Source: Sneathiella marina (lineage in GTDB: Bacteria; Pseudomonadota; Alphaproteobacteria; Sneathiellales; Sneathiellaceae). Taken from it: DNA of 64,000 nucleotides. The stretch covers positions 2,688,501-2,752,500 of the forward strand of contig NZ_CP098747.1 of the NCBI RefSeq assembly GCF_023746535.1, given 5' to 3'. The position numbers and the translations under genes were made by a program. Shown here one piece after another: positions 1-64,000 of this stretch (the first letter of the stretch is position 1; the number at the start of each line of letters is the position of its first letter). Below the pieces are notes generated by a model. It was not told the DNA's origin and searched no databases. It saw only the letters and a list, made by a program, of their open reading frames with translations.

Positions 1-753
1 GTCACCAGCGAAATAAATGGAGCCCAGAACCATGGTCGCAACAACTGTCACAGCATAGGTTTCAAACAGATCTGCGGCCATACCCGCACAATCGCCCACG
101 TTATCCCCGACGTTATCGGCAATAACCGCCGGGTTGCGGGGATCATCTTCTGGAATACCGGCTTCAACCTTACCCACCAGATCGGCACCGACGTCGGCAC
201 CTTTTGTGAAGATACCGCCACCAAGACGGGCGAAAATGGAAATCAGGGAGGCACCCAGGCTCAAGGCAACAAGGCTGTCTATCAACCCGCGACCTTCAAC
301 ACCGGAGGAAACAAGGTAAGCATAATAGCCGGCAACTGCCAACAGGGCCAGGCCCACAACCAGAAGGCCGGTTACCGCACCCGCTTTAAAGGACACATCA
401 AGGCCTTCTTTCAGGCTTTTGGATGCAGCCTGTGCAGTCCGGACATTTGCCCGAACGGAAACATGCATGCCAATAAAACCGGCGAGACCAGACAGCACAG
501 CGCCGATCAGAAAACCAATGGCGACTTTTAGTCCCAAAAGAAGGAACAAAATTACAACGATTACAATGCCGACTATACCAATTGTCATATACTGACGGTT
601 CAGGTAAGCGGTCGCCCCCTCTTGAATTGCGGCAGCGATTTCCTGCATTCGTGCCGTACCGGCATCACTTGATAGAACCGATCTTCCTGCATACGCACCA
701 TAAGCCAAGGCTATGATTCCACAGACAATCGGCATCCATAATTCTACTGACAT
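1..753 (-). CDS. hppA: Membrane-bound proton-translocating pyrophosphatase, N-terminal 251 residues (partial)
   Basis: Integral membrane enzyme that hydrolyses pyrophosphate and pumps H+ (or Na+) out of the cytoplasm. The 251 visible residues start at the ATG complementary to 751-753; the C-terminal two thirds lie beyond the left edge. Hydrophobic segments alternate with the family's pyrophosphate site: [11 protein letters not shown] at residues 185-195, followed by the acidic motif DNVGDNVGD at 213-221. These are near-invariant in H+-PPases. The residues that set K+ dependence lie in the missing part, so the subclass cannot be read. It is divergent from the soluble pyrophosphatase at 1271. 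Confidence 0.96.
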
Positions 754-1270
754 TATTTCAACCCCATTAGTTTTAAAAAAGGCCACCGAACAGATGGCCT
801 CGCTAATTTGTTGCAGTCCCTCTTTACGAAGTCCCCTCCTACATGCCTTTTTTATATTTAAAAGACTTTATCGCGGCGTAGAATGCCAGATAACCAACCG
901 CTTCGCAAGCAATTGGACCGCAACAAACCCGCCCTTTCCGCAACTGCAGCCGAAACTTGGTGACCAAACGGACGTTCAATCGCGCCACTAAAGTATGGAA
1001 AATCCGGAAAGCTGTTTTTTCCAAATCAAAACAAATACTTGAAAATGAAATATATTTTACCGAAGTCGTCGCCTGAAATCGCGAATTCCATTTTTTTATA
1101 ATATAAATCAATTTAACTTCAGATATTTTCCCAATACTTCGCGAAATAAAGATCCAGATCTGCCGAAATTTCTCGAATTGCTGAAACTCTTCAGTTTTTT
1201 TTAATAGCTGTTGGCTTATTCCTCCGATCCATGCTATCCGAGCGCCAGAGAATTCCAGGAGAGAATGACA
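754..1270. other. Divergent hppA/ppa intergenic region
   Basis: About 517 bp, AT-rich towards ppa, lying between two divergent pyrophosphatase genes, so it must hold both promoters. An open frame on the minus strand (839-1111) has no recognisable protein character and I do not call it. The only structure I can support is the weak hairpin plus T-run at 1181-1202. Confidence 0.5.
1181..1202 (+). terminator. Weak hairpin with T8 tract upstream of ppa (possible attenuator)
   Basis: CTGAA (1181-1185) pairs with TTCAG (1190-1194) around an ACTC loop and is followed by eight T residues (1195-1202). It points into ppa and ends 68 bp before the ppa ATG. The stem is short and AT-rich, so it would be a leaky terminator or attenuator at best. 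Confidence 0.3.
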
Positions 1271-1804
1271 ATGAATTTAGACAAGATTTCAGCCGGCAAA
1301 GATATCCCATGGGACGTGAATGTCGTCATTGAAATTCCATTGGGTGGCGTGCCCGTCAAATATGAAGTCGACAAGGACAGCGGTGCCATGTTCGTTGACC
1401 GTTTCCTGCACACCGCCATGTTCTATCCGTGCAATTACGGGTTCATTCCCCATACATTGGCTGATGACGGCGATCCGACGGATATGCTGGTTGCCGGCCC
1501 GATCCCGGTCATACCCGGTGCCGTCATCCGCGCCCGCCCTGTCGGGGTCCTGATCATGGAAGACGAAGCAGGACAGGACGAAAAGATCCTGGGGGTCCCG
1601 GTCGATGCGCTGCATCCTTATTATTCCAATATTTCGAACTTTACGGACCTGCGCGACGTATTGCTGGACCAGATTTCCCATTTCTTCGAGCATTACAAAG
1701 ACCTGGAAGCTGACAAATGGGTCAAGATTGTCCGCTGGGGTGATGCAGACGAAGCCGCCGCAATGATCCAGAAATCCCTCGTAGACGGGGCAAAAATAGG
1801 CTAA
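1271..1804 (+). CDS. ppa: Soluble inorganic pyrophosphatase (family I)
   Basis: Cytoplasmic Mg2+-dependent enzyme that hydrolyses pyrophosphate to two phosphates, pulling biosynthetic reactions forward. The protein is 177 aa, a normal length for bacterial family I enzymes. The signature DDGDPTD lies at residues 65-71, preceded by the conserved YPCNYGFIP block at about 52-60. The ATG at 1271 is chosen over an in-frame ATG at 1265 because AGGAGAG (1257-1263) sits 7 nt before it. It converges on the MFS gene at 1825, with a GGTGGCG/CGCCACC hairpin (1817-1834) over the junction. Confidence 0.96.
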   Translation: MNLDKISAGKDIPWDVNVVIEIPLGGVPVKYEVDKDSGAMFVDRFLHTAMFYPCNYGFIPHTLADDGDPTDMLVAGPIPVIPGAVIRARPVGVLIMEDEAGQDEKILGVPVDALHPYYSNISNFTDLRDVLLDQISHFFEHYKDLEADKWVKIVRWGDADEAAAMIQKSLVDGAKIG

Positions 1805-1824
1805 AGCCGTGCGGCTGGTGGCGG

Positions 1825-3015
1825 TTACGCCACCGTCCGCATACGCCGGAACATGGGCATGTTCCACAGGGTCAGGATCATCACCAGTCCCAGAAGCGGC
1901 AAGGCGCCAAGATTGACAACCTCCCAGCCGAAATGCTCCTGCAATTGACCTGAGGCAAGGGATGCGGTTGCCACCGTCCCGAAAACCAGAAAATCGTTCA
2001 TTCCCTGCACCTTGCTGGTCTCTGACGGCTTATATGTCGTTGTTACCAAAGTTGTGCCGCCGATAAACATGAAATTCCAGGATAAGCCCAACAGGACAAG
2101 GGCAACATAGAAATTCATCAGCTCCAGCCCCATCAGTGCCACGATAACACTCAACACACCCAGCAACGCGCCCATGAAGATGATTTTATACTCCCCAAAG
2201 CGTGAAATCAGGGATCCGGTAAAAAAGCTCGGCCCGTACATGGCCACCACATGCCAGCTGATCACATTAAAGGAATCACTGTGCTGATGGCCGCAGCCGA
2301 CCATGGCGAGTGGTGTCGCCGTCATCACCAGGCTCATGACACCAAAGCCGATCATCGCACTCAAAACGGCAATGATAAAGGTGGGCTGCTTGATAATTTC
2401 CAGCAACGGACGTTGCTCGCCCGAGGCCTGATGGACGGACATTTTGGGAATGGAGACAAAACTGATCAGCACCATGGCGATCACACCCAGGCCGATGATC
2501 GCCAGATACGGACCAAGATACACATAAGGTAAAAATAAATCCTTGCTGTGGCTGGCAATTTGCGGCCCCAGAAAACCGGCGATCAAACCGCCCGCCAGAA
2601 CATAGGAGACAGCCTTGCTGCGGTTTTTCATCCCCGCCACATCGACCGCAGCAAATCGGTAGTAGTTACCGAACGCCGTATACATACCTACAAACATGGC
2701 GCCAAAGGCAAAACCCCAGAAATTTCCGACATAAATGGAGTAACTGCAGATCGCCGCCCCGACAATTCCAAGCAACGCACCGCAGAGAAACCCTGCCTTG
2801 CGGCCAACATGCCGCATAAATAAGGAGGCCGGGATCGTCATTAAGGCGGTTCCCGTGACAACCGCTGTCACCGGTACCGTCGCCAGTGACTTGTCATCTC
2901 CCAGGAGTAAAAGACTGACGAGGGCCGCAGAACTGATCATGATGGATGTGGTGCTGTTCATCAGCGCCTGACATCCGGACATCAGCAAAATACTCAATTT
3001 CGTACGGCCGTCCAT
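1825..3015 (-). CDS. MFS transporter
   Basis: A 396-aa major facilitator with about twelve hydrophobic helices and an MFS loop motif (RHVGRKAG) between helices 2 and 3, around residues 68-75. It sits in the cytoplasmic membrane; the substrate cannot be read from sequence. AAAGGA lies about 10 nt before the ATG. It is convergent with ppa, and no functional link is evident. The gene before it on this strand (DUF4865, 3135-3695) is separated by about 120 bp and may be its own unit. Confidence 0.85.
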   Translation of the reverse strand: MDGRTKLSILLMSGCQALMNSTTSIMISSAALVSLLLLGDDKSLATVPVTAVVTGTALMTIPASLFMRHVGRKAGFLCGALLGIVGAAICSYSIYVGNFWGFAFGAMFVGMYTAFGNYYRFAAVDVAGMKNRSKAVSYVLAGGLIAGFLGPQIASHSKDLFLPYVYLGPYLAIIGLGVIAMVLISFVSIPKMSVHQASGEQRPLLEIIKQPTFIIAVLSAMIGFGVMSLVMTATPLAMVGCGHQHSDSFNVISWHVVAMYGPSFFTGSLISRFGEYKIIFMGALLGVLSVIVALMGLELMNFYVALVLLGLSWNFMFIGGTTLVTTTYKPSETSKVQGMNDFLVFGTVATASLASGQLQEHFGWEVVNLGALPLLGLVMILTLWNMPMFRRMRTVA

Positions 3016-3134
3016 GTCGACTTGTTCCTTTGACTATTGTAATTATTGAGGAATGAGGGCGTCGTGTGGATAGATTTCGCGTATCTTATAACATTCCAAC
3101 AGGTCTTGTTTCTACAAAATAACGTGAGAATTGA

Positions 3135-3695
3135 TTACGCAGCGCCTAGAAGTTCGTGGTTCATTTTCAATACATCATATTGCGTGACGCAATCCGCCGT
3201 CACGGCAACGGCGTTTTCGCGGTTTTGCCAGAAGCCGAAATGCCCGATCTCCCATCGATCTGGATCCAGCAGGACCATATTTGCATAAAGACCCTCTTTG
3301 CCAAGCTGCGCTTGGTGTTCCTGTTTCTCATCTTTCATAATTTCGGGCAACGGCTTTTGTGAGCCGGCTTTATCGAAACTGGTATAGAGAAAGGTCGGCT
3401 CTTCTTTATTGGGTCCTTTATCAAATTCGATGATTTGCCAGCTCCGAACCCGCGGGCGGCCAAAGGCTTCGATCACGCCATTGAATAAATTATGTAATAG
3501 AAAATCCTGGGCGCTTTGGGTATTTTCCCAAATATAGAACGGCGCATACATATGTTCTTCGGGATCATAAAGGTAGAATTTATGCTTGAGGCCTGGAAAT
3601 CCATCAAACAAGGGACTGCGCATCGACACATGCTTATAGACTTGATCGATATCAAATTCCCGCGGCAAACGGACTGAATACTGCATTGCCAGCAT
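3135..3695 (-). CDS. DUF4865 family protein
   Basis: A 186-aa soluble protein of unknown function that I place in DUF4865 by its start (MLAMQYSVRLP) and its overall layout, with the conserved FYIWENT and QIIEFDKGP blocks mid-protein. The fold is probably related to monooxygenase/ABM-like domains, but that is inference. GGGAG lies 6 nt before the ATG. There are no membrane segments or signal peptide. It stands alone between the MFS gene and thiL, with about 100 bp gaps on each side. Confidence 0.75.
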   Translation of the reverse strand: MLAMQYSVRLPREFDIDQVYKHVSMRSPLFDGFPGLKHKFYLYDPEEHMYAPFYIWENTQSAQDFLLHNLFNGVIEAFGRPRVRSWQIIEFDKGPNKEEPTFLYTSFDKAGSQKPLPEIMKDEKQEHQAQLGKEGLYANMVLLDPDRWEIGHFGFWQNRENAVAVTADCVTQYDVLKMNHELLGAA

Positions 3696-3799
3696 ATTGC
3701 GCTCCCAAACAACAATTTTATTTTGTGGAATATTTCAAAAAACAGCGCCCTAGGCAAACGCAAGAAACGCATAGCTATTATGCATTTAGGTCAATTTTG

Positions 3800-4795
3800 C
3801 TAAAAATGGCGCCAACCGGGGGTTGATACGGCCATTTCGACCCCGTTATTTATCGCGCGGACACCGGTCCCCTCTTCCATCCTGCCAATCGGGGTAAGCT
3901 TGGTTTGCGCTTGCGTTGACAAATCGGGCAACCGGCTTTCGAACCTGGCCGGCAGGGTAAAAGCCAGTTCGTAGTCATCGCCTCCTGTCAAAATGGATGT
4001 CAGGTACGCCTTATCATGGGCAAGTACATTTTTGGCCGCCATGGATAACGGAACGTTCTCGACCTCCAGGACGGCCGCCAGTGAGGAGGTCTCACAAATA
4101 TGTCCGGTATCCGCCATGAGCCCATCCGAGATATCCAGGCAGCTGCTGGCAATATCGTGCAGCGCTCTGCCGAGTGTCAACCGCGGCTGCGGCAGATGAT
4201 ACCGGTCGGCCAGAAAGGACAGGTCTTCGGGATCCAAAAATTCCAGTTCACCCCGCAGCGCCTTCAAGCCGAGGGCGCCATCACCAATATTCCCCGAAAC
4301 AACCAAAAGATCACCGGGCCGCGCCCCCTTGCGGCGCAGGACTTTCTGATCGGGGATATTACCGATTGCCGTTAGGGAAAAGGATTGCGGACCGGACGTC
4401 GTCACCGTATCCCCGCCCAGCAATCCTATGGAAAATGCCTGCTGATCCTGTTTCAGCCCCTCTGCGAAGCCTCTGATCCAGTCGATACTCGTCCCCTGCT
4501 CCCAAAAGGCAGCCAGCAAATATCCCATGGGGGTCGCCCCCATGGCGGCCAGGTCGGATAAATTAACACGGAGCAGTTTGCGGGCAATATGACCCGGATC
4601 ATCACTGGCCAGAAAATGAACGCCACTGACCATGGCATCCTTGGTCATCACCAGTTCAGTTCCCGGCGGCGCTTTCAGGATGGCCGCATCATCCGTCAGG
4701 TTAAAAGCGCCCGGCTGACTTTCCGACAAGGGCGCAAATATTTCCCGGATGATGTCAAATTCACCGGGGCGATCCTCTGTCGGTGGTTGAGTCAT
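3800..4795 (-). CDS. thiL: Thiamine-monophosphate kinase
   Basis: Phosphorylates thiamine monophosphate to thiamine diphosphate, the last step of cofactor synthesis, in the cytoplasm. The protein is 331 aa. Family landmarks are the N-terminal aspartate pair in NLTDDAA (residues 32-38), GGDTV, DISDGL and TGGDDYE, and the protein ends in GWRHF as ThiL proteins usually do. The ATG at 4793-4795 is chosen because it directly follows the nusB stop (4797-4799) and removes a non-homologous 18-residue extension. It is the last gene of the glyA-to-thiL chain. Confidence 0.95.
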   Translation of the reverse strand: MTQPPTEDRPGEFDIIREIFAPLSESQPGAFNLTDDAAILKAPPGTELVMTKDAMVSGVHFLASDDPGHIARKLLRVNLSDLAAMGATPMGYLLAAFWEQGTSIDWIRGFAEGLKQDQQAFSIGLLGGDTVTTSGPQSFSLTAIGNIPDQKVLRRKGARPGDLLVVSGNIGDGALGLKALRGELEFLDPEDLSFLADRYHLPQPRLTLGRALHDIASSCLDISDGLMADTGHICETSSLAAVLEVENVPLSMAAKNVLAHDKAYLTSILTGGDDYELAFTLPARFESRLPDLSTQAQTKLTPIGRMEEGTGVRAINNGVEMAVSTPGWRHF

Positions 4796-4796
4796 A

Positions 4797-5276
4797 TCAA
4801 TCGAATTCTGCGGCGCGGACCTGCTTGGCAATGTTATCAAGAACGCCATTTACCAGTGAAGGTTCCTTGCCGGTGAAGAAGGTCCGGGCGATTCCCACAT
4901 ATTCCTTGATCAGTATCTTCGCCGGCATATCAATACGCGCGAGAAATTCATACGTCGCCGCACGCAACACCGCCAGCAGGACGACTTCCAGGCGGCCCGT
5001 CTCACGATCTTTTTCCAAAGCGGCCGTGATCAGCGCATCAATTTCTTCCTGACGCGCCTTGGTATTGAGAACGATATCCTCAAACAATGGCTTGTCGCTG
5101 TCTTTGAACTGATCACCGTCCACCTCGGCCCCAACGCGATGCTGCAGAAACTCTTCCACGACAATCCGCGGGTCCTGTTCATCATGTTCCAGCTGGTAAA
5201 GCGCCTGTACCGCATTCAACCGCGCAAGCGTCCGCCGGCTATGTTTGTCGCCTCTTTTTTCCGCCCGCTTGCTCAT
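4797..5276 (-). CDS. nusB: Transcription antitermination factor NusB
   Basis: RNA-binding protein that pairs with NusE/S10 on boxA during rRNA antitermination. The protein is 159 aa with a basic N-terminus (KRAEKRGDKHSRR), then the all-helical NusB core including RLNAVQALYQLE and the C-terminal IDMPAKILIKEYVGIARTF region that is typical of the family. Its ATG overlaps the ribH stop as ATGA (5273-5276), so translation is probably coupled. Confidence 0.94.
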   Translation of the reverse strand: MSKRAEKRGDKHSRRTLARLNAVQALYQLEHDEQDPRIVVEEFLQHRVGAEVDGDQFKDSDKPLFEDIVLNTKARQEEIDALITAALEKDRETGRLEVVLLAVLRAATYEFLARIDMPAKILIKEYVGIARTFFTGKEPSLVNGVLDNIAKQVRAAEFD

Positions 5277-5737
5277 CGAGGAAATAATCCAAATTGTTGT
5301 TTCAGTTCGAGCATATCCAATGCCGTTTGTGCGGCACCGCCCCCTTTATTCTTCTTGGACGGCAAGGCCCGTTCCCAGGCCTGATCCATATTCTCGCAAG
5401 TGATGATACCGTTCCCGATCGCAATACAATATTCCGTCGAGATATCCATCAGCGCACGGGCGCTTTCCTCGGACACCGTATCATAATGGGATGTTTCACC
5501 GCGCACCACGCATCCCAGGGCGACATAGGCATCAAAGCGGCGGCGGCCGCCCATGAATTCCATGGATTTAAGCGCAAACCGCACGGCAGCAGGAATCTCC
5601 AGACAGCCGGGAACGCGGACAATTTCATAAACAGCCCCGGCCGTATCCAATGCCTCTTTGGCACCTTCCAGCAAGGCATCGGAAATATCCCGATAGAAAT
5701 CGGCCTCGATAATCAGCACATGAATTTTTTCACTCAT
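5273..5737 (-). CDS. ribH: 6,7-dimethyl-8-ribityllumazine synthase
   Basis: Condenses 5-amino-6-ribitylaminouracil with 3,4-dihydroxy-2-butanone 4-phosphate to form lumazine, the penultimate riboflavin step. The protein is 154 aa from the ATG complementary to 5735-5737; an in-frame TTG two codons upstream overlaps the ribBA stop and is less likely. It shows PGCLEIPAA, VALGCVVRGETSHYD with the catalytic-region histidine, and GNGIITCEN in place of the usual G-x-G-V-L-T block. The start is 2 nt after the ribBA stop. The ribBA-ribH-nusB order is typical of alphaproteobacteria. Confidence 0.95.
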   Translation of the reverse strand: MSEKIHVLIIEADFYRDISDALLEGAKEALDTAGAVYEIVRVPGCLEIPAAVRFALKSMEFMGGRRRFDAYVALGCVVRGETSHYDTVSEESARALMDISTEYCIAIGNGIITCENMDQAWERALPSKKNKGGGAAQTALDMLELKQQFGLFPR

Positions 5738-5739
5738 GA

Positions 5740-6852
5740 TCAATCCTTCTCGACAATCGCACGGGTTTCACTGATGGACAGGCCATAGCCGTCAAGACCG
5801 ACCACATTCCGTTCCGTGTTGGACAACAGGATCATTTCGCTGATACCAAGATCGAGCAAGATCTGGGCACCGATACCATAATCCCGCAGCTCAGACGATT
5901 CTTTCACCGGCTCGCCCAGCTTCTTGCGAACCCTGTCAGACAGAGCCCTCGCCCGCGGTTCGCGGATCAAAACCACGACGCCTTTGCCTTCCTCATTAAT
6001 CTGGTTCATGGCGTTATGCAGCATATCCGGATTTTCATCCAGCTCCCCCAACACATCCCCCAGCAAATTAAGGGCATGCATGCGGACCATCACCGGGCCA
6101 TTGTTCGAAACATCCCCTTTAACCAAGGCAATATGCTCCGCATATTGCGGCTTGTTGGAGAAGACAATCATTTTCCAGTCAGCGCCATATTTGCTGGAGA
6201 TATCCGTCTCGATCTCTCGCTCGATCAGGCTGTCATGGCGACGGCGATAGGCAATCAAATCGGCAATGGTTCCGACTTTCAATCCGTGGAACTGCGCAAA
6301 TTTCACCAGATCGGGCAGCCGCGCCATGGTCCCGTCATCATTCATGATCTCGCAGATCACGCCGGCGGGCATCAACCCTGCAAGCCGGGAGATATCAACC
6401 GCTGCCTCCGTATGGCCGGTGCGGCGCAACACCCCGCCTTCCCGGGCCACCAGGGGAAACACATGGCCCGGACTAACAATATCCGGGGCGCTCTTGCTGG
6501 CGTCAATGGCCACGGCAATGGTGCGGGCGCGATCGGCGGCCGAGATCCCGGTAGTCACACCGTCACGGGCCTCGATGGAGACGGTAAAATTGGTTTCCAG
6601 CCGCGACGAGTTGTCCTGCGCCATCAACGGCAGCTTCAGCTCATTTATCCGCTCTTCGGTCATGGCGAGGCAGACCAGGCCACGACCATGCTTGGCCATG
6701 AAATTCACTGCATCCGGCGTTGCCATCTGCGCAGGGATTACCAGATCCCCTTCATTTTCGCGATCTTCCGCATCAACAAGAATGAACATCTTGCCATTGC
6801 GGGCATCTTCCAGAATTTCTTCCGTGGTCGAGAGGTATTGCTTATAAGGCAT
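5740..6852 (-). CDS. ribBA: 3,4-dihydroxy-2-butanone-4-phosphate synthase with degenerate GTP cyclohydrolase II-like domain (RibBX type)
   Basis: A 370-aa two-domain protein. Residues 1-205 form RibB, which makes DHBP from ribulose 5-phosphate; DAEDRENEGD (27-36) and the GHVFPL to RRTGHTEAA region (129-151) are intact. Residues 206-370 have the RibA fold pattern, ending with RDYGIGAQIL (323-332), but contain no cysteine at all. The zinc-cysteine loop is replaced by RMHALNLLGDVLGELDENPD (257-276), and the QEGRGIG-like loop reads REPRARALS. The RibA half is therefore almost certainly not a GTP cyclohydrolase. A separate RibA must exist elsewhere. It lies 7 nt after ribE and 2 nt before ribH. 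Confidence 0.94.
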   Translation of the reverse strand: MPYKQYLSTTEEILEDARNGKMFILVDAEDRENEGDLVIPAQMATPDAVNFMAKHGRGLVCLAMTEERINELKLPLMAQDNSSRLETNFTVSIEARDGVTTGISAADRARTIAVAIDASKSAPDIVSPGHVFPLVAREGGVLRRTGHTEAAVDISRLAGLMPAGVICEIMNDDGTMARLPDLVKFAQFHGLKVGTIADLIAYRRRHDSLIEREIETDISSKYGADWKMIVFSNKPQYAEHIALVKGDVSNNGPVMVRMHALNLLGDVLGELDENPDMLHNAMNQINEEGKGVVVLIREPRARALSDRVRKKLGEPVKESSELRDYGIGAQILLDLGISEMILLSNTERNVVGLDGYGLSISETRAIVEKD

Positions 6853-6859
6853 ATTATTT

Positions 6860-7447
6860 TTATTTCACCTCAGTCATGCGGGCCACATATCGGGCCAACA
6901 CATCGATTTCAAAATTCACACGCTGTCCGGTTTTAAAGTCACCGAATGTCGTATGGGCTTGGGTATGGGGAATAATATTGACGGTAAATTCCGTATCCGT
7001 CACCGCATTTACGGTCAGTGACACCCCATCGAGGGAAACGGAACCTTTGGCGGCGACAAAACCGCGATAAGCTTCGGGCAGGGAAAAACCCAGCTTTGTG
7101 GAATCGCCGATGGTTTCCAGCTCCTTCAGTTCAACCACCGCATCCACATGGCCGGTGACCACATGGCCGCCCAGTTCATCGCCGATTTTAAGCGCTCTTT
7201 CCAGATTGATCTTCGCACCTTTCTGCCAGTCTGCCAGGTTTGTACAGGACAGGGTCTCATCGGAGGCATCGACGGCAAACCATCCATCCCCCTTGTCGAC
7301 AACTGTCAGGCAAGGGCCTGAACAGGCAATGGAGGCGCCAATATCAATTGTGCCCGTGTCATAGGCGGTATCGATTTCAAATCGCGTATCGCCGGTTTTC
7401 TCGAACCCTCGGACGGTTCCTATATCTGTAATGATGCCTGTAAACAT
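6860..7447 (-). CDS. ribE: Riboflavin synthase, alpha chain
   Basis: Dismutates two lumazine molecules to riboflavin. The protein is 195 aa with two lumazine-binding repeats: one starting MFTGIITDIGTV, with the second from about residue 95 (GGHVVTGHVDAV). The ATG at 7445-7447 gives the canonical MFTGII start; longer in-frame extensions are unlike the family. It is 5 nt downstream of ribD and 7 nt upstream of ribBA, so it lies inside the riboflavin operon. Confidence 0.96.
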   Translation of the reverse strand: MFTGIITDIGTVRGFEKTGDTRFEIDTAYDTGTIDIGASIACSGPCLTVVDKGDGWFAVDASDETLSCTNLADWQKGAKINLERALKIGDELGGHVVTGHVDAVVELKELETIGDSTKLGFSLPEAYRGFVAAKGSVSLDGVSLTVNAVTDTEFTVNIIPHTQAHTTFGDFKTGQRVNFEIDVLARYVARMTEVK

Positions 7448-7452
7448 GCTTC

Positions 7453-8568
7453 CTAATTCCGTAGAAAATAGCTTTCCAACAAATCCTCGCCCAACCGACG
7501 TTCTTCGATCAGTCGAATTTCCGGTGCCGCGTCCAACTCCCGCAACCCAATGGATTGCAAGGCCGGAATCCCGTCTCCGCCAATGATCTTGTTCGCCCGA
7601 AACCACATCAGGCGATCTGCCAGTTCATCTTTTATCAGCGTTGCCAGAAGATGGGAACCACCCTCTGCAAGTATTCTTGTCATACCGCGGTCGGCAAATT
7701 CGGCCAGCGCCGTCTTCATATCCGGCAAGCCGCTTTCTGTCGCCGCCACCTCAATCACCGTCACCCCAAGCTCGGCAAAGGCTTTCAGGCGTTCCCGGTC
7801 GTTCCCCGGTATGGTCAGGATCCATAACGGGGTCTCCTGGGCACTCCGTACCAGCTTCGATGTGAGCGGCAGCCGCAACCGGCTATCGGCGACAATCCGG
7901 ACGGGCGATTGGTCTTCCAGGCCCGGCAGGCGACAGGTCAGTTCCGGATCATCGACCAGCGCCGTTCCAATGCCAACCATGATCGCATCATTTTCAGCGC
8001 GCATCATATGGCTGTAGCGACGGGAAAGGCGCCCGGTGATCCATTTACTATCGCCGGTCACCGTGGCGATTTTACCATCCAGACTGGTTGCCATTTTCAC
8101 GGTGACCAGCGGGCGGTTCTGCTGCCGGGTTAAAACAAAGCCGGCATTCAGATACAGCGCCTCGTTGGCCAGCACATCCTCCGTCACCGTAATACCGGCG
8201 TCTTTGAGCTTGGCGATACCCGCGCCATTTACGCGTTTATCCGGATCTGTCAGGGCGACAACAACCCGCGCCACACCGGCCGCGATCAATCGTTCTGCGC
8301 AAGGCGGTGTCTTGCCATGATGGGAACAAGGCTCCAACGTCACGTAAACCGTGGCGCCCTGGGCCTGATTGCCGGCCTGTTCCAAAGCAACGGTTTCCGC
8401 ATGGGGCCGCCCGCCCTCCTGTGTCCAGCCGCGCCCCACCACATGATCCCCCTGCACGATCACGCAGCCGACTGCCGGGTTCGGCGCAACCCGGCCGAGA
8501 CCGCGCGTCGCCAGACGCAGGGCGGTTTTCATATGATAGAGATCTTGACTGTCGCGGATGGATGCCAT
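7453..8568 (-). CDS. ribD: Bifunctional diaminohydroxyphosphoribosylaminopyrimidine deaminase / 5-amino-6-(5-phosphoribosylamino)uracil reductase
   Basis: Two-step enzyme of riboflavin synthesis. The 371-aa protein has an N-terminal cytidine-deaminase-like domain with the zinc motif PHAE (near residue 53) and PCSHHGKTPPCAE (near 80-92), then an NADPH-dependent reductase domain of the HTP/dihydrofolate reductase fold with VTVKMATSLDGKIA and the LAEGGSHL block. It is 5 nt after nrdR and 5 nt before ribE, implying one transcript. Confidence 0.96.
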   Translation of the reverse strand: MASIRDSQDLYHMKTALRLATRGLGRVAPNPAVGCVIVQGDHVVGRGWTQEGGRPHAETVALEQAGNQAQGATVYVTLEPCSHHGKTPPCAERLIAAGVARVVVALTDPDKRVNGAGIAKLKDAGITVTEDVLANEALYLNAGFVLTRQQNRPLVTVKMATSLDGKIATVTGDSKWITGRLSRRYSHMMRAENDAIMVGIGTALVDDPELTCRLPGLEDQSPVRIVADSRLRLPLTSKLVRSAQETPLWILTIPGNDRERLKAFAELGVTVIEVAATESGLPDMKTALAEFADRGMTRILAEGGSHLLATLIKDELADRLMWFRANKIIGGDGIPALQSIGLRELDAAPEIRLIEERRLGEDLLESYFLRN

Positions 8569-8573
8569 CTAAT

Positions 8574-9035
8574 TTATGTAGTGACGTTGCCGCTCAATTC
8601 ACCAATAAATTCCTCAAAATCCTTGGCTTCGCGGAAATCCTTGTACACAGAGGCAAACCGCACATAGGACACACTGTCCAGCGTGGCCAGTCCTTCCATG
8701 ACCAGTTCACCCACTTTATCGGAGGGCACTTCCTGATCGCCACTGCTTTCCAGCTGACGGACAATGCCGTTGATCATGCGATCGATGCGGTCCTGCTCGA
8801 CCGGCCGCTTGCGGGTGGCGATATTGACGGATCTTTCCAGCTTCTCCCGTTCGAACGGGGTGCGTTGTCCGTTTTTCTTGACCACGGTCAGCTCCCGCAG
8901 CTGGACCCGTTCAAAGGTGGTAAAGCGGGCACCGCAGGTCGCACAGGCGCGCCGGCGGCGGATGGCCGTATTATCTTCTGTTGGCCGACTATCTTTTACT
9001 TGTGTGTCTTCACTGCTACAAAATGGACAGCGCAT
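8574..9035 (-). CDS. nrdR: Transcriptional repressor NrdR
   Basis: Represses ribonucleotide reductase genes in response to ATP/dATP. The 153-aa protein opens with MRCPFC and carries a zinc ribbon of C3, C6, C31 and C34, followed by an ATP-cone domain (residues about 50-140) with [16 protein letters not shown]. The length and architecture match the family closely. It sits between glyA (55 bp upstream) and ribD (5 bp downstream), the usual alphaproteobacterial arrangement. Confidence 0.96.
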
Positions 9036-9090
9036 CCTAGGGTCCCCTTCTCGTCACTCGGTCGTGCTGTCCAGTGCCGTTCTTGTCGTC

Positions 9091-10386
9091 CTAAAGGTTC
9101 GGATAAATTGGAAAAGCATCACAAAGTATCTTCACCTCGGCCCGAACTTTTGCCTCGACAGCGCTGTTATCCTCCGGGTTTGCTACCAATCCGTCAAGGA
9201 CTTCGGCGATAAGATCGCCGACTTTTGCAAATTCTGCGGTCCCGAAACCACGGGTCGTCGCCGCAGGCGTTCCCAAACGGACACCGGACGTCACCATCGG
9301 CTTCTCCGGATCAAACGGAATACCGTTCTTGTTGCAGGTGATAAAGGCATTTTCCATGGACCGCTCGGCAACATTCCCGGTCAGTCCCTTGGGACGAAGA
9401 TCGACCAACATCACATGGGTATCCGTCCCGCCGGACACGATGTCCAGCCCGTGACGGATCAATGTCTTCGCCAGAATATCCGCATTGGCGACCACACGCG
9501 CCGCATATTCCCTGAATTCCGGTGACAAGGCTTCCTTGAACGCCACGGCCTTGCCGGCAATGACATGCATCAGGGGGCCGCCCTGCATACCGGGGAAGAT
9601 GGCTGAATTCACTTTCTTGGCGATGGCCGCATCGTCGGTCAGGACCATGCCGCCGCGCGGGCCGCGCAATGTTTTATGGGTCGTCGTCGTCGCCACATGG
9701 GCATGGGGAAACGGGCTTGGATGCAGACCGGCGGCCACAAGACCGGCGAAATGCGCCATATCCACCATGAAATACGCACCCACCTCATCGGCAATTTCCC
9801 GGAACGCGGCGAAATCGAGGGTCCGCGGATAGGCAGATCCACCGGCAATAATCAATTGTGGCTTATGCTCTTTGGCAAGGGCGCGCACCTCGTCCATGTT
9901 GATTTGATGGGTTTCCTTGTCGACGCCGTAATGCACGGCGTTGAACCATTTACCGGACTGGTTGGGCTTGGCGCCATGGGTCAGATGCCCGCCGGCGTCC
10001 AGGGACAGGCCCAGAATGGTATCGCCCGGCTTGATCAGCGCCATAAAGGCGCCCTGGTTTGCCTGCGATCCAGAATTGGGCTGCACATTGACAAACTCGC
10101 AGCCGAACAGTTCCTTCGCCCGCTCGATGGCCAGTGTTTCGACAATATCCACATACTCGCAGCCGCCATAATAGCGGCGTCCAGGATAGCCTTCCGCATA
10201 TTTATTGGTCAACACCGATCCCTGCGCCGCCATGACGGCGGGGCTGACGATATTTTCCGACGCGATCAGCTCGATCTGGTTTTGCTGCCGTCCAAGTTCC
10301 TGGCCAATGGCCGCAAAAACATCGGGATCATCCCGTCCCAAATCCGCGTCAAAGATATCAAATTTTTCTAAAGTTTGTAGGGTCAA
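9091..10386 (-). CDS. glyA: Serine hydroxymethyltransferase
   Basis: PLP enzyme interconverting serine and glycine with transfer of a one-carbon unit to tetrahydrofolate. The PLP-lysine motif [14 protein letters not shown] and the [10 protein letters not shown] substrate loop are intact. No in-frame ATG lies near the start. I choose the TTG complementary to 10384-10386: it gives 431 aa, starts MTLQTLEKF and has GGAG 8 nt upstream. A longer TTG start at 10470 would add a 28-residue extension without homology character. It is the first gene of the glyA-to-thiL chain. Confidence 0.94.
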
Positions 10387-10649
10387 TTGCAGATCTCCAT
10401 CTCGCTGGAAAATAAACGAAGTCGAAACATAACCGGATTGAATCCTGATTTCGCAGGATGGATAGCACAAGACGTCTCCCCTTCATAGAGGAAGTCGACT
10501 TATTTCCCGGCTTTTTTCTGTGGTTATAGCGTCTTTGTTGATGTCCGGTGAAGAAGATCGATCCGAACCGGCAGGGCGGCCCATCAAGATCCTGAAAAAA
10601 ATGACAGTAACAACATCAGGTCAGCTTGTGTGCAAACACGGTGAACGTG

Positions 10650-10820
10650 ATACCGGCCAGTTGCATAGAGGGCGGACTGATCTTATCAATAATTGGGGTA
10701 CCGGGATATCAATTGGCGTTCTTGCTGGCGGCCGTATCAGGTATCACCGCTCTCATTGCAACTGTAATGGCCCAAAGCGGCGCGCAGGGAAAATACTCCG
10801 AGCGCGCCCATTGTGTTTGA
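10650..10820 (+). pseudogene. Possible relic of a transporter C-terminus
   Basis: The 489-bp gap between glyA and the NmrA-like gene contains a frame that from about 10650 reads IPASCIEGGLILSIIGVPG then a second hydrophobic stretch and a polar tail ending in a stop at 10818-10820. This resembles the last helices and tail of an MFS-type permease, but no start or body is present. I call it a probable decayed fragment. The rest of the gap (10387-10649) shows only the glyA leader. Confidence 0.3.
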
Positions 10821-10875
10821 TTGCCAGGCTTGCGGCGGCGGTGCGAATGCCTTTTCCCAATGGCTTGAACCGGCG

Positions 10876-11994
10876 TCAAGCGAACTGTCCAGCAACCAAT
10901 TTCAAGTCTTTCGGCTCGTGGGTCTCACGCCACACGGCATCATCCAGACAGAATGTCGGGTCCTTGAGCATGACGAAATCCCTTTCAGCAGCGACAGCAT
11001 TCATGTCAGGTGCCCGGGTGGTGAGGATTTTTAACAAGGTGCCAATGGATTTGAGCTTGCCCGTGAAGCTCGGCTTGAGTTCCGGGCGGTCGGCGACGTA
11101 ACGGCGAGCGATGCTTTCCATGCTCTCAGGCGTCCTTCCGCCGACGATCGCAACATCCCGGGTCGGGGCATTAACCGCAAACGCACCACGTCGGTATTCG
11201 TCGGCGTAGAGCCTTAACACGTAACCACCCGCATCGGAATAACGGGATGCTGCGGACTGTGTCCCGAGTGCCTTGAACGCCTTAAGCATCATTTTTTCCG
11301 GGATGTCTCGATATTTCACTTCCCGGCCAAGTGCTCTCCCCATCGCGGCGGCAATTTCGTTGGGCGATATCAGTTCAGGACCCGTGGGCCGGTATGTCTT
11401 GCCCGCATGGGTGGCGGGATCAACCAGCGCACCGACAGAAACACTTGCAATATCCTCGTTGGAGGGGGCTGCGTTCTTTTTAACATTTCCGTCTCCAAGC
11501 GGCATGGAAAACACACCGAGTTGCGCTGCGGTCTCCAACCCAACCATATAGTTATCGGCGAACCACCCAACATTGATGGTGGTAACAGTCATTTCAGGCC
11601 GCATCTGTATCAAAATGTCACCCATGTAGACCGCTTGTGTCATCGGTGAGTGGTGGTTCGCAGCTGAGAGCCATTGACCAAGGGTAACGACATGTTCGAG
11701 TTCGGCCTCATAAGCGGCGGCTGTGAAGGCCGCGTAAAAATATAAGGGGTTGGCCGCTGCGGGCGCGCATTGGTAGGCGCGCTTGACGCCAGCCATCGCC
11801 GCCCGCATATCGGTGATCGAATACTGGTTGCCAACGAAGATCTCCGCCCCGGCGTTTTCAAGCGCTTTGCTTCTGTGGTCCAGCTTTCGCACGAAGGCAC
11901 GGACGGGAAAACCCTTCTCAAGCAGCTGCAGAACCGTCGGTGTTCCGGTTTTTCCGGTGGCGGATGTAACGAGAATTTTAGGCTTTGTGGACAT
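10876..11994 (-). CDS. NmrA-like NAD(P)-binding oxidoreductase
   Basis: A 372-aa protein with an N-terminal Rossmann fold; the dinucleotide loop VTSATGKTG lies at residues about 9-17. The next 230 residues follow the NmrA/atypical SDR layout, with a PTGPELIS block near 205 that is typical of this group. Substrate unknown. It lies 30 bp downstream of the GST gene on the same strand, so the pair probably forms one operon, divergent from an AraC-type regulator at 12810. Roles in detoxification or redox sensing are inference. Confidence 0.82.
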   Translation of the reverse strand: MSTKPKILVTSATGKTGTPTVLQLLEKGFPVRAFVRKLDHRSKALENAGAEIFVGNQYSITDMRAAMAGVKRAYQCAPAAANPLYFYAAFTAAAYEAELEHVVTLGQWLSAANHHSPMTQAVYMGDILIQMRPEMTVTTINVGWFADNYMVGLETAAQLGVFSMPLGDGNVKKNAAPSNEDIASVSVGALVDPATHAGKTYRPTGPELISPNEIAAAMGRALGREVKYRDIPEKMMLKAFKALGTQSAASRYSDAGGYVLRLYADEYRRGAFAVNAPTRDVAIVGGRTPESMESIARRYVADRPELKPSFTGKLKSIGTLLKILTTRAPDMNAVAAERDFVMLKDPTFCLDDAVWRETHEPKDLKLVAGQFA

Positions 11995-12024
11995 CTTGTT
12001 TGTTCCTTTTCGTTGAGGATATGT

Positions 12025-12690
12025 TTAGCTCGCGACAAGCTCACCACTTATGATGCCCATAATCGTTTTCTCTTCTTCCATTAAGAGTTTTACAAATACA
12101 GGATGGGCTTTAATACGCTTTACCATAGCCGCCATCTTTGGCCAGCGAGCGTCATCAATATGGAACTTCCCGAATTCTGCATTTATTATTGGCGACACAA
12201 CACTAATGTCAGCAAGTCCAATATTTTCGCCAAAGAAGAAGCCATTTTCTGGCGCTTGATCTTCCAGATAATCAAAAATGGGGGGTAAGGTTTCGTTTAA
12301 GGCAGTCGCTACGCGCGCTTCATCGGTTTTTTGTTTGTAGAAATTTGGTTGCAGGACAACTTCCTGGAAAACGACAGCGCAAGCCGGGAATAAAACAGAA
12401 CCGGCATATTCTTCGAGCCAACGGCATTTTGCACGATCTTGTGGGTTTGAAGGAATAAGCGATGTTTCAGGATGCATCGCTTCGATATATTCAATAATGA
12501 TACTGGAATCAGAAATATGAAAATCGCCATCCCCAAAAGCCGGGATGAAGCCACGCGGGCTGATGGCCAGAAATTCCGGAGTCTTGGTGCCAGGCAGGAC
12601 CGAAATTTGCTCATATTCCAGACCTTTAATTTCCAGCGCGGCGAGAACCTTGCGAACATTGGGTGAAATAGTTACTCCATAAACTTTCAT
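12025..12690 (-). CDS. Glutathione S-transferase family protein
   Basis: A 221-aa soluble protein. The N-terminal thioredoxin-like domain starts MKVYGVTISPNVRKV, with a serine where GSTs place the catalytic Ser/Cys, then RGFIPAFGDG and the glutathione-contact DSSIIIEYIE (about 61-70). The C-terminal all-helical domain includes NIGLADISVVS. Substrate unknown. It is the first gene of a probable two-gene operon with the NmrA-like gene, sharing a roughly 120-bp divergent promoter region with the GlxA-type regulator. Confidence 0.9.
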   Translation of the reverse strand: MKVYGVTISPNVRKVLAALEIKGLEYEQISVLPGTKTPEFLAISPRGFIPAFGDGDFHISDSSIIIEYIEAMHPETSLIPSNPQDRAKCRWLEEYAGSVLFPACAVVFQEVVLQPNFYKQKTDEARVATALNETLPPIFDYLEDQAPENGFFFGENIGLADISVVSPIINAEFGKFHIDDARWPKMAAMVKRIKAHPVFVKLLMEEEKTIMGIISGELVAS

Positions 12691-12809
12691 TTTAAATACT
12701 CCTGTTGAGAGGGGCTAATCGACGGTTTGAGACACGAACTCATCCAAACATATGCCGTGACAATGGCCTGCATAAGCGTTATAAAAGACAGAAAAAGTCT
12801 GATCGGGAC

Positions 12810-13793
12810 ATGAAAATGAAAAATGTAGCCATTCTAGCTGCCGAGAACAGTGTGCTCTCCACGATTGCCTCTCCCATGGATATGTTTTTGCAGGCTGGCG
12901 TATTGTGGAATGTAACCATGGGGAAAATGCCGTCTCCCCTGTTCAACGCGAAGATTGTCACCTCTGATGGCAAGCCGGTGAACGCCGTAAGCAACGTACC
13001 GATCATACCGGCCTGTTCGATGCATGACATGGAAGATCCGGATCTTGTTATTATTCCCTCTCAAGGATTTTTTTTCGACCCTCGGGAAAAGAGCCATGGC
13101 GACAGGATAAACTGGCTGAAACACTGTTACGAAAAGGGTTCTGATCTCGCCAGCGTTTGCGGCGGAGCATTTACACTCGCTTCTACCGGACTCCTGGACG
13201 GGAAAACAGCGACAACGCATTGGGGATTGGCGGCAAAGTTCAAAAGGAGTTTTCCGAATGTCAATTTGCGGACTGATCTTCTTGTGACCGATGAAGGACG
13301 CCTATTTTGCGGCGGGGGAATTTCTGCGGATCTTAATCTGTCTCTCTATCTCATCAGAAAATATTGTGGCCGCGAAGTGGCCTTGCAGAGTTCTCGATGC
13401 ACATTGGTGGATCTCGATAGCGTATATCAATCGCCTTTTTCAGTATTCAGCCCGGAAAAAAACCATAGCGATATTAAAATTCTGAACGCGCAGGAATGGA
13501 TGGAAAATAATTATCGAAACGATATCAATGTGCAAATGCTGGCAAATGAAGCGGATATGAGCGTTCGCCAATTCAACAGGCGGTTCAAGGCTGCAACCAA
13601 CGAAACAGTAACCAAATACCATCAGCTCATTCGGGTTGAGGCCGCAAAAACCAACCTGGTGAACACCAGCTTGTCTTTTGAGGAAATATCAATGAATTCC
13701 GGCTACGAAAATATCAGTTTCTTCAGGCGGGTGTTCAAACAGAATACCAGTGTAACACCGGCGGAATATCGGCGGCGCTTCTGCCAAATCTGA
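12810..13793 (+). CDS. GlxA-family AraC-type transcriptional regulator
   Basis: A 327-aa regulator. The N-terminal DJ-1/PfpI-like domain (about 1-185) carries ASVCGGAFTLA at the nucleophile-elbow position; the C-terminal 100 residues hold two AraC helix-turn-helix motifs (INVQMLANEADMSVRQFNRR and the SFEEISMNSGYENISFFRRV block). I use the ATG at 12810; a longer TTG start at 12705 reads into sequence without domain character. It is divergent from the GST-NmrA pair, which it plausibly controls (inference from position). Confidence 0.88.
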   Translation: MKMKNVAILAAENSVLSTIASPMDMFLQAGVLWNVTMGKMPSPLFNAKIVTSDGKPVNAVSNVPIIPACSMHDMEDPDLVIIPSQGFFFDPREKSHGDRINWLKHCYEKGSDLASVCGGAFTLASTGLLDGKTATTHWGLAAKFKRSFPNVNLRTDLLVTDEGRLFCGGGISADLNLSLYLIRKYCGREVALQSSRCTLVDLDSVYQSPFSVFSPEKNHSDIKILNAQEWMENNYRNDINVQMLANEADMSVRQFNRRFKAATNETVTKYHQLIRVEAAKTNLVNTSLSFEEISMNSGYENISFFRRVFKQNTSVTPAEYRRRFCQI

Positions 13794-13825
13794 GTATCGT
13801 TGCAATGGGCACTGCATAGGGAGCT

Positions 13826-14572
13826 TCATTTTTTCAAGGACTTACCCGCGTTCGCAAATTTACCAGTTAAAGCGGCCTGAGTATTGATCAGCGCCCCCAT
13901 GTTCAGCGCGTCGCTAAGTCCCCCATGACGCGTTGCCCGATGGAGTTGCTTGGTCTGACCTACCGCCAGTTTATCTCGAGCGACGATCGTATTGGTGAAG
14001 AGTTCGACTTCTTCTGCAAGAGCCTGCCCGTTTTCGGTTAGTCTATTAATCAAGCTCATGTCATATAGCCGCTCAGCTGAAATCGTCTCACCCAGTACAG
14101 CCAATTCCAGCGCCAGTCTCGGACCAAGCAATTTACTCAATACCGGTGTATTAATAGCTGCGGGGAAATTGTGCCGCATTTCAGAAACCTGGAATCGCGC
14201 TGTTTTGTCGGCAAGAACAAAGTCACATCCCATGGCCAGAGTAAAGCCGCCGGCAAAAGCACAACCGCGCACCACTGCGACGGACGGCAAATCACCTTCA
14301 TCAAGCATCCGGAAGATATTCGCCCATTCATCATCCGCTGCAGCGAATTCTTCATGGGATAGCGCGTTGTCGAAGGATTGTAAGTCGCGGCCAGCGCAAA
14401 AATGCTCCCCCACGCCGTCAATAAGCAGGCAACGACAGGCCGGATCTTCCAGCGCCCGCGCAATCCCGTCGTGAAGCTGAGCGACCATCCTTGAATCGAA
14501 CGCGTTGCGCTTTTCCGGCTTATTGAGGCGCAAATTTGTAACCCCGTCTTGTTTGTTTACCGTGATGCTCAT
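13826..14572 (-). CDS. Enoyl-CoA hydratase/isomerase family protein
   Basis: A 248-aa crotonase-fold protein. The CoA-binding oxyanion segments are FCAGRDL (near 55) and CAFAGGFTLAMGCD (near 102-115). At the first catalytic-glutamate position of classical hydratases there is Thr; the second (VSEMRHN) keeps Glu. It may therefore be an isomerase or lyase rather than a hydratase. AGGA lies about 8 nt before the ATG at 14570-14572. It is convergent with the AraC gene (32 bp gap), with no obvious operon partner. Confidence 0.85.
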   Translation of the reverse strand: MSITVNKQDGVTNLRLNKPEKRNAFDSRMVAQLHDGIARALEDPACRCLLIDGVGEHFCAGRDLQSFDNALSHEEFAAADDEWANIFRMLDEGDLPSVAVVRGCAFAGGFTLAMGCDFVLADKTARFQVSEMRHNFPAAINTPVLSKLLGPRLALELAVLGETISAERLYDMSLINRLTENGQALAEEVELFTNTIVARDKLAVGQTKQLHRATRHGGLSDALNMGALINTQAALTGKFANAGKSLKK

Positions 14573-14712
14573 TTTCAATCCTTCTCCCGAGTTAAGTTGG
14601 CACTCCAAGTCGCCAATCTACAACCACTTCAATCTCCAGCACCACCTCATAAGTTGACATTATTCGGAACATCTACCTCTGACCCGGAACCAACTTCCCT
14701 CTTCAGCCTCGA

Positions 14713-15465
14713 TCAATCAGCAAGCCAGTCCGTGTCATAATTGAAGGCCCGCGCGATCCGGGACGTTATTTTTTCAGCGGCCTGTATATCGTTGCTGGAA
14801 AGATTCTCCCGCCACCGCCCGATCCGCACCGAATGATCCAAGCGGGAAAGGCCTTGTGACGTCACGGCTTCGACAAACTGCTTGTTGTTGGTATCCTGAA
14901 CACGCGCCGCCCATTTTCGAAGATATGCCTCATTCTCCTCTGGCGGAAGCCCGAGGATCGAACAAATATTCAGCGCAAAGCCATAGGGATCCCGGATCAT
15001 GTCTTCAAAGTAAACCAGCTTCGCCACAGACTTGACCCGGCCATATCCATGCGAATTGATATGGGCCCAATGATGGGCGCATCTTTCAACAAGTGGCCTG
15101 TCCAGCCAGTGCTGCCAATCCGGCGGGCGCGGATGGTGGCCCCAGTTCTGGTCGACGCCAATTCGCAACGAACTGATAGCATCGAGCGGGTGACGGACGA
15201 TCCAGAAGAGCTGAATGGCGGGATGCGTGGCCAACAGGATATCCAGCGAAAATGAAAGCCCGTCATCGACCGGATGCCCCGGTGACTCGCGCGGAACCTT
15301 TACCGCCCAGCAGTCGGTTTCCGAGCGATCAAGCACATCCTGAAAGGGCGGCTCGCTCTCATAGACATAAGGGCCGAGGCCGTCAAACAACTCCCCGAAA
15401 ATCGACGTCCCGCTCCGCCCACAGCCAAGAACCATCACCGGGGGATATTGTCTGCTACCTGTCAT
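14713..15465 (-). CDS. Sulfotransferase family protein
   Basis: A 250-aa protein with the two PAPS-binding segments of sulfotransferases: the 5'-phosphosulfate loop GCGRSGTS near residues 14-21 and the 3'-phosphate motif VRHPLDAISS near 89-98. The acceptor is unknown; bacterial relatives modify carbohydrates, lipids or small molecules. It stands alone, with a 140-bp gap to the enoyl-CoA hydratase-like gene and 137 bp to a divergent histidine phosphatase. Confidence 0.85.
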   Translation of the reverse strand: MTGSRQYPPVMVLGCGRSGTSIFGELFDGLGPYVYESEPPFQDVLDRSETDCWAVKVPRESPGHPVDDGLSFSLDILLATHPAIQLFWIVRHPLDAISSLRIGVDQNWGHHPRPPDWQHWLDRPLVERCAHHWAHINSHGYGRVKSVAKLVYFEDMIRDPYGFALNICSILGLPPEENEAYLRKWAARVQDTNNKQFVEAVTSQGLSRLDHSVRIGRWRENLSSNDIQAAEKITSRIARAFNYDTDWLAD

Positions 15466-15602
15466 TTTACGGCTTCCACATTTCCATCTGGTGCCTGACC
15501 CTGTAATATGCTCATCAGACTGAAATTGTAGTCATCATGTTAACATAACTAAAGCCAATACCTTAATATCGACTGTCAGGCGTATTAGTGGGGTGAAATT
15601 TC

Positions 15603-16157
15603 GTGAAAGTTATTGAAATACGCCGGCATGCCATGCGGCAAAAACCAAAAGCGCATCTTTCTTTGGAAGGCATAGAGCTCGCCAAATTTGCCAGCGCTCG
15701 AATGGGCCCTTATGACCGAGTGATTACCAGCCGGTTACCCAGATCCATGGAAACAGCCGTCGCAATGGGGTTTGAGGGCGCTGAGCACCTTGAAGAGTTG
15801 GGAGATATACCGGATGACATACTTGAAAAACTAAACTGGCCGAACACTTTGCAAGCCATTTCAGAAATCATAAAAACCAATAAGGACTGTTTTCAATTTG
15901 CCAGGCGGCAAGCAAAAATCTGGCTAAACTGTATAAAAGATCTTCCTGAGGAAAGCAGGATTTTGATCATTTCTCATGGCGGGATCATGGAACTGGGCGT
16001 GATGGGCAGCATCTGCCTCGATGGCTCTTCGGTCACAATTGACGCATTTGGGTATTGCGAAGGAATACGCCTTGAATATGAAAGTGAGAAATATGTGAAT
16101 TTCAATCCTCAACTGATGCCGGAAGAAAGACGGCTAATAAACAGCACGCAGGATTAG
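15603..16157 (+). CDS. Histidine phosphatase superfamily protein (RHA variant)
   Basis: A 184-aa protein starting at a GTG. It opens MKVIEIRRHAMRQ, where the superfamily's RHG loop reads RHA (the catalytic His is kept), and has the second histidine loop ISHGGIMEL near residue 121. Spacing of the two loops fits a phosphoglycerate mutase-like or SixA-like phosphatase. Substrate unknown. No neighbour suggests a pathway. Confidence 0.8.
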   Translation: MKVIEIRRHAMRQKPKAHLSLEGIELAKFASARMGPYDRVITSRLPRSMETAVAMGFEGAEHLEELGDIPDDILEKLNWPNTLQAISEIIKTNKDCFQFARRQAKIWLNCIKDLPEESRILIISHGGIMELGVMGSICLDGSSVTIDAFGYCEGIRLEYESEKYVNFNPQLMPEERRLINSTQD

Positions 16158-16243
16158 ATCTGACTTCAAATTATTTCTGTTATTTGGAAATGTTCTATGG
16201 AACATTTGTCCTTTACATGTTGAGTGACTGGTATTGAAAGAGA

Positions 16244-17023
16244 ATGAATATGAGTAAATCTATCGTTTTTATTCCGGGGGCGTTTGCCGGTGCCTGGACC
16301 ATGGACAACCTGTGCACCTATTTTACCGAGCAGGGTTTCGACTGCCATGCCCCGAATTTCCGCCACCATGCGGGCGGTCCGCGGGCCGAAGCGGATCCAG
16401 CCCTCGCCGGGTCCAGTATAGATGACTATACAAATGACATGGCGGCGCTGATCGCAACGCTGGATGATAAACCGATCCTGTTCGGCCATGCGGTGGGGGC
16501 GATTATCGCGCAGAAACTCGCCGCCCGGGGGCTTGCCAGCGCGATCATTCTCATCAATTCCAACGGCATCTGGGGCATGCTGCCGCCGACGGAGGAAGAA
16601 CGGAATCTCGGCCGTGACCTGATGGCCGCGGCCCCCTTTGCCGGGCAGACCATGAATGTCGAGTTTGACATGATGGCGGCCTTCGCCCTCAATAACATGA
16701 CGCCCGAGGCCCAGCATACGGTCTTCAATCAGCTGGAGCCGGAATCAGGCCAGGTCATGTTCGAGCTGTTCTACTGGATGTTCGACAACAACAAGGCCGT
16801 TCATGTGGAAACGGACAAGGTTGACTGCCCCGTCCTGGTCCTGACCGGTGCCGATGACAAGGCGGTATCAACGGAAACCGCACAGGCCCTGGCGGCTAAA
16901 TATGGCGACCGCGCCACCTATTACCAGGTGCCAAACGCCGCGCATTTCATGATGATGGAAGACGTCTGGCCGCAGATGGCGGACTATTGCCGGAACTGGC
17001 TGGCAGAAAAACAGGTCCCCTAA
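16244..17023 (+). CDS. Alpha/beta hydrolase-fold protein with Ala at the nucleophile position
   Basis: A 259-aa alpha/beta hydrolase fold: oxyanion strand VFIPGAFAGAW (8-18), nucleophile elbow FGHAVGAII (near 80-88), acid loop LTGADDKAV (near 200) and histidine loop VPNAAHFMM (near 227). The elbow has Ala (GCG) where the family has Ser in G-H-S-x-G, while the Asp and His are kept. It may be a non-hydrolytic relative, such as a lyase or binding protein, or an inactivated enzyme. GAAAGAG lies just before the ATG. It is a single-gene unit. Confidence 0.85.
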   Translation: MNMSKSIVFIPGAFAGAWTMDNLCTYFTEQGFDCHAPNFRHHAGGPRAEADPALAGSSIDDYTNDMAALIATLDDKPILFGHAVGAIIAQKLAARGLASAIILINSNGIWGMLPPTEEERNLGRDLMAAAPFAGQTMNVEFDMMAAFALNNMTPEAQHTVFNQLEPESGQVMFELFYWMFDNNKAVHVETDKVDCPVLVLTGADDKAVSTETAQALAAKYGDRATYYQVPNAAHFMMMEDVWPQMADYCRNWLAEKQVP

Positions 17024-17296
17024 TCCCCTGTATCTTAAAGAACGGCGATGGTCCTGTCAGGTTCAGCCGCAAGAGATATTCTCAGGAGTAAAGTATTTGT
17101 ACTGCCTCATGCCGGAAGCTGCCCTTCCGCAGGTGCATTTCCCGCCCGGTTTCAATTTACAGCTTGCCGTGTTAAATAGTAATTTCAGCTTCTCGCAACG
17201 ATTTGTTCGACCCGCGCCGCAGGTGCGGATTAATCAAATTGCGGCCTGCACAGGCCCTGCAGCGGGGTGCATAAACCGGAATTGGGGGAAAGATCC
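17024..17296. other. Intergenic stretch without a supported gene
   Basis: About 270 bp between the alpha/beta hydrolase and the methyltransferase. It contains a short hairpin-like GGAAGCTGCCCTTCC (17112-17126) and no convincing reading frame. The methyltransferase Shine-Dalgarno GGGGGAAAG lies at its end. Confidence 0.4.
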
Positions 17297-17971
17297 ATGT
17301 CGCGGGACAGCACCGTTAAAAAGACCGGGGGCACCGACAGCAAACAGGGCTTCAATTCCTTGAAAGACGGCTCCACGGATTCGGCGGCTATTGCAACCTA
17401 TTACGATGACTGGGCTGAGACCTATGACGCGACCTTAAAAAACTGGGACTACCAGGCCCCAGACGACGCCGTGGCAATCCTTTGCGAGCATTTGCAGGCT
17501 GGCGACGATATTCTGGATGTTGGCTGCGGTACCGGACTGTTCGGCAACGCCCTGTCCCGCCAGCTGGATTGCCGTATTGAAGGCCTCGATATTTCGACGG
17601 CCTCCCTGGAAATAGCGGAAAGAAAGGGTGGGTACGATCGCTTGCGGCGCCACGACTTACAAGACAGCCCGTTGCCAGTCCCCGATAATGCGTTTGATGC
17701 CGCCGCCTGTGTGGGAGTTATGACCTATATTGAAGATGCAGCAGGTCTGCTGGCTGATCTGTGCCGTATCATTCGGCCTGGTGGCTATATCCTGTTTACA
17801 CAGCGTGACGATCGCTGGGTCGAGAAGAATTTTGGATCTCTAATGGGCAATTTTGAGGAGCGTAAGCTTTGGACGCCCCTTAAGATAAGCAAAGCCAAAC
17901 CCTATTTACCAAAAAACGAAGATTTCAAGGACAGCATTCAGGTCATCTATGTGCTCTGCCAAGTCGTCTGA
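17297..17971 (+). CDS. Class I SAM-dependent methyltransferase
   Basis: A 224-aa protein. After a hydrophilic N-terminus comes ATYYDDWAETYDA and then the SAM-binding glycine loop ILDVGCGTGLFG (near residues 73-84), an acidic post-II segment GLDISTASLE and the motif IV region AACVGVMTYIED. It resembles the Williams-Beuren/UbiE-like small-molecule methyltransferases. Substrate unknown. I choose ATG 17297 with GGGGGAAAG about 6 nt upstream; an upstream GTG at 17267 lacks a site. It begins the accessory-looking 17-22 kb stretch. Confidence 0.85.
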   Translation: MSRDSTVKKTGGTDSKQGFNSLKDGSTDSAAIATYYDDWAETYDATLKNWDYQAPDDAVAILCEHLQAGDDILDVGCGTGLFGNALSRQLDCRIEGLDISTASLEIAERKGGYDRLRRHDLQDSPLPVPDNAFDAAACVGVMTYIEDAAGLLADLCRIIRPGGYILFTQRDDRWVEKNFGSLMGNFEERKLWTPLKISKAKPYLPKNEDFKDSIQVIYVLCQVV

Positions 17972-18270
17972 TCCCGCCCTCGGCTGTTGCCCGTCTGGCG
18001 ACGGGAAGGATGCCCGAAACGGCCCACAAACCGACCTTTGACAGCGGGAAAAGCCATGCCCGCTAGCCGCGCAGCCGCAAACCAACAATGGTAAGAAGCG
18101 GATAAAAAAGGAAAAATCTAGAAGTTAAGTGTCAGTCGGCAATTCCCAAAGAGATGTCTAAATTACGCGTAGACGCGTTGGCAGATCCGTTTCAAGAATT
18201 TCCGATTGACCTGCTAACGCTCGCTTTATAATAATAGTACTTATTCTTGTTCGCGTTCAGGTAATTTCTT
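17972..18270. other. Intergenic region with a short dispersed repeat
   Basis: No gene is supported here. The 25-mer around 18026-18050 (GGCCCACAAACCGACC then TTTGACAGC) recurs with three mismatches near 20003-20027 (GGCTCACAACCCAACC then TTTGACAGC). Base composition shifts to AT-rich as the lipoprotein gene begins. Confidence 0.4.
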
Positions 18271-18897
18271 ATGATTAAATTTATATTTTCAGCTTCCCTT
18301 CTTTTCCTTCTTATAGGTTGCGGACCAACCAAAATAGAGAAGGATTTTTCCTTTGATGCATCCAGTAAAGATAGTCTTATTGTCATACAGAGTATTGGAT
18401 ATAGGTTTAATACAGTGCTTGTAACAAAGCAGGTTAATTTAACTGAGAAAATACTGACAGGAGAAAAAATTGACATCCTTCTTTGCGCGGATACATGTAA
18501 CTCGCTAACAAACAGGGGAACTTATAATTTGCAGGGAAAAGAGAATAACTTTTTTCTGAAAACGATACCGCCGGGCAGATACATGATAGCTGCAAAATGG
18601 ACGCACGAACTAAGGAAAGAAACGATCTATTGTTATAATAAAGGAACCTATGTCTTTGATCTTGCGCCGGGCACCGTCAACCTCATCGATCTATCTACAT
18701 CCAGATATTCAAAGAAAAACTCACTTAAAGACCTTAAGGGTCTAATGGCAGTGTATCCCAGCGTATCGGCGGACGTAAGTCTGGCCAAACCCCTCGCCCG
18801 CATAACATTTGAACCGATTAGTATTTTTGGAGAGAATCAATGTCTCCTGGAACTGGAAGGTCGCCCCATCAAGATCCTGGAGCGATTTGACAATTAA
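18271..18897 (+). CDS. Predicted small lipoprotein of unknown function
   Basis: A 208-aa protein. MIKFIFSASLLFLLIGC is a signal peptide with a lipobox (L-I-G-C, Cys17), so the mature protein should be lipid-anchored outside the cytoplasm. The rest is a beta-rich, non-repetitive domain with a CADTC pair near residue 71-75 that could form a disulfide. I do not recognise the family. AGG lies 9 nt before the ATG. The coding sequence is clearly more AT-rich than its flanks, suggesting later acquisition. It converges on the plsY relic at 18934. Confidence 0.75.
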   Translation: MIKFIFSASLLFLLIGCGPTKIEKDFSFDASSKDSLIVIQSIGYRFNTVLVTKQVNLTEKILTGEKIDILLCADTCNSLTNRGTYNLQGKENNFFLKTIPPGRYMIAAKWTHELRKETIYCYNKGTYVFDLAPGTVNLIDLSTSRYSKKNSLKDLKGLMAVYPSVSADVSLAKPLARITFEPISIFGENQCLLELEGRPIKILERFDN

Positions 18898-18933
18898 TGT
18901 TTTCGATCCTGCCTTCCCAACCCCGCAAATCCT

Positions 18934-18990
18934 TCAAAACTTTAGCTTGTTCTCGGAGCCCGACAACAGCCTTTGAATATTTCCCCTTAG
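18934..18990 (-). pseudogene. Relic of a plsY C-terminus
   Basis: Read on the minus strand, the segment encodes LRGNIQRLLSGSENKLKF and a TGA at 18934-18936. The intact plsY at 20061 ends HRENIKRLLSGTENKLSF followed by its stop. DNA identity is also evident across the stop and about 15 bp of the 3' flank. No upstream coding part follows, so this is a decayed C-terminal fragment of a second plsY copy. The rest of 18898-19276 shows no gene. Confidence 0.7.
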
Positions 18991-19276
18991 GACTTAAACC
19001 TTCAGGTCCGCCATGCGTCAATCAGGAGGCATTTTTAGGGGTAAATTATGTGTTCTGCTGTGTGCCAGAAGGAGGCATTTTGGGAAGATGTCTCGTGTCA
19101 GATTCGAGCCCAAACTGACAACCACAGTCAGGTCCGGATTGTAGACAACACGTCGAATGACGTAAGGTGGTTGGCAGGGGTCAAGTAGGATCACAGATCA
19201 GAAGAACGCGTTGAAGTAGGCCCTCTGGCACTCATCGGGAGCGCCACACAGTTTTGAATTTTATGGAAGCCGCACG

Positions 19277-19921
19277 ATGAGTAAACCGAAAGAGTTCTGG
19301 GATAAATCTGCCGACAACTACGACCGGACCGAAGAGCGATTTGAACATATCCATCAAACATCAAGGGAATGCGCAAAGAGGCACCTCAAGGAAAGCGATG
19401 TTGTTTTGGACTATGGGTGCGGAACAGGCACGACAGCCTGTGAACTAGCCAGCCATGTGAGAGAAATCCAAGGCATTGATATTGCTGGCAGAATGATTGA
19501 ACTTTCAAAGGAAAAAGCAGCCGCAAATGGCATTGGTAACGTCAGCTTTGCGCAGGCCGATATTTTTGACGAAGGATACAGCAAGGGCTCGTTTGATGTC
19601 ATTTTAGCCTTCAACATGCTCCATACAGTGCCCGATCCGCAACGCGTCGTGCGGAGGGCACATGAACTTCTAAAGCCTGAGGGGAGTTTTATTTCTGTAA
19701 CGCCGTGCTTGCGGGATAAGATGTCTCTTATTGTTAGCGCCCAAATTCAGCTTGTTCGTCTATTGTGCAGGCTTGGGATCATTCCTGTCCCGATACGACG
19801 GCTTCAAAACTCTGACTTGGATGAGTTGGTAAGTGGCGGTGACTTTCAAGCTGCGGAAACACAGAAAATATTTTCGGGGGCATCTAGCTACTTTATTGCA
19901 GCCAAGAAGAACGCAAATTGA
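19277..19921 (+). CDS. Class I SAM-dependent methyltransferase
   Basis: A 214-aa protein opening MSKPKEFWDKSADNYD. The SAM loop VLDYGCGTGTTACEL lies near residues 43-57, followed by GIDIAGRMIELSK and the motif IV/post block VILAFNMLHTVPDP. Similar to UbiE/methyltransferase-11 proteins of unknown substrate. GGAAG lies 7-8 nt before the ATG. It is flanked by plsY relic and intact plsY and lies in the same inserted-looking segment. Confidence 0.85.
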   Translation: MSKPKEFWDKSADNYDRTEERFEHIHQTSRECAKRHLKESDVVLDYGCGTGTTACELASHVREIQGIDIAGRMIELSKEKAAANGIGNVSFAQADIFDEGYSKGSFDVILAFNMLHTVPDPQRVVRRAHELLKPEGSFISVTPCLRDKMSLIVSAQIQLVRLLCRLGIIPVPIRRLQNSDLDELVSGGDFQAAETQKIFSGASSYFIAAKKNAN

Positions 19922-20060
19922 GTTTTACTAGCAGGCTGAAAGGCTGCTTTGTCCGCATTGCTGACATTAGTGTGTTTGAATCGAATGTCAGCTCTGGCTC
20001 ACAACCCAACCTTTGACAGCAGCACTCGCAATATCCGCAATGCCCCTAATCGCAAACCCC

Positions 20061-20687
20061 TCAAAAGCTAAGCTTGTTTTCCGTGCCGGAAAGTAGTCTT
20101 TTAATATTTTCCCGGTGCTTGAAGATAATCATGCCGGCCATCAGGACGGCAAATAAAGTGAAATAAAAGCTATGGTCGAAAAACGGCGCGAAGGAGAGGA
20201 TGACGAACAACAGTGCGGCGCAGAGTGTACCGAGGGAGACATAGCGGGTCACGGCGACGATTACCGCGAACAGGCCAAGGCAGACAAGCGCCATCCGCCA
20301 GTCGAACATAAACAGCACGGCCACGGCGGTCAGCGCCCCCTTGCCGCCTTTAAATCCAAAATACAGCGGCCAGTTATGCCCCATGACCGCGCCGACCCCG
20401 GCGGCCAGCAGGCTGAGGCTGTCCGTTGCTCCGGCCGAATGGGCATAGACGCCCATATATAATCCGATGTAACAGGCAAGTATGCCTTTCAGGATATCGC
20501 CTGCCAGAACAAAAACCGCCGCCGTTTTCCCAAGCACCCGCAATGTGTTGGTCAGCCCGGCGGATTTACTTCCGTGGTCGCGGATGTCCTTGCCATATAG
20601 CTTCCCGACAATCACGCCCGTATTCAGGCTGCCGATCAGGTAACCCGAAGCCAGAGCGACTAGAATCTTGAGAATATCAACCATCAT
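20061..20687 (-). CDS. plsY: Glycerol-3-phosphate acyltransferase PlsY
   Basis: Membrane enzyme that moves the acyl group from acyl-phosphate to glycerol 3-phosphate, the first step of phospholipid synthesis. The 208-aa protein has about five helices and the three PlsY motifs: SGYLIGSLNTG (N-terminal), the DHGSKSAGLTNTLRVLGK loop, and GHNWPLYFGFKGGKG. Either of two adjacent ATGs (20687 or 20684) could start it. It is divergent from the lipoprotein gene at 20801 and is flanked on both sides by pieces of another plsY copy. Confidence 0.95.
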   Translation of the reverse strand: MMVDILKILVALASGYLIGSLNTGVIVGKLYGKDIRDHGSKSAGLTNTLRVLGKTAAVFVLAGDILKGILACYIGLYMGVYAHSAGATDSLSLLAAGVGAVMGHNWPLYFGFKGGKGALTAVAVLFMFDWRMALVCLGLFAVIVAVTRYVSLGTLCAALLFVILSFAPFFDHSFYFTLFAVLMAGMIIFKHRENIKRLLSGTENKLSF

Positions 20688-20800
20688 TCATGGCCCCTGA
20701 TAAAGAATCCTGCCCAATAATACAGATTGCCTTTCACAAATCTCAAGATAATATAATACGCAATCTAAGGTTATATAATCCTCTTGATTTTCTAGGAATA

Positions 20801-21307
20801 ATGATGCGCCCCTTCACTGTTTTTGTAACTTGCATATTGTTGGTTTTGGTCCTGACGGGCTGTAATCCTCGGCTCGACAAGAATGCCATCTTGGGGGATG
20901 AAATTGGCGAAATAGATCAGCAGCCCATCGAAGAAGCAACAGCCAGCCTCGCAGACAAGACAGTGAGGACCTATAGTCGTACATATGGGAATCAGATTGA
21001 ATATTTTGCACCCGATGGTCGCGCCTATCTCTGGTATCCTGGAAATAACCGTCCCGTTCCCTCAAAATGGCGACTGGAGCATCATGTCTTTCGATATAAA
21101 ATTTGCTTTCTATATCCAAGCAGTAGTTATGACGCCGTCACCAAAGAACGTGGTGGAAATTGGGAATGTCGGTTTCTCAACCTTTTTGCCGATAGCATTG
21201 TTGAAATAGAAAAGTCGGATATTTTTAACCTGTCCAGTGGAATATTACCCTATAAACTCTCGCCTCAAGATTTCAATTTTAATGCTCTGAAAGCTCGGAT
21301 GAAATAA
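20801..21307 (+). CDS. Predicted small lipoprotein of unknown function
   Basis: A 168-aa protein from ATG 20801 (a second ATG follows at 20804, better spaced from AGGA at 20794). The leader MMRPFTVFVTCILLVLVLTGC ends in a lipobox with Cys near 21. The mature part contains EYFAPDGRAYLWYPGN and a GGNWECR segment; the pattern of aromatic residues suggests a small beta domain. No family recognised. It is unrelated in sequence to the lipoprotein at 18271, yet both end just before a plsY relic. Confidence 0.7.
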   Translation: MMRPFTVFVTCILLVLVLTGCNPRLDKNAILGDEIGEIDQQPIEEATASLADKTVRTYSRTYGNQIEYFAPDGRAYLWYPGNNRPVPSKWRLEHHVFRYKICFLYPSSSYDAVTKERGGNWECRFLNLFADSIVEIEKSDIFNLSSGILPYKLSPQDFNFNALKARMK

Positions 21308-21337
21308 GGAGAATATTGCTGGATCATTTATTGAAGG

Positions 21338-21448
21338 GCAGGCAAGTATGCCTTTCAGGATATCTCCTGCCAGAACAAAAACCGCCGTATTCAGACTGCC
21401 GATCAGGTAACCCGATAGCAGGGCGGCTAGAATTTTGAAAATATCAAC
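21338..21448 (-). pseudogene. Relic of a plsY N-terminus with an internal in-frame deletion
   Basis: On the minus strand it encodes VDIFKILAALLSGYLIGSLNT joined directly to AVFVLAGDILKGILAC. The intact plsY has the same two blocks separated by 33 residues that carry the DHGSKSAGLTN motif, so the fragment lost 99 bp in frame and its start codon reads as another codon. Sequence past the last Cys is unrelated. It cannot encode a working enzyme. Confidence 0.75.
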
Positions 21449-22054
21449 CCTCAATCTGATCCACCGCAAAGCATCCGGTTTTCCGCGCGCCGCTTCCGGA
21501 CCCAAGGACCAAAAAATTTAGGTCATCCACGTCTTTTGCCGGCGAAAAAACCGCAGACAGATTGAAGGTTCCTACTCCTTATTTTTCATAGAATTGCTGT
21601 TGAAAAGAGGATAGCAGCAATGACCGGTAAAGGAAATATTCGACGGACAGTGTCGATTGTCGATGGCTGCCGTTCGGGAAAACAGGTCTTCGTTGCCCGT
21701 CAATTTTATCTGCCTGACAGAAAATACAGGCAAGAATCACATAGGCGTTTTCGGTGAATAATGGGCAATGGATCAAAATGCTTCTGAAATTCTGGAGAGG
21801 CTGTATATTAGTTTATACCCGATCATTACCAGTCGTCATAATAACGCCGCAATTTTACACAATAAGTAACATTATATTTCGTAAATATTTACAATTTACG
21901 ACATTTAAAATTACATACCAACATATTTCCACAACTCTAATTTGTAATGATTTTTAATTACAAAATTATATTTGACAATCTTTCTCGATCGGCGGCAAAT
22001 TGCGGTACAGACAAGTACAGTTTCAATACTTGTAAAGGGAAGCGAAAACATGAA
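21449..22054. other. AT-rich region upstream of the MucR-like gene
   Basis: About 600 bp with no well-supported gene apart from a possible 45-codon frame (21620-21757). From about 21790 to 21990 the sequence is strongly AT-rich, as expected for a promoter region bound by a MucR-type, AT-seeking regulator, but I cannot identify specific sites. Confidence 0.4.
21620..21757 (+). CDS. Possible small basic protein (45 aa)
   Basis: ATG at 21620 with AGAGGA about 8 nt upstream opens a 45-codon frame ending at TGA 21755-21757. The product is rich in Arg/Lys (many in the last 15 residues). No family is recognised and no neighbour supports it, so this is a tentative call based only on the ribosome-binding site. 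Confidence 0.25.
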   Translation: MTGKGNIRRTVSIVDGCRSGKQVFVARQFYLPDRKYRQESHRRFR

Positions 22055-22495
22055 ATGGCAGAAATGAACATTAACACGGCAATGGATTCAACCGGTGTGG
22101 ACAAAGAGGAACTTTTGCGGATGACAGCGGAAATCACTTCCGCTTATGCCAGCAATAACGAGGTCGGCAAGGACGGCCTGGTTGAGGTGATCAAATCTGT
22201 TTACCAGTCCCTTTCGACACTGGAGTCAAATGCCACAGTGGATCGCGGGCCACTGGTTCCGGCGGTGCCCATCAAGAAATCCATACAGAATGATTACCTC
22301 GTCTGTCTGGAAGATGGCAAGAAGCTGAAAATGCTGAAACGCTATCTGCGGTCCAACTACGAAATGACGCCCGAAGAATACCGGTTGAAATGGAGCTTGC
22401 CGGTGGATTATCCCATGGTGGCACCGGCTTACGCAAAGCGCCGTTCGGAATTTGCCAAGGAATTCGGCCTCGGCCGGAAACGCAAAACCGCCTGA
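22055..22495 (+). CDS. Ros/MucR-family transcriptional regulator lacking the zinc-binding histidines
   Basis: A 146-aa DNA-binding protein. The C-terminal half matches the prokaryotic zinc-finger domain of Ros/MucR: DYLVCLEDGKKLKMLKRYL, then MTPEEYRLKWSLPVDYPMVA, then YAKRRSEFAKEFGLGRK. In classical members the finger uses C-x2-C and two histidines in LKRHL and THH/THY. Here the second Cys is Asp and both histidines are gone (LKRYL, SNY). Zinc-free members are known in Mesorhizobium. The N-terminal helical half should drive oligomerisation. ATG 22055 is preferred; an ATG at 22064 is possible. Confidence 0.88.
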   Translation: MAEMNINTAMDSTGVDKEELLRMTAEITSAYASNNEVGKDGLVEVIKSVYQSLSTLESNATVDRGPLVPAVPIKKSIQNDYLVCLEDGKKLKMLKRYLRSNYEMTPEEYRLKWSLPVDYPMVAPAYAKRRSEFAKEFGLGRKRKTA

Positions 22496-22525
22496 TGCAG
22501 GCGGCTGGGCCTCGGGCTCTTTTGA

Positions 22526-22909
22526 TCAGACAATTATTCCCGGTTTTTTGGGATCGCCCGACGCCGGGCTGCGGGACGTGTCGGTTTTTCCCTTGTTGAG
22601 CACAAATAAAAGTTTCTGAACGGCGGCCCGGCTCAGTTCCTCCTGACCGGCGGAACTGGGGCCGACGATGGAGACTTCGGTCATTGTCACCGGGTCGATG
22701 GCCGACACCTTGACCGAGGCGCCATGCTGTTCGAACTCGACAATATACTCCTTGGCGGCATCCTCTTGCGACATGATATACGCTATTCCTGACTGTTGGT
22801 CCCTGTCCGCACTATATACGAAACGAGGCTGGAAGACAGGAAGCATATTGAAACCGTTTGATAAAACAGTTAAACACAGACTTAAAATTAGGGATGCCCC
22901 CAACAACAA
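22526..22909 (-). CDS. Small secreted or membrane-anchored hypothetical protein
   Basis: Up to 127 aa. A hydrophobic leader (LLGASLILSLCLTVLS) precedes a compact domain with EYIVEFEQHGASVKVSAIDPVTMTEVSIVGP-like strands (residues about 54-84; quoted in part) and a Pro/Lys tail. The only start that keeps the leader is a TTG at 22907-22909 in a TTG-TTG-TTG run; the first ATG would be residue 22. It is divergent from gcdH with only 26 bp between them, which crowds both promoters. Family not recognised. Confidence 0.5.
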   Translation of the reverse strand: MLLGASLILSLCLTVLSNGFNMLPVFQPRFVYSADRDQQSGIAYIMSQEDAAKEYIVEFEQHGASVKVSAIDPVTMTEVSIVGPSSAGQEELSRAAVQKLLFVLNKGKTDTSRSPASGDPKKPGIIV

Positions 22910-22935
22910 CTGAATAATAAATCGGAGAACCGCTC

Positions 22936-24147
22936 ATGAGTAGCGCCCCAGCCACCAATTCCGCCGGAAACAAGCCTGTTTTCAACCCCGAAGATCCGTT
23001 CCTGCTCGACGATCAGCTGACCGAAGAGGAACGGCTGGTCCGTGACACCGCCCGTGATTATTGTCAGGACAAGCTGATGAGCCGGGTCCTTCTCGCCAAC
23101 CGCAATGAAACATTTGATCGGGAAATCTTCCCGGAAATGGGGGCACTGGGATTGCTCGGCTCGACCATCGACGGTTATGGCTGTGCCGGTCTGGGCTATG
23201 TGTCCTATGGCCTTGTCGCCCGTGAAGTGGAGCGGGTCGATAGTGGCTATCGTTCCATGATGTCCGTGCAGTCCAGTCTGGTCATGCATCCCATTCATGC
23301 CTATGGCAGCGAGGAACAGCGCCAGAAATATCTGCCCAAACTGGCCACCGGTGAATGGATCGGCTGCTTCGGATTGACCGAGCCGGACCATGGGTCCGAT
23401 CCGGGCAGCATGGTCACCCGCGCCAAATCCGTTGATGGCGGCTATTCGGTCAGCGGCGCCAAAATGTGGATCACCAATTCTCCGGTTGCCGATGTGTTTG
23501 TGGTCTGGGCGAAAACCGATGATGGCGTCATTCGCGGCTTTATCCTGGAAAAAGGCATGGACGGTTTGTCGGCCCCGAAAATCGAGGGCAAGTTTTCCCT
23601 GCGGGCCTCCATCACCGGGGAAATCGTCATGGACAATGTGTTCGTGCCCGAAGAAAACCTGCTGCCCAATGTCAAGGGCCTGAGCGGTCCGTTCGGCTGT
23701 CTCAACAATGCCCGTTTCGGTATCGCCTGGGGGGCCCTTGGTGCGGCGGAATTCTGCTGGCAGGCCGCCCTCGATTATACCATGGACCGCAAACAGTTCG
23801 GCCGTCCCCTCGCCGCCAATCAGCTGATCCAGAAAAAACTGGCGGACATGCAGACGGAGATTTCCATCGGCCTGCAAAGCTGCCTGCGGGTCGGCCACCT
23901 GAAAGAGGAAAACCGTGCCGCGCCGGAAATGATCTCGCTGATCAAGCGCAATTCCTGCGGCAAGGCCCTCGATATCGCCCGTGTCGCCCGGGACATGCAT
24001 GGCGGCAACGGCATCAGTGACGAATATCATATCATCCGCCATGTGATGAACCTGGAAGCGGTCAATACCTATGAAGGCACCCATGATGTCCATGCCCTTA
24101 TTCTCGGCCGGGCGCAAACCGGTATCCAGTCGTTCACCGGCGCCTAG
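22936..24147 (+). CDS. gcdH: Glutaryl-CoA dehydrogenase
   Basis: FAD-dependent oxidative decarboxylation of glutaryl-CoA to crotonyl-CoA in lysine/tryptophan catabolism. The 403-aa protein has acyl-CoA dehydrogenase domains in order: helical N-domain, beta domain with [16 protein letters not shown] and [18 protein letters not shown], then the C-terminal helical domain. The catalytic glutamate lies in [14 protein letters not shown], the form specific to GCDH. Arg in the substrate pocket segment ([18 protein letters not shown]) also fits. GGAG lies 8 nt before the ATG. An SDR gene follows after 39 bp. Confidence 0.93.
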
Positions 24148-24186
24148 ACCCCCTCAACCAGAACAGCCCAAGCTGCGGAGACATTT

Positions 24187-24951
24187 ATGAAAATCAACGG
24201 CAAAAACATCATCATCACCGGCGGTGCCAGCGGCATTGGCAAGGCCCTCGCCTTGCGCTTCCATGCCGAAGGCGCGCGCGGGATTACCGTCGCCGACATG
24301 CAAGCTGACCCCCTGCAGGATGTCGCCGACCAGATCGGCGGCCTGGCGGTTGCCGGTGACGTCAGTGATGAAGCCCATATCAAGGACCTGGTCGCGAAGT
24401 CCGAAGCCGCCTACGGCCCCGTCGATATCTTCGTCTCCAATGCCGGCATTGCCCGCATGGGATGGGAAGAAAGCCCCGACGAGACCTGGCAGCTCAACTG
24501 GGACATCCATGTGATGGCCCATGTCTATGCCGCCCGCGCCGTCGTCGACAAGATGATCGCCAATGGCGGTGGCTACCTGGTCAATACGGCCTCCGCCGCC
24601 GGCCTGCTCAGCCAGGTGGACAGCGCCACTTATGCGGTGACAAAACATGCCGCCGTTGCCTTTGCCGAAACCCTGTCCATCCGCTATGGCGACAAGGGCG
24701 TTCGCGTCTCCGTCCTCTGCCCACAGCAGGTGCGCACGGCCATGACCGAAAACAACCTGGAAGGCGTCGCCGGTGTCGATGGCACCATGGAGCCCGAGGA
24801 ACTGGCCGAACATGTGGTCACCTCCATGGACAAGGAAGAATTCCTCATCCTCCCCCATGAGCAGGTTATCGATTACATGCGTCGCAAGACAAGCGACTAT
24901 GATCGCTGGCTCGGTGGCATGCGTAAACTGCGTGATATGTATATCAAATAG
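24187..24951 (+). CDS. SDR family oxidoreductase
   Basis: A 254-aa classical short-chain dehydrogenase. Cofactor loop TGGASGIGKA near residues 12-21, NAG at SNAGIAR, and the catalytic Ser-Tyr-Lys set in NTASAAGLLSQ and YAVTK. An acidic residue after the second strand (VADMQ) suggests NAD(H). Substrate unknown. GGAGACATTT precedes the ATG; co-transcription with gcdH is likely from the 39-bp gap. Confidence 0.9.
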   Translation: MKINGKNIIITGGASGIGKALALRFHAEGARGITVADMQADPLQDVADQIGGLAVAGDVSDEAHIKDLVAKSEAAYGPVDIFVSNAGIARMGWEESPDETWQLNWDIHVMAHVYAARAVVDKMIANGGGYLVNTASAAGLLSQVDSATYAVTKHAAVAFAETLSIRYGDKGVRVSVLCPQQVRTAMTENNLEGVAGVDGTMEPEELAEHVVTSMDKEEFLILPHEQVIDYMRRKTSDYDRWLGGMRKLRDMYIK

Positions 24952-25206
24952 GGATCAGGCTAAAAGCCTTCCTGAAACCAAAAGGAAAGATCTGGATTAT
25001 ATTTCAGGTCTTTCCCGAACTTTTCTCATCTTAAAGATTAAAGTTTCCGTGACCATGCGGCGCGATCCCTTTGTTTCAGGCCGCCCCCGCATCTCACCCT
25101 CAATCCGATTTTCGGATCTTGAGATAACACTAGCATAAAGAGTTCCATTTGTCAAGCCAATCTTGTCTCGCGGGATACCCGCACGCCCAATGCCAGCTTT
25201 CGGCAT
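24952..25206. other. Convergent intergenic region
   Basis: 255 bp between the SDR gene and the 3' end of the Lrp-type gene. No gene or strong terminator seen; AGGCT/AGCCT at 24957-24969 forms a five-base stem only. Confidence 0.3.
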
Positions 25207-25653
25207 TCAATTAGCCAAATCGAACTTATGTTCTTCCATGACAAAATGCGTAACGAACTGAAACACGTTTGGATCGCCTGAAAACAGTCTTTGGCTAAGC
25301 TCCTGAAACTCGCTCATATTGGCAAGCGTCAGGAAAATAACGGCATCGGTCTCGCCGGAGACGGAATAGGCCTGAGACACGGCCCGCTCCTGTATGAGGG
25401 CGTTCAGCCATTCCTTGCGCGCATCATTCCCATGATCGAAAAGCCGGACGCTGACGATGGCCTTGACGTTCCGGCCCATCTTCTCGCCATCGGTCAGAAC
25501 AACCGACCCTGTGATAATCCCCGCCTTCCACAGATTGCGCACCCGGCGCAGACAGCTTGACGGGGCGAGGCCCACACGATCGGCCAGGTCGACATTTTTG
25601 ATCGACGCATCTTTTTGCAGACTATCCAGAATTTTTCGGTCTATGGAATCCAT
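25207..25653 (-). CDS. Lrp/AsnC family transcriptional regulator
   Basis: A 148-aa regulator: N-terminal winged helix-turn-helix starting MDSIDRKILDSLQKDASIKNVDLADRVGLAPSS (quoted in two parts: MDSIDRKILDSLQKD and VDLADRVGLAPSS), then the RAM/ACT-like ligand and oligomerisation domain with FDHGNDARKEWLNAL and VSGETDAVIFLTL. Lrp-type proteins respond to amino acids. It faces the Gate-domain membrane protein across 115 bp, so control of that gene is a reasonable inference. Confidence 0.93.
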   Translation of the reverse strand: MDSIDRKILDSLQKDASIKNVDLADRVGLAPSSCLRRVRNLWKAGIITGSVVLTDGEKMGRNVKAIVSVRLFDHGNDARKEWLNALIQERAVSQAYSVSGETDAVIFLTLANMSEFQELSQRLFSGDPNVFQFVTHFVMEEHKFDLAN

Positions 25654-25768
25654 ACGCTCATAAATTTCATTGGATTAGAATTTTATTGCAAAATAATGCC
25701 ATCTTTGATCACCCATTTCAATGGGAAAATGTCATGTTGTGACGCAATTCAAATGAGTGAGATCCCGT

Positions 25769-26722
25769 ATGAACCCGTTAACGACAGCCCCGTATTTTCG
25801 CAGCCTTTGCCAGCGCAGCTTGACCACATTTTGGGAGATATTCCGTATCATGATCCCGATCATGATCGCCCTGCGCCTCGCGGAAACATATGGCCTTATC
25901 CAATGGATCAGCCCCGCCTTGCGCCCCGTGATGGCGATACTCAACCTCCCGCCGGAAGCGGCCATCGTCTGCCTGACCTCGATCCTGGCGGGGCTGTATG
26001 GCGCCCTCGCAACCTTGCCGATCCTGATCGGGCATGATCTGACCGCGGCGCAAGTCACCTCCCTGTGCGCCATTATGCTGATTGCCCATGCCATCCCGGT
26101 TGAGCAGGCGATTGTGCGTAAAGCAGGCGGCTCCTTTTGGGGCACAACATTCCTCCGCCTGTTCGCCGCCGGCCTCGCGGCATTCCTGATCGATGTTGCC
26201 AGCAAGACAACCGGCTTTCTGTCGCAGCCACAGCCGCTGGACCATTTACAGGAATTTGCCCGGGCCGAGGCAAGCCATCTGGACTGGGCCCTTTCCAACC
26301 TTATGGGCATGGGGCTGCTATTTGCGATCCTGACCGGGCTGCTGGTCATGATGGATGCCTTTAACCGGATCGGCGTGACCGCACTGATTAACCGCCTGCT
26401 TGCCCCGATCATGCGCCTGTCCGGGCTTGATCGCTCGGTCACCTCCATCACCACCGCCGGGATATTGCTCGGCCTGGCCTATGGCGGCGGGTTGATCATT
26501 GCGCACGGCAATGACCCGAGCATATCGCGCAAGGCAAAATACTACGCCTTGTGCTGGTTATCCCTGTGCCATGGATTGATAGAGGATGTGGCGATTATGG
26601 TCGCCATCGGCGGTGATTTCTGGGTGCTGTTCATGGGCCGCATCGTCCTCACCTTCGCCCTGGTTCGCACGCTAATGCTCTGGCATCAGTTATTCCCAAA
26701 AAAACAACTGGCCCAATCGTAA
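25769..26722 (+). CDS. Membrane protein with nucleoside-recognition (Gate) domains
   Basis: A 317-aa integral membrane protein with two similar halves of about four helices each; the halves carry the small-residue-rich segments GLYGALATLPILIG and GLAYGGGLIIAH that mark Gate/nucleoside-recognition domains. These occur in SpmA/FeoB-like and YjiH-like proteins. Transported substrate unknown; an amino-acid or related exporter would suit a divergent Lrp regulator, but that is inference. ATG 25769 is preferred to an in-frame GTG at 25757. Confidence 0.82.
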   Translation: MNPLTTAPYFRSLCQRSLTTFWEIFRIMIPIMIALRLAETYGLIQWISPALRPVMAILNLPPEAAIVCLTSILAGLYGALATLPILIGHDLTAAQVTSLCAIMLIAHAIPVEQAIVRKAGGSFWGTTFLRLFAAGLAAFLIDVASKTTGFLSQPQPLDHLQEFARAEASHLDWALSNLMGMGLLFAILTGLLVMMDAFNRIGVTALINRLLAPIMRLSGLDRSVTSITTAGILLGLAYGGGLIIAHGNDPSISRKAKYYALCWLSLCHGLIEDVAIMVAIGGDFWVLFMGRIVLTFALVRTLMLWHQLFPKKQLAQS

Positions 26723-26752
26723 ACCAGCCTTCACCGGGACTACGAGCGGACG

Positions 26753-26822
26753 GCGGCGATCATCCCCTGCTGCTTGGCCTCATCGCCGAACACATAAATC
26801 TCTCTTGCGTTACTGCCCGGGC
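26753..26822 (-). pseudogene. Relic of argC
   Basis: Read on the minus strand: GPGSNAREIYVFGDEAKQQ then GMIAAV. The intact argC at 27399 contains AGSDKLKLYVFGDEAKQQ then VMIAAV. At DNA level 26753-26795 matches 27478-27520 with one mismatch in 43 bases, then similarity fades. It lacks start and stop. It sits immediately beyond the stop of the small membrane gene at 26825, on the same strand as argC. Confidence 0.75.
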
Positions 26823-26824
26823 CC

Positions 26825-27217
26825 TTATACACCGGCAAACAGGAATGCTGACGCAAAGAAAAGCGCAAGATATGTCAGGATAAAAACACCGGCCAGATAC
26901 CATGTGAAGAAGAATTTCTCTTTAAAAAAAATACCCAGAAACAAAGCCAAAAAGAAAACCATATAAATTGGCAGGCTGTAGAGCGGAAAGATCAGGGCAG
27001 CAAAGGGCACGACACCAAGGCTCATCACGGAAAGCAGCAACGAATATAGAAGACGCGCCAGCACCATGCCCGGCCCCGCTTCTTCAGGTAAGGTAAAAAA
27101 GACAAAAGCCGTCTGCGCCAGGAAAATCACCATGAGCGCAATCAGAAACGCCTTCAAAATCTTTCCGATAACGTCCGGTGTGAAAATCTGGTTCAGATTT
27201 CGCAATCCGCTGGCCAT
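26825..27217 (-). CDS. Small integral membrane protein, unknown function
   Basis: A 130-aa protein with a short polar N-terminus (SGLRNLNQIFTPDVIG) and about four hydrophobic helices, rich in Phe and Leu; one basic-flanked loop (FFKEKFFFTW) lies near residue 100. No family recognised. It is framed by an argC relic on one side and argC (182 bp away) on the other, so it may have been inserted during the rearrangement that left the relic. Confidence 0.6.
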   Translation of the reverse strand: MASGLRNLNQIFTPDVIGKILKAFLIALMVIFLAQTAFVFFTLPEEAGPGMVLARLLYSLLLSVMSLGVVPFAALIFPLYSLPIYMVFFLALFLGIFFKEKFFFTWYLAGVFILTYLALFFASAFLFAGV

Positions 27218-27398
27218 CTCGCTTTTCCTGTCATTGCAATATGCCTAAAGGGAAATATGGGTTCCCCAATATTGCCAAACAACCCTAAAAAGAGGGTTAA
27301 AACCACCTTAGCGAGATGCCTAAAGGACAGAGAAGCTGCGTTTTCAGAAAAGCGGGAGGCCGGTTTGACGATACTAGGCGAAACAGCGAAACCCAGCC

Positions 27399-28343
27399 CT
27401 ACACGCGCGCGCCCAGCATCAAATCGAGGTTCTGTACCGCCGCGCCCGATGCGCCCTTGCCGAGATTATCGAACACCGCGGCGATCATCACCTGCTGCTT
27501 GGCCTCATCGCCGAACACATAGAGCTTGAGCTTGTCGCTGCCCGCCATCATGTCGCCGGGCAGGCGTTTGACGGTTTGCGCGTCGGATAAGGAGACCAGC
27601 TCGATCACCTCGCTGCCCGCATAAAAGGCCGCCAATGTATCATGGATATGGGCCACCGTCGGGGTGCCCGGCAGCCGCGCCAGATCCAGCGGGACCTGGG
27701 TAATCATGCCTTGCGGGAAATTGCCGACACTGGGGATAAAGACCGGTGGCTTGGCCAGCCCGCCATAAACCTGCATTTCCGCCAGATGCTTGTGCTGCAA
27801 CTGCAGCCCATACAGATGAAAGGCCGCGGGCGGGCTGTCATCGCCTGCCCCGCCGTCCGTATTTTCATACTCGGCAATCATCTGCTTGCCGCCGCCCGTA
27901 TAACCGGAGACGGCGCTGACCGCGACCGGGTAATCGGCGGGCACCATACCGGCGGCCACCAACGGGTTGAGCGCAACGATCACACCGGTGGGATAACAGC
28001 CCGGATTGCTGACCCGCGCCGCACCGGAAATCAAGTCCGCCTGCCCCGCTTTCAGCTCGGCCAGACCATAGACCCAGTCGGGATCGGTGCGGTGGGCGGT
28101 GCTGGTATCGATGATCCGCACGGAGTTGGCCCGCGCCAGCGAGACGGTCTCCTTCGCCGCCGCATCGGGCAGACAGAGGATCGACACATCGGCATCATTC
28201 AGCGCCTGTCCGCGCCGCACGGGATCCTTCTTCTCGGCCGCATCCAGCAGGATCAGCGAAATATCACCACGCGCCGCCAGCCGCTCCTGTATCTGCAACC
28301 CCGTCGTCCCCGCCGATCCATCAATAAAAATATGCGCCGTCAT
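27399..28343 (-). CDS. argC: N-acetyl-gamma-glutamyl-phosphate reductase (short type)
   Basis: NADPH-dependent reduction of N-acetylglutamyl phosphate to the semialdehyde in arginine synthesis. The 314-aa length fits the short class (about 310 aa) rather than the 340-aa class. Dinucleotide loop DGSAGTTG near residues 8-15, catalytic cysteine in SNPGCYPTG near 110-118, and the C-terminal GKGASGAAVQNL block. Monocistronic as far as I can see, with 300 bp of non-coding sequence upstream. Confidence 0.94.
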   Translation of the reverse strand: MTAHIFIDGSAGTTGLQIQERLAARGDISLILLDAAEKKDPVRRGQALNDADVSILCLPDAAAKETVSLARANSVRIIDTSTAHRTDPDWVYGLAELKAGQADLISGAARVSNPGCYPTGVIVALNPLVAAGMVPADYPVAVSAVSGYTGGGKQMIAEYENTDGGAGDDSPPAAFHLYGLQLQHKHLAEMQVYGGLAKPPVFIPSVGNFPQGMITQVPLDLARLPGTPTVAHIHDTLAAFYAGSEVIELVSLSDAQTVKRLPGDMMAGSDKLKLYVFGDEAKQQVMIAAVFDNLGKGASGAAVQNLDLMLGARV

Positions 28344-28644
28344 CGCCTTGTCCCGTCAAAAAATACAGCTGCTCTTATACGCCGTATAACATGCTCTTTG
28401 CAACGCGCCATGTATCTCCTTTAAATGTCGTTACCTGGAACCCGACGCAATCTGAACGTTTCAGCGTCCCGATCAGTCCTGGCAATTCGGGGAAAAACAG
28501 TCTTTCGCAGCCAGTGTTCGGCATTAGTGGCTTTGACCTGACACAGATGCTCAAATAAGTTGTAAATTCAAATTTCCTTATGTAGTTTTATCTATACAGA
28601 AAACCTTATGAGCAGAAAATTCGCAGACAGGCACCTGAAACACC
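28344..28644. other. Intergenic region upstream of argC and the membrane gene at 28645
   Basis: About 300 bp between divergent genes. It becomes AT-rich towards 28645. I see no gene, strong hairpin or recognisable operator. Confidence 0.35.
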
Positions 28645-29169
28645 ATGGCTGAAAATGGAAATAACCCCTGGCCGTCTCTCGTCGTTTTTATTTTTACGAT
28701 TCTTGAAATTCTTTTTCTTGCAGCAACAACCGTGTCGTTTCTTAACTTGAAACCCTATATTTTGTCTTATAATCCGCCGGATTTTCTGATTTCGTCCCTT
28801 GGTGTCGCAAAATTCATACTTTTGTCCCTTGAATCTGTTTTTGTCGTTTTCAGCCTGATTGTTTCCAGTTTGCTAATCCTTCTTAAGAAGGCGGACGATA
28901 TCGGCACCAGCTGGAACCTTTTCAAAGGTTTCTGCAGTGAGATGCTATGTTCATTTTTGTTTATGGTGCTGATGTTTGCGGTCACAATTGCCATAGGCTT
29001 TTTTCAGGATTCTTTTAACGAGGACGTTGTTCCGATTGAAATAGACCTTATATATTATGTGTCTGTTATAGCGTTTTATGTTATGCTGGCAATGTTTGTT
29101 GCCCTGCTCACCGTTTCAATGTTCAGTACAGCAAATGCCCGGTTTATTATGCTGAGAAAAGGGCGGTAA
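28645..29169 (+). CDS. Integral membrane protein, unknown function
   Basis: A 174-aa protein with four predicted helices (about 10-32, 48-77, 98-118 and 135-160) and short polar loops; both ends appear cytoplasmic. No family recognised. The coding sequence is AT-rich compared with flanking genes. It is followed after 10 bp by a 77-aa gene with a strong ribosome-binding site, so the two probably form an operon. Confidence 0.65.
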   Translation: MAENGNNPWPSLVVFIFTILEILFLAATTVSFLNLKPYILSYNPPDFLISSLGVAKFILLSLESVFVVFSLIVSSLLILLKKADDIGTSWNLFKGFCSEMLCSFLFMVLMFAVTIAIGFFQDSFNEDVVPIEIDLIYYVSVIAFYVMLAMFVALLTVSMFSTANARFIMLRKGR

Positions 29170-29179
29170 GGAGTTTTAA

Positions 29180-29413
29180 ATGTCAGTTGAAAAGAAACAA
29201 TCCGGCGTCGAAACACCCGATATCCTGACGGTAACACCGAGTGAGGAAGTGCATTTCATTGCCCAGGCGGCCGTTGCGCCCATAACCGTGATGGTTCGAA
29301 TGCTCCGGGATAATAAGTCCTTTGGAACATCCCTGATGCAGACCCTGGATCGTAACTCCTATGTCAAGAACAGACGGCTGAAACAAAAAGGCGAGCAGGT
29401 AACTACCCTTTAG
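29180..29413 (+). CDS. Small soluble protein, unknown function
   Basis: A 77-aa protein with no membrane segment: an acidic/polar N-terminal third, a helical middle (VHFIAQAAVAPITVMVRML) and a basic tail (KNRRLKQKG). AAGGAG sits 6 nt before the ATG, which is why I accept this small gene. It starts 10 bp after the four-helix membrane protein and may act with it. Function unknown. Confidence 0.6.
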   Translation: MSVEKKQSGVETPDILTVTPSEEVHFIAQAAVAPITVMVRMLRDNKSFGTSLMQTLDRNSYVKNRRLKQKGEQVTTL

Positions 29414-29460
29414 TTTTTGGATGAACATCACCCTATAAATAATTCATATAACGGTGTCGG

Positions 29461-30264
29461 CTACCGCTCCGCCAACGCTTCTTTAAAAAACGCAATGGCA
29501 ATTTCAATGCTGCCAAAAGCCGCGAGGTTGTTATGGCCGGCGCCGTCGATGGCGAGGAATTTGGTGCCCTTTGGGGCCAGCTCGGCGAGGCGTTTGCCGA
29601 GCTTGAACGGGATAACCCGGTCGGCGGTGCCATGGATGATCTGGATCGGTGCGGTGATCTGGCCGATCAGCTGGTCGGAATGGAACGGATGCTTGAGCAG
29701 GCCATCCAGCGGCACCCAGCCCATGCGATAGCGTGCCACATCAAGGATCGAGGTGAAGGGCGCCTCCAGCGCCACGGCGAAGACCGGGCGCTGCACCGCC
29801 ACCGGCACGGCGACACCGGTGCCCAGCGAATGGGCGTAGAGGCCGATGGGCTGATCCGATTGGCGGCGCACATGATCGTAGGAGGCGAGACCATCCCTGA
29901 TCAGGCCAGCTTCGGTGGGGCTGCCCGTACTGCCGCCATAACCGCGATATTCCACCAACAAAACGCCAAAGCCGGCGGCCGCCAGTTTCTCCCCCTTGCT
30001 GATCTGGTAAAAGGCGGCGTCTGCATTGCCGTGAAAGACGAGGATCGTCGCCTCCCCGGTCTCCGCCCGATGTTCATAGGCGCGTAAAGTCTCCCCGTCT
30101 TCGGTGGTGATCCTGACTGCGTCAAAATCCCCTTGCGGGCCAGCCGGCGGCACCAGATCCGGCGCCGGAAAAATCATTTTCGCCTGCAGGAAATACATGG
30201 CGGCGAACGGCAGGATGCCGAAAATCACGACAATTACGGCCAGAAATTTGGTGGCGCGGATCAT
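29461..30264 (-). CDS. Membrane-anchored alpha/beta hydrolase (Bem46/ABHD13-like)
   Basis: A 267-aa protein with an N-terminal membrane anchor (residues about 7-28), then an alpha/beta hydrolase domain: FHGNADAAFYQ oxyanion segment, nucleophile elbow LYAHSLGTGVAV with Ser, acid loop IIHGTADRVIP and catalytic histidine in DGAGHNNL. This is the arrangement of Bem46-like serine hydrolases; substrate unknown. Its start is 10 bp after the HEPN gene stop on the same strand, so it could be read through from that operon. Confidence 0.85.
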   Translation of the reverse strand: MIRATKFLAVIVVIFGILPFAAMYFLQAKMIFPAPDLVPPAGPQGDFDAVRITTEDGETLRAYEHRAETGEATILVFHGNADAAFYQISKGEKLAAAGFGVLLVEYRGYGGSTGSPTEAGLIRDGLASYDHVRRQSDQPIGLYAHSLGTGVAVPVAVQRPVFAVALEAPFTSILDVARYRMGWVPLDGLLKHPFHSDQLIGQITAPIQIIHGTADRVIPFKLGKRLAELAPKGTKFLAIDGAGHNNLAAFGSIEIAIAFFKEALAER

Positions 30265-30274
30265 GACAATGGAC

Positions 30275-30853
30275 TCATTCCATTAGTCTAAACCAGTCTT
30301 TGACCGTTAGCCTCAATCGAACAATTTCATCCTCTGCCAAAGGGCTACAATGTGCTATCGGGCCTCTTAATAAATTCAAACTATGCATTACACGGTTAAA
30401 TCCCTTTTGACTATTAAAGAGATCACCGAATTGATCCCAATTTTTCCTAACTATTTCTCCTAGTTCACCGAAAGTAGTGTAATCAAGTTCATCGTCTGAT
30501 CTTTGCGTGAAAGCTGATTCAATTTCTCGTTGGATATTTTCTTTCACGTTATTTTTAATTGGGTCAGGAATATCCGTCTTGTCCCACCAGTTTTCACCTA
30601 TCTCAGATTTCATCTTTTCCTTAACAAGGTTTCTTATTGAGAGCTCGAGGCAATAGAAAAGCTCGTAGTGGACTGCCATTTCACGAGCCTCTGACCGAAT
30701 AGCGTGCTGAAACTGTGGATAATACTCTTCATCTTTATCTTTTTCGGAATCAAAATTCCTACCAAGGTCAATTTTGAGCTGGCTCTCGATAACATCTAGA
30801 TCGCTTTCAGCCATCTGGTTAGACATAACGAATAATTTGATATTTTCTTCCAT
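30275..30853 (-). CDS. Swt1-like HEPN domain protein
   Basis: A 192-aa all-helical, acidic protein. The C-terminal third (NRVMHSLNLLRGPIAH and following) matches the Swt1-type HEPN pattern, with the R-x4-H motif as RGPIAH near residues 164-169. HEPN domains with this motif are often RNases in defence and toxin systems. The residue after Arg is Gly, not the more common Asn/Asp, so activity is uncertain. Its ATG lies 1 nt after the DUF5343 stop, indicating coupling. AT-rich relative to its neighbours. Confidence 0.72.
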   Translation of the reverse strand: MEENIKLFVMSNQMAESDLDVIESQLKIDLGRNFDSEKDKDEEYYPQFQHAIRSEAREMAVHYELFYCLELSIRNLVKEKMKSEIGENWWDKTDIPDPIKNNVKENIQREIESAFTQRSDDELDYTTFGELGEIVRKNWDQFGDLFNSQKGFNRVMHSLNLLRGPIAHCSPLAEDEIVRLRLTVKDWFRLME

Positions 30854-30854
30854 G

Positions 30855-31487
30855 TTATTTCTTTAAAAGGTTTTCTCGAAGGCTCTTAAAAATTGCATTA
30901 AATACTGCAACGTCATCCGTCTTAGGAAGAACCAGGTTAATTGTGTAAGAAAGATTAAGTTTTAGATCTTCCGCATCTACTACTTCACCACCTAATGGAT
31001 TGTTTATGTTTCCTTTTGGATCATCCAACTGATCGCTTTTTGCAGGTGACGCTTTAAAGTCAGCGAAAGTCTTTAGCGCTTCATAAGTTCCACAAATTGC
31101 TCCTATTGTTTTGTTACCTTTTTCCAAGCCAGTCATTTCCATAATCAAGCCTGTAAGATCGTTCTTGCTTAAGCTGTGTGCATACTCATTCCTCAAATAA
31201 ACATCCGCATAGGCAGTTTTTATTGCCTCCGCCATCGCTGCCTTTGAAACAGAATCATTTGTATTTCTAAACTGCTTATAACGGTCAGTTGGTGTGCCAT
31301 CGCTAGCGAGTAGCCCAAGTTTTTTAGCCAAGGGAATAAATGCTTTAGATCCACCGCCGGGAAACCCCAGTTCCGTTGCCAAAAAGTCTTGAGTAAATCT
31401 CTCGGGAGTAGCCGCCACTTTAATTTTGTCTAATATTTTTGCAATCACTCCAGTCGCATTTACAAATGCTGGATAATTTTTTGCCAT
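30855..31487 (-). CDS. DUF5343 domain protein
   Basis: A 210-aa protein. Residues 1-145 match DUF5343: MAKNYPAFVNATGVIAKIL, TPERFTQDFLATELGF, KAFIPLAKKLGLL, GTPTDRYKQFRN, and AIKTAYADVY. The last 45 residues (LNLSYTINLVLPKTDDVAVF and following) form a separate strand-rich module common at the end of such proteins. The first part has the feel of winged-helix repeats, suggesting nucleic-acid binding (inference). GAAGGG lies about 8 nt before the ATG. It is first in a coupled pair with the HEPN gene. Confidence 0.75.
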   Translation of the reverse strand: MAKNYPAFVNATGVIAKILDKIKVAATPERFTQDFLATELGFPGGGSKAFIPLAKKLGLLASDGTPTDRYKQFRNTNDSVSKAAMAEAIKTAYADVYLRNEYAHSLSKNDLTGLIMEMTGLEKGNKTIGAICGTYEALKTFADFKASPAKSDQLDDPKGNINNPLGGEVVDAEDLKLNLSYTINLVLPKTDDVAVFNAIFKSLRENLLKK

Positions 31488-31543
31488 TATCTAACCCTTC
31501 TTCAAAAGCAATAGGCTTCCAAACAATTACACATATAGAGCCT

Positions 31544-31602
31544 ATATTAGCAATCAAAACATCTTTATACAACTTTTACTACAATGCCGAGCTTGCTAAT
31601 AT
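31544..31602 (-). promoter_or_regulatory. Predicted promoter and 10-bp inverted repeat upstream of the DUF5343-HEPN pair
   Basis: On the minus strand, TTGTAT (31567-31572) and TAATAT (31544-31549) are separated by 17 bp, a standard sigma-70 layout, 57 bp from the DUF5343 ATG. A perfect inverted repeat, ATATTAGCAA (31544-31553) and TTGCTAATAT (31593-31602), has one arm on the -10 box and the other upstream of the -35. This would suit autorepression; the binding protein is not known. Confidence 0.45.
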
Positions 31603-31689
31603 TTTGATACTAAAAGAAGTACTTCCGTCCTATAGAAATTTTTAGGTCATTCTCTGCAAATATTGTCTTAGTTGACAAAGATAGACGCT

Positions 31690-32484
31690 CTACCGCCCGC
31701 GAAATTCCGGGTCGCGTTTTTCGAGGAAGGCGGTGATGCCTTCCATATAATCCTCCGACGCGGTGGCCAGCGCATATTGATCGATATCCATATAGCTGGT
31801 GGCGTGGTTGAGGGCGTTGGCGGCGACGCTGGCGCCCTGCTTGATCATGCGCACGGGCAGCGGCGGTCGGGCGGCGATTTTGGCGGCAAAGTCCCGGGCC
31901 AGATCCAGCGTCTTGCCATCCTCGGTCACTTCCTCCACCAGGCGCCATTTCTCGGCCGTGGCGGCGGAGATGATCTCGGCGATAATGCAGAGCTGCTTGG
32001 TGCGGGCCGGGCCCATCAGGTTGACCATGCGCGGGATGGACTGCCAGCTCATATTCATGCCGTTGCGGATTTCCGGCACGTAGAATTGCGCGGATTTTCC
32101 CGCGATGCGCATATCCAGCGCGGCGATCAGGGCGACGCCGCCGCCGATGCAATAGCCTTCCACGGCGGCGATGGTCATGGGTTGCAAGTCTTCCCAGGCC
32201 TTGCACATTTTCGGGCCGACCGACAGCATCTCGCGCTTGTCCATCAGGCCCGCCTCCAGCCGTTCCTTCAGCGCGGCGTCCTTCAAATCGAAGCCGACGG
32301 TGAAATTTTTGGCGTTGCCGGTGAGGATGATGGCGTTGGTTTCGGTGTCGCCTTCAAAATCGCGGGCGACGAAAAGCAGTTCCTTCATCAGCTCCACGGA
32401 CATGGCATTGACCGCATTGCCGCGATCAAAGCGGACGATGGCGACGCGGTCCTTCTTTTCAACAGATACATACTTGTAGGTCAT
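31690..32484 (-). CDS. Enoyl-CoA hydratase family protein
   Basis: A 264-aa crotonase-fold protein. Oxyanion segments FTVGFDLKD (near 60-68) and EGYCIGGGVALIAALD (near 109-124); the second catalytic glutamate is in VPEIRNG. The position of the first catalytic Glu is Ala (GGGVAL), so it may not be a standard hydratase. GAGGG lies 6 nt before the ATG. It lies near a valine-type dehydrogenase and HIBCH-type hydrolase but is separated from them by a plus-strand DUF1330 gene. Confidence 0.87.
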   Translation of the reverse strand: MTYKYVSVEKKDRVAIVRFDRGNAVNAMSVELMKELLFVARDFEGDTETNAIILTGNAKNFTVGFDLKDAALKERLEAGLMDKREMLSVGPKMCKAWEDLQPMTIAAVEGYCIGGGVALIAALDMRIAGKSAQFYVPEIRNGMNMSWQSIPRMVNLMGPARTKQLCIIAEIISAATAEKWRLVEEVTEDGKTLDLARDFAAKIAARPPLPVRMIKQGASVAANALNHATSYMDIDQYALATASEDYMEGITAFLEKRDPEFRGR

Positions 32485-32546
32485 GAGGTTCCCTCTTATA
32501 TTTTTATTATTCTGTTCCCGATCATTTCCCCAAAAAAGGAAGAAAA

Positions 32547-32843
32547 ATGCCCGCTTATATCATCGCCCGGATCAATGTCACCGACCCGGAGCAATATGAA
32601 GTGTATAAATCTCTGGCACCGGTTGCCATCAAAAAATACGGCGGACAATACCTGACCCGTGGCGGTGCCATGGAAACGCTGGAGGGCGCGGCGGAAACCA
32701 GCCGCGTGGTGATCCTGCAATTCCCCGATATGGAGGCCGCCCGTGGTTTCTATAACAGTCCTGAATATGGCAAGGCCAAGGACGCCCGGGAAAATGCGGC
32801 CAACGGTACCTTTACATTGCTCGAAGGATATGTCCCGGCGTAA
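32547..32843 (+). CDS. DUF1330 family protein
   Basis: A 98-aa dimeric alpha/beta-barrel-type protein (ferredoxin-like fold). It shows the family's start MPAYIIARINVTDPEQY, the GG-x-Y-L-x-R-G-G block (GGQYLTRGG), and the FPDMEAARGFYNSPEY motif. Function unknown. GGAAGAAAA precedes the ATG. It interrupts the minus-strand acyl-CoA genes and converges on the HIBCH-type gene with a 3-bp gap. Confidence 0.9.
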   Translation: MPAYIIARINVTDPEQYEVYKSLAPVAIKKYGGQYLTRGGAMETLEGAAETSRVVILQFPDMEAARGFYNSPEYGKAKDARENAANGTFTLLEGYVPA

Positions 32844-32846
32844 AGC

Positions 32847-33902
32847 CTAGTACAAGTCGCCATCGTCCAGCGGGGCGAAATAAGCCTGCACATCGGCGTC
32901 GCTGACCCCTTCCAGGGTTGGCGGCTGCCATTTCGGTGCCCGGTCCTTGTCGACCACGGCGGCGCGGGTGCCCTCATAGAAATCAACCCCCTGAATGATG
33001 CGGTTGACCATGCGGAACTCCATGCGCATGCAGTCGTCAAATTCCATTGACGCACCGCGGCGCAGCTCCTCGAACGAGACTTTCATGCTGGTCGGCGACT
33101 TGGTCAGCAGCATATCGGCGGTTTTCAGGCACCAGTCATCGCCATCCTCCTGCAGGCTCCTGATGATTTCCTCGACCGAGAACTGGCCGAAATGATGATC
33201 GATCTGTTTCAGGCGGTCGATGATCGGGGCATCGCCGGGATGATCGGAAAACCGGCCGATGATCACATCAATCTCATGATGGATATTATCCGTATAGTCG
33301 GCGGCAACCAGCGCCGCCTCCAGACTTTTAAGCTTTTCCGACGGCACATGGGAATTGGAAATGCCGAGAAAGACGGCGTCGTCCGCTTTCAGCCGGGCCC
33401 CAGTCAGGCCCACATACATGCCCGTCTCACCGGGGCAGCGCGGCAGAAAATACGATCCGCCCACATCGGGAAACAGGCCAATGCCCGATTCCGGCATGGC
33501 AAACAGGGTCCGTTCCGTGGCGACGCGATGGCTGCCATGTACCGAGACGCCAACCCCGCCGCCCATGACAATGCCATCGATAAAGGAGATATAGGGCTTA
33601 TGGAAATGCTTGATACGGGCGTTGAGCAGATACTCATCGCGGTAGAAATGATAGGGATAGTCGGCGCCTTTGCGGCCCTCTTCATACAGCTTGATGATAT
33701 CACCGCCGGCACAAAAGGCACGATCCCCCGCCCCTTCCACCAGCACCAGCTTGACGGTCGGATCTGTATCCCATTCCGCCAGCTTGGCATCCAGCGCCAG
33801 ACACATTTCATGGGTCAGCGCGTTCAGCGCGTGTGGCCGGTTCAACGTGACCATGCCCACGGATCCTTGCAGGCGGAAAATAATTTCGTCTTGTTCGGTC
33901 AT
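32847..33902 (-). CDS. 3-hydroxyisobutyryl-CoA hydrolase-type enzyme
   Basis: Hydrolyses 3-hydroxyisobutyryl-CoA in valine degradation. The 351-aa protein is longer than simple hydratases and carries the HIBCH patterns: FCAGGDIIKLYEEG (near 61-74), VMGGGVGVSVHGSHRVA (near 112-128) and MPESGIGLFPDVGGSYFLPR (near 138-157). It follows the acyl-CoA dehydrogenase after 2 bp on the same strand, which supports the valine assignment. Confidence 0.9.
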   Translation of the reverse strand: MTEQDEIIFRLQGSVGMVTLNRPHALNALTHEMCLALDAKLAEWDTDPTVKLVLVEGAGDRAFCAGGDIIKLYEEGRKGADYPYHFYRDEYLLNARIKHFHKPYISFIDGIVMGGGVGVSVHGSHRVATERTLFAMPESGIGLFPDVGGSYFLPRCPGETGMYVGLTGARLKADDAVFLGISNSHVPSEKLKSLEAALVAADYTDNIHHEIDVIIGRFSDHPGDAPIIDRLKQIDHHFGQFSVEEIIRSLQEDGDDWCLKTADMLLTKSPTSMKVSFEELRRGASMEFDDCMRMEFRMVNRIIQGVDFYEGTRAAVVDKDRAPKWQPPTLEGVSDADVQAYFAPLDDGDLY

Positions 33903-33904
33903 GA

Positions 33905-35056
33905 TCAGCCCTTGCCCTGTCCGTCTTTCAGTTTGCGGGCGATGACCACCCGCATAATCTCGTTGGTGCCTTCGAGGATCTGGTGCACCCGCGTGTCGCG
34001 GACAAACCGTTCCATGGGGAAATCCCGCAAGAAACCGTAGCCGCCATGCAGCTGCAGCGCATCATTGCAGATATCAAAGCCGGCGTCGGTGGCATAGCGC
34101 TTGGCCATGGCACAATAGAGCGTGGCTTCCGGGTCCTTCGCATCGAGCTTGGCCGCCGCCTGGCGGATCATCAGGCGCGCCGCCTCCAGCTCCGTCGCCA
34201 TGTCGGCAAGCTTGAACTGCACCGCCTGGAACTCTCCCACCGGTTTGCCGAACTGCTTGCGTTCCGCCGTATAATTCTGGGCACTTTCAAGGCAGGCACG
34301 CGCCGCGCCGATGGAACAGGCTCCGATATTAAGCCGTCCGCCGTCCAGTCCCTGCATGGCGATTTTGAACCCCTCGCCTTCCGCCCCCACCAGATTCTCA
34401 ACGGGAACCCGGCAATCATCGAACTGGACCTGGGCCGTTGGTTGGGAATTCCAGCCCATTTTCCGCTCCTGCGCCCCGAAACTGAGACCTGGCGCATCGG
34501 CAGGTACGGCTATGCAGCTGATCCCGCCCGGCCCGTCGTCACCGGTCCGCACCATGGTCACATAGACATCACTATGGCCACCACCGGAAATAAACGCCTT
34601 GGCGCCGTTGAGGATATAATGATCGCCGTCGCGCACGGCCCTGGTCCTGAGCGCCGCCGCATCGGAACCGGAGCCCGGCTCCGTCAGGCAATAGCTGGCG
34701 ACATAGTCCATGGAGGTCAGTTTGGGGACGAATTTTGCCCGGACTATATTGGATCCAAACCGGTCAATCATCCAGCTCGCCATATTATGGATGGAGATAA
34801 AGGCCGCCGTTGATGTGCAGCCCGCGGCCAGCTCTTCAAAGATAATGGCCGAGTCCAGCCGGCCCAGCGCCGATCCGCCATGCTCCTCCCCCACATAAAT
34901 GCCGCCAAAACCCAGTGCTGCGGCCTGCCGCATTTCATCAATGGGAAAGATTTTTTCCTCGTCCCATTTTTCCGCGTTGGGGGCGAAAACATCTGTTGAG
35001 AAGGCGCGCGCCATGTCGCGAAACGCAGCCTGATCCTCGGTAAGATTAAAATCCAT
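33905..35056 (-). CDS. Acyl-CoA dehydrogenase, isobutyryl-CoA type
   Basis: FAD enzyme that would oxidise isobutyryl-CoA to methacrylyl-CoA. The 383-aa protein has the acyl-CoA dehydrogenase order of domains: helical N-domain, beta domain with CLTEPGSGSDAAAL and FISGGGHSDVYVTMVR, helical C-domain with RKQFGKPVGEFQAVQFKLAD and HGGYGFLRDFPMER. The catalytic glutamate is in LEGTNEIMRVVIAR. The SGGG-H-SDVY segment and the pairing with HIBCH point to the branched-chain type. Exact substrate is inference. Confidence 0.9.
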   Translation of the reverse strand: MDFNLTEDQAAFRDMARAFSTDVFAPNAEKWDEEKIFPIDEMRQAAALGFGGIYVGEEHGGSALGRLDSAIIFEELAAGCTSTAAFISIHNMASWMIDRFGSNIVRAKFVPKLTSMDYVASYCLTEPGSGSDAAALRTRAVRDGDHYILNGAKAFISGGGHSDVYVTMVRTGDDGPGGISCIAVPADAPGLSFGAQERKMGWNSQPTAQVQFDDCRVPVENLVGAEGEGFKIAMQGLDGGRLNIGACSIGAARACLESAQNYTAERKQFGKPVGEFQAVQFKLADMATELEAARLMIRQAAAKLDAKDPEATLYCAMAKRYATDAGFDICNDALQLHGGYGFLRDFPMERFVRDTRVHQILEGTNEIMRVVIARKLKDGQGKG

Positions 35057-35090
35057 GTCGGTACGCCTTTTATCAACCCTTTCCCTTTGA

Positions 35091-36224
<1,134 letters not shown>

Positions 36225-36230
36225 AGCGGA

Positions 36231-36977
36231 CTAACGGCCGCCGGATACATCAAGCAAAGCCCCGGTGGTGTAAGACGCCTCATCGGACATCAGCCACAGA
36301 GCCGCGCTGGAGATTTCTTCCGGCTCGCCGGCCCGTTTCATGGGGATCATGCCTTTCACCCGCTCGATCCGGCCGGGCTGGCCACCGCTGGCGTGAATGT
36401 CCGTGCGAATAACGCCGGGCCGTACGGCATTGACGCGAATACCCTCTTCCGCCAGCTCCTTTGACAGCCCCAGGGTCATGGCATCAATGCCGCCCTTTGA
36501 TGCCGCATAATCCACATATTCACCGGGACCGCCCAGGCGCGCCGCCACGGACGAGATATTGACGATGGACCCGCCGTCTCCGCCATGCAAGGTTGACATG
36601 CGCTTGATGGCCTCGCGGGCGCATAGAAAGGGCCCGGTCAGGTTGATGGCAAACATTCGCGTCAGCCGGTCCGCGGTCATTTCATCCACCCGCGCCTTCA
36701 CGTCAACCACGCCGGCATTATTGACCAGTGCATGTAACGGCGCCAATTCCCGGTCAACCAGGGCAAACATCGCCAGAATATCCGCTTCAACCGACATGTC
36801 GCCCTGCACCGCAAGAGCCCGGCCTCCGGCATCGGTAATCTGCTGGACAACATCTGCCGCAGCTTCCTTGTTGCCAAGATAATTAACACAGACGTCATAG
36901 CCTTTTTCAGCCGCGCCCAAGGAAATGGCGGCGCCGATACCGCGGCTGCCCCCTGTTACAATGACTGTCTTATGCAT
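36231..36977 (-). CDS. SDR family oxidoreductase
   Basis: A 248-aa classical SDR: TGGSRGIGAAI at residues about 8-18, NNAGVV, catalytic Ser in NISSVAARLGG, YAASKGG (Tyr-Lys), and the C-terminal YTTGALLDVSGGR. This pattern fits 3-oxoacyl-ACP reductase/glucose dehydrogenase-like members; substrate unknown. Its ATG directly abuts the stop of the PLP enzyme at 36978, so they are co-translated. Confidence 0.9.
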   Translation of the reverse strand: MHKTVIVTGGSRGIGAAISLGAAEKGYDVCVNYLGNKEAAADVVQQITDAGGRALAVQGDMSVEADILAMFALVDRELAPLHALVNNAGVVDVKARVDEMTADRLTRMFAINLTGPFLCAREAIKRMSTLHGGDGGSIVNISSVAARLGGPGEYVDYAASKGGIDAMTLGLSKELAEEGIRVNAVRPGVIRTDIHASGGQPGRIERVKGMIPMKRAGEPEEISSAALWLMSDEASYTTGALLDVSGGR

Positions 36978-38129
36978 TTAATTCCCTCCAAGCGCCTGTT
37001 CCATATCTTCAATAAGATCCTGTACATTTTCAATGCCAATGGACAAACGCAGCAGATCCGGCGGACAGGGTGTTCCCTCGCCTTCAATACTGGCCCGATG
37101 TTCCACAAGGCTTTCAACACCTCCCAGAGACGTCGCCCGTTTAAACAAATCCAGTTTGGCCGCCGCCGCCATGGCCGCTCCCTCGCCGCCCTTGATACGC
37201 ACGCTCAGCATCCCGCCAAACCCGCCGGTCATCTGGCGGGCGGCGATCTCATGCCCCGGATGCGACGGCAATCCCGGATAAAGAACTTCTTCAACGCCCG
37301 AATGGGTATGAAAATGCCGGGCCAAAGTCAGGGCATTTTCCGACGCCCGCTGCACCCTCAAGGAAACCGTCCGCATGCCGCGTAACAGCAACCAGGCCTC
37401 GAACGGGCCAAGAACGGCACCGCCGGCATTGCGATTAACCTTCACTTTTTCCCAGAAATCATCGTCTTTTTTGGTTATCAGAGCCCCGGCAAGCACGTCG
37501 GAATGTCCGTTAAGATATTTCGTTGCCGAATGCATGACAATATCGGCACCCCAGGATAAAGGCTGTGTCAGCAAGGGAGTTGCAACCGTGTTGTCAACGG
37601 CAAGGCAGGCTCCGGCTTCGGCGGCAACCTCGGCCCAGGCGGCAATATCATCGATAACCCAGGTTGGGTTGGCCGGCGTCTCCAGCCATAGAAGTTTGGT
37701 TTTCCCGGGAAGGACGGCGGCTTTCAACGCCGCCACATCGCCGTTCGGCACAAATGACATGTCGATGCCCCAACTGGCCCCAACGGTCACCAGCCATTTA
37801 CGGAGCGACCAATACATGACTTGTGGCGCAATCATGTGATCACCGGGACGGAGCGATTGAATAACGGCGAGCGCGGCGGACATACCCGAAGAAAATAAAA
37901 GCGCGTCGGATCCTTGCTCCAATTCACACAGGATTTTTTCGGGTTGATCATAGTTCGGGTTGTGGTCACGGCTATATACTCGGCCTGACGGATAGTCGCC
38001 GTCCGGCTCCCGTTCATAAGTCGTGCTTGGAAAAATCCCCGGAATCACACCTTTGTGGCTTTCCTCAAGCCATCCTAACGCCTGCGCGGTCACGGTGTCC
38101 GGATTTAATTGTTTTTTATTGTCTGTCAC
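36978..38129 (-). CDS. Cystathionine gamma-synthase family PLP enzyme
   Basis: A 383-aa Cys/Met-metabolism fold-type I PLP enzyme. YSRDHNPN(YD) near the N-terminus, DALLFSSGMSA, DNTVATPLL, the PLP lysine in SATKYLNGHSDV, and LGGVESLVEHRAS near the end. It could be a gamma-synthase or gamma-lyase; the family cannot be split by eye. The GTG at 38127-38129 is chosen because GAGG lies 6 nt before it; an upstream GTG (38141) would add four residues. First gene of a pair with the SDR. Confidence 0.88.
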   Translation of the reverse strand: MTDNKKQLNPDTVTAQALGWLEESHKGVIPGIFPSTTYEREPDGDYPSGRVYSRDHNPNYDQPEKILCELEQGSDALLFSSGMSAALAVIQSLRPGDHMIAPQVMYWSLRKWLVTVGASWGIDMSFVPNGDVAALKAAVLPGKTKLLWLETPANPTWVIDDIAAWAEVAAEAGACLAVDNTVATPLLTQPLSWGADIVMHSATKYLNGHSDVLAGALITKKDDDFWEKVKVNRNAGGAVLGPFEAWLLLRGMRTVSLRVQRASENALTLARHFHTHSGVEEVLYPGLPSHPGHEIAARQMTGGFGGMLSVRIKGGEGAAMAAAAKLDLFKRATSLGGVESLVEHRASIEGEGTPCPPDLLRLSIGIENVQDLIEDMEQALGGN

Positions 38130-38176
38130 AAAAAACCTCACTTCGTTACAACACTTTAAAGACGTATTGAATTTAT

Positions 38177-38204
38177 ATATATACTCTAATTACGAATATA
38201 TACT
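38177..38204. promoter_or_regulatory. Direct repeat in the divergent promoter of the CAP and PLP-enzyme genes
   Basis: ATATATACT occurs at 38177-38185 and again at 38196-38204, a perfect 9-bp direct repeat with 19-bp period, in an AT-rich 85-bp space between divergent starts. It could be a tandem operator or paired promoter elements; no binding protein is implied. Confidence 0.3.
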
Positions 38205-38214
38205 GGACGGGCAG

Positions 38215-38664
38215 ATGACATTGATCACCACCATAACTAACACCTTGAACACGGAGCGCCAAAAGAAGAATCTATTGCCGCTGACACTCGATAAGCGCCT
38301 CATGGAAACCGCTCAGCAGCATGCTGAATTCATGGAAAAGAAGCAAGCCTTAACCCATTCCGGCGCCAAAATACTCACCCTCCATCCGGCGCTCTCCAGT
38401 CCGGTTCAGGCGTCGGAGATTGCCGATAGAATTCGGGCAACCGGTTACCTGTTTTCCGTGGCTGCTGAAAATATAGCGCTCGGTGCTGTTGATGCAGCGG
38501 GCTTGATCCGTCTTTGGATGAACAGTCCGCCGCACCGTGACAATATTCTAAATACCCATATTACCAATATGGGTATTGGTTTTTCGGAACCAGGGCGTCC
38601 GGAAACAGATATCCTGCGCTATTGGTCGCTGTCCCTGGCGGCACCGATAAAAACGGTTCCCTAG
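38215..38664 (+). CDS. CAP/SCP-domain protein without a signal peptide
   Basis: A 149-aa protein consisting of little more than a CAP (CRISP/antigen 5/PR-1) domain: N-TERQKKNLLPLTLDKRL, HAEFMEKKQALTHSG, the ENIALG motif, and LWMNSPPHRDNILN. These positions hold the two His and the Glu/Asp of the CAP cavity. Most bacterial CAP proteins are secreted; here ATG 38215 gives no signal peptide and no anchor. Longer in-frame starts read across the divergent gene and are unlikely. Function unknown. Confidence 0.8.
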   Translation: MTLITTITNTLNTERQKKNLLPLTLDKRLMETAQQHAEFMEKKQALTHSGAKILTLHPALSSPVQASEIADRIRATGYLFSVAAENIALGAVDAAGLIRLWMNSPPHRDNILNTHITNMGIGFSEPGRPETDILRYWSLSLAAPIKTVP

Positions 38665-38676
38665 CCAGGGACTGGG

Positions 38677-39555
38677 TTATTTCTGCAGAGCCCGCAAACG
38701 ACGAACCAGGCTTGAGGTATCCCAGCGATTACCCCCCATATTCTGAACATCAGAATAATACTGATCCACCATTGCCGTGTTCGGCAAGCTCGCCCCGATC
38801 TGGTCGCTGGTGCTGAGGCAGATCCCCAGATCCTTGCGCATCCAGTCAACGGCAAAGCCGAATTCAAACTCATCGGCAATCATTGTTTTATAGCGATTTT
38901 CCATCTGCCAGCTCTGTGCTGCGCCCTTGGAAATCACTTCTATGACTTTTTCGGCATCAAGCCCGGCTTTTTGCGCAAAATGAATACCTTCGGACAATCC
39001 CTGGACCACACCGGCTATGCATATCTGATTGACCATCTTTGTTAGCTGTCCCGCCCCGACATCGCCCAGCAGCATGCAGGCTTGAGAATAGGCATCAATT
39101 GGTGTTTTCGCCCGGTCAAAATCCGCTGTACCGCCACCGCACATGACGGTCAGCACGCCGTTTTCCGCACCGGCCTGCCCGCCGGACACCGGTGCATCCA
39201 CAAAGCCAATGCCATCTCCCCTGGCAATTTCCGCCAGTTCCCGCGCCACCTCAGAGGAGGCCGTGGTGTGATCGATAAAGACCGATCCGGCGTCCATACC
39301 CGCAAAAGCCCCGCTGTCCCCAAGAACGACACTGCGTAAATCATCATCATTGCCAACGCAGGCCATCACGAATTCCGCGCCGGATGCCGCAGCAGCAGGT
39401 GTGTCAGCCGCCGTGCCACCATAGTCGGAAACCCACTGATCGGCCTTCGCCTTAGTTCGATTGTAAACGGTCACGTCATAACCGGCTTTTTGCAGAAATC
39501 CTGCCATTGGATATCCCATGACGCCCAACCCGATGAATGCAGCTTTCGTTCCCAT
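38677..39555 (-). CDS. 3-hydroxyisobutyrate dehydrogenase-like beta-hydroxyacid dehydrogenase
   Basis: A 292-aa NAD(P)-dependent enzyme. Rossmann loop GLGVMGYPMAGFL (residues 11-23), substrate-binding DAPVSGGQAGAENG (near 121-134), and catalytic lysine in LTKMVNQICIAG (near 172-183). It fits conversion of 3-hydroxyisobutyrate to methylmalonate semialdehyde, next after the HIBCH step encoded at 32847, but sister enzymes act on other beta-hydroxy acids. Convergent with the CAP gene. Confidence 0.88.
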   Translation of the reverse strand: MGTKAAFIGLGVMGYPMAGFLQKAGYDVTVYNRTKAKADQWVSDYGGTAADTPAAAASGAEFVMACVGNDDDLRSVVLGDSGAFAGMDAGSVFIDHTTASSEVARELAEIARGDGIGFVDAPVSGGQAGAENGVLTVMCGGGTADFDRAKTPIDAYSQACMLLGDVGAGQLTKMVNQICIAGVVQGLSEGIHFAQKAGLDAEKVIEVISKGAAQSWQMENRYKTMIADEFEFGFAVDWMRKDLGICLSTSDQIGASLPNTAMVDQYYSDVQNMGGNRWDTSSLVRRLRALQK

Positions 39556-39624
39556 CTTTTGTCTTCCCTGATTTTAAAGTCGTTATTAAGTCGCGCCCGC
39601 GAAACCTGTCAGGTCATTGACCTG

Positions 39625-40098
39625 CTAGAAAGTGTGATATTGCCCTTTGTGAAACAGCAATGCCTGATCCTCTTCTCCAACCACGACATTTGTCACCCGG
39701 CAGATAAAAACGGAGTGATCACCGGCGTCATGAACCGCATGTGTTTCACATTCAAAAACAGACAAGCTGCCCTCGAACACCGGGCACCCGTTCTCCCCCA
39801 AATGAAAATCAATGCCTTCAAACCGATTGTCCCGCGCCATGGAAAACCTGTCCGACAGTTGCCGTTGTGCCGGCGTCAGGATATTGACCGCGAATTTGCC
39901 CGAAATCATAAACTCCTGACAATGTCCGCCAACCCGCGCCAGGCTGAACAGGACCAGCGGTGGATCAAGCGAGACCGAGCTAAAGGAATTTATCGTCACG
40001 CCGAGTGGCTCGTCATTGGCATTCTTTGCCGTGACAACTGTTATCCCAGTTGCAAAGCAGCCCAGCGCATTCCTAAATTCTTTTGCATCAAATGTCAT
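39625..40098 (-). CDS. Flavin reductase family protein
   Basis: A 157-aa FMN-binding split-barrel protein: FRNALGCFATGITVVTA near residues 8-24, GVTINSFSSVSLDPPLVLFSL near 33-53 (quoted in part), and the CETHAVHDAGDHSVFICRV block. Such proteins supply reduced flavin to two-component monooxygenases. No monooxygenase partner is visible nearby. About 70 bp upstream of the dehydrogenase gene on the same strand. Confidence 0.9.
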   Translation of the reverse strand: MTFDAKEFRNALGCFATGITVVTAKNANDEPLGVTINSFSSVSLDPPLVLFSLARVGGHCQEFMISGKFAVNILTPAQRQLSDRFSMARDNRFEGIDFHLGENGCPVFEGSLSVFECETHAVHDAGDHSVFICRVTNVVVGEEDQALLFHKGQYHTF

Positions 40099-40327
40099 TT
40101 TACGCGACCAAGATTGCTACTTACCTAAACCCTGCTCCCTAGCATACGGAAGCGGCGCGCACTTTCCCATAGATAACAGACAAAATCATCCCTTTTCTTC
40201 GTCTTCGCCTGTCATTAAAGGGGGTGATAAATTTAATCCAGACGAGGGAATTCACCATTCGCTAAAAACTTCGTAAAATTACACACGCTTTATTAACCAT
40301 TTTCCATAAAAATCGGGAACGCAATAT
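40099..40327. other. Divergent promoter region of flavin reductase and motAB
   Basis: 229 bp without a gene. No flagellar sigma-28 motif is convincing by eye. Confidence 0.35.
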
Positions 40328-41215
40328 ATGTGCGTAAAAGTAAAGGTTTTCTCGAGAATGTTTTGGATTATTGGCATTGTTGTTACATTTGGCTCTGTTG
40401 CCGGTGGGTATGCCCCCCATGGCAGCTTCGCCGTGCTATTCCAGCCGCTTGAATATCTTATTATTCTGGGCGCAGCGCTTGGCGCCTTTTTACAGGCAAA
40501 CCCTAAATGGGTTATCATGGGCGTCGCGAAATCCATGGGTAAACTCATCAAGGGCGCCCCATACACCAAGCAATCCTATTCGGAATTGCTGACTTTGATG
40601 TATGCCATCTTCAAGCTCTCGAAGACAAAAGGCATGATCGCCCTGGAGCCGCATATCGAGAACCCGGCCGAAAGTGCCCTCTTCCAGCATTTTCCCAGCT
40701 TTCTGAAAAATCATCACGCGCAGGATTTCATGTGTGACTACCTGCGGCTCATGACCATGGGCACGGAAAACCCGCATGAACTTGAAGCCCTTATGGAACA
40801 GGATATCGAAACACATCATAATGAAGGCCATGCCATCTCGGGCTCCGTGACGGCTTTGGGCGAAGCCCTTCCCGCCTTTGGTATTGTTGCGGCGGTTCTG
40901 GGCGTGATCGTGACAATGGGGTCCATTGCCGAACCTCCCGAAGTCTTGGGTGGTTTGATCGCCGCCGCTTTGGTGGGAACGTTTTTCGGTATTTTCGTGG
41001 CCTATGGCATGTTTTCCCCCATGGGAAAAAACCTGGAACAGTTTACCGACGCGGATTCAAAATACTACGAATGCATGAAGCAGGGCTTGCTGGCGCATCT
41101 GCAGGGTTATGCCCCGGCGGTCTCCGTCGAGTTTGCCCGCAAGACCCTTTACAATCATGAACGGCCGACTTTCGTTGAGGTGGAAGAAGCCTGCAATGAC
41201 GCCCCGACAGTTTAA
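40328..41215 (+). CDS. motA: Flagellar stator protein MotA
   Basis: Stator subunit that with MotB conducts H+ (or Na+) to drive the flagellum. The 295-aa protein has four helices: GIVVTFGSVAGGY, EYLIILGAALGAFL, then after the cytoplasmic loop (with LEPHIENP, equivalent to the charged rotor-contact region) LGEALPAFGIVAAVLGVIV and AALVGTFFGIFVAYGMF. The conserved prolines are present (ALPAFG and FSPMG). ATG 40328 has GGGAA upstream; ATG 40358 gives the more typical MFWIIG start and is an alternative. motB follows 31 bp later. Confidence 0.95.
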   Translation: MCVKVKVFSRMFWIIGIVVTFGSVAGGYAPHGSFAVLFQPLEYLIILGAALGAFLQANPKWVIMGVAKSMGKLIKGAPYTKQSYSELLTLMYAIFKLSKTKGMIALEPHIENPAESALFQHFPSFLKNHHAQDFMCDYLRLMTMGTENPHELEALMEQDIETHHNEGHAISGSVTALGEALPAFGIVAAVLGVIVTMGSIAEPPEVLGGLIAAALVGTFFGIFVAYGMFSPMGKNLEQFTDADSKYYECMKQGLLAHLQGYAPAVSVEFARKTLYNHERPTFVEVEEACNDAPTV

Positions 41216-41246
41216 CATTTTTTTGCGGAAATTCAGGTTCTGAACC

Positions 41247-42137
41247 ATGGCCGATGATGCTGTCCCCATAATCATTAAAAAAGTCAAGAAAGGCGGGCAT
41301 GGCGCCCATGGTGGCGCCTGGAAGGTTGCCTATGCGGATTTCGTGACGGCGATGATGGCGTTTTTCCTGCTGCTTTGGTTGTTGAATGTGACAACGACAG
41401 AACAAAAAGAAGGACTGTCCGACTATTTTGCCCCAACAACCTCCAGCCTCAGCCAGTCCGGCGCGGGCGGCATGCTTGGCGGCCGGAGCATGCAGGTCGA
41501 TGGCGCCCGCCTGTCGGATACGGGGTCGCCCTCCGTGGTTTCCAGCATACAACCGCCTGAACAGGGTAAAAAAGAGGATGGGGAAGCCGCCAAAACCCGC
41601 GAGATGGAAGAAGCTGAACTGCTGGCCAAACTGGCAAAGATCGAAGAAGCCAGCTTCGATCAGGCAAGAGATGAAATTCGGCAAGCCATAGCAAAGGATC
41701 CCCAGCTTTCCGGTCTGCAAGATAACATCATCATCGATATGACACCGGAAGGGTTGCGCATTCAGATCGTCGACCAGTTTAACGAAAGCATGTTTGAAAG
41801 TGGCAGTTCGAAGATTACTGGCCGTGTCCGCAATCTGATTTCAATGATTGCAAAATCCATTGCAGAACTCCCGAACAGTCTTTCCATTAGTGGTCATACG
41901 GACAGCTCTTCCTATAATGGCAGCGACTACGGGAACTGGGAATTGTCGTCTGATCGTGCCAATGCCAGCCGGCGCGCATTGCTTGAGGGCGGATTATCGT
42001 CCGACCGCATTGAAAAAGTGGCCGGGCGCGCAGATACCGACCCGTTGATTGCGGATGATCCTTCCAATCCCGGTAACCGGCGTATCAGCATTATCCTTTT
42101 GCGGGAGACACCGGTGCTGCCAAAAAACTTGAAGTGA
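41247..42137 (+). CDS. motB: Flagellar stator protein MotB
   Basis: Peptidoglycan-anchored stator partner of MotA. The 296-aa protein has a short cytoplasmic Lys/His-rich N-terminus, one helix beginning AYADFVTAMMAFFLLLWLL with the ion-binding Asp (residue about 31), a plug/linker rich in Glu and Lys, and a C-terminal OmpA-like domain with ISGHTDSSSYNG and LSSDRANASRR. Converges on the methyltransferase gene, which ends 2 bp away. Confidence 0.95.
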   Translation: MADDAVPIIIKKVKKGGHGAHGGAWKVAYADFVTAMMAFFLLLWLLNVTTTEQKEGLSDYFAPTTSSLSQSGAGGMLGGRSMQVDGARLSDTGSPSVVSSIQPPEQGKKEDGEAAKTREMEEAELLAKLAKIEEASFDQARDEIRQAIAKDPQLSGLQDNIIIDMTPEGLRIQIVDQFNESMFESGSSKITGRVRNLISMIAKSIAELPNSLSISGHTDSSSYNGSDYGNWELSSDRANASRRALLEGGLSSDRIEKVAGRADTDPLIADDPSNPGNRRISIILLRETPVLPKNLK

Positions 42138-42138
42138 T

Positions 42139-42906
42139 CTAGATTTTCCAGATCAACAGCTGTGTCTTGCGGCCGTCCTTCACGGTGATGATCTTGTCGG
42201 GCTTTTGATCCGGTACCGCGAAACTGTTGCTGATGAACAAGCTTCCGGGTTTCAGTTCTTCCTGTGCTTTGGCAAATAGCCGCGCCATGGGGACAGGGGA
42301 CAAGAAACAATATACCACGTCGAACTCAGACAAATCTTCCTTCCAGATATCGCGAAACCTGAACTCCAGGTTGTCTTTGCCATGGAGTTTGCGTAAGCAC
42401 CAGGAAAAAATAAAGGGCAGAGGTGCTGATTCCACCCCGTAAAAACGGCTTTCAGGGGAGCGGCTTGCCAGATATCGTAATGTCCCACCAAGGCCACTGC
42501 CAAGATCAACAAACCTGATGCTCTTTTTATTAGGAAGTAACTTTAATAAAGCCGCAGAAGTTTCTGTGTTTGTGAGATAAAGCGGGACCCGGTTTGAAGC
42601 GACATTCCAGAATACAAGCACCAGTAAAATCAAGATAACCGGATAAATCCACATGGGCAGGCCCAGTCCGAGGGCAAGGATCACCAGCGGGGGAGCCACA
42701 CATTGGCCAATTACCCATCCCCAGCCAAATTTGAAATATTTGGTAACGGTCGCCGCGATTAATCCCTGGGCGGACATTTGCCAGAAAAGAGGAACACCAT
42801 ACCCGACCAAGGCGTTCACAGTCGGCATGGCCAGGTACAATCCCCCGAAGACAACAGCCTGAATTGCCAGGATGGCAAAAATGGGCGGCCGGTTTGCTGT
42901 GGTCAT
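42139..42906 (-). CDS. Membrane-anchored SAM-dependent methyltransferase
   Basis: A 255-aa protein from ATG 42904-42906. The first half has about four hydrophobic helices (about residues 8-100), and the second half is a class I methyltransferase domain: IRFVDLGSGLGGTLRYLA for the SAM loop, FYGVESAPLPFIF, and FDVVYCFLSPVPMA. Cytoplasmic catalytic domain facing a membrane substrate is likely. Substrate unknown. Eight base pairs separate it from the MFS gene upstream, so they are co-transcribed. Confidence 0.82.
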   Translation of the reverse strand: MTTANRPPIFAILAIQAVVFGGLYLAMPTVNALVGYGVPLFWQMSAQGLIAATVTKYFKFGWGWVIGQCVAPPLVILALGLGLPMWIYPVILILLVLVFWNVASNRVPLYLTNTETSAALLKLLPNKKSIRFVDLGSGLGGTLRYLASRSPESRFYGVESAPLPFIFSWCLRKLHGKDNLEFRFRDIWKEDLSEFDVVYCFLSPVPMARLFAKAQEELKPGSLFISNSFAVPDQKPDKIITVKDGRKTQLLIWKI

Positions 42907-42914
42907 GGTCTTGA

Positions 42915-44114
42915 TTAACGTGCGGCTTGGGTGTGGCCGGCAGGAACATCTTCCTTGATCGGCCAGTGAAGAAGGCCCGAAATCAGCCCCAAGGCGACAC
43001 TCAACCACCAGATCACATCGTAGGATCCGTACATGTCATAGGCGACCCCGCCCAACCAGGCGCCTAGAAAGGCGCCCATTTGATGACCAAAGAAAATGAA
43101 GCCAAACAACGTCGTCATATATTTTGCCCCATACAAGCTGGCGACCAATCCGGACGTAAGCGGGACAGTGGAGAGCCATAACAACCCGAGAATACCGGAG
43201 AAGATGACCACCGTCACCGGGGTCATCGGCACAATGATAAAGCAGACGAACAGGGCTGCCCGGGCAAAATAAAGATAACTCAGGAGGAATTTTTTCGTAT
43301 ATTTACCGCCAAGATATCCGGCTGCCAGCGACCCGACCACATTGAACAATCCAACGATTGAAAGCGCCATTGCACCGTAACTTGCAGCCATTCCCTGATC
43401 TACCAGGTAAGAAGGTAAATGAACGGCGAGAAAGGTGACATGAAATCCGCAGACAAAAAAGCCGGCGAACAGGAACCAGTAACTTTTACTGCTGGCGGCT
43501 TCGCGGATGGCTTCGGATATACTGCCAGCACCGGAAGCGCCGCTGTCTTCCGCTTTGCCCCGGACCCCCATTGATGCCGGAATAACAATGAATGTGCATA
43601 TGGCAATCAACACCAGTGCCGTCGACCAACCATAACTGGACAGGAAGGCCTGACCCAATGGCAGCATCAGGAATTGCCCCAAACTGCCCGCGGCACCGAC
43701 AATCCCCAGCGCCATTGAGCGCTTCTCTTCAGATACCGCGCGTCCTACGGACCCCATAACGACGCCAAAACCGGTGCCCGCCAGCCCCAATCCAACCATC
43801 AAGCCGGCAGACAGGTGTAATTCCGTTTGCGAAGATGTTTGCGACATCAGGAAAATACCGCCCGAATAAACCAGACCGGAAACCAGCAGTGTTTTTCCGG
43901 ACCCATATTTATCGGCAATCATTCCGGCGAACGGCTGGGAAAGACCCCATACCAGGTTCTGGATGGCCAGCGCCAGGCCAAAAATCTCCCGGCCCCAGCC
44001 CATATCCGTCGAAACCGGCTCCAAAAACAAGCCGAAAACCGCTCTTGAACCCATGGCGACAAGGCTTATGAGGCCGCCTGCGATGATAAGAATGAGAAAT
44101 GACCTGGACTGCAT
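42915..44114 (-). CDS. MFS transporter, oxalate/formate-antiporter-like group
   Basis: A 399-aa twelve-helix permease. GRAVFGLF-like first helix (MGSRAVFGLFLEPVS), then GLSQPFAGMIADKYGSGK with the MFS loop, GTGFGVVMGSVGRAVSEEKRS in helix 4-5 and the second-half GGKYTKKF loop. It resembles monocarboxylate/OFA-type permeases that start with this motif; substrate unknown. GGAG lies about 9 nt before the ATG. The downstream partner is the membrane methyltransferase. Confidence 0.85.
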   Translation of the reverse strand: MQSRSFLILIIAGGLISLVAMGSRAVFGLFLEPVSTDMGWGREIFGLALAIQNLVWGLSQPFAGMIADKYGSGKTLLVSGLVYSGGIFLMSQTSSQTELHLSAGLMVGLGLAGTGFGVVMGSVGRAVSEEKRSMALGIVGAAGSLGQFLMLPLGQAFLSSYGWSTALVLIAICTFIVIPASMGVRGKAEDSGASGAGSISEAIREAASSKSYWFLFAGFFVCGFHVTFLAVHLPSYLVDQGMAASYGAMALSIVGLFNVVGSLAAGYLGGKYTKKFLLSYLYFARAALFVCFIIVPMTPVTVVIFSGILGLLWLSTVPLTSGLVASLYGAKYMTTLFGFIFFGHQMGAFLGAWLGGVAYDMYGSYDVIWWLSVALGLISGLLHWPIKEDVPAGHTQAAR

Positions 44115-44246
44115 TTATCCGTCTCCGGCTTACGTTTTTTGCTATTCTGATTTGCCCAATTCATCATTGGATGATTGTAATTGTCTCATCAAGTACCATT
44201 TATTACTAGAATGCGGTACCAATTGTTTTCTGCAAGAAAAGGATTT

Positions 44247-44258
44247 ATGGCAACGTGA
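44247..44258 (+). other. Three-codon mini-ORF overlapping the RDD gene start
   Basis: AAAAGGA sits in front of ATG GCA ACG TGA (44247-44258). The TGA overlaps the GTG start of the RDD gene (44255) by two bases. The RDD start itself has no well-spaced ribosome-binding site, so termination-reinitiation from the mini-ORF is plausible. Confidence 0.3.
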
Positions 44259-44779
44259 AAGAGTCAAACGGCCCCCTAATTGAGCTAAGTTCCCTGGAAA
44301 ACTCTGGTAATACACAAGAGGCAAAACAAACATCTTACGCGAATTCTTTAAATCCTGATGACTTCGAGAGTATTCGGCTTCGACGCATATTTGCGTATTT
44401 CATCGATGTGGTTTGCATCGCCATCGTTACTGTAATAGCAATTTTTATCTCAACCATCCTTGGGATCATCAGTTTCGGCATTCTAACCCCGCTTTTGGTA
44501 ATCGTTCTGGCTCTTATCCCGCTCGCCTATCATACATTTCTTGTGGGGAGCGACTGGAACGCGACCCTCGGTATGCGGTTTATGAATATCCGCATGGAGC
44601 TTGATACTGGCGGTGATCCCGATTACATGACTGCCTTTCTTCAGGTAGCTCTGTTTTATTTTTCCGTTGCGGTTACCTCATCCCTGATTTTGCTGGTATC
44701 CTTGTTTAACCCAAGAGGGCGATGCCTGCATGACTATGTCACCAGCACAATAATCCGCCGTATTCCCCTATCATCCTAG
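44255..44779 (+). CDS. RDD family membrane protein
   Basis: A 174-aa protein with a polar N-terminus of about 40 residues, then the RDD domain: LRRIFAYFIDVV (Arg and Asp of the family name) in the first helix, a second helix pair, and GMRFMNIRME between helices. RDD proteins are small membrane proteins of diverse or unknown role, some linked to ion transport. The GTG start is weakly supported (see the mini-ORF). Its 3' end overlaps the convergent FAD gene by 9 bp. Confidence 0.82.
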   Translation: MKESNGPLIELSSLENSGNTQEAKQTSYANSLNPDDFESIRLRRIFAYFIDVVCIAIVTVIAIFISTILGIISFGILTPLLVIVLALIPLAYHTFLVGSDWNATLGMRFMNIRMELDTGGDPDYMTAFLQVALFYFSVAVTSSLILLVSLFNPRGRCLHDYVTSTIIRRIPLSS

Positions 44780-46036
44780 CGCATCCCGCAGCTGGTAATA
44801 TTTCATCGCGAGAGACAACAGCGGAACCCGCAGCGCTGTCCCCCCAGGAAAGGGTTTGTGGGGAATTCGGCTGAACACGTCCAGGCGTTCCATTTCACCG
44901 CTAACCGCCTCTGCCAGTATCCGGCCGGCAATGGCCGATAAAGGCAGCCCCTGCCCCGAAAATCCGTGGGCGTAATAAATATTTTGCCCAATTCGGCCGA
45001 TATCGGGCAAACGATGTCGGGTTACGGCGACTTTCCCGCCCCAGGCAAACTCGACCCTCACATCTTCAAGCTGAGGAAATGTCCGTAACATATGATGCCG
45101 GAGCACGTCTTCGGGACGCTTGAGATGCCGCCCCGCATAATCACGCCCGCCATACAGCAAACGATGATCCGCAGACATACGAAAGTAATCCAGGTTAAAA
45201 TCGGTATCGGAAACGCAAGCCTCGGTTTTCAGGATTGTTCGTGCCCGGTCGGCGGATAACTTCTCTGTCGCAATAATATAGCTGCTTACCGGGATTATTC
45301 TGGCGTCCAATCCGGCATTCAAACCGTTCATATAAGCATTGCCGGCCAAAATAACCGAAGAGGCCGTAATTTTACCGCCAGCGGCTTTTAGAACAGGCTT
45401 TTTCCCCTCAACGAGCTCCAGTGCTTTTGAATGTTCAAATATCTGCACACCGGCGGCTGCCGCCGCCCGCGCCAAACCCAAGGCGTAATTGAGCGGATGT
45501 AAATGACCGCCCTGATAATCCAGTAAACCCGCCTTGTATCGCGTTGTCCCTACATAATTGGGGAGATCAGCCCCGCTGATCCATTCATACCCCTGAAAAT
45601 CAAAGTTATCCTGACAGAAGGCCATTTCCCGCAACAACCAGTCGCGATGGCTATTCTTTGTCGCGGCATAAAGCTCGCCTTCCTTGAGATCACACTTGAT
45701 CTCATGATCCGCAATACGGTTTTTCAGGATGCCGGTCGCCTCGACGGACATAGCCCATAATTTCGCACTGTCATCGATACCAACCAGCCGGGTGGTTTCA
45801 ATCATGCCGGGCTGATAGCCGGTAGCGATTTGGCCGCCGTTGCGGCCCGAAGCACCCCACCCCACCGATTGCGCCTCAAGCACGGCAACCGAATACCCTC
45901 TTTCTGCCAACTCAAGGGCACTCAGCAAACCGGTATATCCGCCGCCGACAATACAAATATCGACGCTAACATCTTGATCAAGAGATGAAAATACCGTCGC
46001 CGAATGTGCGGTTGCTTGATAAAAATTGCTGTCCAT
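44771..46036 (-). CDS. FAD-dependent oxidoreductase (PuuB/DadA-like amine oxidase)
   Basis: A 421-aa flavoprotein of the DAO family from ATG 46034-46036. FAD loop ICIVGGGYTGLLSALEL near residues 27-43, VGWGASGRNGGQI near 62-74, and the C-terminal GFSGQGLPLSAIAGRILAE. The AGRNGGQ-type block and the length resemble gamma-glutamylputrescine oxidase. Substrate is not certain. Longer starts at 46108 and 46132 lack ribosome sites. No transport or regulatory gene adjoins it that would settle the pathway. Confidence 0.88.
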   Translation of the reverse strand: MDSNFYQATAHSATVFSSLDQDVSVDICIVGGGYTGLLSALELAERGYSVAVLEAQSVGWGASGRNGGQIATGYQPGMIETTRLVGIDDSAKLWAMSVEATGILKNRIADHEIKCDLKEGELYAATKNSHRDWLLREMAFCQDNFDFQGYEWISGADLPNYVGTTRYKAGLLDYQGGHLHPLNYALGLARAAAAAGVQIFEHSKALELVEGKKPVLKAAGGKITASSVILAGNAYMNGLNAGLDARIIPVSSYIIATEKLSADRARTILKTEACVSDTDFNLDYFRMSADHRLLYGGRDYAGRHLKRPEDVLRHHMLRTFPQLEDVRVEFAWGGKVAVTRHRLPDIGRIGQNIYYAHGFSGQGLPLSAIAGRILAEAVSGEMERLDVFSRIPHKPFPGGTALRVPLLSLAMKYYQLRDALG

Positions 46037-46175
46037 CAAAAAATTATTTTCACAGGTAACTTCATTACTTTCCAACTCCGCGCTTGCAAGATTCCGTTCA
46101 ATCCTCATGATATAGAATAATGGGGCGGCCACAGGCTTAGGTTTTACCCTGACACAAAATTACGGCAAGGAATTA

Positions 46176-46193
46176 ATGAACACTCCATGGTAA
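46176..46193 (+). other. Five-codon mini-ORF overlapping the SLC13 gene start
   Basis: AAGGA precedes ATG AAC ACT CCA TGG TAA (46176-46193). The ATG of the transporter (46187) lies inside it in another frame and is too far (about 15 nt) from AAGGA for direct use. This is the second such arrangement in the window. Confidence 0.3.
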
Positions 46194-48043
46194 TAGTTGA
46201 ATCAACTCTGCATATCTGGATTCTTCTCGCTTTCATTGCCGTTGCTATTGTCGCTTTTGCCAGCGAACGCATTGAGCTCGAAATATCCTCCATCGGCGTC
46301 ATTGCCGGCCTTCTACTCTTGTTCCATTTCTTTCCGTTGGAAAATAACGATGGAGATATTCTTCTAACTGCCGCTGATATACTGGCAGGTATTGGTGATC
46401 CGGCACTTATCACCGTCTTGTCGTTACTCGTCGTTGGTCAGGGTATCGTTCGAACAGGCGCTCTGGATCAGCCGATCCGGCGATTGGTAACTTTGCGCCG
46501 GCATCACCCGGTTCTGGCGATCGCTGTAGTTCTGACAACCGTGCTGATAATCAGCGCCTTCATGAACAACACCCCCGTGGTGGTAATTTTTATTCCCCTG
46601 ATGACAGCTCTGGCGGAGCGGCTTCATCGCTCAACCTCCACCTTGATGATCCCGCTAAGCTATGCATCGATTCTCGGAGGCATGACAACCCTGATCGGCT
46701 CGTCGACAAATCTTCTGGTCATGGCTGCGGCAGTTCAAGCAGGATTGCCCGAGCTGTCCTTTTTCCAGTTTACGCTGCCCGGTGCCGTGCTGGCATTTTT
46801 CGGGCTTTTATACGCCTTGATTATTATTCCCCGCATTCTTCCCAATCGGGCCTCCATCACCGGCGAAGTTGTCGATATCTCCGGCAAGCAGTTTATCGTT
46901 CAAATGGAAATTGCCGCGGACAGCCCCCTGGTAGGTGAAGGGGCCTTGATGGGCCAGTTCCCGAGTTTGCGAAACATAACGGTCCGGTTCATTCAGCGGG
47001 GTGAGCATGTCCTGCTCCCGCCCTTTGATAACATTTCCCTGCGACCTTCAGATGCCGTCATTTTTGCCGGCACCCGTAAATCCATCACTGAAGCCTTTGC
47101 CGACAATCCGCAAATGCTTCAGGGTCTGCTAAATCCAGAAGAAACGGAAGACCCAACACCGTCTGACCTTAAACCCGCTCAGGAACAAACCCTGGCGGAA
47201 GCCGTTGTGGCACCGGCGTCGCGAATGATCGGTCGCGCATTATATCAAGTGAGTTTTCACTATCGGACAAAATGCGTGGTCGTCGGCATTCAACGGCGAT
47301 CGCGCATGATCAGAACAAGCCGTATGACGGATATTCGGCTTGAGGCCGGGGACGTTTTGCTCATACTCGGAGACCGTGCGGATATTATGCGAATCCGGAG
47401 TAATCCGGACGTTTTACTTCTTGAATGGTCGGCAAAAGAGCTTCCGGCAACGGCCCTCGCCTGGCGGGCAAGAATTATTTTTGGCCTGGTTGTTCTTTCT
47501 GCCGCAACAGGCGTATTGCCGATTGTCGTCGCAGCAGTTGCCGGAGCCGCGGCCATGGTTGTCTCCGGTTGCCTCAATATCTATCAGGCGAGCCGCTCTA
47601 TTGACCGTAGAATACTGCTTTTGATCTGGGCTGCCCTTGGCCTTGGAGCGGCCATGCAGGCAACAGGCGGGGCAAGCTATATCGCTCATGGTGCGTTATC
47701 TTTGCTGATGGGCGCCGGCCCACCGGTCATCCTGTCCATCTTCTTTTTGATAGTCGCCATCTTCACCAATATCCTGAGCAATAATGCAACAGCCGTTTTG
47801 TTCACACCCGTCGGCATAAGCCTTGGAATAGAGCTGGGCGTGGATCCGATGATTTTTGTCTATGCCGTAATATTCGGCGCAAATTGCTCCTTTGCCACGC
47901 CCATGGGGTATCAGACGAATCTGTTGGTCATGGGCCCCGGCCATTATAAATTTGTAGATTTTCTGAAGGCTGGGGGACCATTGGTTATCCTTCTGTGGAT
48001 CGTATTTTCGTTTTTAGCCCCTTTTTATTATGGATTGATGTGA
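46187..48043 (+). CDS. SLC13-family transporter with RCK_C (TrkA_C) domains
   Basis: A 618-aa membrane carrier. The DASS/SLC13 repeats are recognisable by FMNNTPVVVIFIP with GGMTTLIGSSTNLLV in the first half and SNNATAVLFTP with ATPMGYQTNLLVM in the second. Between the halves lies a cytoplasmic stretch (about 220-410) with two RCK_C-like modules, each ending in ...LRPSDAVIFAG or ...LEAGDVLLILG. Such fused carriers move dicarboxylates, sulfate or other anions. Substrate unknown. See the mini-ORF for the start context. Confidence 0.88.
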   Translation: MVIVESTLHIWILLAFIAVAIVAFASERIELEISSIGVIAGLLLLFHFFPLENNDGDILLTAADILAGIGDPALITVLSLLVVGQGIVRTGALDQPIRRLVTLRRHHPVLAIAVVLTTVLIISAFMNNTPVVVIFIPLMTALAERLHRSTSTLMIPLSYASILGGMTTLIGSSTNLLVMAAAVQAGLPELSFFQFTLPGAVLAFFGLLYALIIIPRILPNRASITGEVVDISGKQFIVQMEIAADSPLVGEGALMGQFPSLRNITVRFIQRGEHVLLPPFDNISLRPSDAVIFAGTRKSITEAFADNPQMLQGLLNPEETEDPTPSDLKPAQEQTLAEAVVAPASRMIGRALYQVSFHYRTKCVVVGIQRRSRMIRTSRMTDIRLEAGDVLLILGDRADIMRIRSNPDVLLLEWSAKELPATALAWRARIIFGLVVLSAATGVLPIVVAAVAGAAAMVVSGCLNIYQASRSIDRRILLLIWAALGLGAAMQATGGASYIAHGALSLLMGAGPPVILSIFFLIVAIFTNILSNNATAVLFTPVGISLGIELGVDPMIFVYAVIFGANCSFATPMGYQTNLLVMGPGHYKFVDFLKAGGPLVILLWIVFSFLAPFYYGLM

Positions 48044-48135
48044 ATTATGGAGATTTCTGCAGCTGCCCTATTTGATAAAACGAGAAATCGCGTTACCCTT
48101 ATTTAAACTGGTTCAATAGCAGCAAAGGCATTCAA

Positions 48136-48864
48136 ATGAAGCGCGTGGAGATTCCCTCCCGATTCTTCTTTTCAACACCTCCCGCACCCTGCCCTTATCT
48201 TGAAGATCGGCTGGAGCGGAAAGTTGTGACGTTGCTTGCTGGCGAGGATCCAGATCACCTCCATAACACGTTAAGTCATGCCGGCTTCAGGCGGAGCCAG
48301 GACCTGGCATATCGACCCGCCTGCGATGGATGTGACGCCTGCATCCCGATCCGGGTCAACGCAAAAGAATTTCACCTGAAAAAGTCCTTTCGCCGCGTCT
48401 GGCAGGCGAACAGGGATTTGAAGGTTGCCGAAATTCCGACGACAGCAACACAAGAGCATTTCGCCTTATTCCATAATTATCTCCAGTCGCGCCATTCGGA
48501 TGGCGGCATGGTTGATATGGATTTTGATGATTATCAGGCAATGATTGAAGACAGTCCTGTCAAATCTCAACTGGTTGAGTTTCGCAAATTAGACGGCAGC
48601 CTGTATGCGGTCAGCCTGACAGATGTGATGGAAGATGGCCTTTCCCTCGTCTACAGCTTCTTTGCCCCGGATGAAGATAAACGCAGCCCGGGGACCTATC
48701 TGATCCTGTGGCATATCCTGCAAGCCCGGTACCGGCAATTGCCGTTTGTTTATCTGGGCTACTGGATCGAACAAAGTCAGAAAATGTCGTATAAACAACG
48801 GTTCATGCCGTCAGAAATACTGACCCGCAATGGCTGGGAGCCATTATCCCCCACGCTCAAATAA
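48136..48864 (+). CDS. bpt: Aspartate/glutamate leucyltransferase
   Basis: Adds leucine from Leu-tRNA to N-terminal Asp/Glu, feeding proteins to the ClpS/ClpAP N-degron pathway. The 242-aa protein has the ATE N- and C-domain patterns: FFFSTPPAPCPYL, the CDGCDACIPIRV cysteine cluster near residues 63-74, FRRSQDLAYRP, and GTYLILWHILQA with YLGYWIEQSQKMSYK. Length fits the family. Standalone gene. Confidence 0.93.
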   Translation: MKRVEIPSRFFFSTPPAPCPYLEDRLERKVVTLLAGEDPDHLHNTLSHAGFRRSQDLAYRPACDGCDACIPIRVNAKEFHLKKSFRRVWQANRDLKVAEIPTTATQEHFALFHNYLQSRHSDGGMVDMDFDDYQAMIEDSPVKSQLVEFRKLDGSLYAVSLTDVMEDGLSLVYSFFAPDEDKRSPGTYLILWHILQARYRQLPFVYLGYWIEQSQKMSYKQRFMPSEILTRNGWEPLSPTLK

Positions 48865-48967
48865 ACACTCGATAAACTATCCGTATTCGCCCCGGGCTTA
48901 TGCCGGAATTTGCGGAACCATGAGGCAGCGCAAGCTACTCACAATTCCGCAATCCTTAAGTGTTTCC

Positions 48968-51625
48968 CTAGAAATTATGGGAAATATCCTTATGGCCAGA
49001 GCGACAACCAGCAACGAATAAAGCCTGTTCCTTGGTCATTTTTGTCTGCAACCGAACGCCAAGGGTCCCCAGCATTTGCTCAGCATAGGTTTCCAGACCG
49101 CTTAACAGATTAACCCCGGCCTTTTCACGCCATGCAAGCTGGGTGTCGTATTTCTTGACGACCTTATCCATCTCTTTCACGGCTTTATCAATTTTCGGGG
49201 TTTTTGCCTTGAGGGGGCGACGGACTTTCGACAGTCCGGACCGGATTTCGTCGGCACCGGTAACATCATTGAACCGTTTCGTCAGGGCCTCAACCTCTGG
49301 AACCAATTCCGCCGGTTCCTTCACCAGCAACTCTTCCTTCAGTTTCATCAGGTCCGCCTGCAACGCTGCGAATGCGTCGTTACTCCGCAAGACGTTCATG
49401 AAATCTTTCACGGTCGAGTAACCACTGTCAGATGCCCGGCGGAATTGCAGCCTTAATGTGGATTCGTCCTTCAACGATTTTCTGAAATCATTGTAAACGC
49501 CATCCCACTCGGCAGGTATTTTCGCGACAAGAGCATCTCGCTCCGACTTCAACTCCAGAATGTCGTCTTCAAGCTTCTTCTTTTGAACGGCCTGGTCTTC
49601 ACTGCGCATACGGCCAACCAGTGTGTCATTCTCTTCGATTTCCGCTTCAATTTTACGCACATCATTCTCGAGTTTTCTGACGACCCTTTGCATTGGAACA
49701 AATCCGTCTTTCTTCTGCTCGACAACGCCTTCCGCTTCAAAAGCCTGTTTCAGCAAGCCGGGCGCGCTTTCCGCCGCGTCAAAACTTTTCGTCAACGCAG
49801 AGGCGGTACGCTTCGGAAGATAACTCAGATTCAGGCCACGCACCGCAGCCAGCGTACTGGCGAATTCTGCCTCAGTCGCAGTGAACTGGTCCGCAATATA
49901 TTTTTCAACGCAATATTCCAGTCGCGGGTTACGCGGTGGCGGTGCGGTTTCTGCCGTTAAGGAAGTCCGGTTAGGCAGATAATTGACCAATTGCGGGTAC
50001 AATCCAACAACAACAAGCGCGATTAACTGCAAGGTAATAAAGGCGATAACACCTTTGTACATCTCAATCGTCTTAACAATTGGCGGGGCGACACCTCGTA
50101 AATAAAATAACGCGAAACCAAAGGGCGGCGTCAGGAAGGAGGTCTGGATATTCAATCCGATCATCACACCAAGCCAAACGGCGGTTATGTTCGCCGACGG
50201 ATCAGCAAGCAAAATTGGCGCCACGATCGGCACAACAACAACAGCAATTTCAATGAAATCCAGGAAGAAACCCAGAACAAAGATCACAGCCATAACGATG
50301 ACAAATTTTGACCAGAAACCGCCGGGCATGCTGTTGAGGAAATCACGAACAAGCTCTTCCCCGCCAAATGCCCGGAAAGCAGCCGTTAACATGGCTGCGC
50401 CCAATAGGATGATAAAAACCAAAGACGTGGTCTTTGCGGTTTCGATCATTACTTCCTGAAGCGTGTTATCAATTTTGTAAGCGCGTAAACTACTCCAGAT
50501 GATGGAGACAATCAGTCCCGCCGTTGCCATTAACCCAAGGGTGACACCAATGGCACTACGGGTGTCCGAAATGGATTTAATATTCGTATCGAAGAAGGCC
50601 AGAACAACAAGAATACCTGCGAGAGACAGCAGTCCGAGTATGACCGGCGCAAAGGCGCCTCTTTCGCCTTCTTTCAATCGATACCCTGCCATCAGGATGG
50701 CGCCGACCGCGCCGATAGATCCAGCCTGGTTAACCGTCGCAACACCGGCGATGATTGATCCCAGCACGAGGAAAATAAGCCCCAGTGGTGGGAAAAGAGC
50801 CATAAACAGCTTGCCGAAAAAGGCACGATCAAAGCTTCCGCCATAGCGTACGGCGGGGGCGGCCTTTGGTCGAATAAAGGCGAAGCCAAGAATAAAGATC
50901 ATGTAAATGGCGACGAGCAGCAAACCTGGAACAAAGGCACCCAGGAACATTTCACCCGCACTTGTCGAGATCACGTCGAAAGACGACGGCATTGTCAATT
51001 CGCCGGTCGCGGATTTATGCAGTGCCTTTCGCGCTGTCCCTGCCTGATCAGTGGCACTCGCCAGCTGATCGGCAAGAATAATCAGGACAATAGAAGGTGG
51101 AATAATCTGACCCAATGTCCCTGAAGCGGCGATAGTTCCGGTTGCCAGCGGCCTGGAATAATTATTCCGTAGCATCGCAGGCAATGAAATAAGTCCCATT
51201 GCGACAACAGTTGCGCCAACAATGCCTGTGGTCGCTGCCAATAAGGCACCCACAAAAACAACGGAAATACCCAAACCACCCGGAACCGGCCCAAACAACT
51301 GCGCCATTGTTACAAGCAGATCTTCAGCGATTTTCGAACGCTGGAGCATAATGCCCATAAAAATGAAGAGCGGGATCGCGATTAGTGTGTCGCGCTCAAC
51401 CTCCCAATAGACACTCCTCAGGTTGGTGACACCGGCACTTAACCATTGCCATGGCCCCCCTTGATGAAAATAGGCATCAGGATTGCTTTCGAACAGAAAC
51501 CCGGAAAGCGCCGCCAGCGCGACGGTTACAATTGCAGAGCCCGGCAAGGCGAAAGCAACTGGATACCCCGAGCCTAGAGCAAGAGCCATCAAAAGAATTA
51601 GAATAGCGAGAAAAAAGAGTTCCAT
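48968..51625 (-). CDS. TRAP transporter large permease (DctM type) with a long soluble C-terminal extension
   Basis: 885 aa; ordinary DctM proteins have about 430-530. Residues 1-556 form the multi-helix permease: IPLFIFMGIMLQRSKIAEDLL, ATTGIVGATVVAMG, ASGTLGQIIPPSIVLIIL, FLDFIEIAVVVVPIVAP, QTSFLTPPFGFALFYLRG. Residues about 557-885 are hydrophilic, charged and heptad-like, with coiled-coil stretches (RKLENDVRKIEAEIEEN, KKKLEDDILELKSERDAL). This tail is uninterrupted by stops and continues in frame, so it is a real fusion. The permease part pairs with DctQ (51635) and DctP (52697). Confidence 0.92.
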   Translation of the reverse strand: MELFFLAILILLMALALGSGYPVAFALPGSAIVTVALAALSGFLFESNPDAYFHQGGPWQWLSAGVTNLRSVYWEVERDTLIAIPLFIFMGIMLQRSKIAEDLLVTMAQLFGPVPGGLGISVVFVGALLAATTGIVGATVVAMGLISLPAMLRNNYSRPLATGTIAASGTLGQIIPPSIVLIILADQLASATDQAGTARKALHKSATGELTMPSSFDVISTSAGEMFLGAFVPGLLLVAIYMIFILGFAFIRPKAAPAVRYGGSFDRAFFGKLFMALFPPLGLIFLVLGSIIAGVATVNQAGSIGAVGAILMAGYRLKEGERGAFAPVILGLLSLAGILVVLAFFDTNIKSISDTRSAIGVTLGLMATAGLIVSIIWSSLRAYKIDNTLQEVMIETAKTTSLVFIILLGAAMLTAAFRAFGGEELVRDFLNSMPGGFWSKFVIVMAVIFVLGFFLDFIEIAVVVVPIVAPILLADPSANITAVWLGVMIGLNIQTSFLTPPFGFALFYLRGVAPPIVKTIEMYKGVIAFITLQLIALVVVGLYPQLVNYLPNRTSLTAETAPPPRNPRLEYCVEKYIADQFTATEAEFASTLAAVRGLNLSYLPKRTASALTKSFDAAESAPGLLKQAFEAEGVVEQKKDGFVPMQRVVRKLENDVRKIEAEIEENDTLVGRMRSEDQAVQKKKLEDDILELKSERDALVAKIPAEWDGVYNDFRKSLKDESTLRLQFRRASDSGYSTVKDFMNVLRSNDAFAALQADLMKLKEELLVKEPAELVPEVEALTKRFNDVTGADEIRSGLSKVRRPLKAKTPKIDKAVKEMDKVVKKYDTQLAWREKAGVNLLSGLETYAEQMLGTLGVRLQTKMTKEQALFVAGCRSGHKDISHNF

Positions 51626-51634
51626 AGTCTTGCT

Positions 51635-52633
51635 CTAACCTGCCGTAACGGGGGGTTCATGATCCTCGTGACCCGGTTGTTCTTTGTAATCAGCCACGGC
51701 TTCCATCAGATAACTGACAAACTGAATAAGCATTGTCACAGCGAAAACCGCAAGGAATCCGGCCATAAGATATTTCACATACAGCCCGAAGCCCGATTGT
51801 GTGACTTCAAAATTTGCGAGTGGGCTGTAAATAATCGCCGCTTTATTTCCCATGCCGACGAACAAGATTGTCCAACAAAGCGTTATCCCGAGAAATAACG
51901 TCCCGACGGCATTAACGAAACCCTTGGTTTTCGTCTTGAAACCGGCGTAGAAAACATCCACCCGAACATGGCCTTCTTCCACCAGGGTAAAGGCGCTGGC
52001 AAACAGGAACAAAGCGGCATACCAAAACCGAACGAGATCCCCCATAAATGACTGTTCATAGGAAAAGATAAAGCGGGTGATAACAATCGTAAGTTCGGCA
52101 AACACCACTAGAAGAGCCAGCCATTGAAACCCGAGTGTTTTGGTACGCAAGGCGAGAAGAATGCTCAACACCATCAACGGAATATGAACCATTGTACCGC
52201 GAAATTGCGGGCGCCCCAGATCCGAGGCCAGCTGATCCCCTACCACGGAGGACAATATTCCTTCAACGCGGAGAAACGAAATTGCCATATCGGCAAGACC
52301 AACGAACAGCACAGCCCAAAAAGCGGCGCGCACTAGGAAAGTATTAAATCTTGTAATTGATTTGGCTTCATCTCGAAGGTGACGCCCCGAGGTACGCATG
52401 ACATAGACGACGGCAAAGACCAGGCCAGCAATATACAGGAATAATTGTATCCATGAATTGGCGCCCGCTCCTTCCGACTTGAAAATCGCACCGATACCCG
52501 GCCAGCCCAAAACAAATGTAAGAAAATTATCAAAGAAGTACAGCGGAACCGCTACAAGCATGAACCACCCAAAAATGCGGACTGTCAACTGTAGCCCGCG
52601 GCCAGATGCGTATACATCTTCTGCCACTGTCAT
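51635..52633 (-). CDS. TRAP transporter small permease (DctQ type) with an extra N-terminal membrane part
   Basis: 332 aa against a usual 160-200. The C-terminal half matches DctQ: LVEEGHVRVDVFYAGF corresponds to LQKGGHVRVDIFYAKA in the other DctQ (54351). The N-terminal 150 residues add about four helices with no match to the second set. ATG 52631-52633 with GGGAG 6 nt upstream is preferred. It lies 9 bp before dctM and 63 bp after the dctP stop. Confidence 0.88.
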   Translation of the reverse strand: MTVAEDVYASGRGLQLTVRIFGWFMLVAVPLYFFDNFLTFVLGWPGIGAIFKSEGAGANSWIQLFLYIAGLVFAVVYVMRTSGRHLRDEAKSITRFNTFLVRAAFWAVLFVGLADMAISFLRVEGILSSVVGDQLASDLGRPQFRGTMVHIPLMVLSILLALRTKTLGFQWLALLVVFAELTIVITRFIFSYEQSFMGDLVRFWYAALFLFASAFTLVEEGHVRVDVFYAGFKTKTKGFVNAVGTLFLGITLCWTILFVGMGNKAAIIYSPLANFEVTQSGFGLYVKYLMAGFLAVFAVTMLIQFVSYLMEAVADYKEQPGHEDHEPPVTAG

Positions 52634-52652
52634 CTGCATCTCCCAAAGAGGA

Positions 52653-52678
52653 AGGGGCGAGATGTTGATCCCGCCCCT
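52653..52678 (-). promoter_or_regulatory. Intercistronic hairpin between dctP and dctQ
   Basis: AGGGGCG (minus strand; complement of 52672-52678) pairs with CGCCCCT (52653-52659) around a 12-base loop. There is no T-run. A stable hairpin here would protect the upstream dctP message or attenuate the permease genes, a common way to make more binding protein. Confidence 0.45.
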
Positions 52679-52696
52679 GTCTTCTGATTAACGATT

Positions 52697-53794
52697 TTAG
52701 CCGTCTATACCAAGAACACGGTTCCGCTGGTTCGAGAAGGCCACTTCGGCAATTCTTGTCCAGCCACCGATTTCCCGGAGGTTCTTTTGGAAGGCATCAT
52801 TGATCTTCGCTGCAAGCGGGCTGTGATCACGGGTTTCTTCAAAAACCTCGAGAGCAGCTTCAGCAAAGCTGTCATAGATATCGTCGTTAAACTCTTTCAG
52901 AATAACGCCATTTTCCGTTACCATTTTGTTCAGGTACGTTCCGTTAAGGGCCATGGCTTCTTCATACTGACCGGCATGTTCTTCCATGCAAGCCGCTGTG
53001 ATGACAGCTTGTTCCCATTTGGAGAGGCTTTCCCACCATGATTTATTCATGCCGAACGCCAATCCTCCGCCTGGCTCATGCATACCTGGGTAGTAGTAGT
53101 ATTTCGCTGCTTCATAAAATTTCATGAAGTAATCGTTATACGGACCCACCCATTCCGTTGCATCGATAGCGCCGGAAACAAGGTTTTCATAAATCTGGCC
53201 ACCTGGAAGAGAAACCGGAGACGCGCCCAATTTAGCCATGACGTCACCGCCCAGGCCAGGAATACGCATCTTCAGACCCTTAAGGTCTTCAGCAGAATTA
53301 ACTTCCTTGTTGAACCAACCACCCATTTGGGTACCGGTTGCACCGCAAGCCAATGCCTTCAAGCCATATTCACCGGACATTTCGTCCCAAAGGGCCTGAC
53401 CACCGGCGAATTTAATCCAGGCATTCCACTCTGATGTTGTCATTCCCAAAGGTACAGATGTGAAATATGCAAAGCCAGGATGCTTGCCTTTCCAATAGTA
53501 ATCAGCAGCAATATATGCTTGCGCATTTCCTGAGGCTACTTCGTCAAATGAATCAAATGCACCAACGCGTTCGCCGGCTGCAAAATATTTCGTTGTCAGC
53601 CGACCTTCACTAAGTTCGGTAATCCGGGCTGCAAGACGCTGGGCACTAATGCCAAGTCCTGGAAAGTCCCGTGGCCATGTGGAGACAATTGTCATCTCCT
53701 TGCGTTCCTGGGCGATTGCTGGTGCAGCAAACGGTATTGCGGCAGCACCGGCACCTGCAATCGCAGCGCCCGTCAAAAACTTGCGTCGTTCCAT
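52697..53794 (-). CDS. TRAP transporter solute-binding protein (DctP family, TakP-like)
   Basis: A 365-aa periplasmic receptor. ERRKFLTGAAIAGAG is a twin-arginine-type signal, unusual but known for this group, followed by APAIAQ as the cleavage area. The mature part starts MTIVSTWPRDFPGLG, then has MRIPGLGGDVMAKLGASPV and the DATEWVGPYND ligand loop. These resemble the TakP subgroup that binds alpha-keto or hydroxy acids, but the ligand is inference. GGGAG lies about 9 nt before ATG 53792-53794. First gene of dctP-dctQ-dctM. Confidence 0.92.
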   Translation of the reverse strand: MERRKFLTGAAIAGAGAAAIPFAAPAIAQERKEMTIVSTWPRDFPGLGISAQRLAARITELSEGRLTTKYFAAGERVGAFDSFDEVASGNAQAYIAADYYWKGKHPGFAYFTSVPLGMTTSEWNAWIKFAGGQALWDEMSGEYGLKALACGATGTQMGGWFNKEVNSAEDLKGLKMRIPGLGGDVMAKLGASPVSLPGGQIYENLVSGAIDATEWVGPYNDYFMKFYEAAKYYYYPGMHEPGGGLAFGMNKSWWESLSKWEQAVITAACMEEHAGQYEEAMALNGTYLNKMVTENGVILKEFNDDIYDSFAEAALEVFEETRDHSPLAAKINDAFQKNLREIGGWTRIAEVAFSNQRNRVLGIDG

Positions 53795-54350
53795 AAGATA
53801 TTTCTCCCATTTTAAGTCAAAGGGCAAAATGGCTCGCCCTCTCTAAATCGTTTTCATATAACAGAATTGTCGCGATAATTTTCGATGCGAATCAATGTAA
53901 GCGTCGTCTTTTCTGGTTTATTTGCCAGTAAAATTTCCGCGAGTTCTCCCTGTCGCCCGCATTTTGCAGGAAGATGACTCAAATACAAGGCAAAATTTCA
54001 CATTCGAAAATAGTGATGTTAAGTACCGTTTCAGTCATTTTACCTAAATAAACGCCCTTAACCGGTTGTAATATATATAATATTTTTCAATGGAAAGGCT
54101 GATTTTGGTCAAAATGATGCCTGGCCACAATCGACTTTGCATCCCATGAGCGCAAAATGTCATAGCTGTTGACCTATCAATTGCGACTGTAATGACATCA
54201 ATAAGTTCACTGATTCCGTTCACTTTTGTATCCCTTGCCGAGACTGTGGATCTTCGCCGCTGTGGTCAAGTTGCGTATTGGGCAGGGCTCCCGTATACAT
54301 TCGGGTTATGTGTACTGGGCAGTGACGGCTCTTATGAGGGAAATCCAACA
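53795..54350. other. Divergent control region between the two TRAP operons
   Basis: About 550 bp up to the preferred DctQ2 start. The stretch 53850-54180 is AT-rich in places with no gene. An in-frame ATG at 54192 would extend DctQ2 by 53 residues, but that part has no DctQ character or ribosome site. Both operon promoters must lie here; I cannot pick operators by eye. Confidence 0.4.
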
Positions 54351-54893
54351 TTGAATAATCTGGCGCCAATTGCGCGGTCACTCGATACTTTCAGCAAAAT
54401 TGTGGGCCAATATGTATCCTGGCTCGCTGTTTTCATGGTCTTGGTTCAATTTTCAATCGTGCTGGGCAGATATGTCTTCGGTTTGGGATCCATAGCCGCA
54501 CAAGAGACGGTTATCTATAGCCACGGCCTGCTATTTATGCTGGGTGCCGCCTACACTTTGCAAAAAGGCGGGCATGTACGCGTTGATATCTTCTACGCGA
54601 AAGCCGGCCCGAAACGACAGGCGACCATTGATCTATTGGGAAGCTTGTTTTTGCTCATCCCAGTCAGCATTATTATTCTGCTGGCCAGCTGGAAATATAT
54701 CTCGGGCTCCTGGCAAATCATGGAAGGATCCGTTGAAAACTCGGGGCTACCTTACGTGTATTTGCTGAAATCAGTGATTATCGTGTTTTGCGGCATGATG
54801 ATCCTGCAAGGTGTTTCTACTATTCTGCACGCCATCCTCGTTTTGGGCGATAAGGAAGCCATGCCCTCCAATGAAATACAAACGGAGCTTTAG
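54351..54893 (+). CDS. TRAP transporter small permease (DctQ type)
   Basis: A 180-aa, four-helix protein from a TTG at 54351 with GAGGGA 9 nt upstream. The segments GLLFMLGAAYTLQKGGHVRVD and SLFLLIPVSIIILLASWKY match DctQ proteins. A longer ATG form (54192; 233 aa) is possible. The dctM-type gene follows 2 bp after its stop. No DctP gene accompanies this set. Confidence 0.85.
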   Translation: MNNLAPIARSLDTFSKIVGQYVSWLAVFMVLVQFSIVLGRYVFGLGSIAAQETVIYSHGLLFMLGAAYTLQKGGHVRVDIFYAKAGPKRQATIDLLGSLFLLIPVSIIILLASWKYISGSWQIMEGSVENSGLPYVYLLKSVIIVFCGMMILQGVSTILHAILVLGDKEAMPSNEIQTEL

Positions 54894-54895
54894 GT

Positions 54896-56476
54896 ATGGC
54901 GCTACCTGAATATTTCGCCATCGGCTTGTTTCTACTGGCGATTTTAAGCCTCCTTGCAGGTTTTCCTGTTGCGTTCACACTTGCCGGCTCGGCCTTATTT
55001 GTGGCTGCCATTGCCTCACTCACCGGCGCTTTCGAGATCAGCCTGATGGGCGCCATTCCGTCTCGAATTTTTGGCACGGCCATCTGGAACGAAGTGCTTA
55101 TCGCTGTTCCATTGTTTATCTTCATGGGGTTGATGCTTGAGCGGTCCCGTGTTGCGGCAAGCTTGTTGGAAAATATGGGAATGTTGTTTGGACAGTTGCG
55201 GGGCGGGCTGGGGATTTCAGTCTTCATTGTTGGCGCCTTACTTGCGGCTTCCACAGGTATTGTCGGCGCGGCGGTTGTTACCATGGGGCTAATGGCTCTG
55301 CCTACGATGCTCAAACACGGTTATGATCCCAAGCTGGCAGCAGGTGCTATTTGCGCATCCGGGACACTGGGCCAGATTATCCCGCCGTCGATAGTCCTGA
55401 TCATTCTAGGGGAGCAGATCTCCAATGCCTATGTTGCCTCACAAAGCCTGATCGGAAACTGGTCTCCTGAACCGGTTTCCGTCGGCGATTTATTTGCAGG
55501 CGCGCTCGTTCCCGGCCTATTGCTGGTCAGCTTATATATACTTTATCAAGTTGGTATTGCCTTTTTCAAACCCCAAAGCTCTCCTGCTCTTCCCGCCGCA
55601 GCCGCTAAGGATAACCGGCTTATCTTGAAGTTAATTGGCGCACTTTTCGCCCCTGTCGCGCTGATGTTGGCAGTTCTCGGCTCAATAATAATGGGAGTCG
55701 CGACGCCGACCGAAGCAGCATCTGTTGGCGGTGTAGGCGCAATTTTGCTTGCAGGTATTGCGGATAAAGAAAAGCCCGCAGGGTGGATTTATATGGCGGG
55801 TGCGTCGGTTCCGGCCCTGCTTCTCATTTCAAATTTTCTGGATTTGCGGATCGATCCTGGTGGAATATCCCAAGAGGCACTTCTCGGGTTATCGTTAGCG
55901 GTTCCGTTGATTTTAATCCTCATCGCCGGAATAGGAATTAGCTTGGTCAGGTTATACAGATCCGGGATATTGAAAGAGGTTTGCCTGTCAACCATGCAGA
56001 TGTCGTCCATGGTGTTTGTTATTCTTATCGGCGCAACACTTTTCAGCCTGGTTTTTCGGGGACTGGGTGGTGACGATATTGTTTATGAGGCGCTAAAAGA
56101 CCTGCCTGGCGGGAAATACGGTGCCTTGTTTGTCGTGATGCTGGTCATATTCATTCTTGGATTCTTTCTGGATTTTGTCGAAATTACCTTTGTCGTTGTT
56201 CCAATAGTCGCCCCGGTTATACTTCTGATGGAAGTGAATCCTATCTGGCTGGGAATACTGATTGCAATGAATTTGCAAACGTCCTTTCTAACCCCGCCTT
56301 TTGGTTTTGCGTTATTCTATCTGAGACGGGTTGCCCCGGCGGAAATAACTACCGGAATGATTTACAGGGGCGTTATTCCTTTTGTCCTTATACAGTTAGG
56401 CGCGCTCGCCATTCTTGCAGCATTTCCGGCACTCGCGACCTGGCTTCCGGAGAATTTTCTGGGCTCTCAATATTAA
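54896..56476 (+). CDS. TRAP transporter large permease (DctM type)
   Basis: 526 aa with about 14 helices. VPLFIFMGLMLERSRVAASLL, ASTGIVGAAVVTMG, SGTLGQIIPPSIVLIILGEQ, FLDFVEITFVVVPIVAP and QTSFLTPPFGFALFYLRR all align with the first-operon DctM at 48968, so the two are paralogues. Both contain the same two-helix insertion in the middle (about residues 290-350). It lacks the soluble tail of its paralogue. Starts 2 bp after dctQ2. Confidence 0.92.
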   Translation: MALPEYFAIGLFLLAILSLLAGFPVAFTLAGSALFVAAIASLTGAFEISLMGAIPSRIFGTAIWNEVLIAVPLFIFMGLMLERSRVAASLLENMGMLFGQLRGGLGISVFIVGALLAASTGIVGAAVVTMGLMALPTMLKHGYDPKLAAGAICASGTLGQIIPPSIVLIILGEQISNAYVASQSLIGNWSPEPVSVGDLFAGALVPGLLLVSLYILYQVGIAFFKPQSSPALPAAAAKDNRLILKLIGALFAPVALMLAVLGSIIMGVATPTEAASVGGVGAILLAGIADKEKPAGWIYMAGASVPALLLISNFLDLRIDPGGISQEALLGLSLAVPLILILIAGIGISLVRLYRSGILKEVCLSTMQMSSMVFVILIGATLFSLVFRGLGGDDIVYEALKDLPGGKYGALFVVMLVIFILGFFLDFVEITFVVVPIVAPVILLMEVNPIWLGILIAMNLQTSFLTPPFGFALFYLRRVAPAEITTGMIYRGVIPFVLIQLGALAILAAFPALATWLPENFLGSQY

Positions 56477-56508
56477 AAAAGCCGCGAGTTTCCCCGCGGC
56501 TCCTTTAA
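56474..56508 (-). terminator. Rho-independent terminator shared by bioY and the second TRAP operon
   Basis: AGCCGCG (56480-56486) pairs perfectly with CGCGGCT (56495-56501) around an 8-base loop. On the minus strand the hairpin is followed by TTTTTT, so it is a strong bioY terminator 12 bp past the bioY stop. On the plus strand it is followed by a weaker CCTTT stretch just after the TRAP dctM stop. Confidence 0.85.
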
Positions 56509-56519
56509 GTTTATCCGGA

Positions 56520-57119
56520 TCAACGCCGGAATTTTTCAATCAGTTTCCAGGCAATCGGAAGAACCGCTACAGCAAGGGCAATTTTAAGAACTGCACCCGG
56601 AAGGAAAGGAAGCATCCCAACTTCAATGGCCTTTTCAAACCCGGTAAACGTAGATAGCCAGGCAATCCCGCCGGCGAAGATAACAACCGTTCCAAGACAC
56701 ATCGCAAGGGCGGTCAGAAAAATTGATTTTCCCCATCCCCTTTCGACAAGCCATCCAACGACCGCTGCGGCGGCGACAAAGGCAAACAAATACCCAGCGG
56801 TTGGTCCAACCAGATGAACTGCACTCCCGGCTCCTCCAGCGAATACTGGAAGCCCTGCGGCGCCTTCTGCGAGATAAAGAGCCAGGGTGGCTCCCCCAAG
56901 GCGCCAGCCAAAGGCTGCGCCAACCAGCACAACCGCAAAGGTCTGCATCGTCATGGGTACAGGCCATAATGGCACAGTAAGCTGCGCCGAAGCCGCAACC
57001 AGAAGGCTGCCGACAATGGCGAGGATGCCCAGCCTAAAAGCCTGCATCGCTTTGGAAGATTTTTCATCTCGCGTCCACAATGCATCAACAAGAATTGCAG
57101 AGTTTGTTACAGATGACAT
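56520..57119 (-). CDS. bioY: Biotin transporter BioY
   Basis: S-component of an ECF-type biotin uptake system. 199 aa, about six helices; the family blocks are PVPMTMQTFAVVLVGAAFG and YLAEGAAGLPVFAGG with GPTAGYLFAF. Bacterial BioY can work without BioMN, and no bioMN genes adjoin it. ATG 57117-57119 with AAAGGA about 7 nt upstream is chosen over an upstream codon. Ends at the strong terminator at 56474-56508. Confidence 0.94.
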   Translation of the reverse strand: MSSVTNSAILVDALWTRDEKSSKAMQAFRLGILAIVGSLLVAASAQLTVPLWPVPMTMQTFAVVLVGAAFGWRLGGATLALYLAEGAAGLPVFAGGAGSAVHLVGPTAGYLFAFVAAAAVVGWLVERGWGKSIFLTALAMCLGTVVIFAGGIAWLSTFTGFEKAIEVGMLPFLPGAVLKIALAVAVLPIAWKLIEKFRR

Positions 57120-57202
57120 TCTAGTTCCTTTCAAAAGACTGTTGCCGTCAATGCGACAACGGGCTTTATCTAGCGGAATAGACGCGTAAATACAATAAAA
57201 AT

Positions 57203-57221
57203 ATACTAATATAAGTAGTAT
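57203..57221. promoter_or_regulatory. Inverted repeat upstream of bioY
   Basis: ATACTA (57203-57208) and TAGTAT (57216-57221) form a perfect 6-bp inverted repeat with a 7-bp spacer, about 85 bp before the bioY ATG and directly beyond the stop of the ligase gene. It could be an operator. It does not match the BioR box TTATMKATAA that I know for alphaproteobacterial biotin genes. Confidence 0.3.
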
Positions 57222-58832
57222 TTATTTGCTGATTTTCTTTTTCATTTTCCTGAAATCAAAGATACCCGGCTGTTCCAGCGGATTTACCCCTGATTCAAAA
57301 ATCTGGGTTTTTTGAATTTTCTGTGTGCCGGTGGTCGGCAAGCTCTCGACAAACAATATCCATCCCGGCGGCTTGTAATAAGCGAGTTTCCCTCTGGCGA
57401 AATTAAACAGGCTGGTTGCCAGTTTCCCTGTCGGCGATGTTGCACCTTTGAGAACGATACATGCCATGACTTCTTCTTCACGGATTTCATCTTTCACTGC
57501 GATTACAGCAACTTGAGCCACCTTATCGTGGCTCTGCAAGACAGCTTCTACTTCCGCCGCGGCGATATTCTCCCCGGAGCGACGAATGATATTTTTCTTT
57601 CGATCCACAAAGTAGAGCATTCCTGTTTCATCCTGGCGAACAGTGTCTCCTGTATGAAACCAGTTCCCTTTCCACGCTTCCTCTGTTGCGATATCATTTT
57701 TCAAGTAGCCCGCGAAAAACCCCCGGCGCGGGTCCTTGCCACGGCAGCTAACCAGCAGCTCTCCGTCCTGCCCCACCTCGACGTCCATATCATGTTCATC
57801 AACAACCCGGGCGATCATGTCATCTTCCGGCCGTCCAAACGCCCGTGTATGAATTTGACGCGGTTCATGCCGGTTGACGAAAATCCGGCCGGTTTCCGTC
57901 ATCCCCCAGACTTCGATGAGCGGAAACCCATAGCGTTCTTCAAATACGTCATGTAATTCAGGTTCAACTCCCGCGCCCAAACCGAACCGGACTGAATGGT
58001 TTGTTTCCTGCTCGCTTACAGGCTGATTGAGCAGCATGGGCGGCACAACACCCAAATAGTGAATTATGGTCGACCGTGTTTGCACCAGTTCTTGCCACCA
58101 GGTTGACGGATGAAACCGGTCCGGAATAACCAGACAGCCGCCGGATAACAGCATACAGACAAATGACACAGCGCCAGCGTTCATGTGGAACAGCGGAAGC
58201 GGATTATAGAGCCGCTCCTCGCCTCTTCTAATCTCAGCCAGTCCCCCTAGCTCCAGATAGGTCCGGCCAGCTTCCAGATAATATTCGTTGGTCAGAATAC
58301 AGGCTTTTGGCCGACCTGTTGTGCCGGAAGTATATAAAAGGCTGACTTCGCTCTGTAAATCTGGTGTTAAATCCCCCGCCCTGGTTTGTGGGGACGGCAG
58401 CAATTCAGGAAAATCCTCAAAAACCACCAGGGACGGTTCTTTCACACTTTCATTTACCACTGCTTTCAGATCTTCAAATCTCGAGGCGATGGTTACTGCC
58501 ATATCCACCTCGGAATGATCCATCTGATACAACATCTCGTCATGCAGATAGTCAGGGTTTATGGGAACCACCGAAATCCCCAAGGCATTTGCGGCCAGGA
58601 AGTGGAACAGATATTCAGGGCGATTTTCCAGCAAATAAGCAACACGGTGACCCGAGCCATATCCTGACCGACGATAAACATCTTTAAGCCGCTCAATCTC
58701 AACCGACGCCGTCTCGTAAGAAAACTCCATACCTTCCGGATAATAAGCTCGGTTTTCATATGCTGGTACACATAGGAATGTATTTTCTGGAAACGATGCA
58801 GCCGTTTCACAAAATGTGCGATAAACCGTCAA
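57222..58832 (-). CDS. Acyl-CoA ligase / AMP-binding protein (CaiC-like)
   Basis: A 536-aa adenylate-forming enzyme. A3/P-loop SLLYTSGTTGRPKA near residues 164-177, IEVWGMTETGR, YFVDRKKNIIRRSGENIAAAEVE, and the C-terminal KIQKTQ lysine region. The GEN-I-A-A-A-E-V-E form resembles carnitine/crotonobetaine-CoA ligases; the carboxylate cannot be told. It is 12 bp downstream of parC on the same strand. Confidence 0.88.
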   Translation of the reverse strand: MTVYRTFCETAASFPENTFLCVPAYENRAYYPEGMEFSYETASVEIERLKDVYRRSGYGSGHRVAYLLENRPEYLFHFLAANALGISVVPINPDYLHDEMLYQMDHSEVDMAVTIASRFEDLKAVVNESVKEPSLVVFEDFPELLPSPQTRAGDLTPDLQSEVSLLYTSGTTGRPKACILTNEYYLEAGRTYLELGGLAEIRRGEERLYNPLPLFHMNAGAVSFVCMLLSGGCLVIPDRFHPSTWWQELVQTRSTIIHYLGVVPPMLLNQPVSEQETNHSVRFGLGAGVEPELHDVFEERYGFPLIEVWGMTETGRIFVNRHEPRQIHTRAFGRPEDDMIARVVDEHDMDVEVGQDGELLVSCRGKDPRRGFFAGYLKNDIATEEAWKGNWFHTGDTVRQDETGMLYFVDRKKNIIRRSGENIAAAEVEAVLQSHDKVAQVAVIAVKDEIREEEVMACIVLKGATSPTGKLATSLFNFARGKLAYYKPPGWILFVESLPTTGTQKIQKTQIFESGVNPLEQPGIFDFRKMKKKISK

Positions 58833-58844
58833 GAAATTATCCTT

Positions 58845-61073
58845 TTATGAAAATCGATTGTTCTTGTTAAACCCTCTGGGTGCCAATCGCCCGGCATTAC
58901 CCCGTCTGGTATACCATCCAGTTAAATCCTGCTCTGTTCGGGTTCGTTCGCCGGATTTCCAGCTTAAGCCATCTATCTTGTTAAATGTCTTGATATCTGA
59001 AAGGCCGCCATCTTTGTAACGCTGTAAAGTAACACCGCGGCCGCGGCTCATTTCAGCCAGCTCTTCAATCGCGAAGCAATTCAATTTACGGTTTTCACCA
59101 ATTACAGCTACAGAATCTCCCACGACTTCGGTACAGAATGCTGCTTCATTGTCACCTGACACATTCAAGGTCTGTTTGCCGTTTCGTGTTTGGGCGATCA
59201 CCCCGTTTTCATCGACGATAAAGCCGCGACCGTCGTTAGAGGCGACGAGCAATTTTCTGTCCGGCTTATGAACAAAGAGGGACACGATATCTTGATCATT
59301 ACCCAAATCAACCATTAGTCGGACCGGTTCACCATGCCCCCGCCCCCGCGGAAGCTTGTCACAACCGATGGTATAAAAACGGCCATTTGTCGCAAATAAT
59401 ACAAGTTTGTCCGTCGTTTCCGTAGTGATCCAGAAACGTTCCTTGTCCCCATCCTTGTATTTCTCGCTACCGCCCTGCTCCACATGTCCTTTGATGGCTC
59501 TTATCCATCCTTTGGCTGAACATATGACGGTAATGGATTCTTTTTCGATCATTGCTTCTAAGGGAATTTCCGGCATTTCCACGGCTTCGCCAATACGGGT
59601 GCGACGATCAGAAATTTCAGGAATACCAAGGAGAGTCTTTTTCAGCTCCTTCAATTCATCAGAAATCGCGACACGCTGAAGATCTTCACTTCCCAGCAAC
59701 GCTTCAAGCTCTGATTTTTCAAGACTTAGCTTATCATGTTCCCGCCGTAGTTCCATTTCCTCCAGCCGACGTAACGATCGCAAGCGCATGTTTAAAATGG
59801 CCTCGGCCTGATTATCTGTCAGGATAAACGTATCGATCAGGCTTTGCTTCGGATGGTCTTCCTCGCGGATAATCCGGATCACTTCATCCAGGTTTAAAAA
59901 GACGATCAGATATCCATCAAGAACCTCGAGTCGCGCCTCGATTTTCCCCAAACGGTGAGTGGACCGCCGAACCAGAACTTCAAAACGATGATCCAGAAAT
60001 GCCTGCAGTACATCGCGCAATGCCATGACCCGCGGGGTTTGACTGGCATCAAGGACGTTCATATTCAGAGAAAACCGATTTTCCAGATCCGTCAGCCGGA
60101 AAAGCCCCTGCATCAGCATCTCTGCTTCAACATTTTTACTTCTTGGTTCCAAAACCAGGCGAATGTCTTCCGCAGATTCGTCCCGTACATCCGCCAAAAA
60201 TGGTAGTTTCTTTGTTTGGATCAGCTCGGCAATTCGCTCGATCAACTTGCTCTTCTGAACTTGATAGGGAATTTCCGTTACAACGATTTGATAGGTGCCG
60301 CGACCGGTGTCTTCCACTTCCCATGTTGCCCGTTGTCGAAACCCGCCACGGCCCGTCAAATAAGCTTCGCGAATATTTTCCGGTTTCTCAACAAGCTCAC
60401 CGCCTGTTGGAAAATCTGGCCCAGGAACAAACTCCATCAATTTATCAATTCCCGCATTGGGGAATTTTATAAGATGCAAAAGGGCGTTCGTAACCTCAAC
60501 TGCATTATGTGGCGGAATGGAAGTTGCCATCCCGACGGCAATGCCGGCAGAGCCATTGGCCAGCAAATTTGGGAAAGCCGACGGAAGAACCACCGGTTCG
60601 TGGTCTTCACCATCATATGTCGGTCGAAAGTCGACCGTATCCTGATCGATATCCCGAAGCAGCAATTCTGCGACAACCGTCAGCCGCGCTTCGGTGTACC
60701 GCATGGCCGCAGCATTATCGCCATCAATATTCCCGAAATTTCCCTGACCTTCTACCAGAGTATACCGCTGGGCAAAATCCTGTGCCAGGCGAACCAACGC
60801 ATCGTAAACAGACTGATCCCCATGGGGATGGTATTTACCAATAACATCACCAACAACCCGCGCACATTTTTTAAAACCTGAATTCGGGTCCAGTTTTAAC
60901 TGCCGCATGGCAAATAACAGGCGTCGATGAACCGGCTTCAAGCCATCCCGAACATCGGGTAGCGAACGGGACATGATCGTCGACATCGCATAGGCAAGGT
61001 AGCGCTCGCTTATGGCGTCCTTCAGTGAGGTTGGAACGATCTCACCGGGCTTTACGGGGGAATGGTCACTCAT
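58845..61073 (-). CDS. parC: DNA topoisomerase IV subunit A
   Basis: Type IIA topoisomerase cleavage subunit that decatenates chromosomes. The 742-aa protein has the winged-helix/tower core with [37 protein letters not shown] and the active-site Tyr in MRYTEARL (near residue 122), then a beta-propeller C-domain of modest length, as in alphaproteobacterial ParC. In the quinolone loop the E. coli Ser80 position is Gln. recO lies upstream on the same strand. Confidence 0.95.
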
Positions 61074-61169
61074 GCCTTCTATATACCACCAGATTCATCA
61101 ATGAGGAGGGAAAAATTTGGAGAAATTAAATCTTCTTGCCCAACTTCTTTGATTTTCAAACAATTGATC

Positions 61170-61928
61170 CTATGCAGCCCTGAAAAAGCTCTTTTCGAGG
61201 GTAATGAGAAACCGTTCCCGGGCCGCGAGATGAATATTGGGCCGATGTTCCAAAATTGCCTTTTCAATAAAATATCCAGTAAGCGCCAATCCATTTAAAA
61301 TATCTGATTTTATTGCCGCATCAGATGGCAATAAATCAGTAGGTCCTGGCTGTAAAAATACTGGAAGAGGTAGCAGTCTATCGTGATAAGGCTCTCCCGC
61401 AGATTTACTAACAGCTTTGCCGGTTTTTGGGGAAACATAGACGAGGTTTTCGACATTTCCAGTCGCCGCACACGAGCTTAAATCGAGGCCATAGCCGATT
61501 TCAGCCAGCAACCCGAGCTCCCATTTGACAAAAAGTGTCGGCCAGATATCGGCATTTTTTTCCATGGAGGTCAGCAATAACAAACTTGCGTCATAAAGTG
61601 CCGGATGAGGTTCCCGCTCCGGCAAGGCAATATCAAGTAGCGCCAAGGCCGCGCTACTGGCCGCCAAGGCAACAGGGGCGTCAAAAAGATTACTGGTATG
61701 TGCCTTTCTAGCCTCAACTGTAAATGTTCCCAATTGCTCTGAAAGCCGTCCGCGCCACGACAAGTCGACTTCATTTCCTGGTTGCAAAACACCGCGCATA
61801 CGCCGACCGGCGCCGCCTCGCACAAGGCCGGCAAATCGTCCTTTTTCACGGGTAAGAGCATGAATGATCATACTTGTCTCCCCATGTTTTGCTGCCGTGA
61901 GGATCAGACCTGCATCATTCCAATTCAT
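61170..61928 (-). CDS. recO: DNA repair protein RecO
   Basis: RecF-pathway mediator that loads RecA on SSB-coated DNA. The 252-aa protein shows the RecO start MNWNDAGLILTAAKHGETSMI, then TREKGRFAGLVRGGAGRRMRG with the OB-fold basic patch, and the helical C-domain with FVKWELGLLAEIGYGLDLSSCA (in part). The zinc cysteines of some RecOs are not evident. It is about 96 bp upstream of parC, the usual neighbourhood. Confidence 0.93.
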   Translation of the reverse strand: MNWNDAGLILTAAKHGETSMIIHALTREKGRFAGLVRGGAGRRMRGVLQPGNEVDLSWRGRLSEQLGTFTVEARKAHTSNLFDAPVALAASSAALALLDIALPEREPHPALYDASLLLLTSMEKNADIWPTLFVKWELGLLAEIGYGLDLSSCAATGNVENLVYVSPKTGKAVSKSAGEPYHDRLLPLPVFLQPGPTDLLPSDAAIKSDILNGLALTGYFIEKAILEHRPNIHLAARERFLITLEKSFFRAA

Positions 61929-62037
61929 CTTTTGATTTTAGCAGAAATAGATCCAGAAATTAAGAAAAATCGATCATCCAGTATCTCACAACCTCCCCCC
62001 ACCATGCGTCTGACGAGAATTAGAAGAGGAAGGATCA

Positions 62038-62355
62038 ATGCCCTTGGAAACTCAAATTGCCTTGATAAGCACGATTACGGATAAACAACTCCAATTTCAG
62101 GATCTTGGTGACGAAAATCTTGTTTGGCAACCCCCGCCACCTGAATTTCTGGAGCCCTTTAAATACCATCGTTGCCGGTGCTCCGGCCCCACCTCCGGGC
62201 ATCAGATTGCCTTGAAATATGACGGATTAATATGCCGCATCGATGTGACAGCCTGGGGCGTATCATACCGTAAATCAACACCGAGTTTTCAAGATATAGA
62301 GGTCATCCAGATCACGCAGACGGAACCTTACAGGCTGGAAATAATATTTATGTGA
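62038..62355 (+). CDS. Small hypothetical protein
   Basis: A 105-aa soluble protein. AGGAAGGATC directly before the ATG is a strong ribosome-binding site. Notable parts are a proline run (WQPPPPEF) near 30-37, a CRC pair in HRCRCSG and a strand-rich end. No family recognised. Divergent from recO, 109 bp away, and upstream of the His-rich gene with a 163-bp gap. Confidence 0.6.
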   Translation: MPLETQIALISTITDKQLQFQDLGDENLVWQPPPPEFLEPFKYHRCRCSGPTSGHQIALKYDGLICRIDVTAWGVSYRKSTPSFQDIEVIQITQTEPYRLEIIFM

Positions 62356-62518
62356 TTGGTGTCTGAATAGTCTTCGCTGATAGCCTTAATTCTCGACTGC
62401 ACTCCTTCATGAAATACGCATTTAGCTATCAGTTTTACTCACAAATACCCCGCCGCTGCGTCCTTAAGATATTGCCAACTAGACTTCCCGAAAAATTTCT
62501 TTTTCAAAAGGAGAGATC

Positions 62519-63514
62519 ATGCAGCATCCACATGCCTACCACTACGACACGACGCCCAGTCCTGCCTTATACCATCACCATTATCACTACCATTATCATT
62601 ATAGCTATTTGGCCCATCATAATTTCGGAAACACCGATGCCTCAGCCCATCCGCATCACCCATTGAAGCATCTCGCGCATGCTGAAAACCTCCACCCGCA
62701 CCATTTGTACGCCCGTCATCCATATCATCTTAGTCCTCAGCCACAGTATACGCACGCTGCTCATTCTTCCCCGCAACATTATCATCAGTTGGAATTTCAA
62801 TTTCAATATCCGCATACTGACAACGCACATCAATTGGAGAGTGCTGGTCATGTGCTTCATTTCAAAAAAATAATTGCCACCAGCGATACAACAAAAACAC
62901 ATTGGGTTTGGCATATTACCGATCATAGGCGAACAGTTGTAAAAACCTCTGAACATATCCACAGTAGCTTTGAAGAATGCGTGAGAGATGCCCGGCATTA
63001 TCATACCAAACTGATCATCCAGCATCAGGATATTGAAAAAACCAGCTGGGCCTGGGTGGTCACTGACCATCATGGCGTTCTTATTAAAAAATCGACAACG
63101 ATCCACGCAACATTTGTCAAATGTGTGCATGATGCCCACCGCCATCTAACGGCGCATGACCATTCTTCCCTTGTTCCTTATCATCAGGCAGATCATGCCG
63201 GGCATACGCTACATTTCAGGAAAATCGTCGCAACAAACGATGCAACAAAAACCCATTGGGTATGGCACATCTGCAACCATCGAAAAGTCGTCATCAAAAC
63301 GTCTGAACATATCCATAGTAGGTTTGAAGAATGCGTGAAGGACGCCCGGCATTATGATACTAAACTGATCATCGAACATAAGGATATTGAGAAATCCAAC
63401 TGGGCCTGGGCGATTACCGACCATCATGGAATCCTCGTCAAAAAATCTACGACAACCCACGCGACATTTATTAAATGTATCGACGATCTTCACCATTATC
63501 ATGGGGACATTTAA
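62519..63514 (+). CDS. Histidine-rich protein with four DUF1508-like repeats in an A-B-A-B order
   Basis: 331 aa; I count about 62 His (nearly one in five). Residues 1-110 are a low-complexity His/Tyr/Pro segment (LYHHHYHYHYHYSY, AHPHHPLKHLAH). Then A (111-163) with HWVWHITDHRRTVVKTSEH, B (164-210) with SWAWVVTDHHGVLIKKS, and copies A' (229-281) and B' (282-328). Each repeat centres on W-x-W and a following Ser, as in YegP/DUF1508 domains, whose usual Arg/Lys positions are often His here. AAAGGAGAGATC before the ATG is a strong site. No signal peptide. Metal binding is likely but inferred. Ends at a strong terminator. Confidence 0.85.
   Translation: MQHPHAYHYDTTPSPALYHHHYHYHYHYSYLAHHNFGNTDASAHPHHPLKHLAHAENLHPHHLYARHPYHLSPQPQYTHAAHSSPQHYHQLEFQFQYPHTDNAHQLESAGHVLHFKKIIATSDTTKTHWVWHITDHRRTVVKTSEHIHSSFEECVRDARHYHTKLIIQHQDIEKTSWAWVVTDHHGVLIKKSTTIHATFVKCVHDAHRHLTAHDHSSLVPYHQADHAGHTLHFRKIVATNDATKTHWVWHICNHRKVVIKTSEHIHSRFEECVKDARHYDTKLIIEHKDIEKSNWAWAITDHHGILVKKSTTTHATFIKCIDDLHHYHGDI
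62849..63502 (+). repeat. Tandem 300-bp coding repeat inside the His-rich gene
   Basis: 62849-63148 (A-B) and 63203-63502 (A'-B') correspond residue by residue with a 354-bp offset and no gaps over 100 codons. Near-identical strings include THWVWHI, KTSEHIHS, FEECV, DARHY, TKLII, DIEK, WAW, TDHHG and KKSTT. The 54-bp linker is His-rich and has no counterpart after A'-B'. Confidence 0.85.
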
Positions 63515-63527
63515 CCGCATGAAAGTG

Positions 63528-63566
63528 GCATACGGCGGAGCATTACTCGCCGTATGCTGTGTTTTT
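63528..63566 (+). terminator. Rho-independent terminator after the His-rich gene
   Basis: GCATACGGCG (63528-63537) pairs perfectly with CGCCGTATGC (63548-63557) around a 10-base loop, then TGTGTTTTT. It lies 13 bp past the His-rich stop. On the other strand the hairpin follows the gatB stop but lacks a T-run. Confidence 0.85.
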
Positions 63567-64000
63567 AGGCATCCAGTTTCGGTTTCAGAATCTCCGTCAC
63601 AACACCAGGGTTGGCTTTTCCCTGTGTCGCTTTCATCACCTGCCCCATGAAAAAGCCGAACAACTTGTCCTTACCACCTTGATACTCGGCAACCTTATCC
63701 GGATTAGCGGAAATGACCGCGTCAATAGCGGCTTCGATAGCGCCGGTATCGGAGACCTGCTTCAATCCCTTTTCCTCAACGATATCTCCAGCCGCCTTGC
63801 CCGTATCGAACATTTCTTCGAACACTTCCTTGGCTATTCTGTTGGAAATCGTGCCATCAGAAATCAGATCAATTAAGGCTCCAAGAGCCGCGGCAGAAAC
63901 AGGACTGTCAGCTAAATTTTTACCAGTTCTATTCAGGTTACCAAACAATTCACCGATAACCCAGTTGGCGGCAAGCTTGGCGTCACGGCCTTCCGCCACC
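63565..64000 (-). CDS. gatB: Aspartyl/glutamyl-tRNA amidotransferase subunit B, C-terminal part (partial)
   Basis: Last 145 codons of GatB, continuing past the right edge. GatB/YqeY tail domain: [39 protein letters not shown], and [16 protein letters not shown] at the end. With GatA and GatC it converts Glu-tRNAGln or Asp-tRNAAsn to the amidated form. Convergent with the His-rich gene. Confidence 0.95.

Follow-up and report, generated by a model that had tools for sequence, protein, structure and literature searches.

The DctM-type large permease encoded in the analysed window, 64,000 nucleotides of Sneathiella marina DNA (assembly GCF_023746535.1, contig NZ_CP098747.1, positions 2,688,501 to 2,752,500 of the forward strand), continues beyond its last helix into a tail of 329 hydrophilic residues that is predicted to fold as a helical domain and goes together with an enlarged DctQ. 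By homology the tail should lie in the periplasm, and we propose, with slightly less than even confidence, that it is an arm which works as a unit with the enlarged Q and steadies the docking of the binding protein. A hydrophilic extension of about this length had been claimed in a first-pass annotation of the stretch, and is borne out by the translation of residues 557-885 of the 885-residue protein (55 Lys plus Arg, 54 Asp plus Glu); two fixed cysteines, a C-terminal Phe motif and a coupling to the long DctQ are added here.

The tailed DctM comes third in a P-Q-M cluster in which PF03480, PF04290 and PF06808 are matched by adjacent genes (Table 1), and these Pfam matches and the gene order mark it as a DctP-type TRAP large subunit. 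Its permease part matches PF06808 with 201.7 bits against a gathering cut-off of 23.8, and the protein stays below the curated cut-off of NCBIfam TIGR00786 (248.5 vs 268.45 bits), so that we class it by its DctM domain and its TRAP operon, outside that NCBIfam subfamily. The binding protein scores 171.3 bits with PF03480, matches the TakP structure 2hzk (E 1.2e-67) and 4pet (E 1.1e-71), and carries a TAT signal (17.9 bits, cut-off 16.7); its true start is probably the ATG located 11 codons into the ORF. DctQ has four extra hydrophobic segments in residues 1-166, ahead of its DctQ domain. An untailed DctQ-DctM pair is oriented opposite to the P-Q-M cluster, and no further binding-protein ORF adjoins it among the ORFs of positions 46000-64000. 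The untailed DctM is above the TIGR00786 cut-off (283.2 bits), is 48% identical to the permease part of the tailed protein, and stops 8 residues past its last hydrophobic segment; the earlier statement that this paralogue is without the tail is thus correct.

Table 1. Features of the tailed TRAP locus and of the untailed paralogous pair, in window positions
Feature	Position	Strand	Details and basis
DctM-type large permease with C-terminal arm	48968..51625	-	885 aa plus stop; ORF, translation, PF06808
Permease (membrane) part, residues 1-556	49958..51625	-	last stretch aligned to solved sialic-acid TRAP permeases stops at 552
Arm or tail (putatively periplasmic), residues 557-885	48971..49957	-	translation, homologues, AlphaFold2 (pLDDT 91.0, pTM 0.80)
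Conserved linker and base, residues 551-572	49910..49975	-	PPPxNPxL..C, last residue Cys572; column counts
Predicted 68-residue helix, residues 605-672	49610..49813	-	outgoing hairpin half; AlphaFold2 helix, tail 49-116
Returning hairpin half (putative pairing), residues 676-747	49385..49600	-	AlphaFold2 helices, tail 120-145 and 151-191
Four-helix-bundle-like part, residues 748-838	49112..49384	-	tail 192-282; local structural matches
C-terminal motif, residues 874-885	48971..49006	-	C-x-[SA]-x-H-R-[DN]-[ILV]-S-[LH]-[NY]-F-COOH; column and position counts
Long DctQ	51635..52639	-	334 aa; ORF; PF04290 at residues 186-313
DctP-type binding protein, TakP-like	52697..53827	-	twin-arginine signal; PF03480, 2hzk/4pet, TAT signal match
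Short-type DctQ of untailed paralogous pair	54192..54893	+	ORF
Untailed DctM paralogue	54896..56476	+	526 aa; ORF; TIGR00786

The first-pass annotation had suggested looking for the same fusion in other genomes, and the tail was found in frame with a DctM membrane part in 64/64 distinct cases collected; a tail without DctM was seen neither among the loci fetched nor in plasmids (tblastn). Lack of conservation, which the annotation had named as the finding that would count against it, did not occur: alignments in the 12 other family genomes with a match cover 328-329 residues at 38-60% identity, which is much more than chance would produce. With the tail alone as query, and the window's genome included in each sample, matches were obtained in 13/25 genomes of the family (one tail each), in 31/385 genomes and 23/276 genera of the class, and in 7/398 genomes of the phylum, all seven from the same class. 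The 13 tailed Ms of the family sample are the 13 with at least 73% identity to the membrane part, the remaining M matches having at most 54% among the matches listed. A protein scan of named genomes, which may omit records of the window's own genome, gave 18 loci, the nearest relatives being a Sneathiella MAG and a MAG titled Proteobacteria bacterium (both 78%). Three of the collected loci (L016, L018 and L031) come from MAGs whose record titles are gammaproteobacterial, the labels being given as in the record.

Pairs of the 64 tails have a median identity of 33%, and 61 of the tails are 324-334 residues long; two others have 307 and 241 residues, and one is cut off at 257. The 241-residue tail (L150, one assembly) lacks about tail positions 192-282 and keeps both cysteines and the terminal Phe, so not all of the tail is needed. 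In a tree of membrane parts from 63 tailed and 31 untailed Ms, a single change between the two states suffices (SH-aLRT 100); tailed Ms are one side of one branch in the DctM tree. This was a quick tree, built without L131 (frame cut off), short rows and near-duplicate rows; the tail/no-tail labels came out alike in 95/95 cases when rechecked, and a long-branch warning fell mostly on untailed rows and on the tailed L127, whose places are unsure.

An AlphaFold2 model of the tail, made with 18 relatives, has a pLDDT of 91.0 and a pTM of 0.80 and is all helix, with helices at tail positions 11-27, 29-40, 49-116, 120-145 and 151-191 followed by shorter ones up to 317, no strand, and no hydrophobic segment after the tail. 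The packing of the helices and any length in angstrom are inferred, as is the position of the arm on the transporter, the membrane part of the full-length model being poor. In the helix at 49-116 a fraction of 0.79 of the a/d positions is hydrophobic in the best register. Of 63 insertion or deletion events relative to the window's tail, 41 fall within tail 120-134 and one within tail 45-119, a cluster that fits the tip of a hairpin in which 49-116 pairs with 120-191. The pLDDT drops below 50 at tail 1-8 and 323-329, and the last seven residues are well conserved in spite of this value in the tail modelled alone, as may be expected if the segment binds elsewhere. The annotation had described the whole tail as a coiled coil; one long helix pair is indeed predicted to resemble a coiled-coil hairpin, and that part of the description can stand, but for the tail in its entirety the prediction is a folded helical domain, and a plain coiled coil is weakened by the pTM of 0.80 and by compact matches over tail 192-282.

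The first-pass annotation had suggested a domain search of residues 557-885, and no Pfam or NCBIfam model reached its cut-off in the window's tail. When 19 tails were compared with Pfam, 46 families appeared at E <=0.1, and each of the best 25 of these 46 was found in at most 4/19 tails. The lowest values, taken irrespective of family cut-offs for tails other than the window's, were TFR_dimer (0.00074), NET2A (0.00087) and KIF21A_4th (0.0009, 4 members); these look like generic helical cross-matches and were rejected as the identity of the tail. The best PDB match by sequence profile was the Max protein (E 0.016), and Foldseek returned nothing at E <=0.001 (best 0.12 in PDB and 0.03 in viral models). 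VIA-align gave local matches over tail 192-282 with Z 11.6 (rmsd 21.7, 152 aligned) and, for 6a93_B, Z 11.4 (rmsd 2.2, 88 aligned), both below the 13 advised for helical bundles; the tail outside 192-282 is barely covered by this comparison. In the model, tail 192-282 resembles common four-helix bundles, with Z in the range that is common for helical bundles.

The annotation had left open whether the tail projects into the cytoplasm or the periplasm. The M subunit of SiaQM has 12 segments and an N-out/C-out topology, and its TM10-12 form part of the transport domain (both from the available text of PMC9971032). Residues 441-552 of the tailed DctM align with 506-612 of the 616-residue chain 7qe5_A, four residues short of its end, which means that the tail begins where the periplasmic C-terminus lies. 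The N-out/C-out topology of the solved M subunit and the fixed cysteine pair lead us to expect the tail in the periplasm, and of the two locations offered earlier the cytoplasmic one is disfavoured.

In 62/64 tails there are two cysteines and no more, each in a fixed column close to one end of the tail, and the two exceptions are the tail that is cut off and one with 32 unread letters; Cys572 is found in 64/64 aligned rows and Cys874 in 62/62 readable rows. A disulfide between them perhaps closes the tail, and the genome has two DsbB matches above cut-off. P562, P563, N566, V649, R650 and W707 are each conserved in 64/64 rows. Phe885 stands directly before the stop codon, as does a Phe in 63/63 closed frames of tailed Ms, and Phe is the C-terminal residue in 2/33 untailed-type Ms. 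Counting back from this end, hydrophobic residues are mostly at -1, -3 and -5, with Leu in 47/63 and His in 12/63 at position -3.

Tailed M goes together with long DctQ. Among the neighbourhoods of tailed Ms, P, Q and M occur in that order in 46/53; of the other seven, six (L014, L020, L022, L028, L031 and L096) are broken or truncated where the contig ends, and in the seventh, L127, the 12.7 kb read contain no gene for a binding protein, the same genome having another system with one. The order at L150 is Q-M-P-P. Measured from stop to stop, the Q before a tailed M has at least 322 residues in 53/57 distinct cases (54 with an alternative copy kept), and in the four shorter ones (L020, L022, L071 and L096) the frame reaches the end of its contig. 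Where M is untailed or unreadable, the Q before it has at most 247 residues in 32/35 cases by the same measure, and the three longer ones belong to M frames that are cut off (L131 and L089) or to a run-on frame (L147). A control started from the binding proteins of the class, sorted by their identity to the one in the window. P at 61% identity or above was found in 31 genomes, of which 30 are tailed and one (G031) has its M cut off; one tailed genome, G132, represented by a contig of 4,865 bases, has no P at that level. Among the 18 next-closest P neighbourhoods (46-53% identity) 17 show an M, which is untailed with a short-type Q in 17/17, and in the remaining one the contig stops after P. 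The Q extension as a duplicated DctQ domain was not supported (hhalign probability 0.6% and 1.4%). By loose patterns, 44/53 binding proteins of tailed systems carry a twin-arginine-like and 4/53 a lipobox-like sequence, and these proteins are probably soluble. Seven signature columns in them were dropped as evidence, because any two clades differ in this way.

Pairwise distances of 53 complete systems were compared by partial rank correlation, given all M columns or fast M columns (values in that order). The tail correlates most strongly with the Q extension (0.62/0.59), compared with 0.55/0.53 between the two halves of the tail, so that tail and Q extension co-vary about as two halves of one domain do. 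The corresponding values are 0.30/0.21 for tail and binding protein over all P columns, 0.33/0.25 for rate-matched P columns, 0.33/0.29 for rate-matched Q-core columns and 0.24/-0.04 for fast M columns; for scale, Q extension and Q core give 0.47, and P and Q extension 0.34. These correlations are no proof of contact, because all parts share one phylogeny, which the permutations used with them ignore. The tail-P correlation is about as weak as that of tail with Q core or of P with Q extension and lies below that of tail with Q extension, so that the arm may act for Q and M only.

We propose the following arrangement. A folded all-helical periplasmic arm would continue from TM12, by homology a part of the moving transport domain; a Cys572-Cys874 disulfide probably pins both ends of the arm near the membrane; the long helical hairpin would project from the base closed in this way; and the free C-terminus (consensus HRDISLNF-COOH) would bind a partner near the base. 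The arm and the four-helix extension of the long DctQ would function together as a unit. The arm would lie on the side of the permease at which the binding protein arrives, and its most likely job would accordingly be to steady the TakP-like binding protein during docking. The claw of VcGluQM has been proposed to steady an untethered binding protein, and for this reason docking combined with Q bracing is given a probability approaching, without reaching, an even chance. Of the results, the weak tail-P correlation speaks most strongly against the docking part. A stronger form, in which the arm is itself a moving part, fixed to TM12 and with its Phe motif held to the extended Q, so that the elevator stroke helps to open the docked binding protein, we regard as rather unlikely; if true, a DctP-type TRAP transporter would have a mechanical operator built into it.

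Alternatively, tail and Q extension together would make the static scaffold larger and stiffer, or connect two QM units, and leave P untouched. This brace or oligomerisation arm is doubtful as a whole and still a serious competitor: the strongest coupling is with the Q extension, not with P, and a long helical hairpin, a common dimerisation device, is predicted in the tail. Elevator transporters are also described as working against a fixed scaffold (accessible part of PMC9971032). TM12, however, belongs by homology to the moving domain and would be an odd attachment site for a brace, and HiSiaQM, whose chain stops four residues after the aligned part, is described as a dimer without such an arm (PMC10942642, in the portion at hand).

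The terminal Phe in every closed frame, with its alternating hydrophobic neighbours, and a 68-residue helix of about 100 angstrom (at 1.5 angstrom per residue) would also suit an arm that links the transporter to a periplasmic or outer-membrane component, for instance through binding of the Phe motif to a PDZ-like or BAM-like protein. We consider this improbable. If the disulfide is right, the C-terminus would be at the base and not at the far end; no Pfam family passes its cut-off in the window's tail; and position -3 is Leu or His in most tails, not the Tyr that known DegS ligands carry. A regulatory or tethering tail in the cytoplasm would fit the richness in Lys, Arg, Asp and Glu, but it is very improbable in view of the N-out/C-out topology of the solved M subunit (PMC9971032) and of the fixed Cys pair, with no other Cys in 62/64 tails. 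Divergence of the tail is much faster than that of the membrane part (median distance 0.67 vs 0.25), as would be seen in a drifting appendage without function; such an appendage is hardly credible, however, given the near-constant length at a median identity of 33%, the fixed Cys, Pro, Trp, Arg and terminal Phe residues, and the absence of internal stops from the matches listed in the family, class and phylum searches. The annotation had offered tethering, oligomerisation or regulation as roles for the tail; the reading we prefer is that of a periplasmic arm which is braced against the enlarged Q and steadies docking.

How TRAP binding proteins dock and hand over their cargo was, in 2024, a question for which an experimental tripartite structure was still needed (PMC10942642, in the part available). 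The subfamily described here combines a large arm with an enlarged Q, and as the window's genome also encodes a paralogue that has no arm, a ready-made comparison is available. No description of this tail was found in the open-access literature on TRAP transporters and DctM C-terminal extensions, so far as its text was accessible. The sialic-acid permeases 7qe5, 8thi and 7qha are of the same family by sequence, and their chains stop near the last aligned segment and have no arm; the Q subunit of SiaQM has four helices (PMC9971032, available text), and the long Q of the window has four extra hydrophobic segments. TakPQM, a 2-oxoacid TRAP transporter (PMC1839085), is like the present system in that its binding protein (2hzk) is a close relative and its Q and M genes are downstream of P.

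The nearest published case, as far as the accessible text goes, is the unrelated claw (DUF3394) of the TAXI-TRAP transporter VcGluQM, which was proposed from models to steady the docking of an untethered binding protein (PMC11574862). Both are C-terminal additions to a TRAP permease, the claw being on the transport domain and periplasmic, as the tail is expected to be; the claw, in the portion of the paper available, is mainly beta and lies between the second and third of three additional helices in the fused QM of a TAXI system (PMC11574862). The tail, in contrast, is predicted all-alpha, follows directly after the last helix, and has a fixed Cys pair and a terminal Phe, and its system is DctP-type with separate Q and M and a longer Q. 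DUF3394 is absent from the Pfam matches of the window's tail (E <=1) and from the best 25 of the 46 families for the 19 tails. In the maltose ABC importer MalEFGK2, an unrelated class of transporter, a periplasmic part of the permease meets the binding protein, as is proposed by analogy for the tail. This part, MalF P2, is an internal loop and not a C-terminal helical arm. The periplasmic domain of MalEFGK2 was named as an analogue of the claw by the authors of the VcGluQM study, who also stated that no such extension is reported for DctP-type TRAPs and suggested that periplasmic extensions at the C-terminus are an addition specific to TAXI systems (PMC11574862, within the text accessible). 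If the tail described here is periplasmic, it bears on that suggestion, and a C-terminal periplasmic extension would be present in a DctP-type system as well.

The short-DctQ/untailed-DctM pair of the window is divergent from the adjoining cluster of binding protein, long DctQ and tailed DctM (see table for coordinates), and the same divergent layout is found in four relatives (loci L015, L128, L129 and L130). One binding protein may be common to both permeases, tailed and untailed. The TTG start listed for this protein is probably wrong: an ATG located 11 codons inside the listed ORF gives a twin-arginine signal (MERRKFL...). The long DctQ evolves fast and goes with the tailed DctM.

Coordinates of the features in the window
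Feature	Position	Strand	Remarks
Long DctQ	51635-52639	-	four additional N-terminal hydrophobic segments
Binding protein (DctP-type)	52697-53827	-	listed start TTG
Short-DctQ/untailed-DctM pair	54192-56476	+	no binding-protein ORF of its own
ORF, 331 aa	62519-63514	+	very rich in histidine and tyrosine

In the relative L150 (G107:C167), where the genes are arranged in the order Q-M-P-P (P, binding protein), the tail is 241 residues long and lacks roughly the four-helix-bundle part, while both cysteines and the terminal Phe are retained. At locus L134, the frame of the untailed-type DctM (7230-9029) extends 77 residues past the match to the untailed DctM of the window; these residues are perhaps a different C-terminal addition. 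The histidine/tyrosine-rich ORF appears, by eye, to contain a repeat of one segment.
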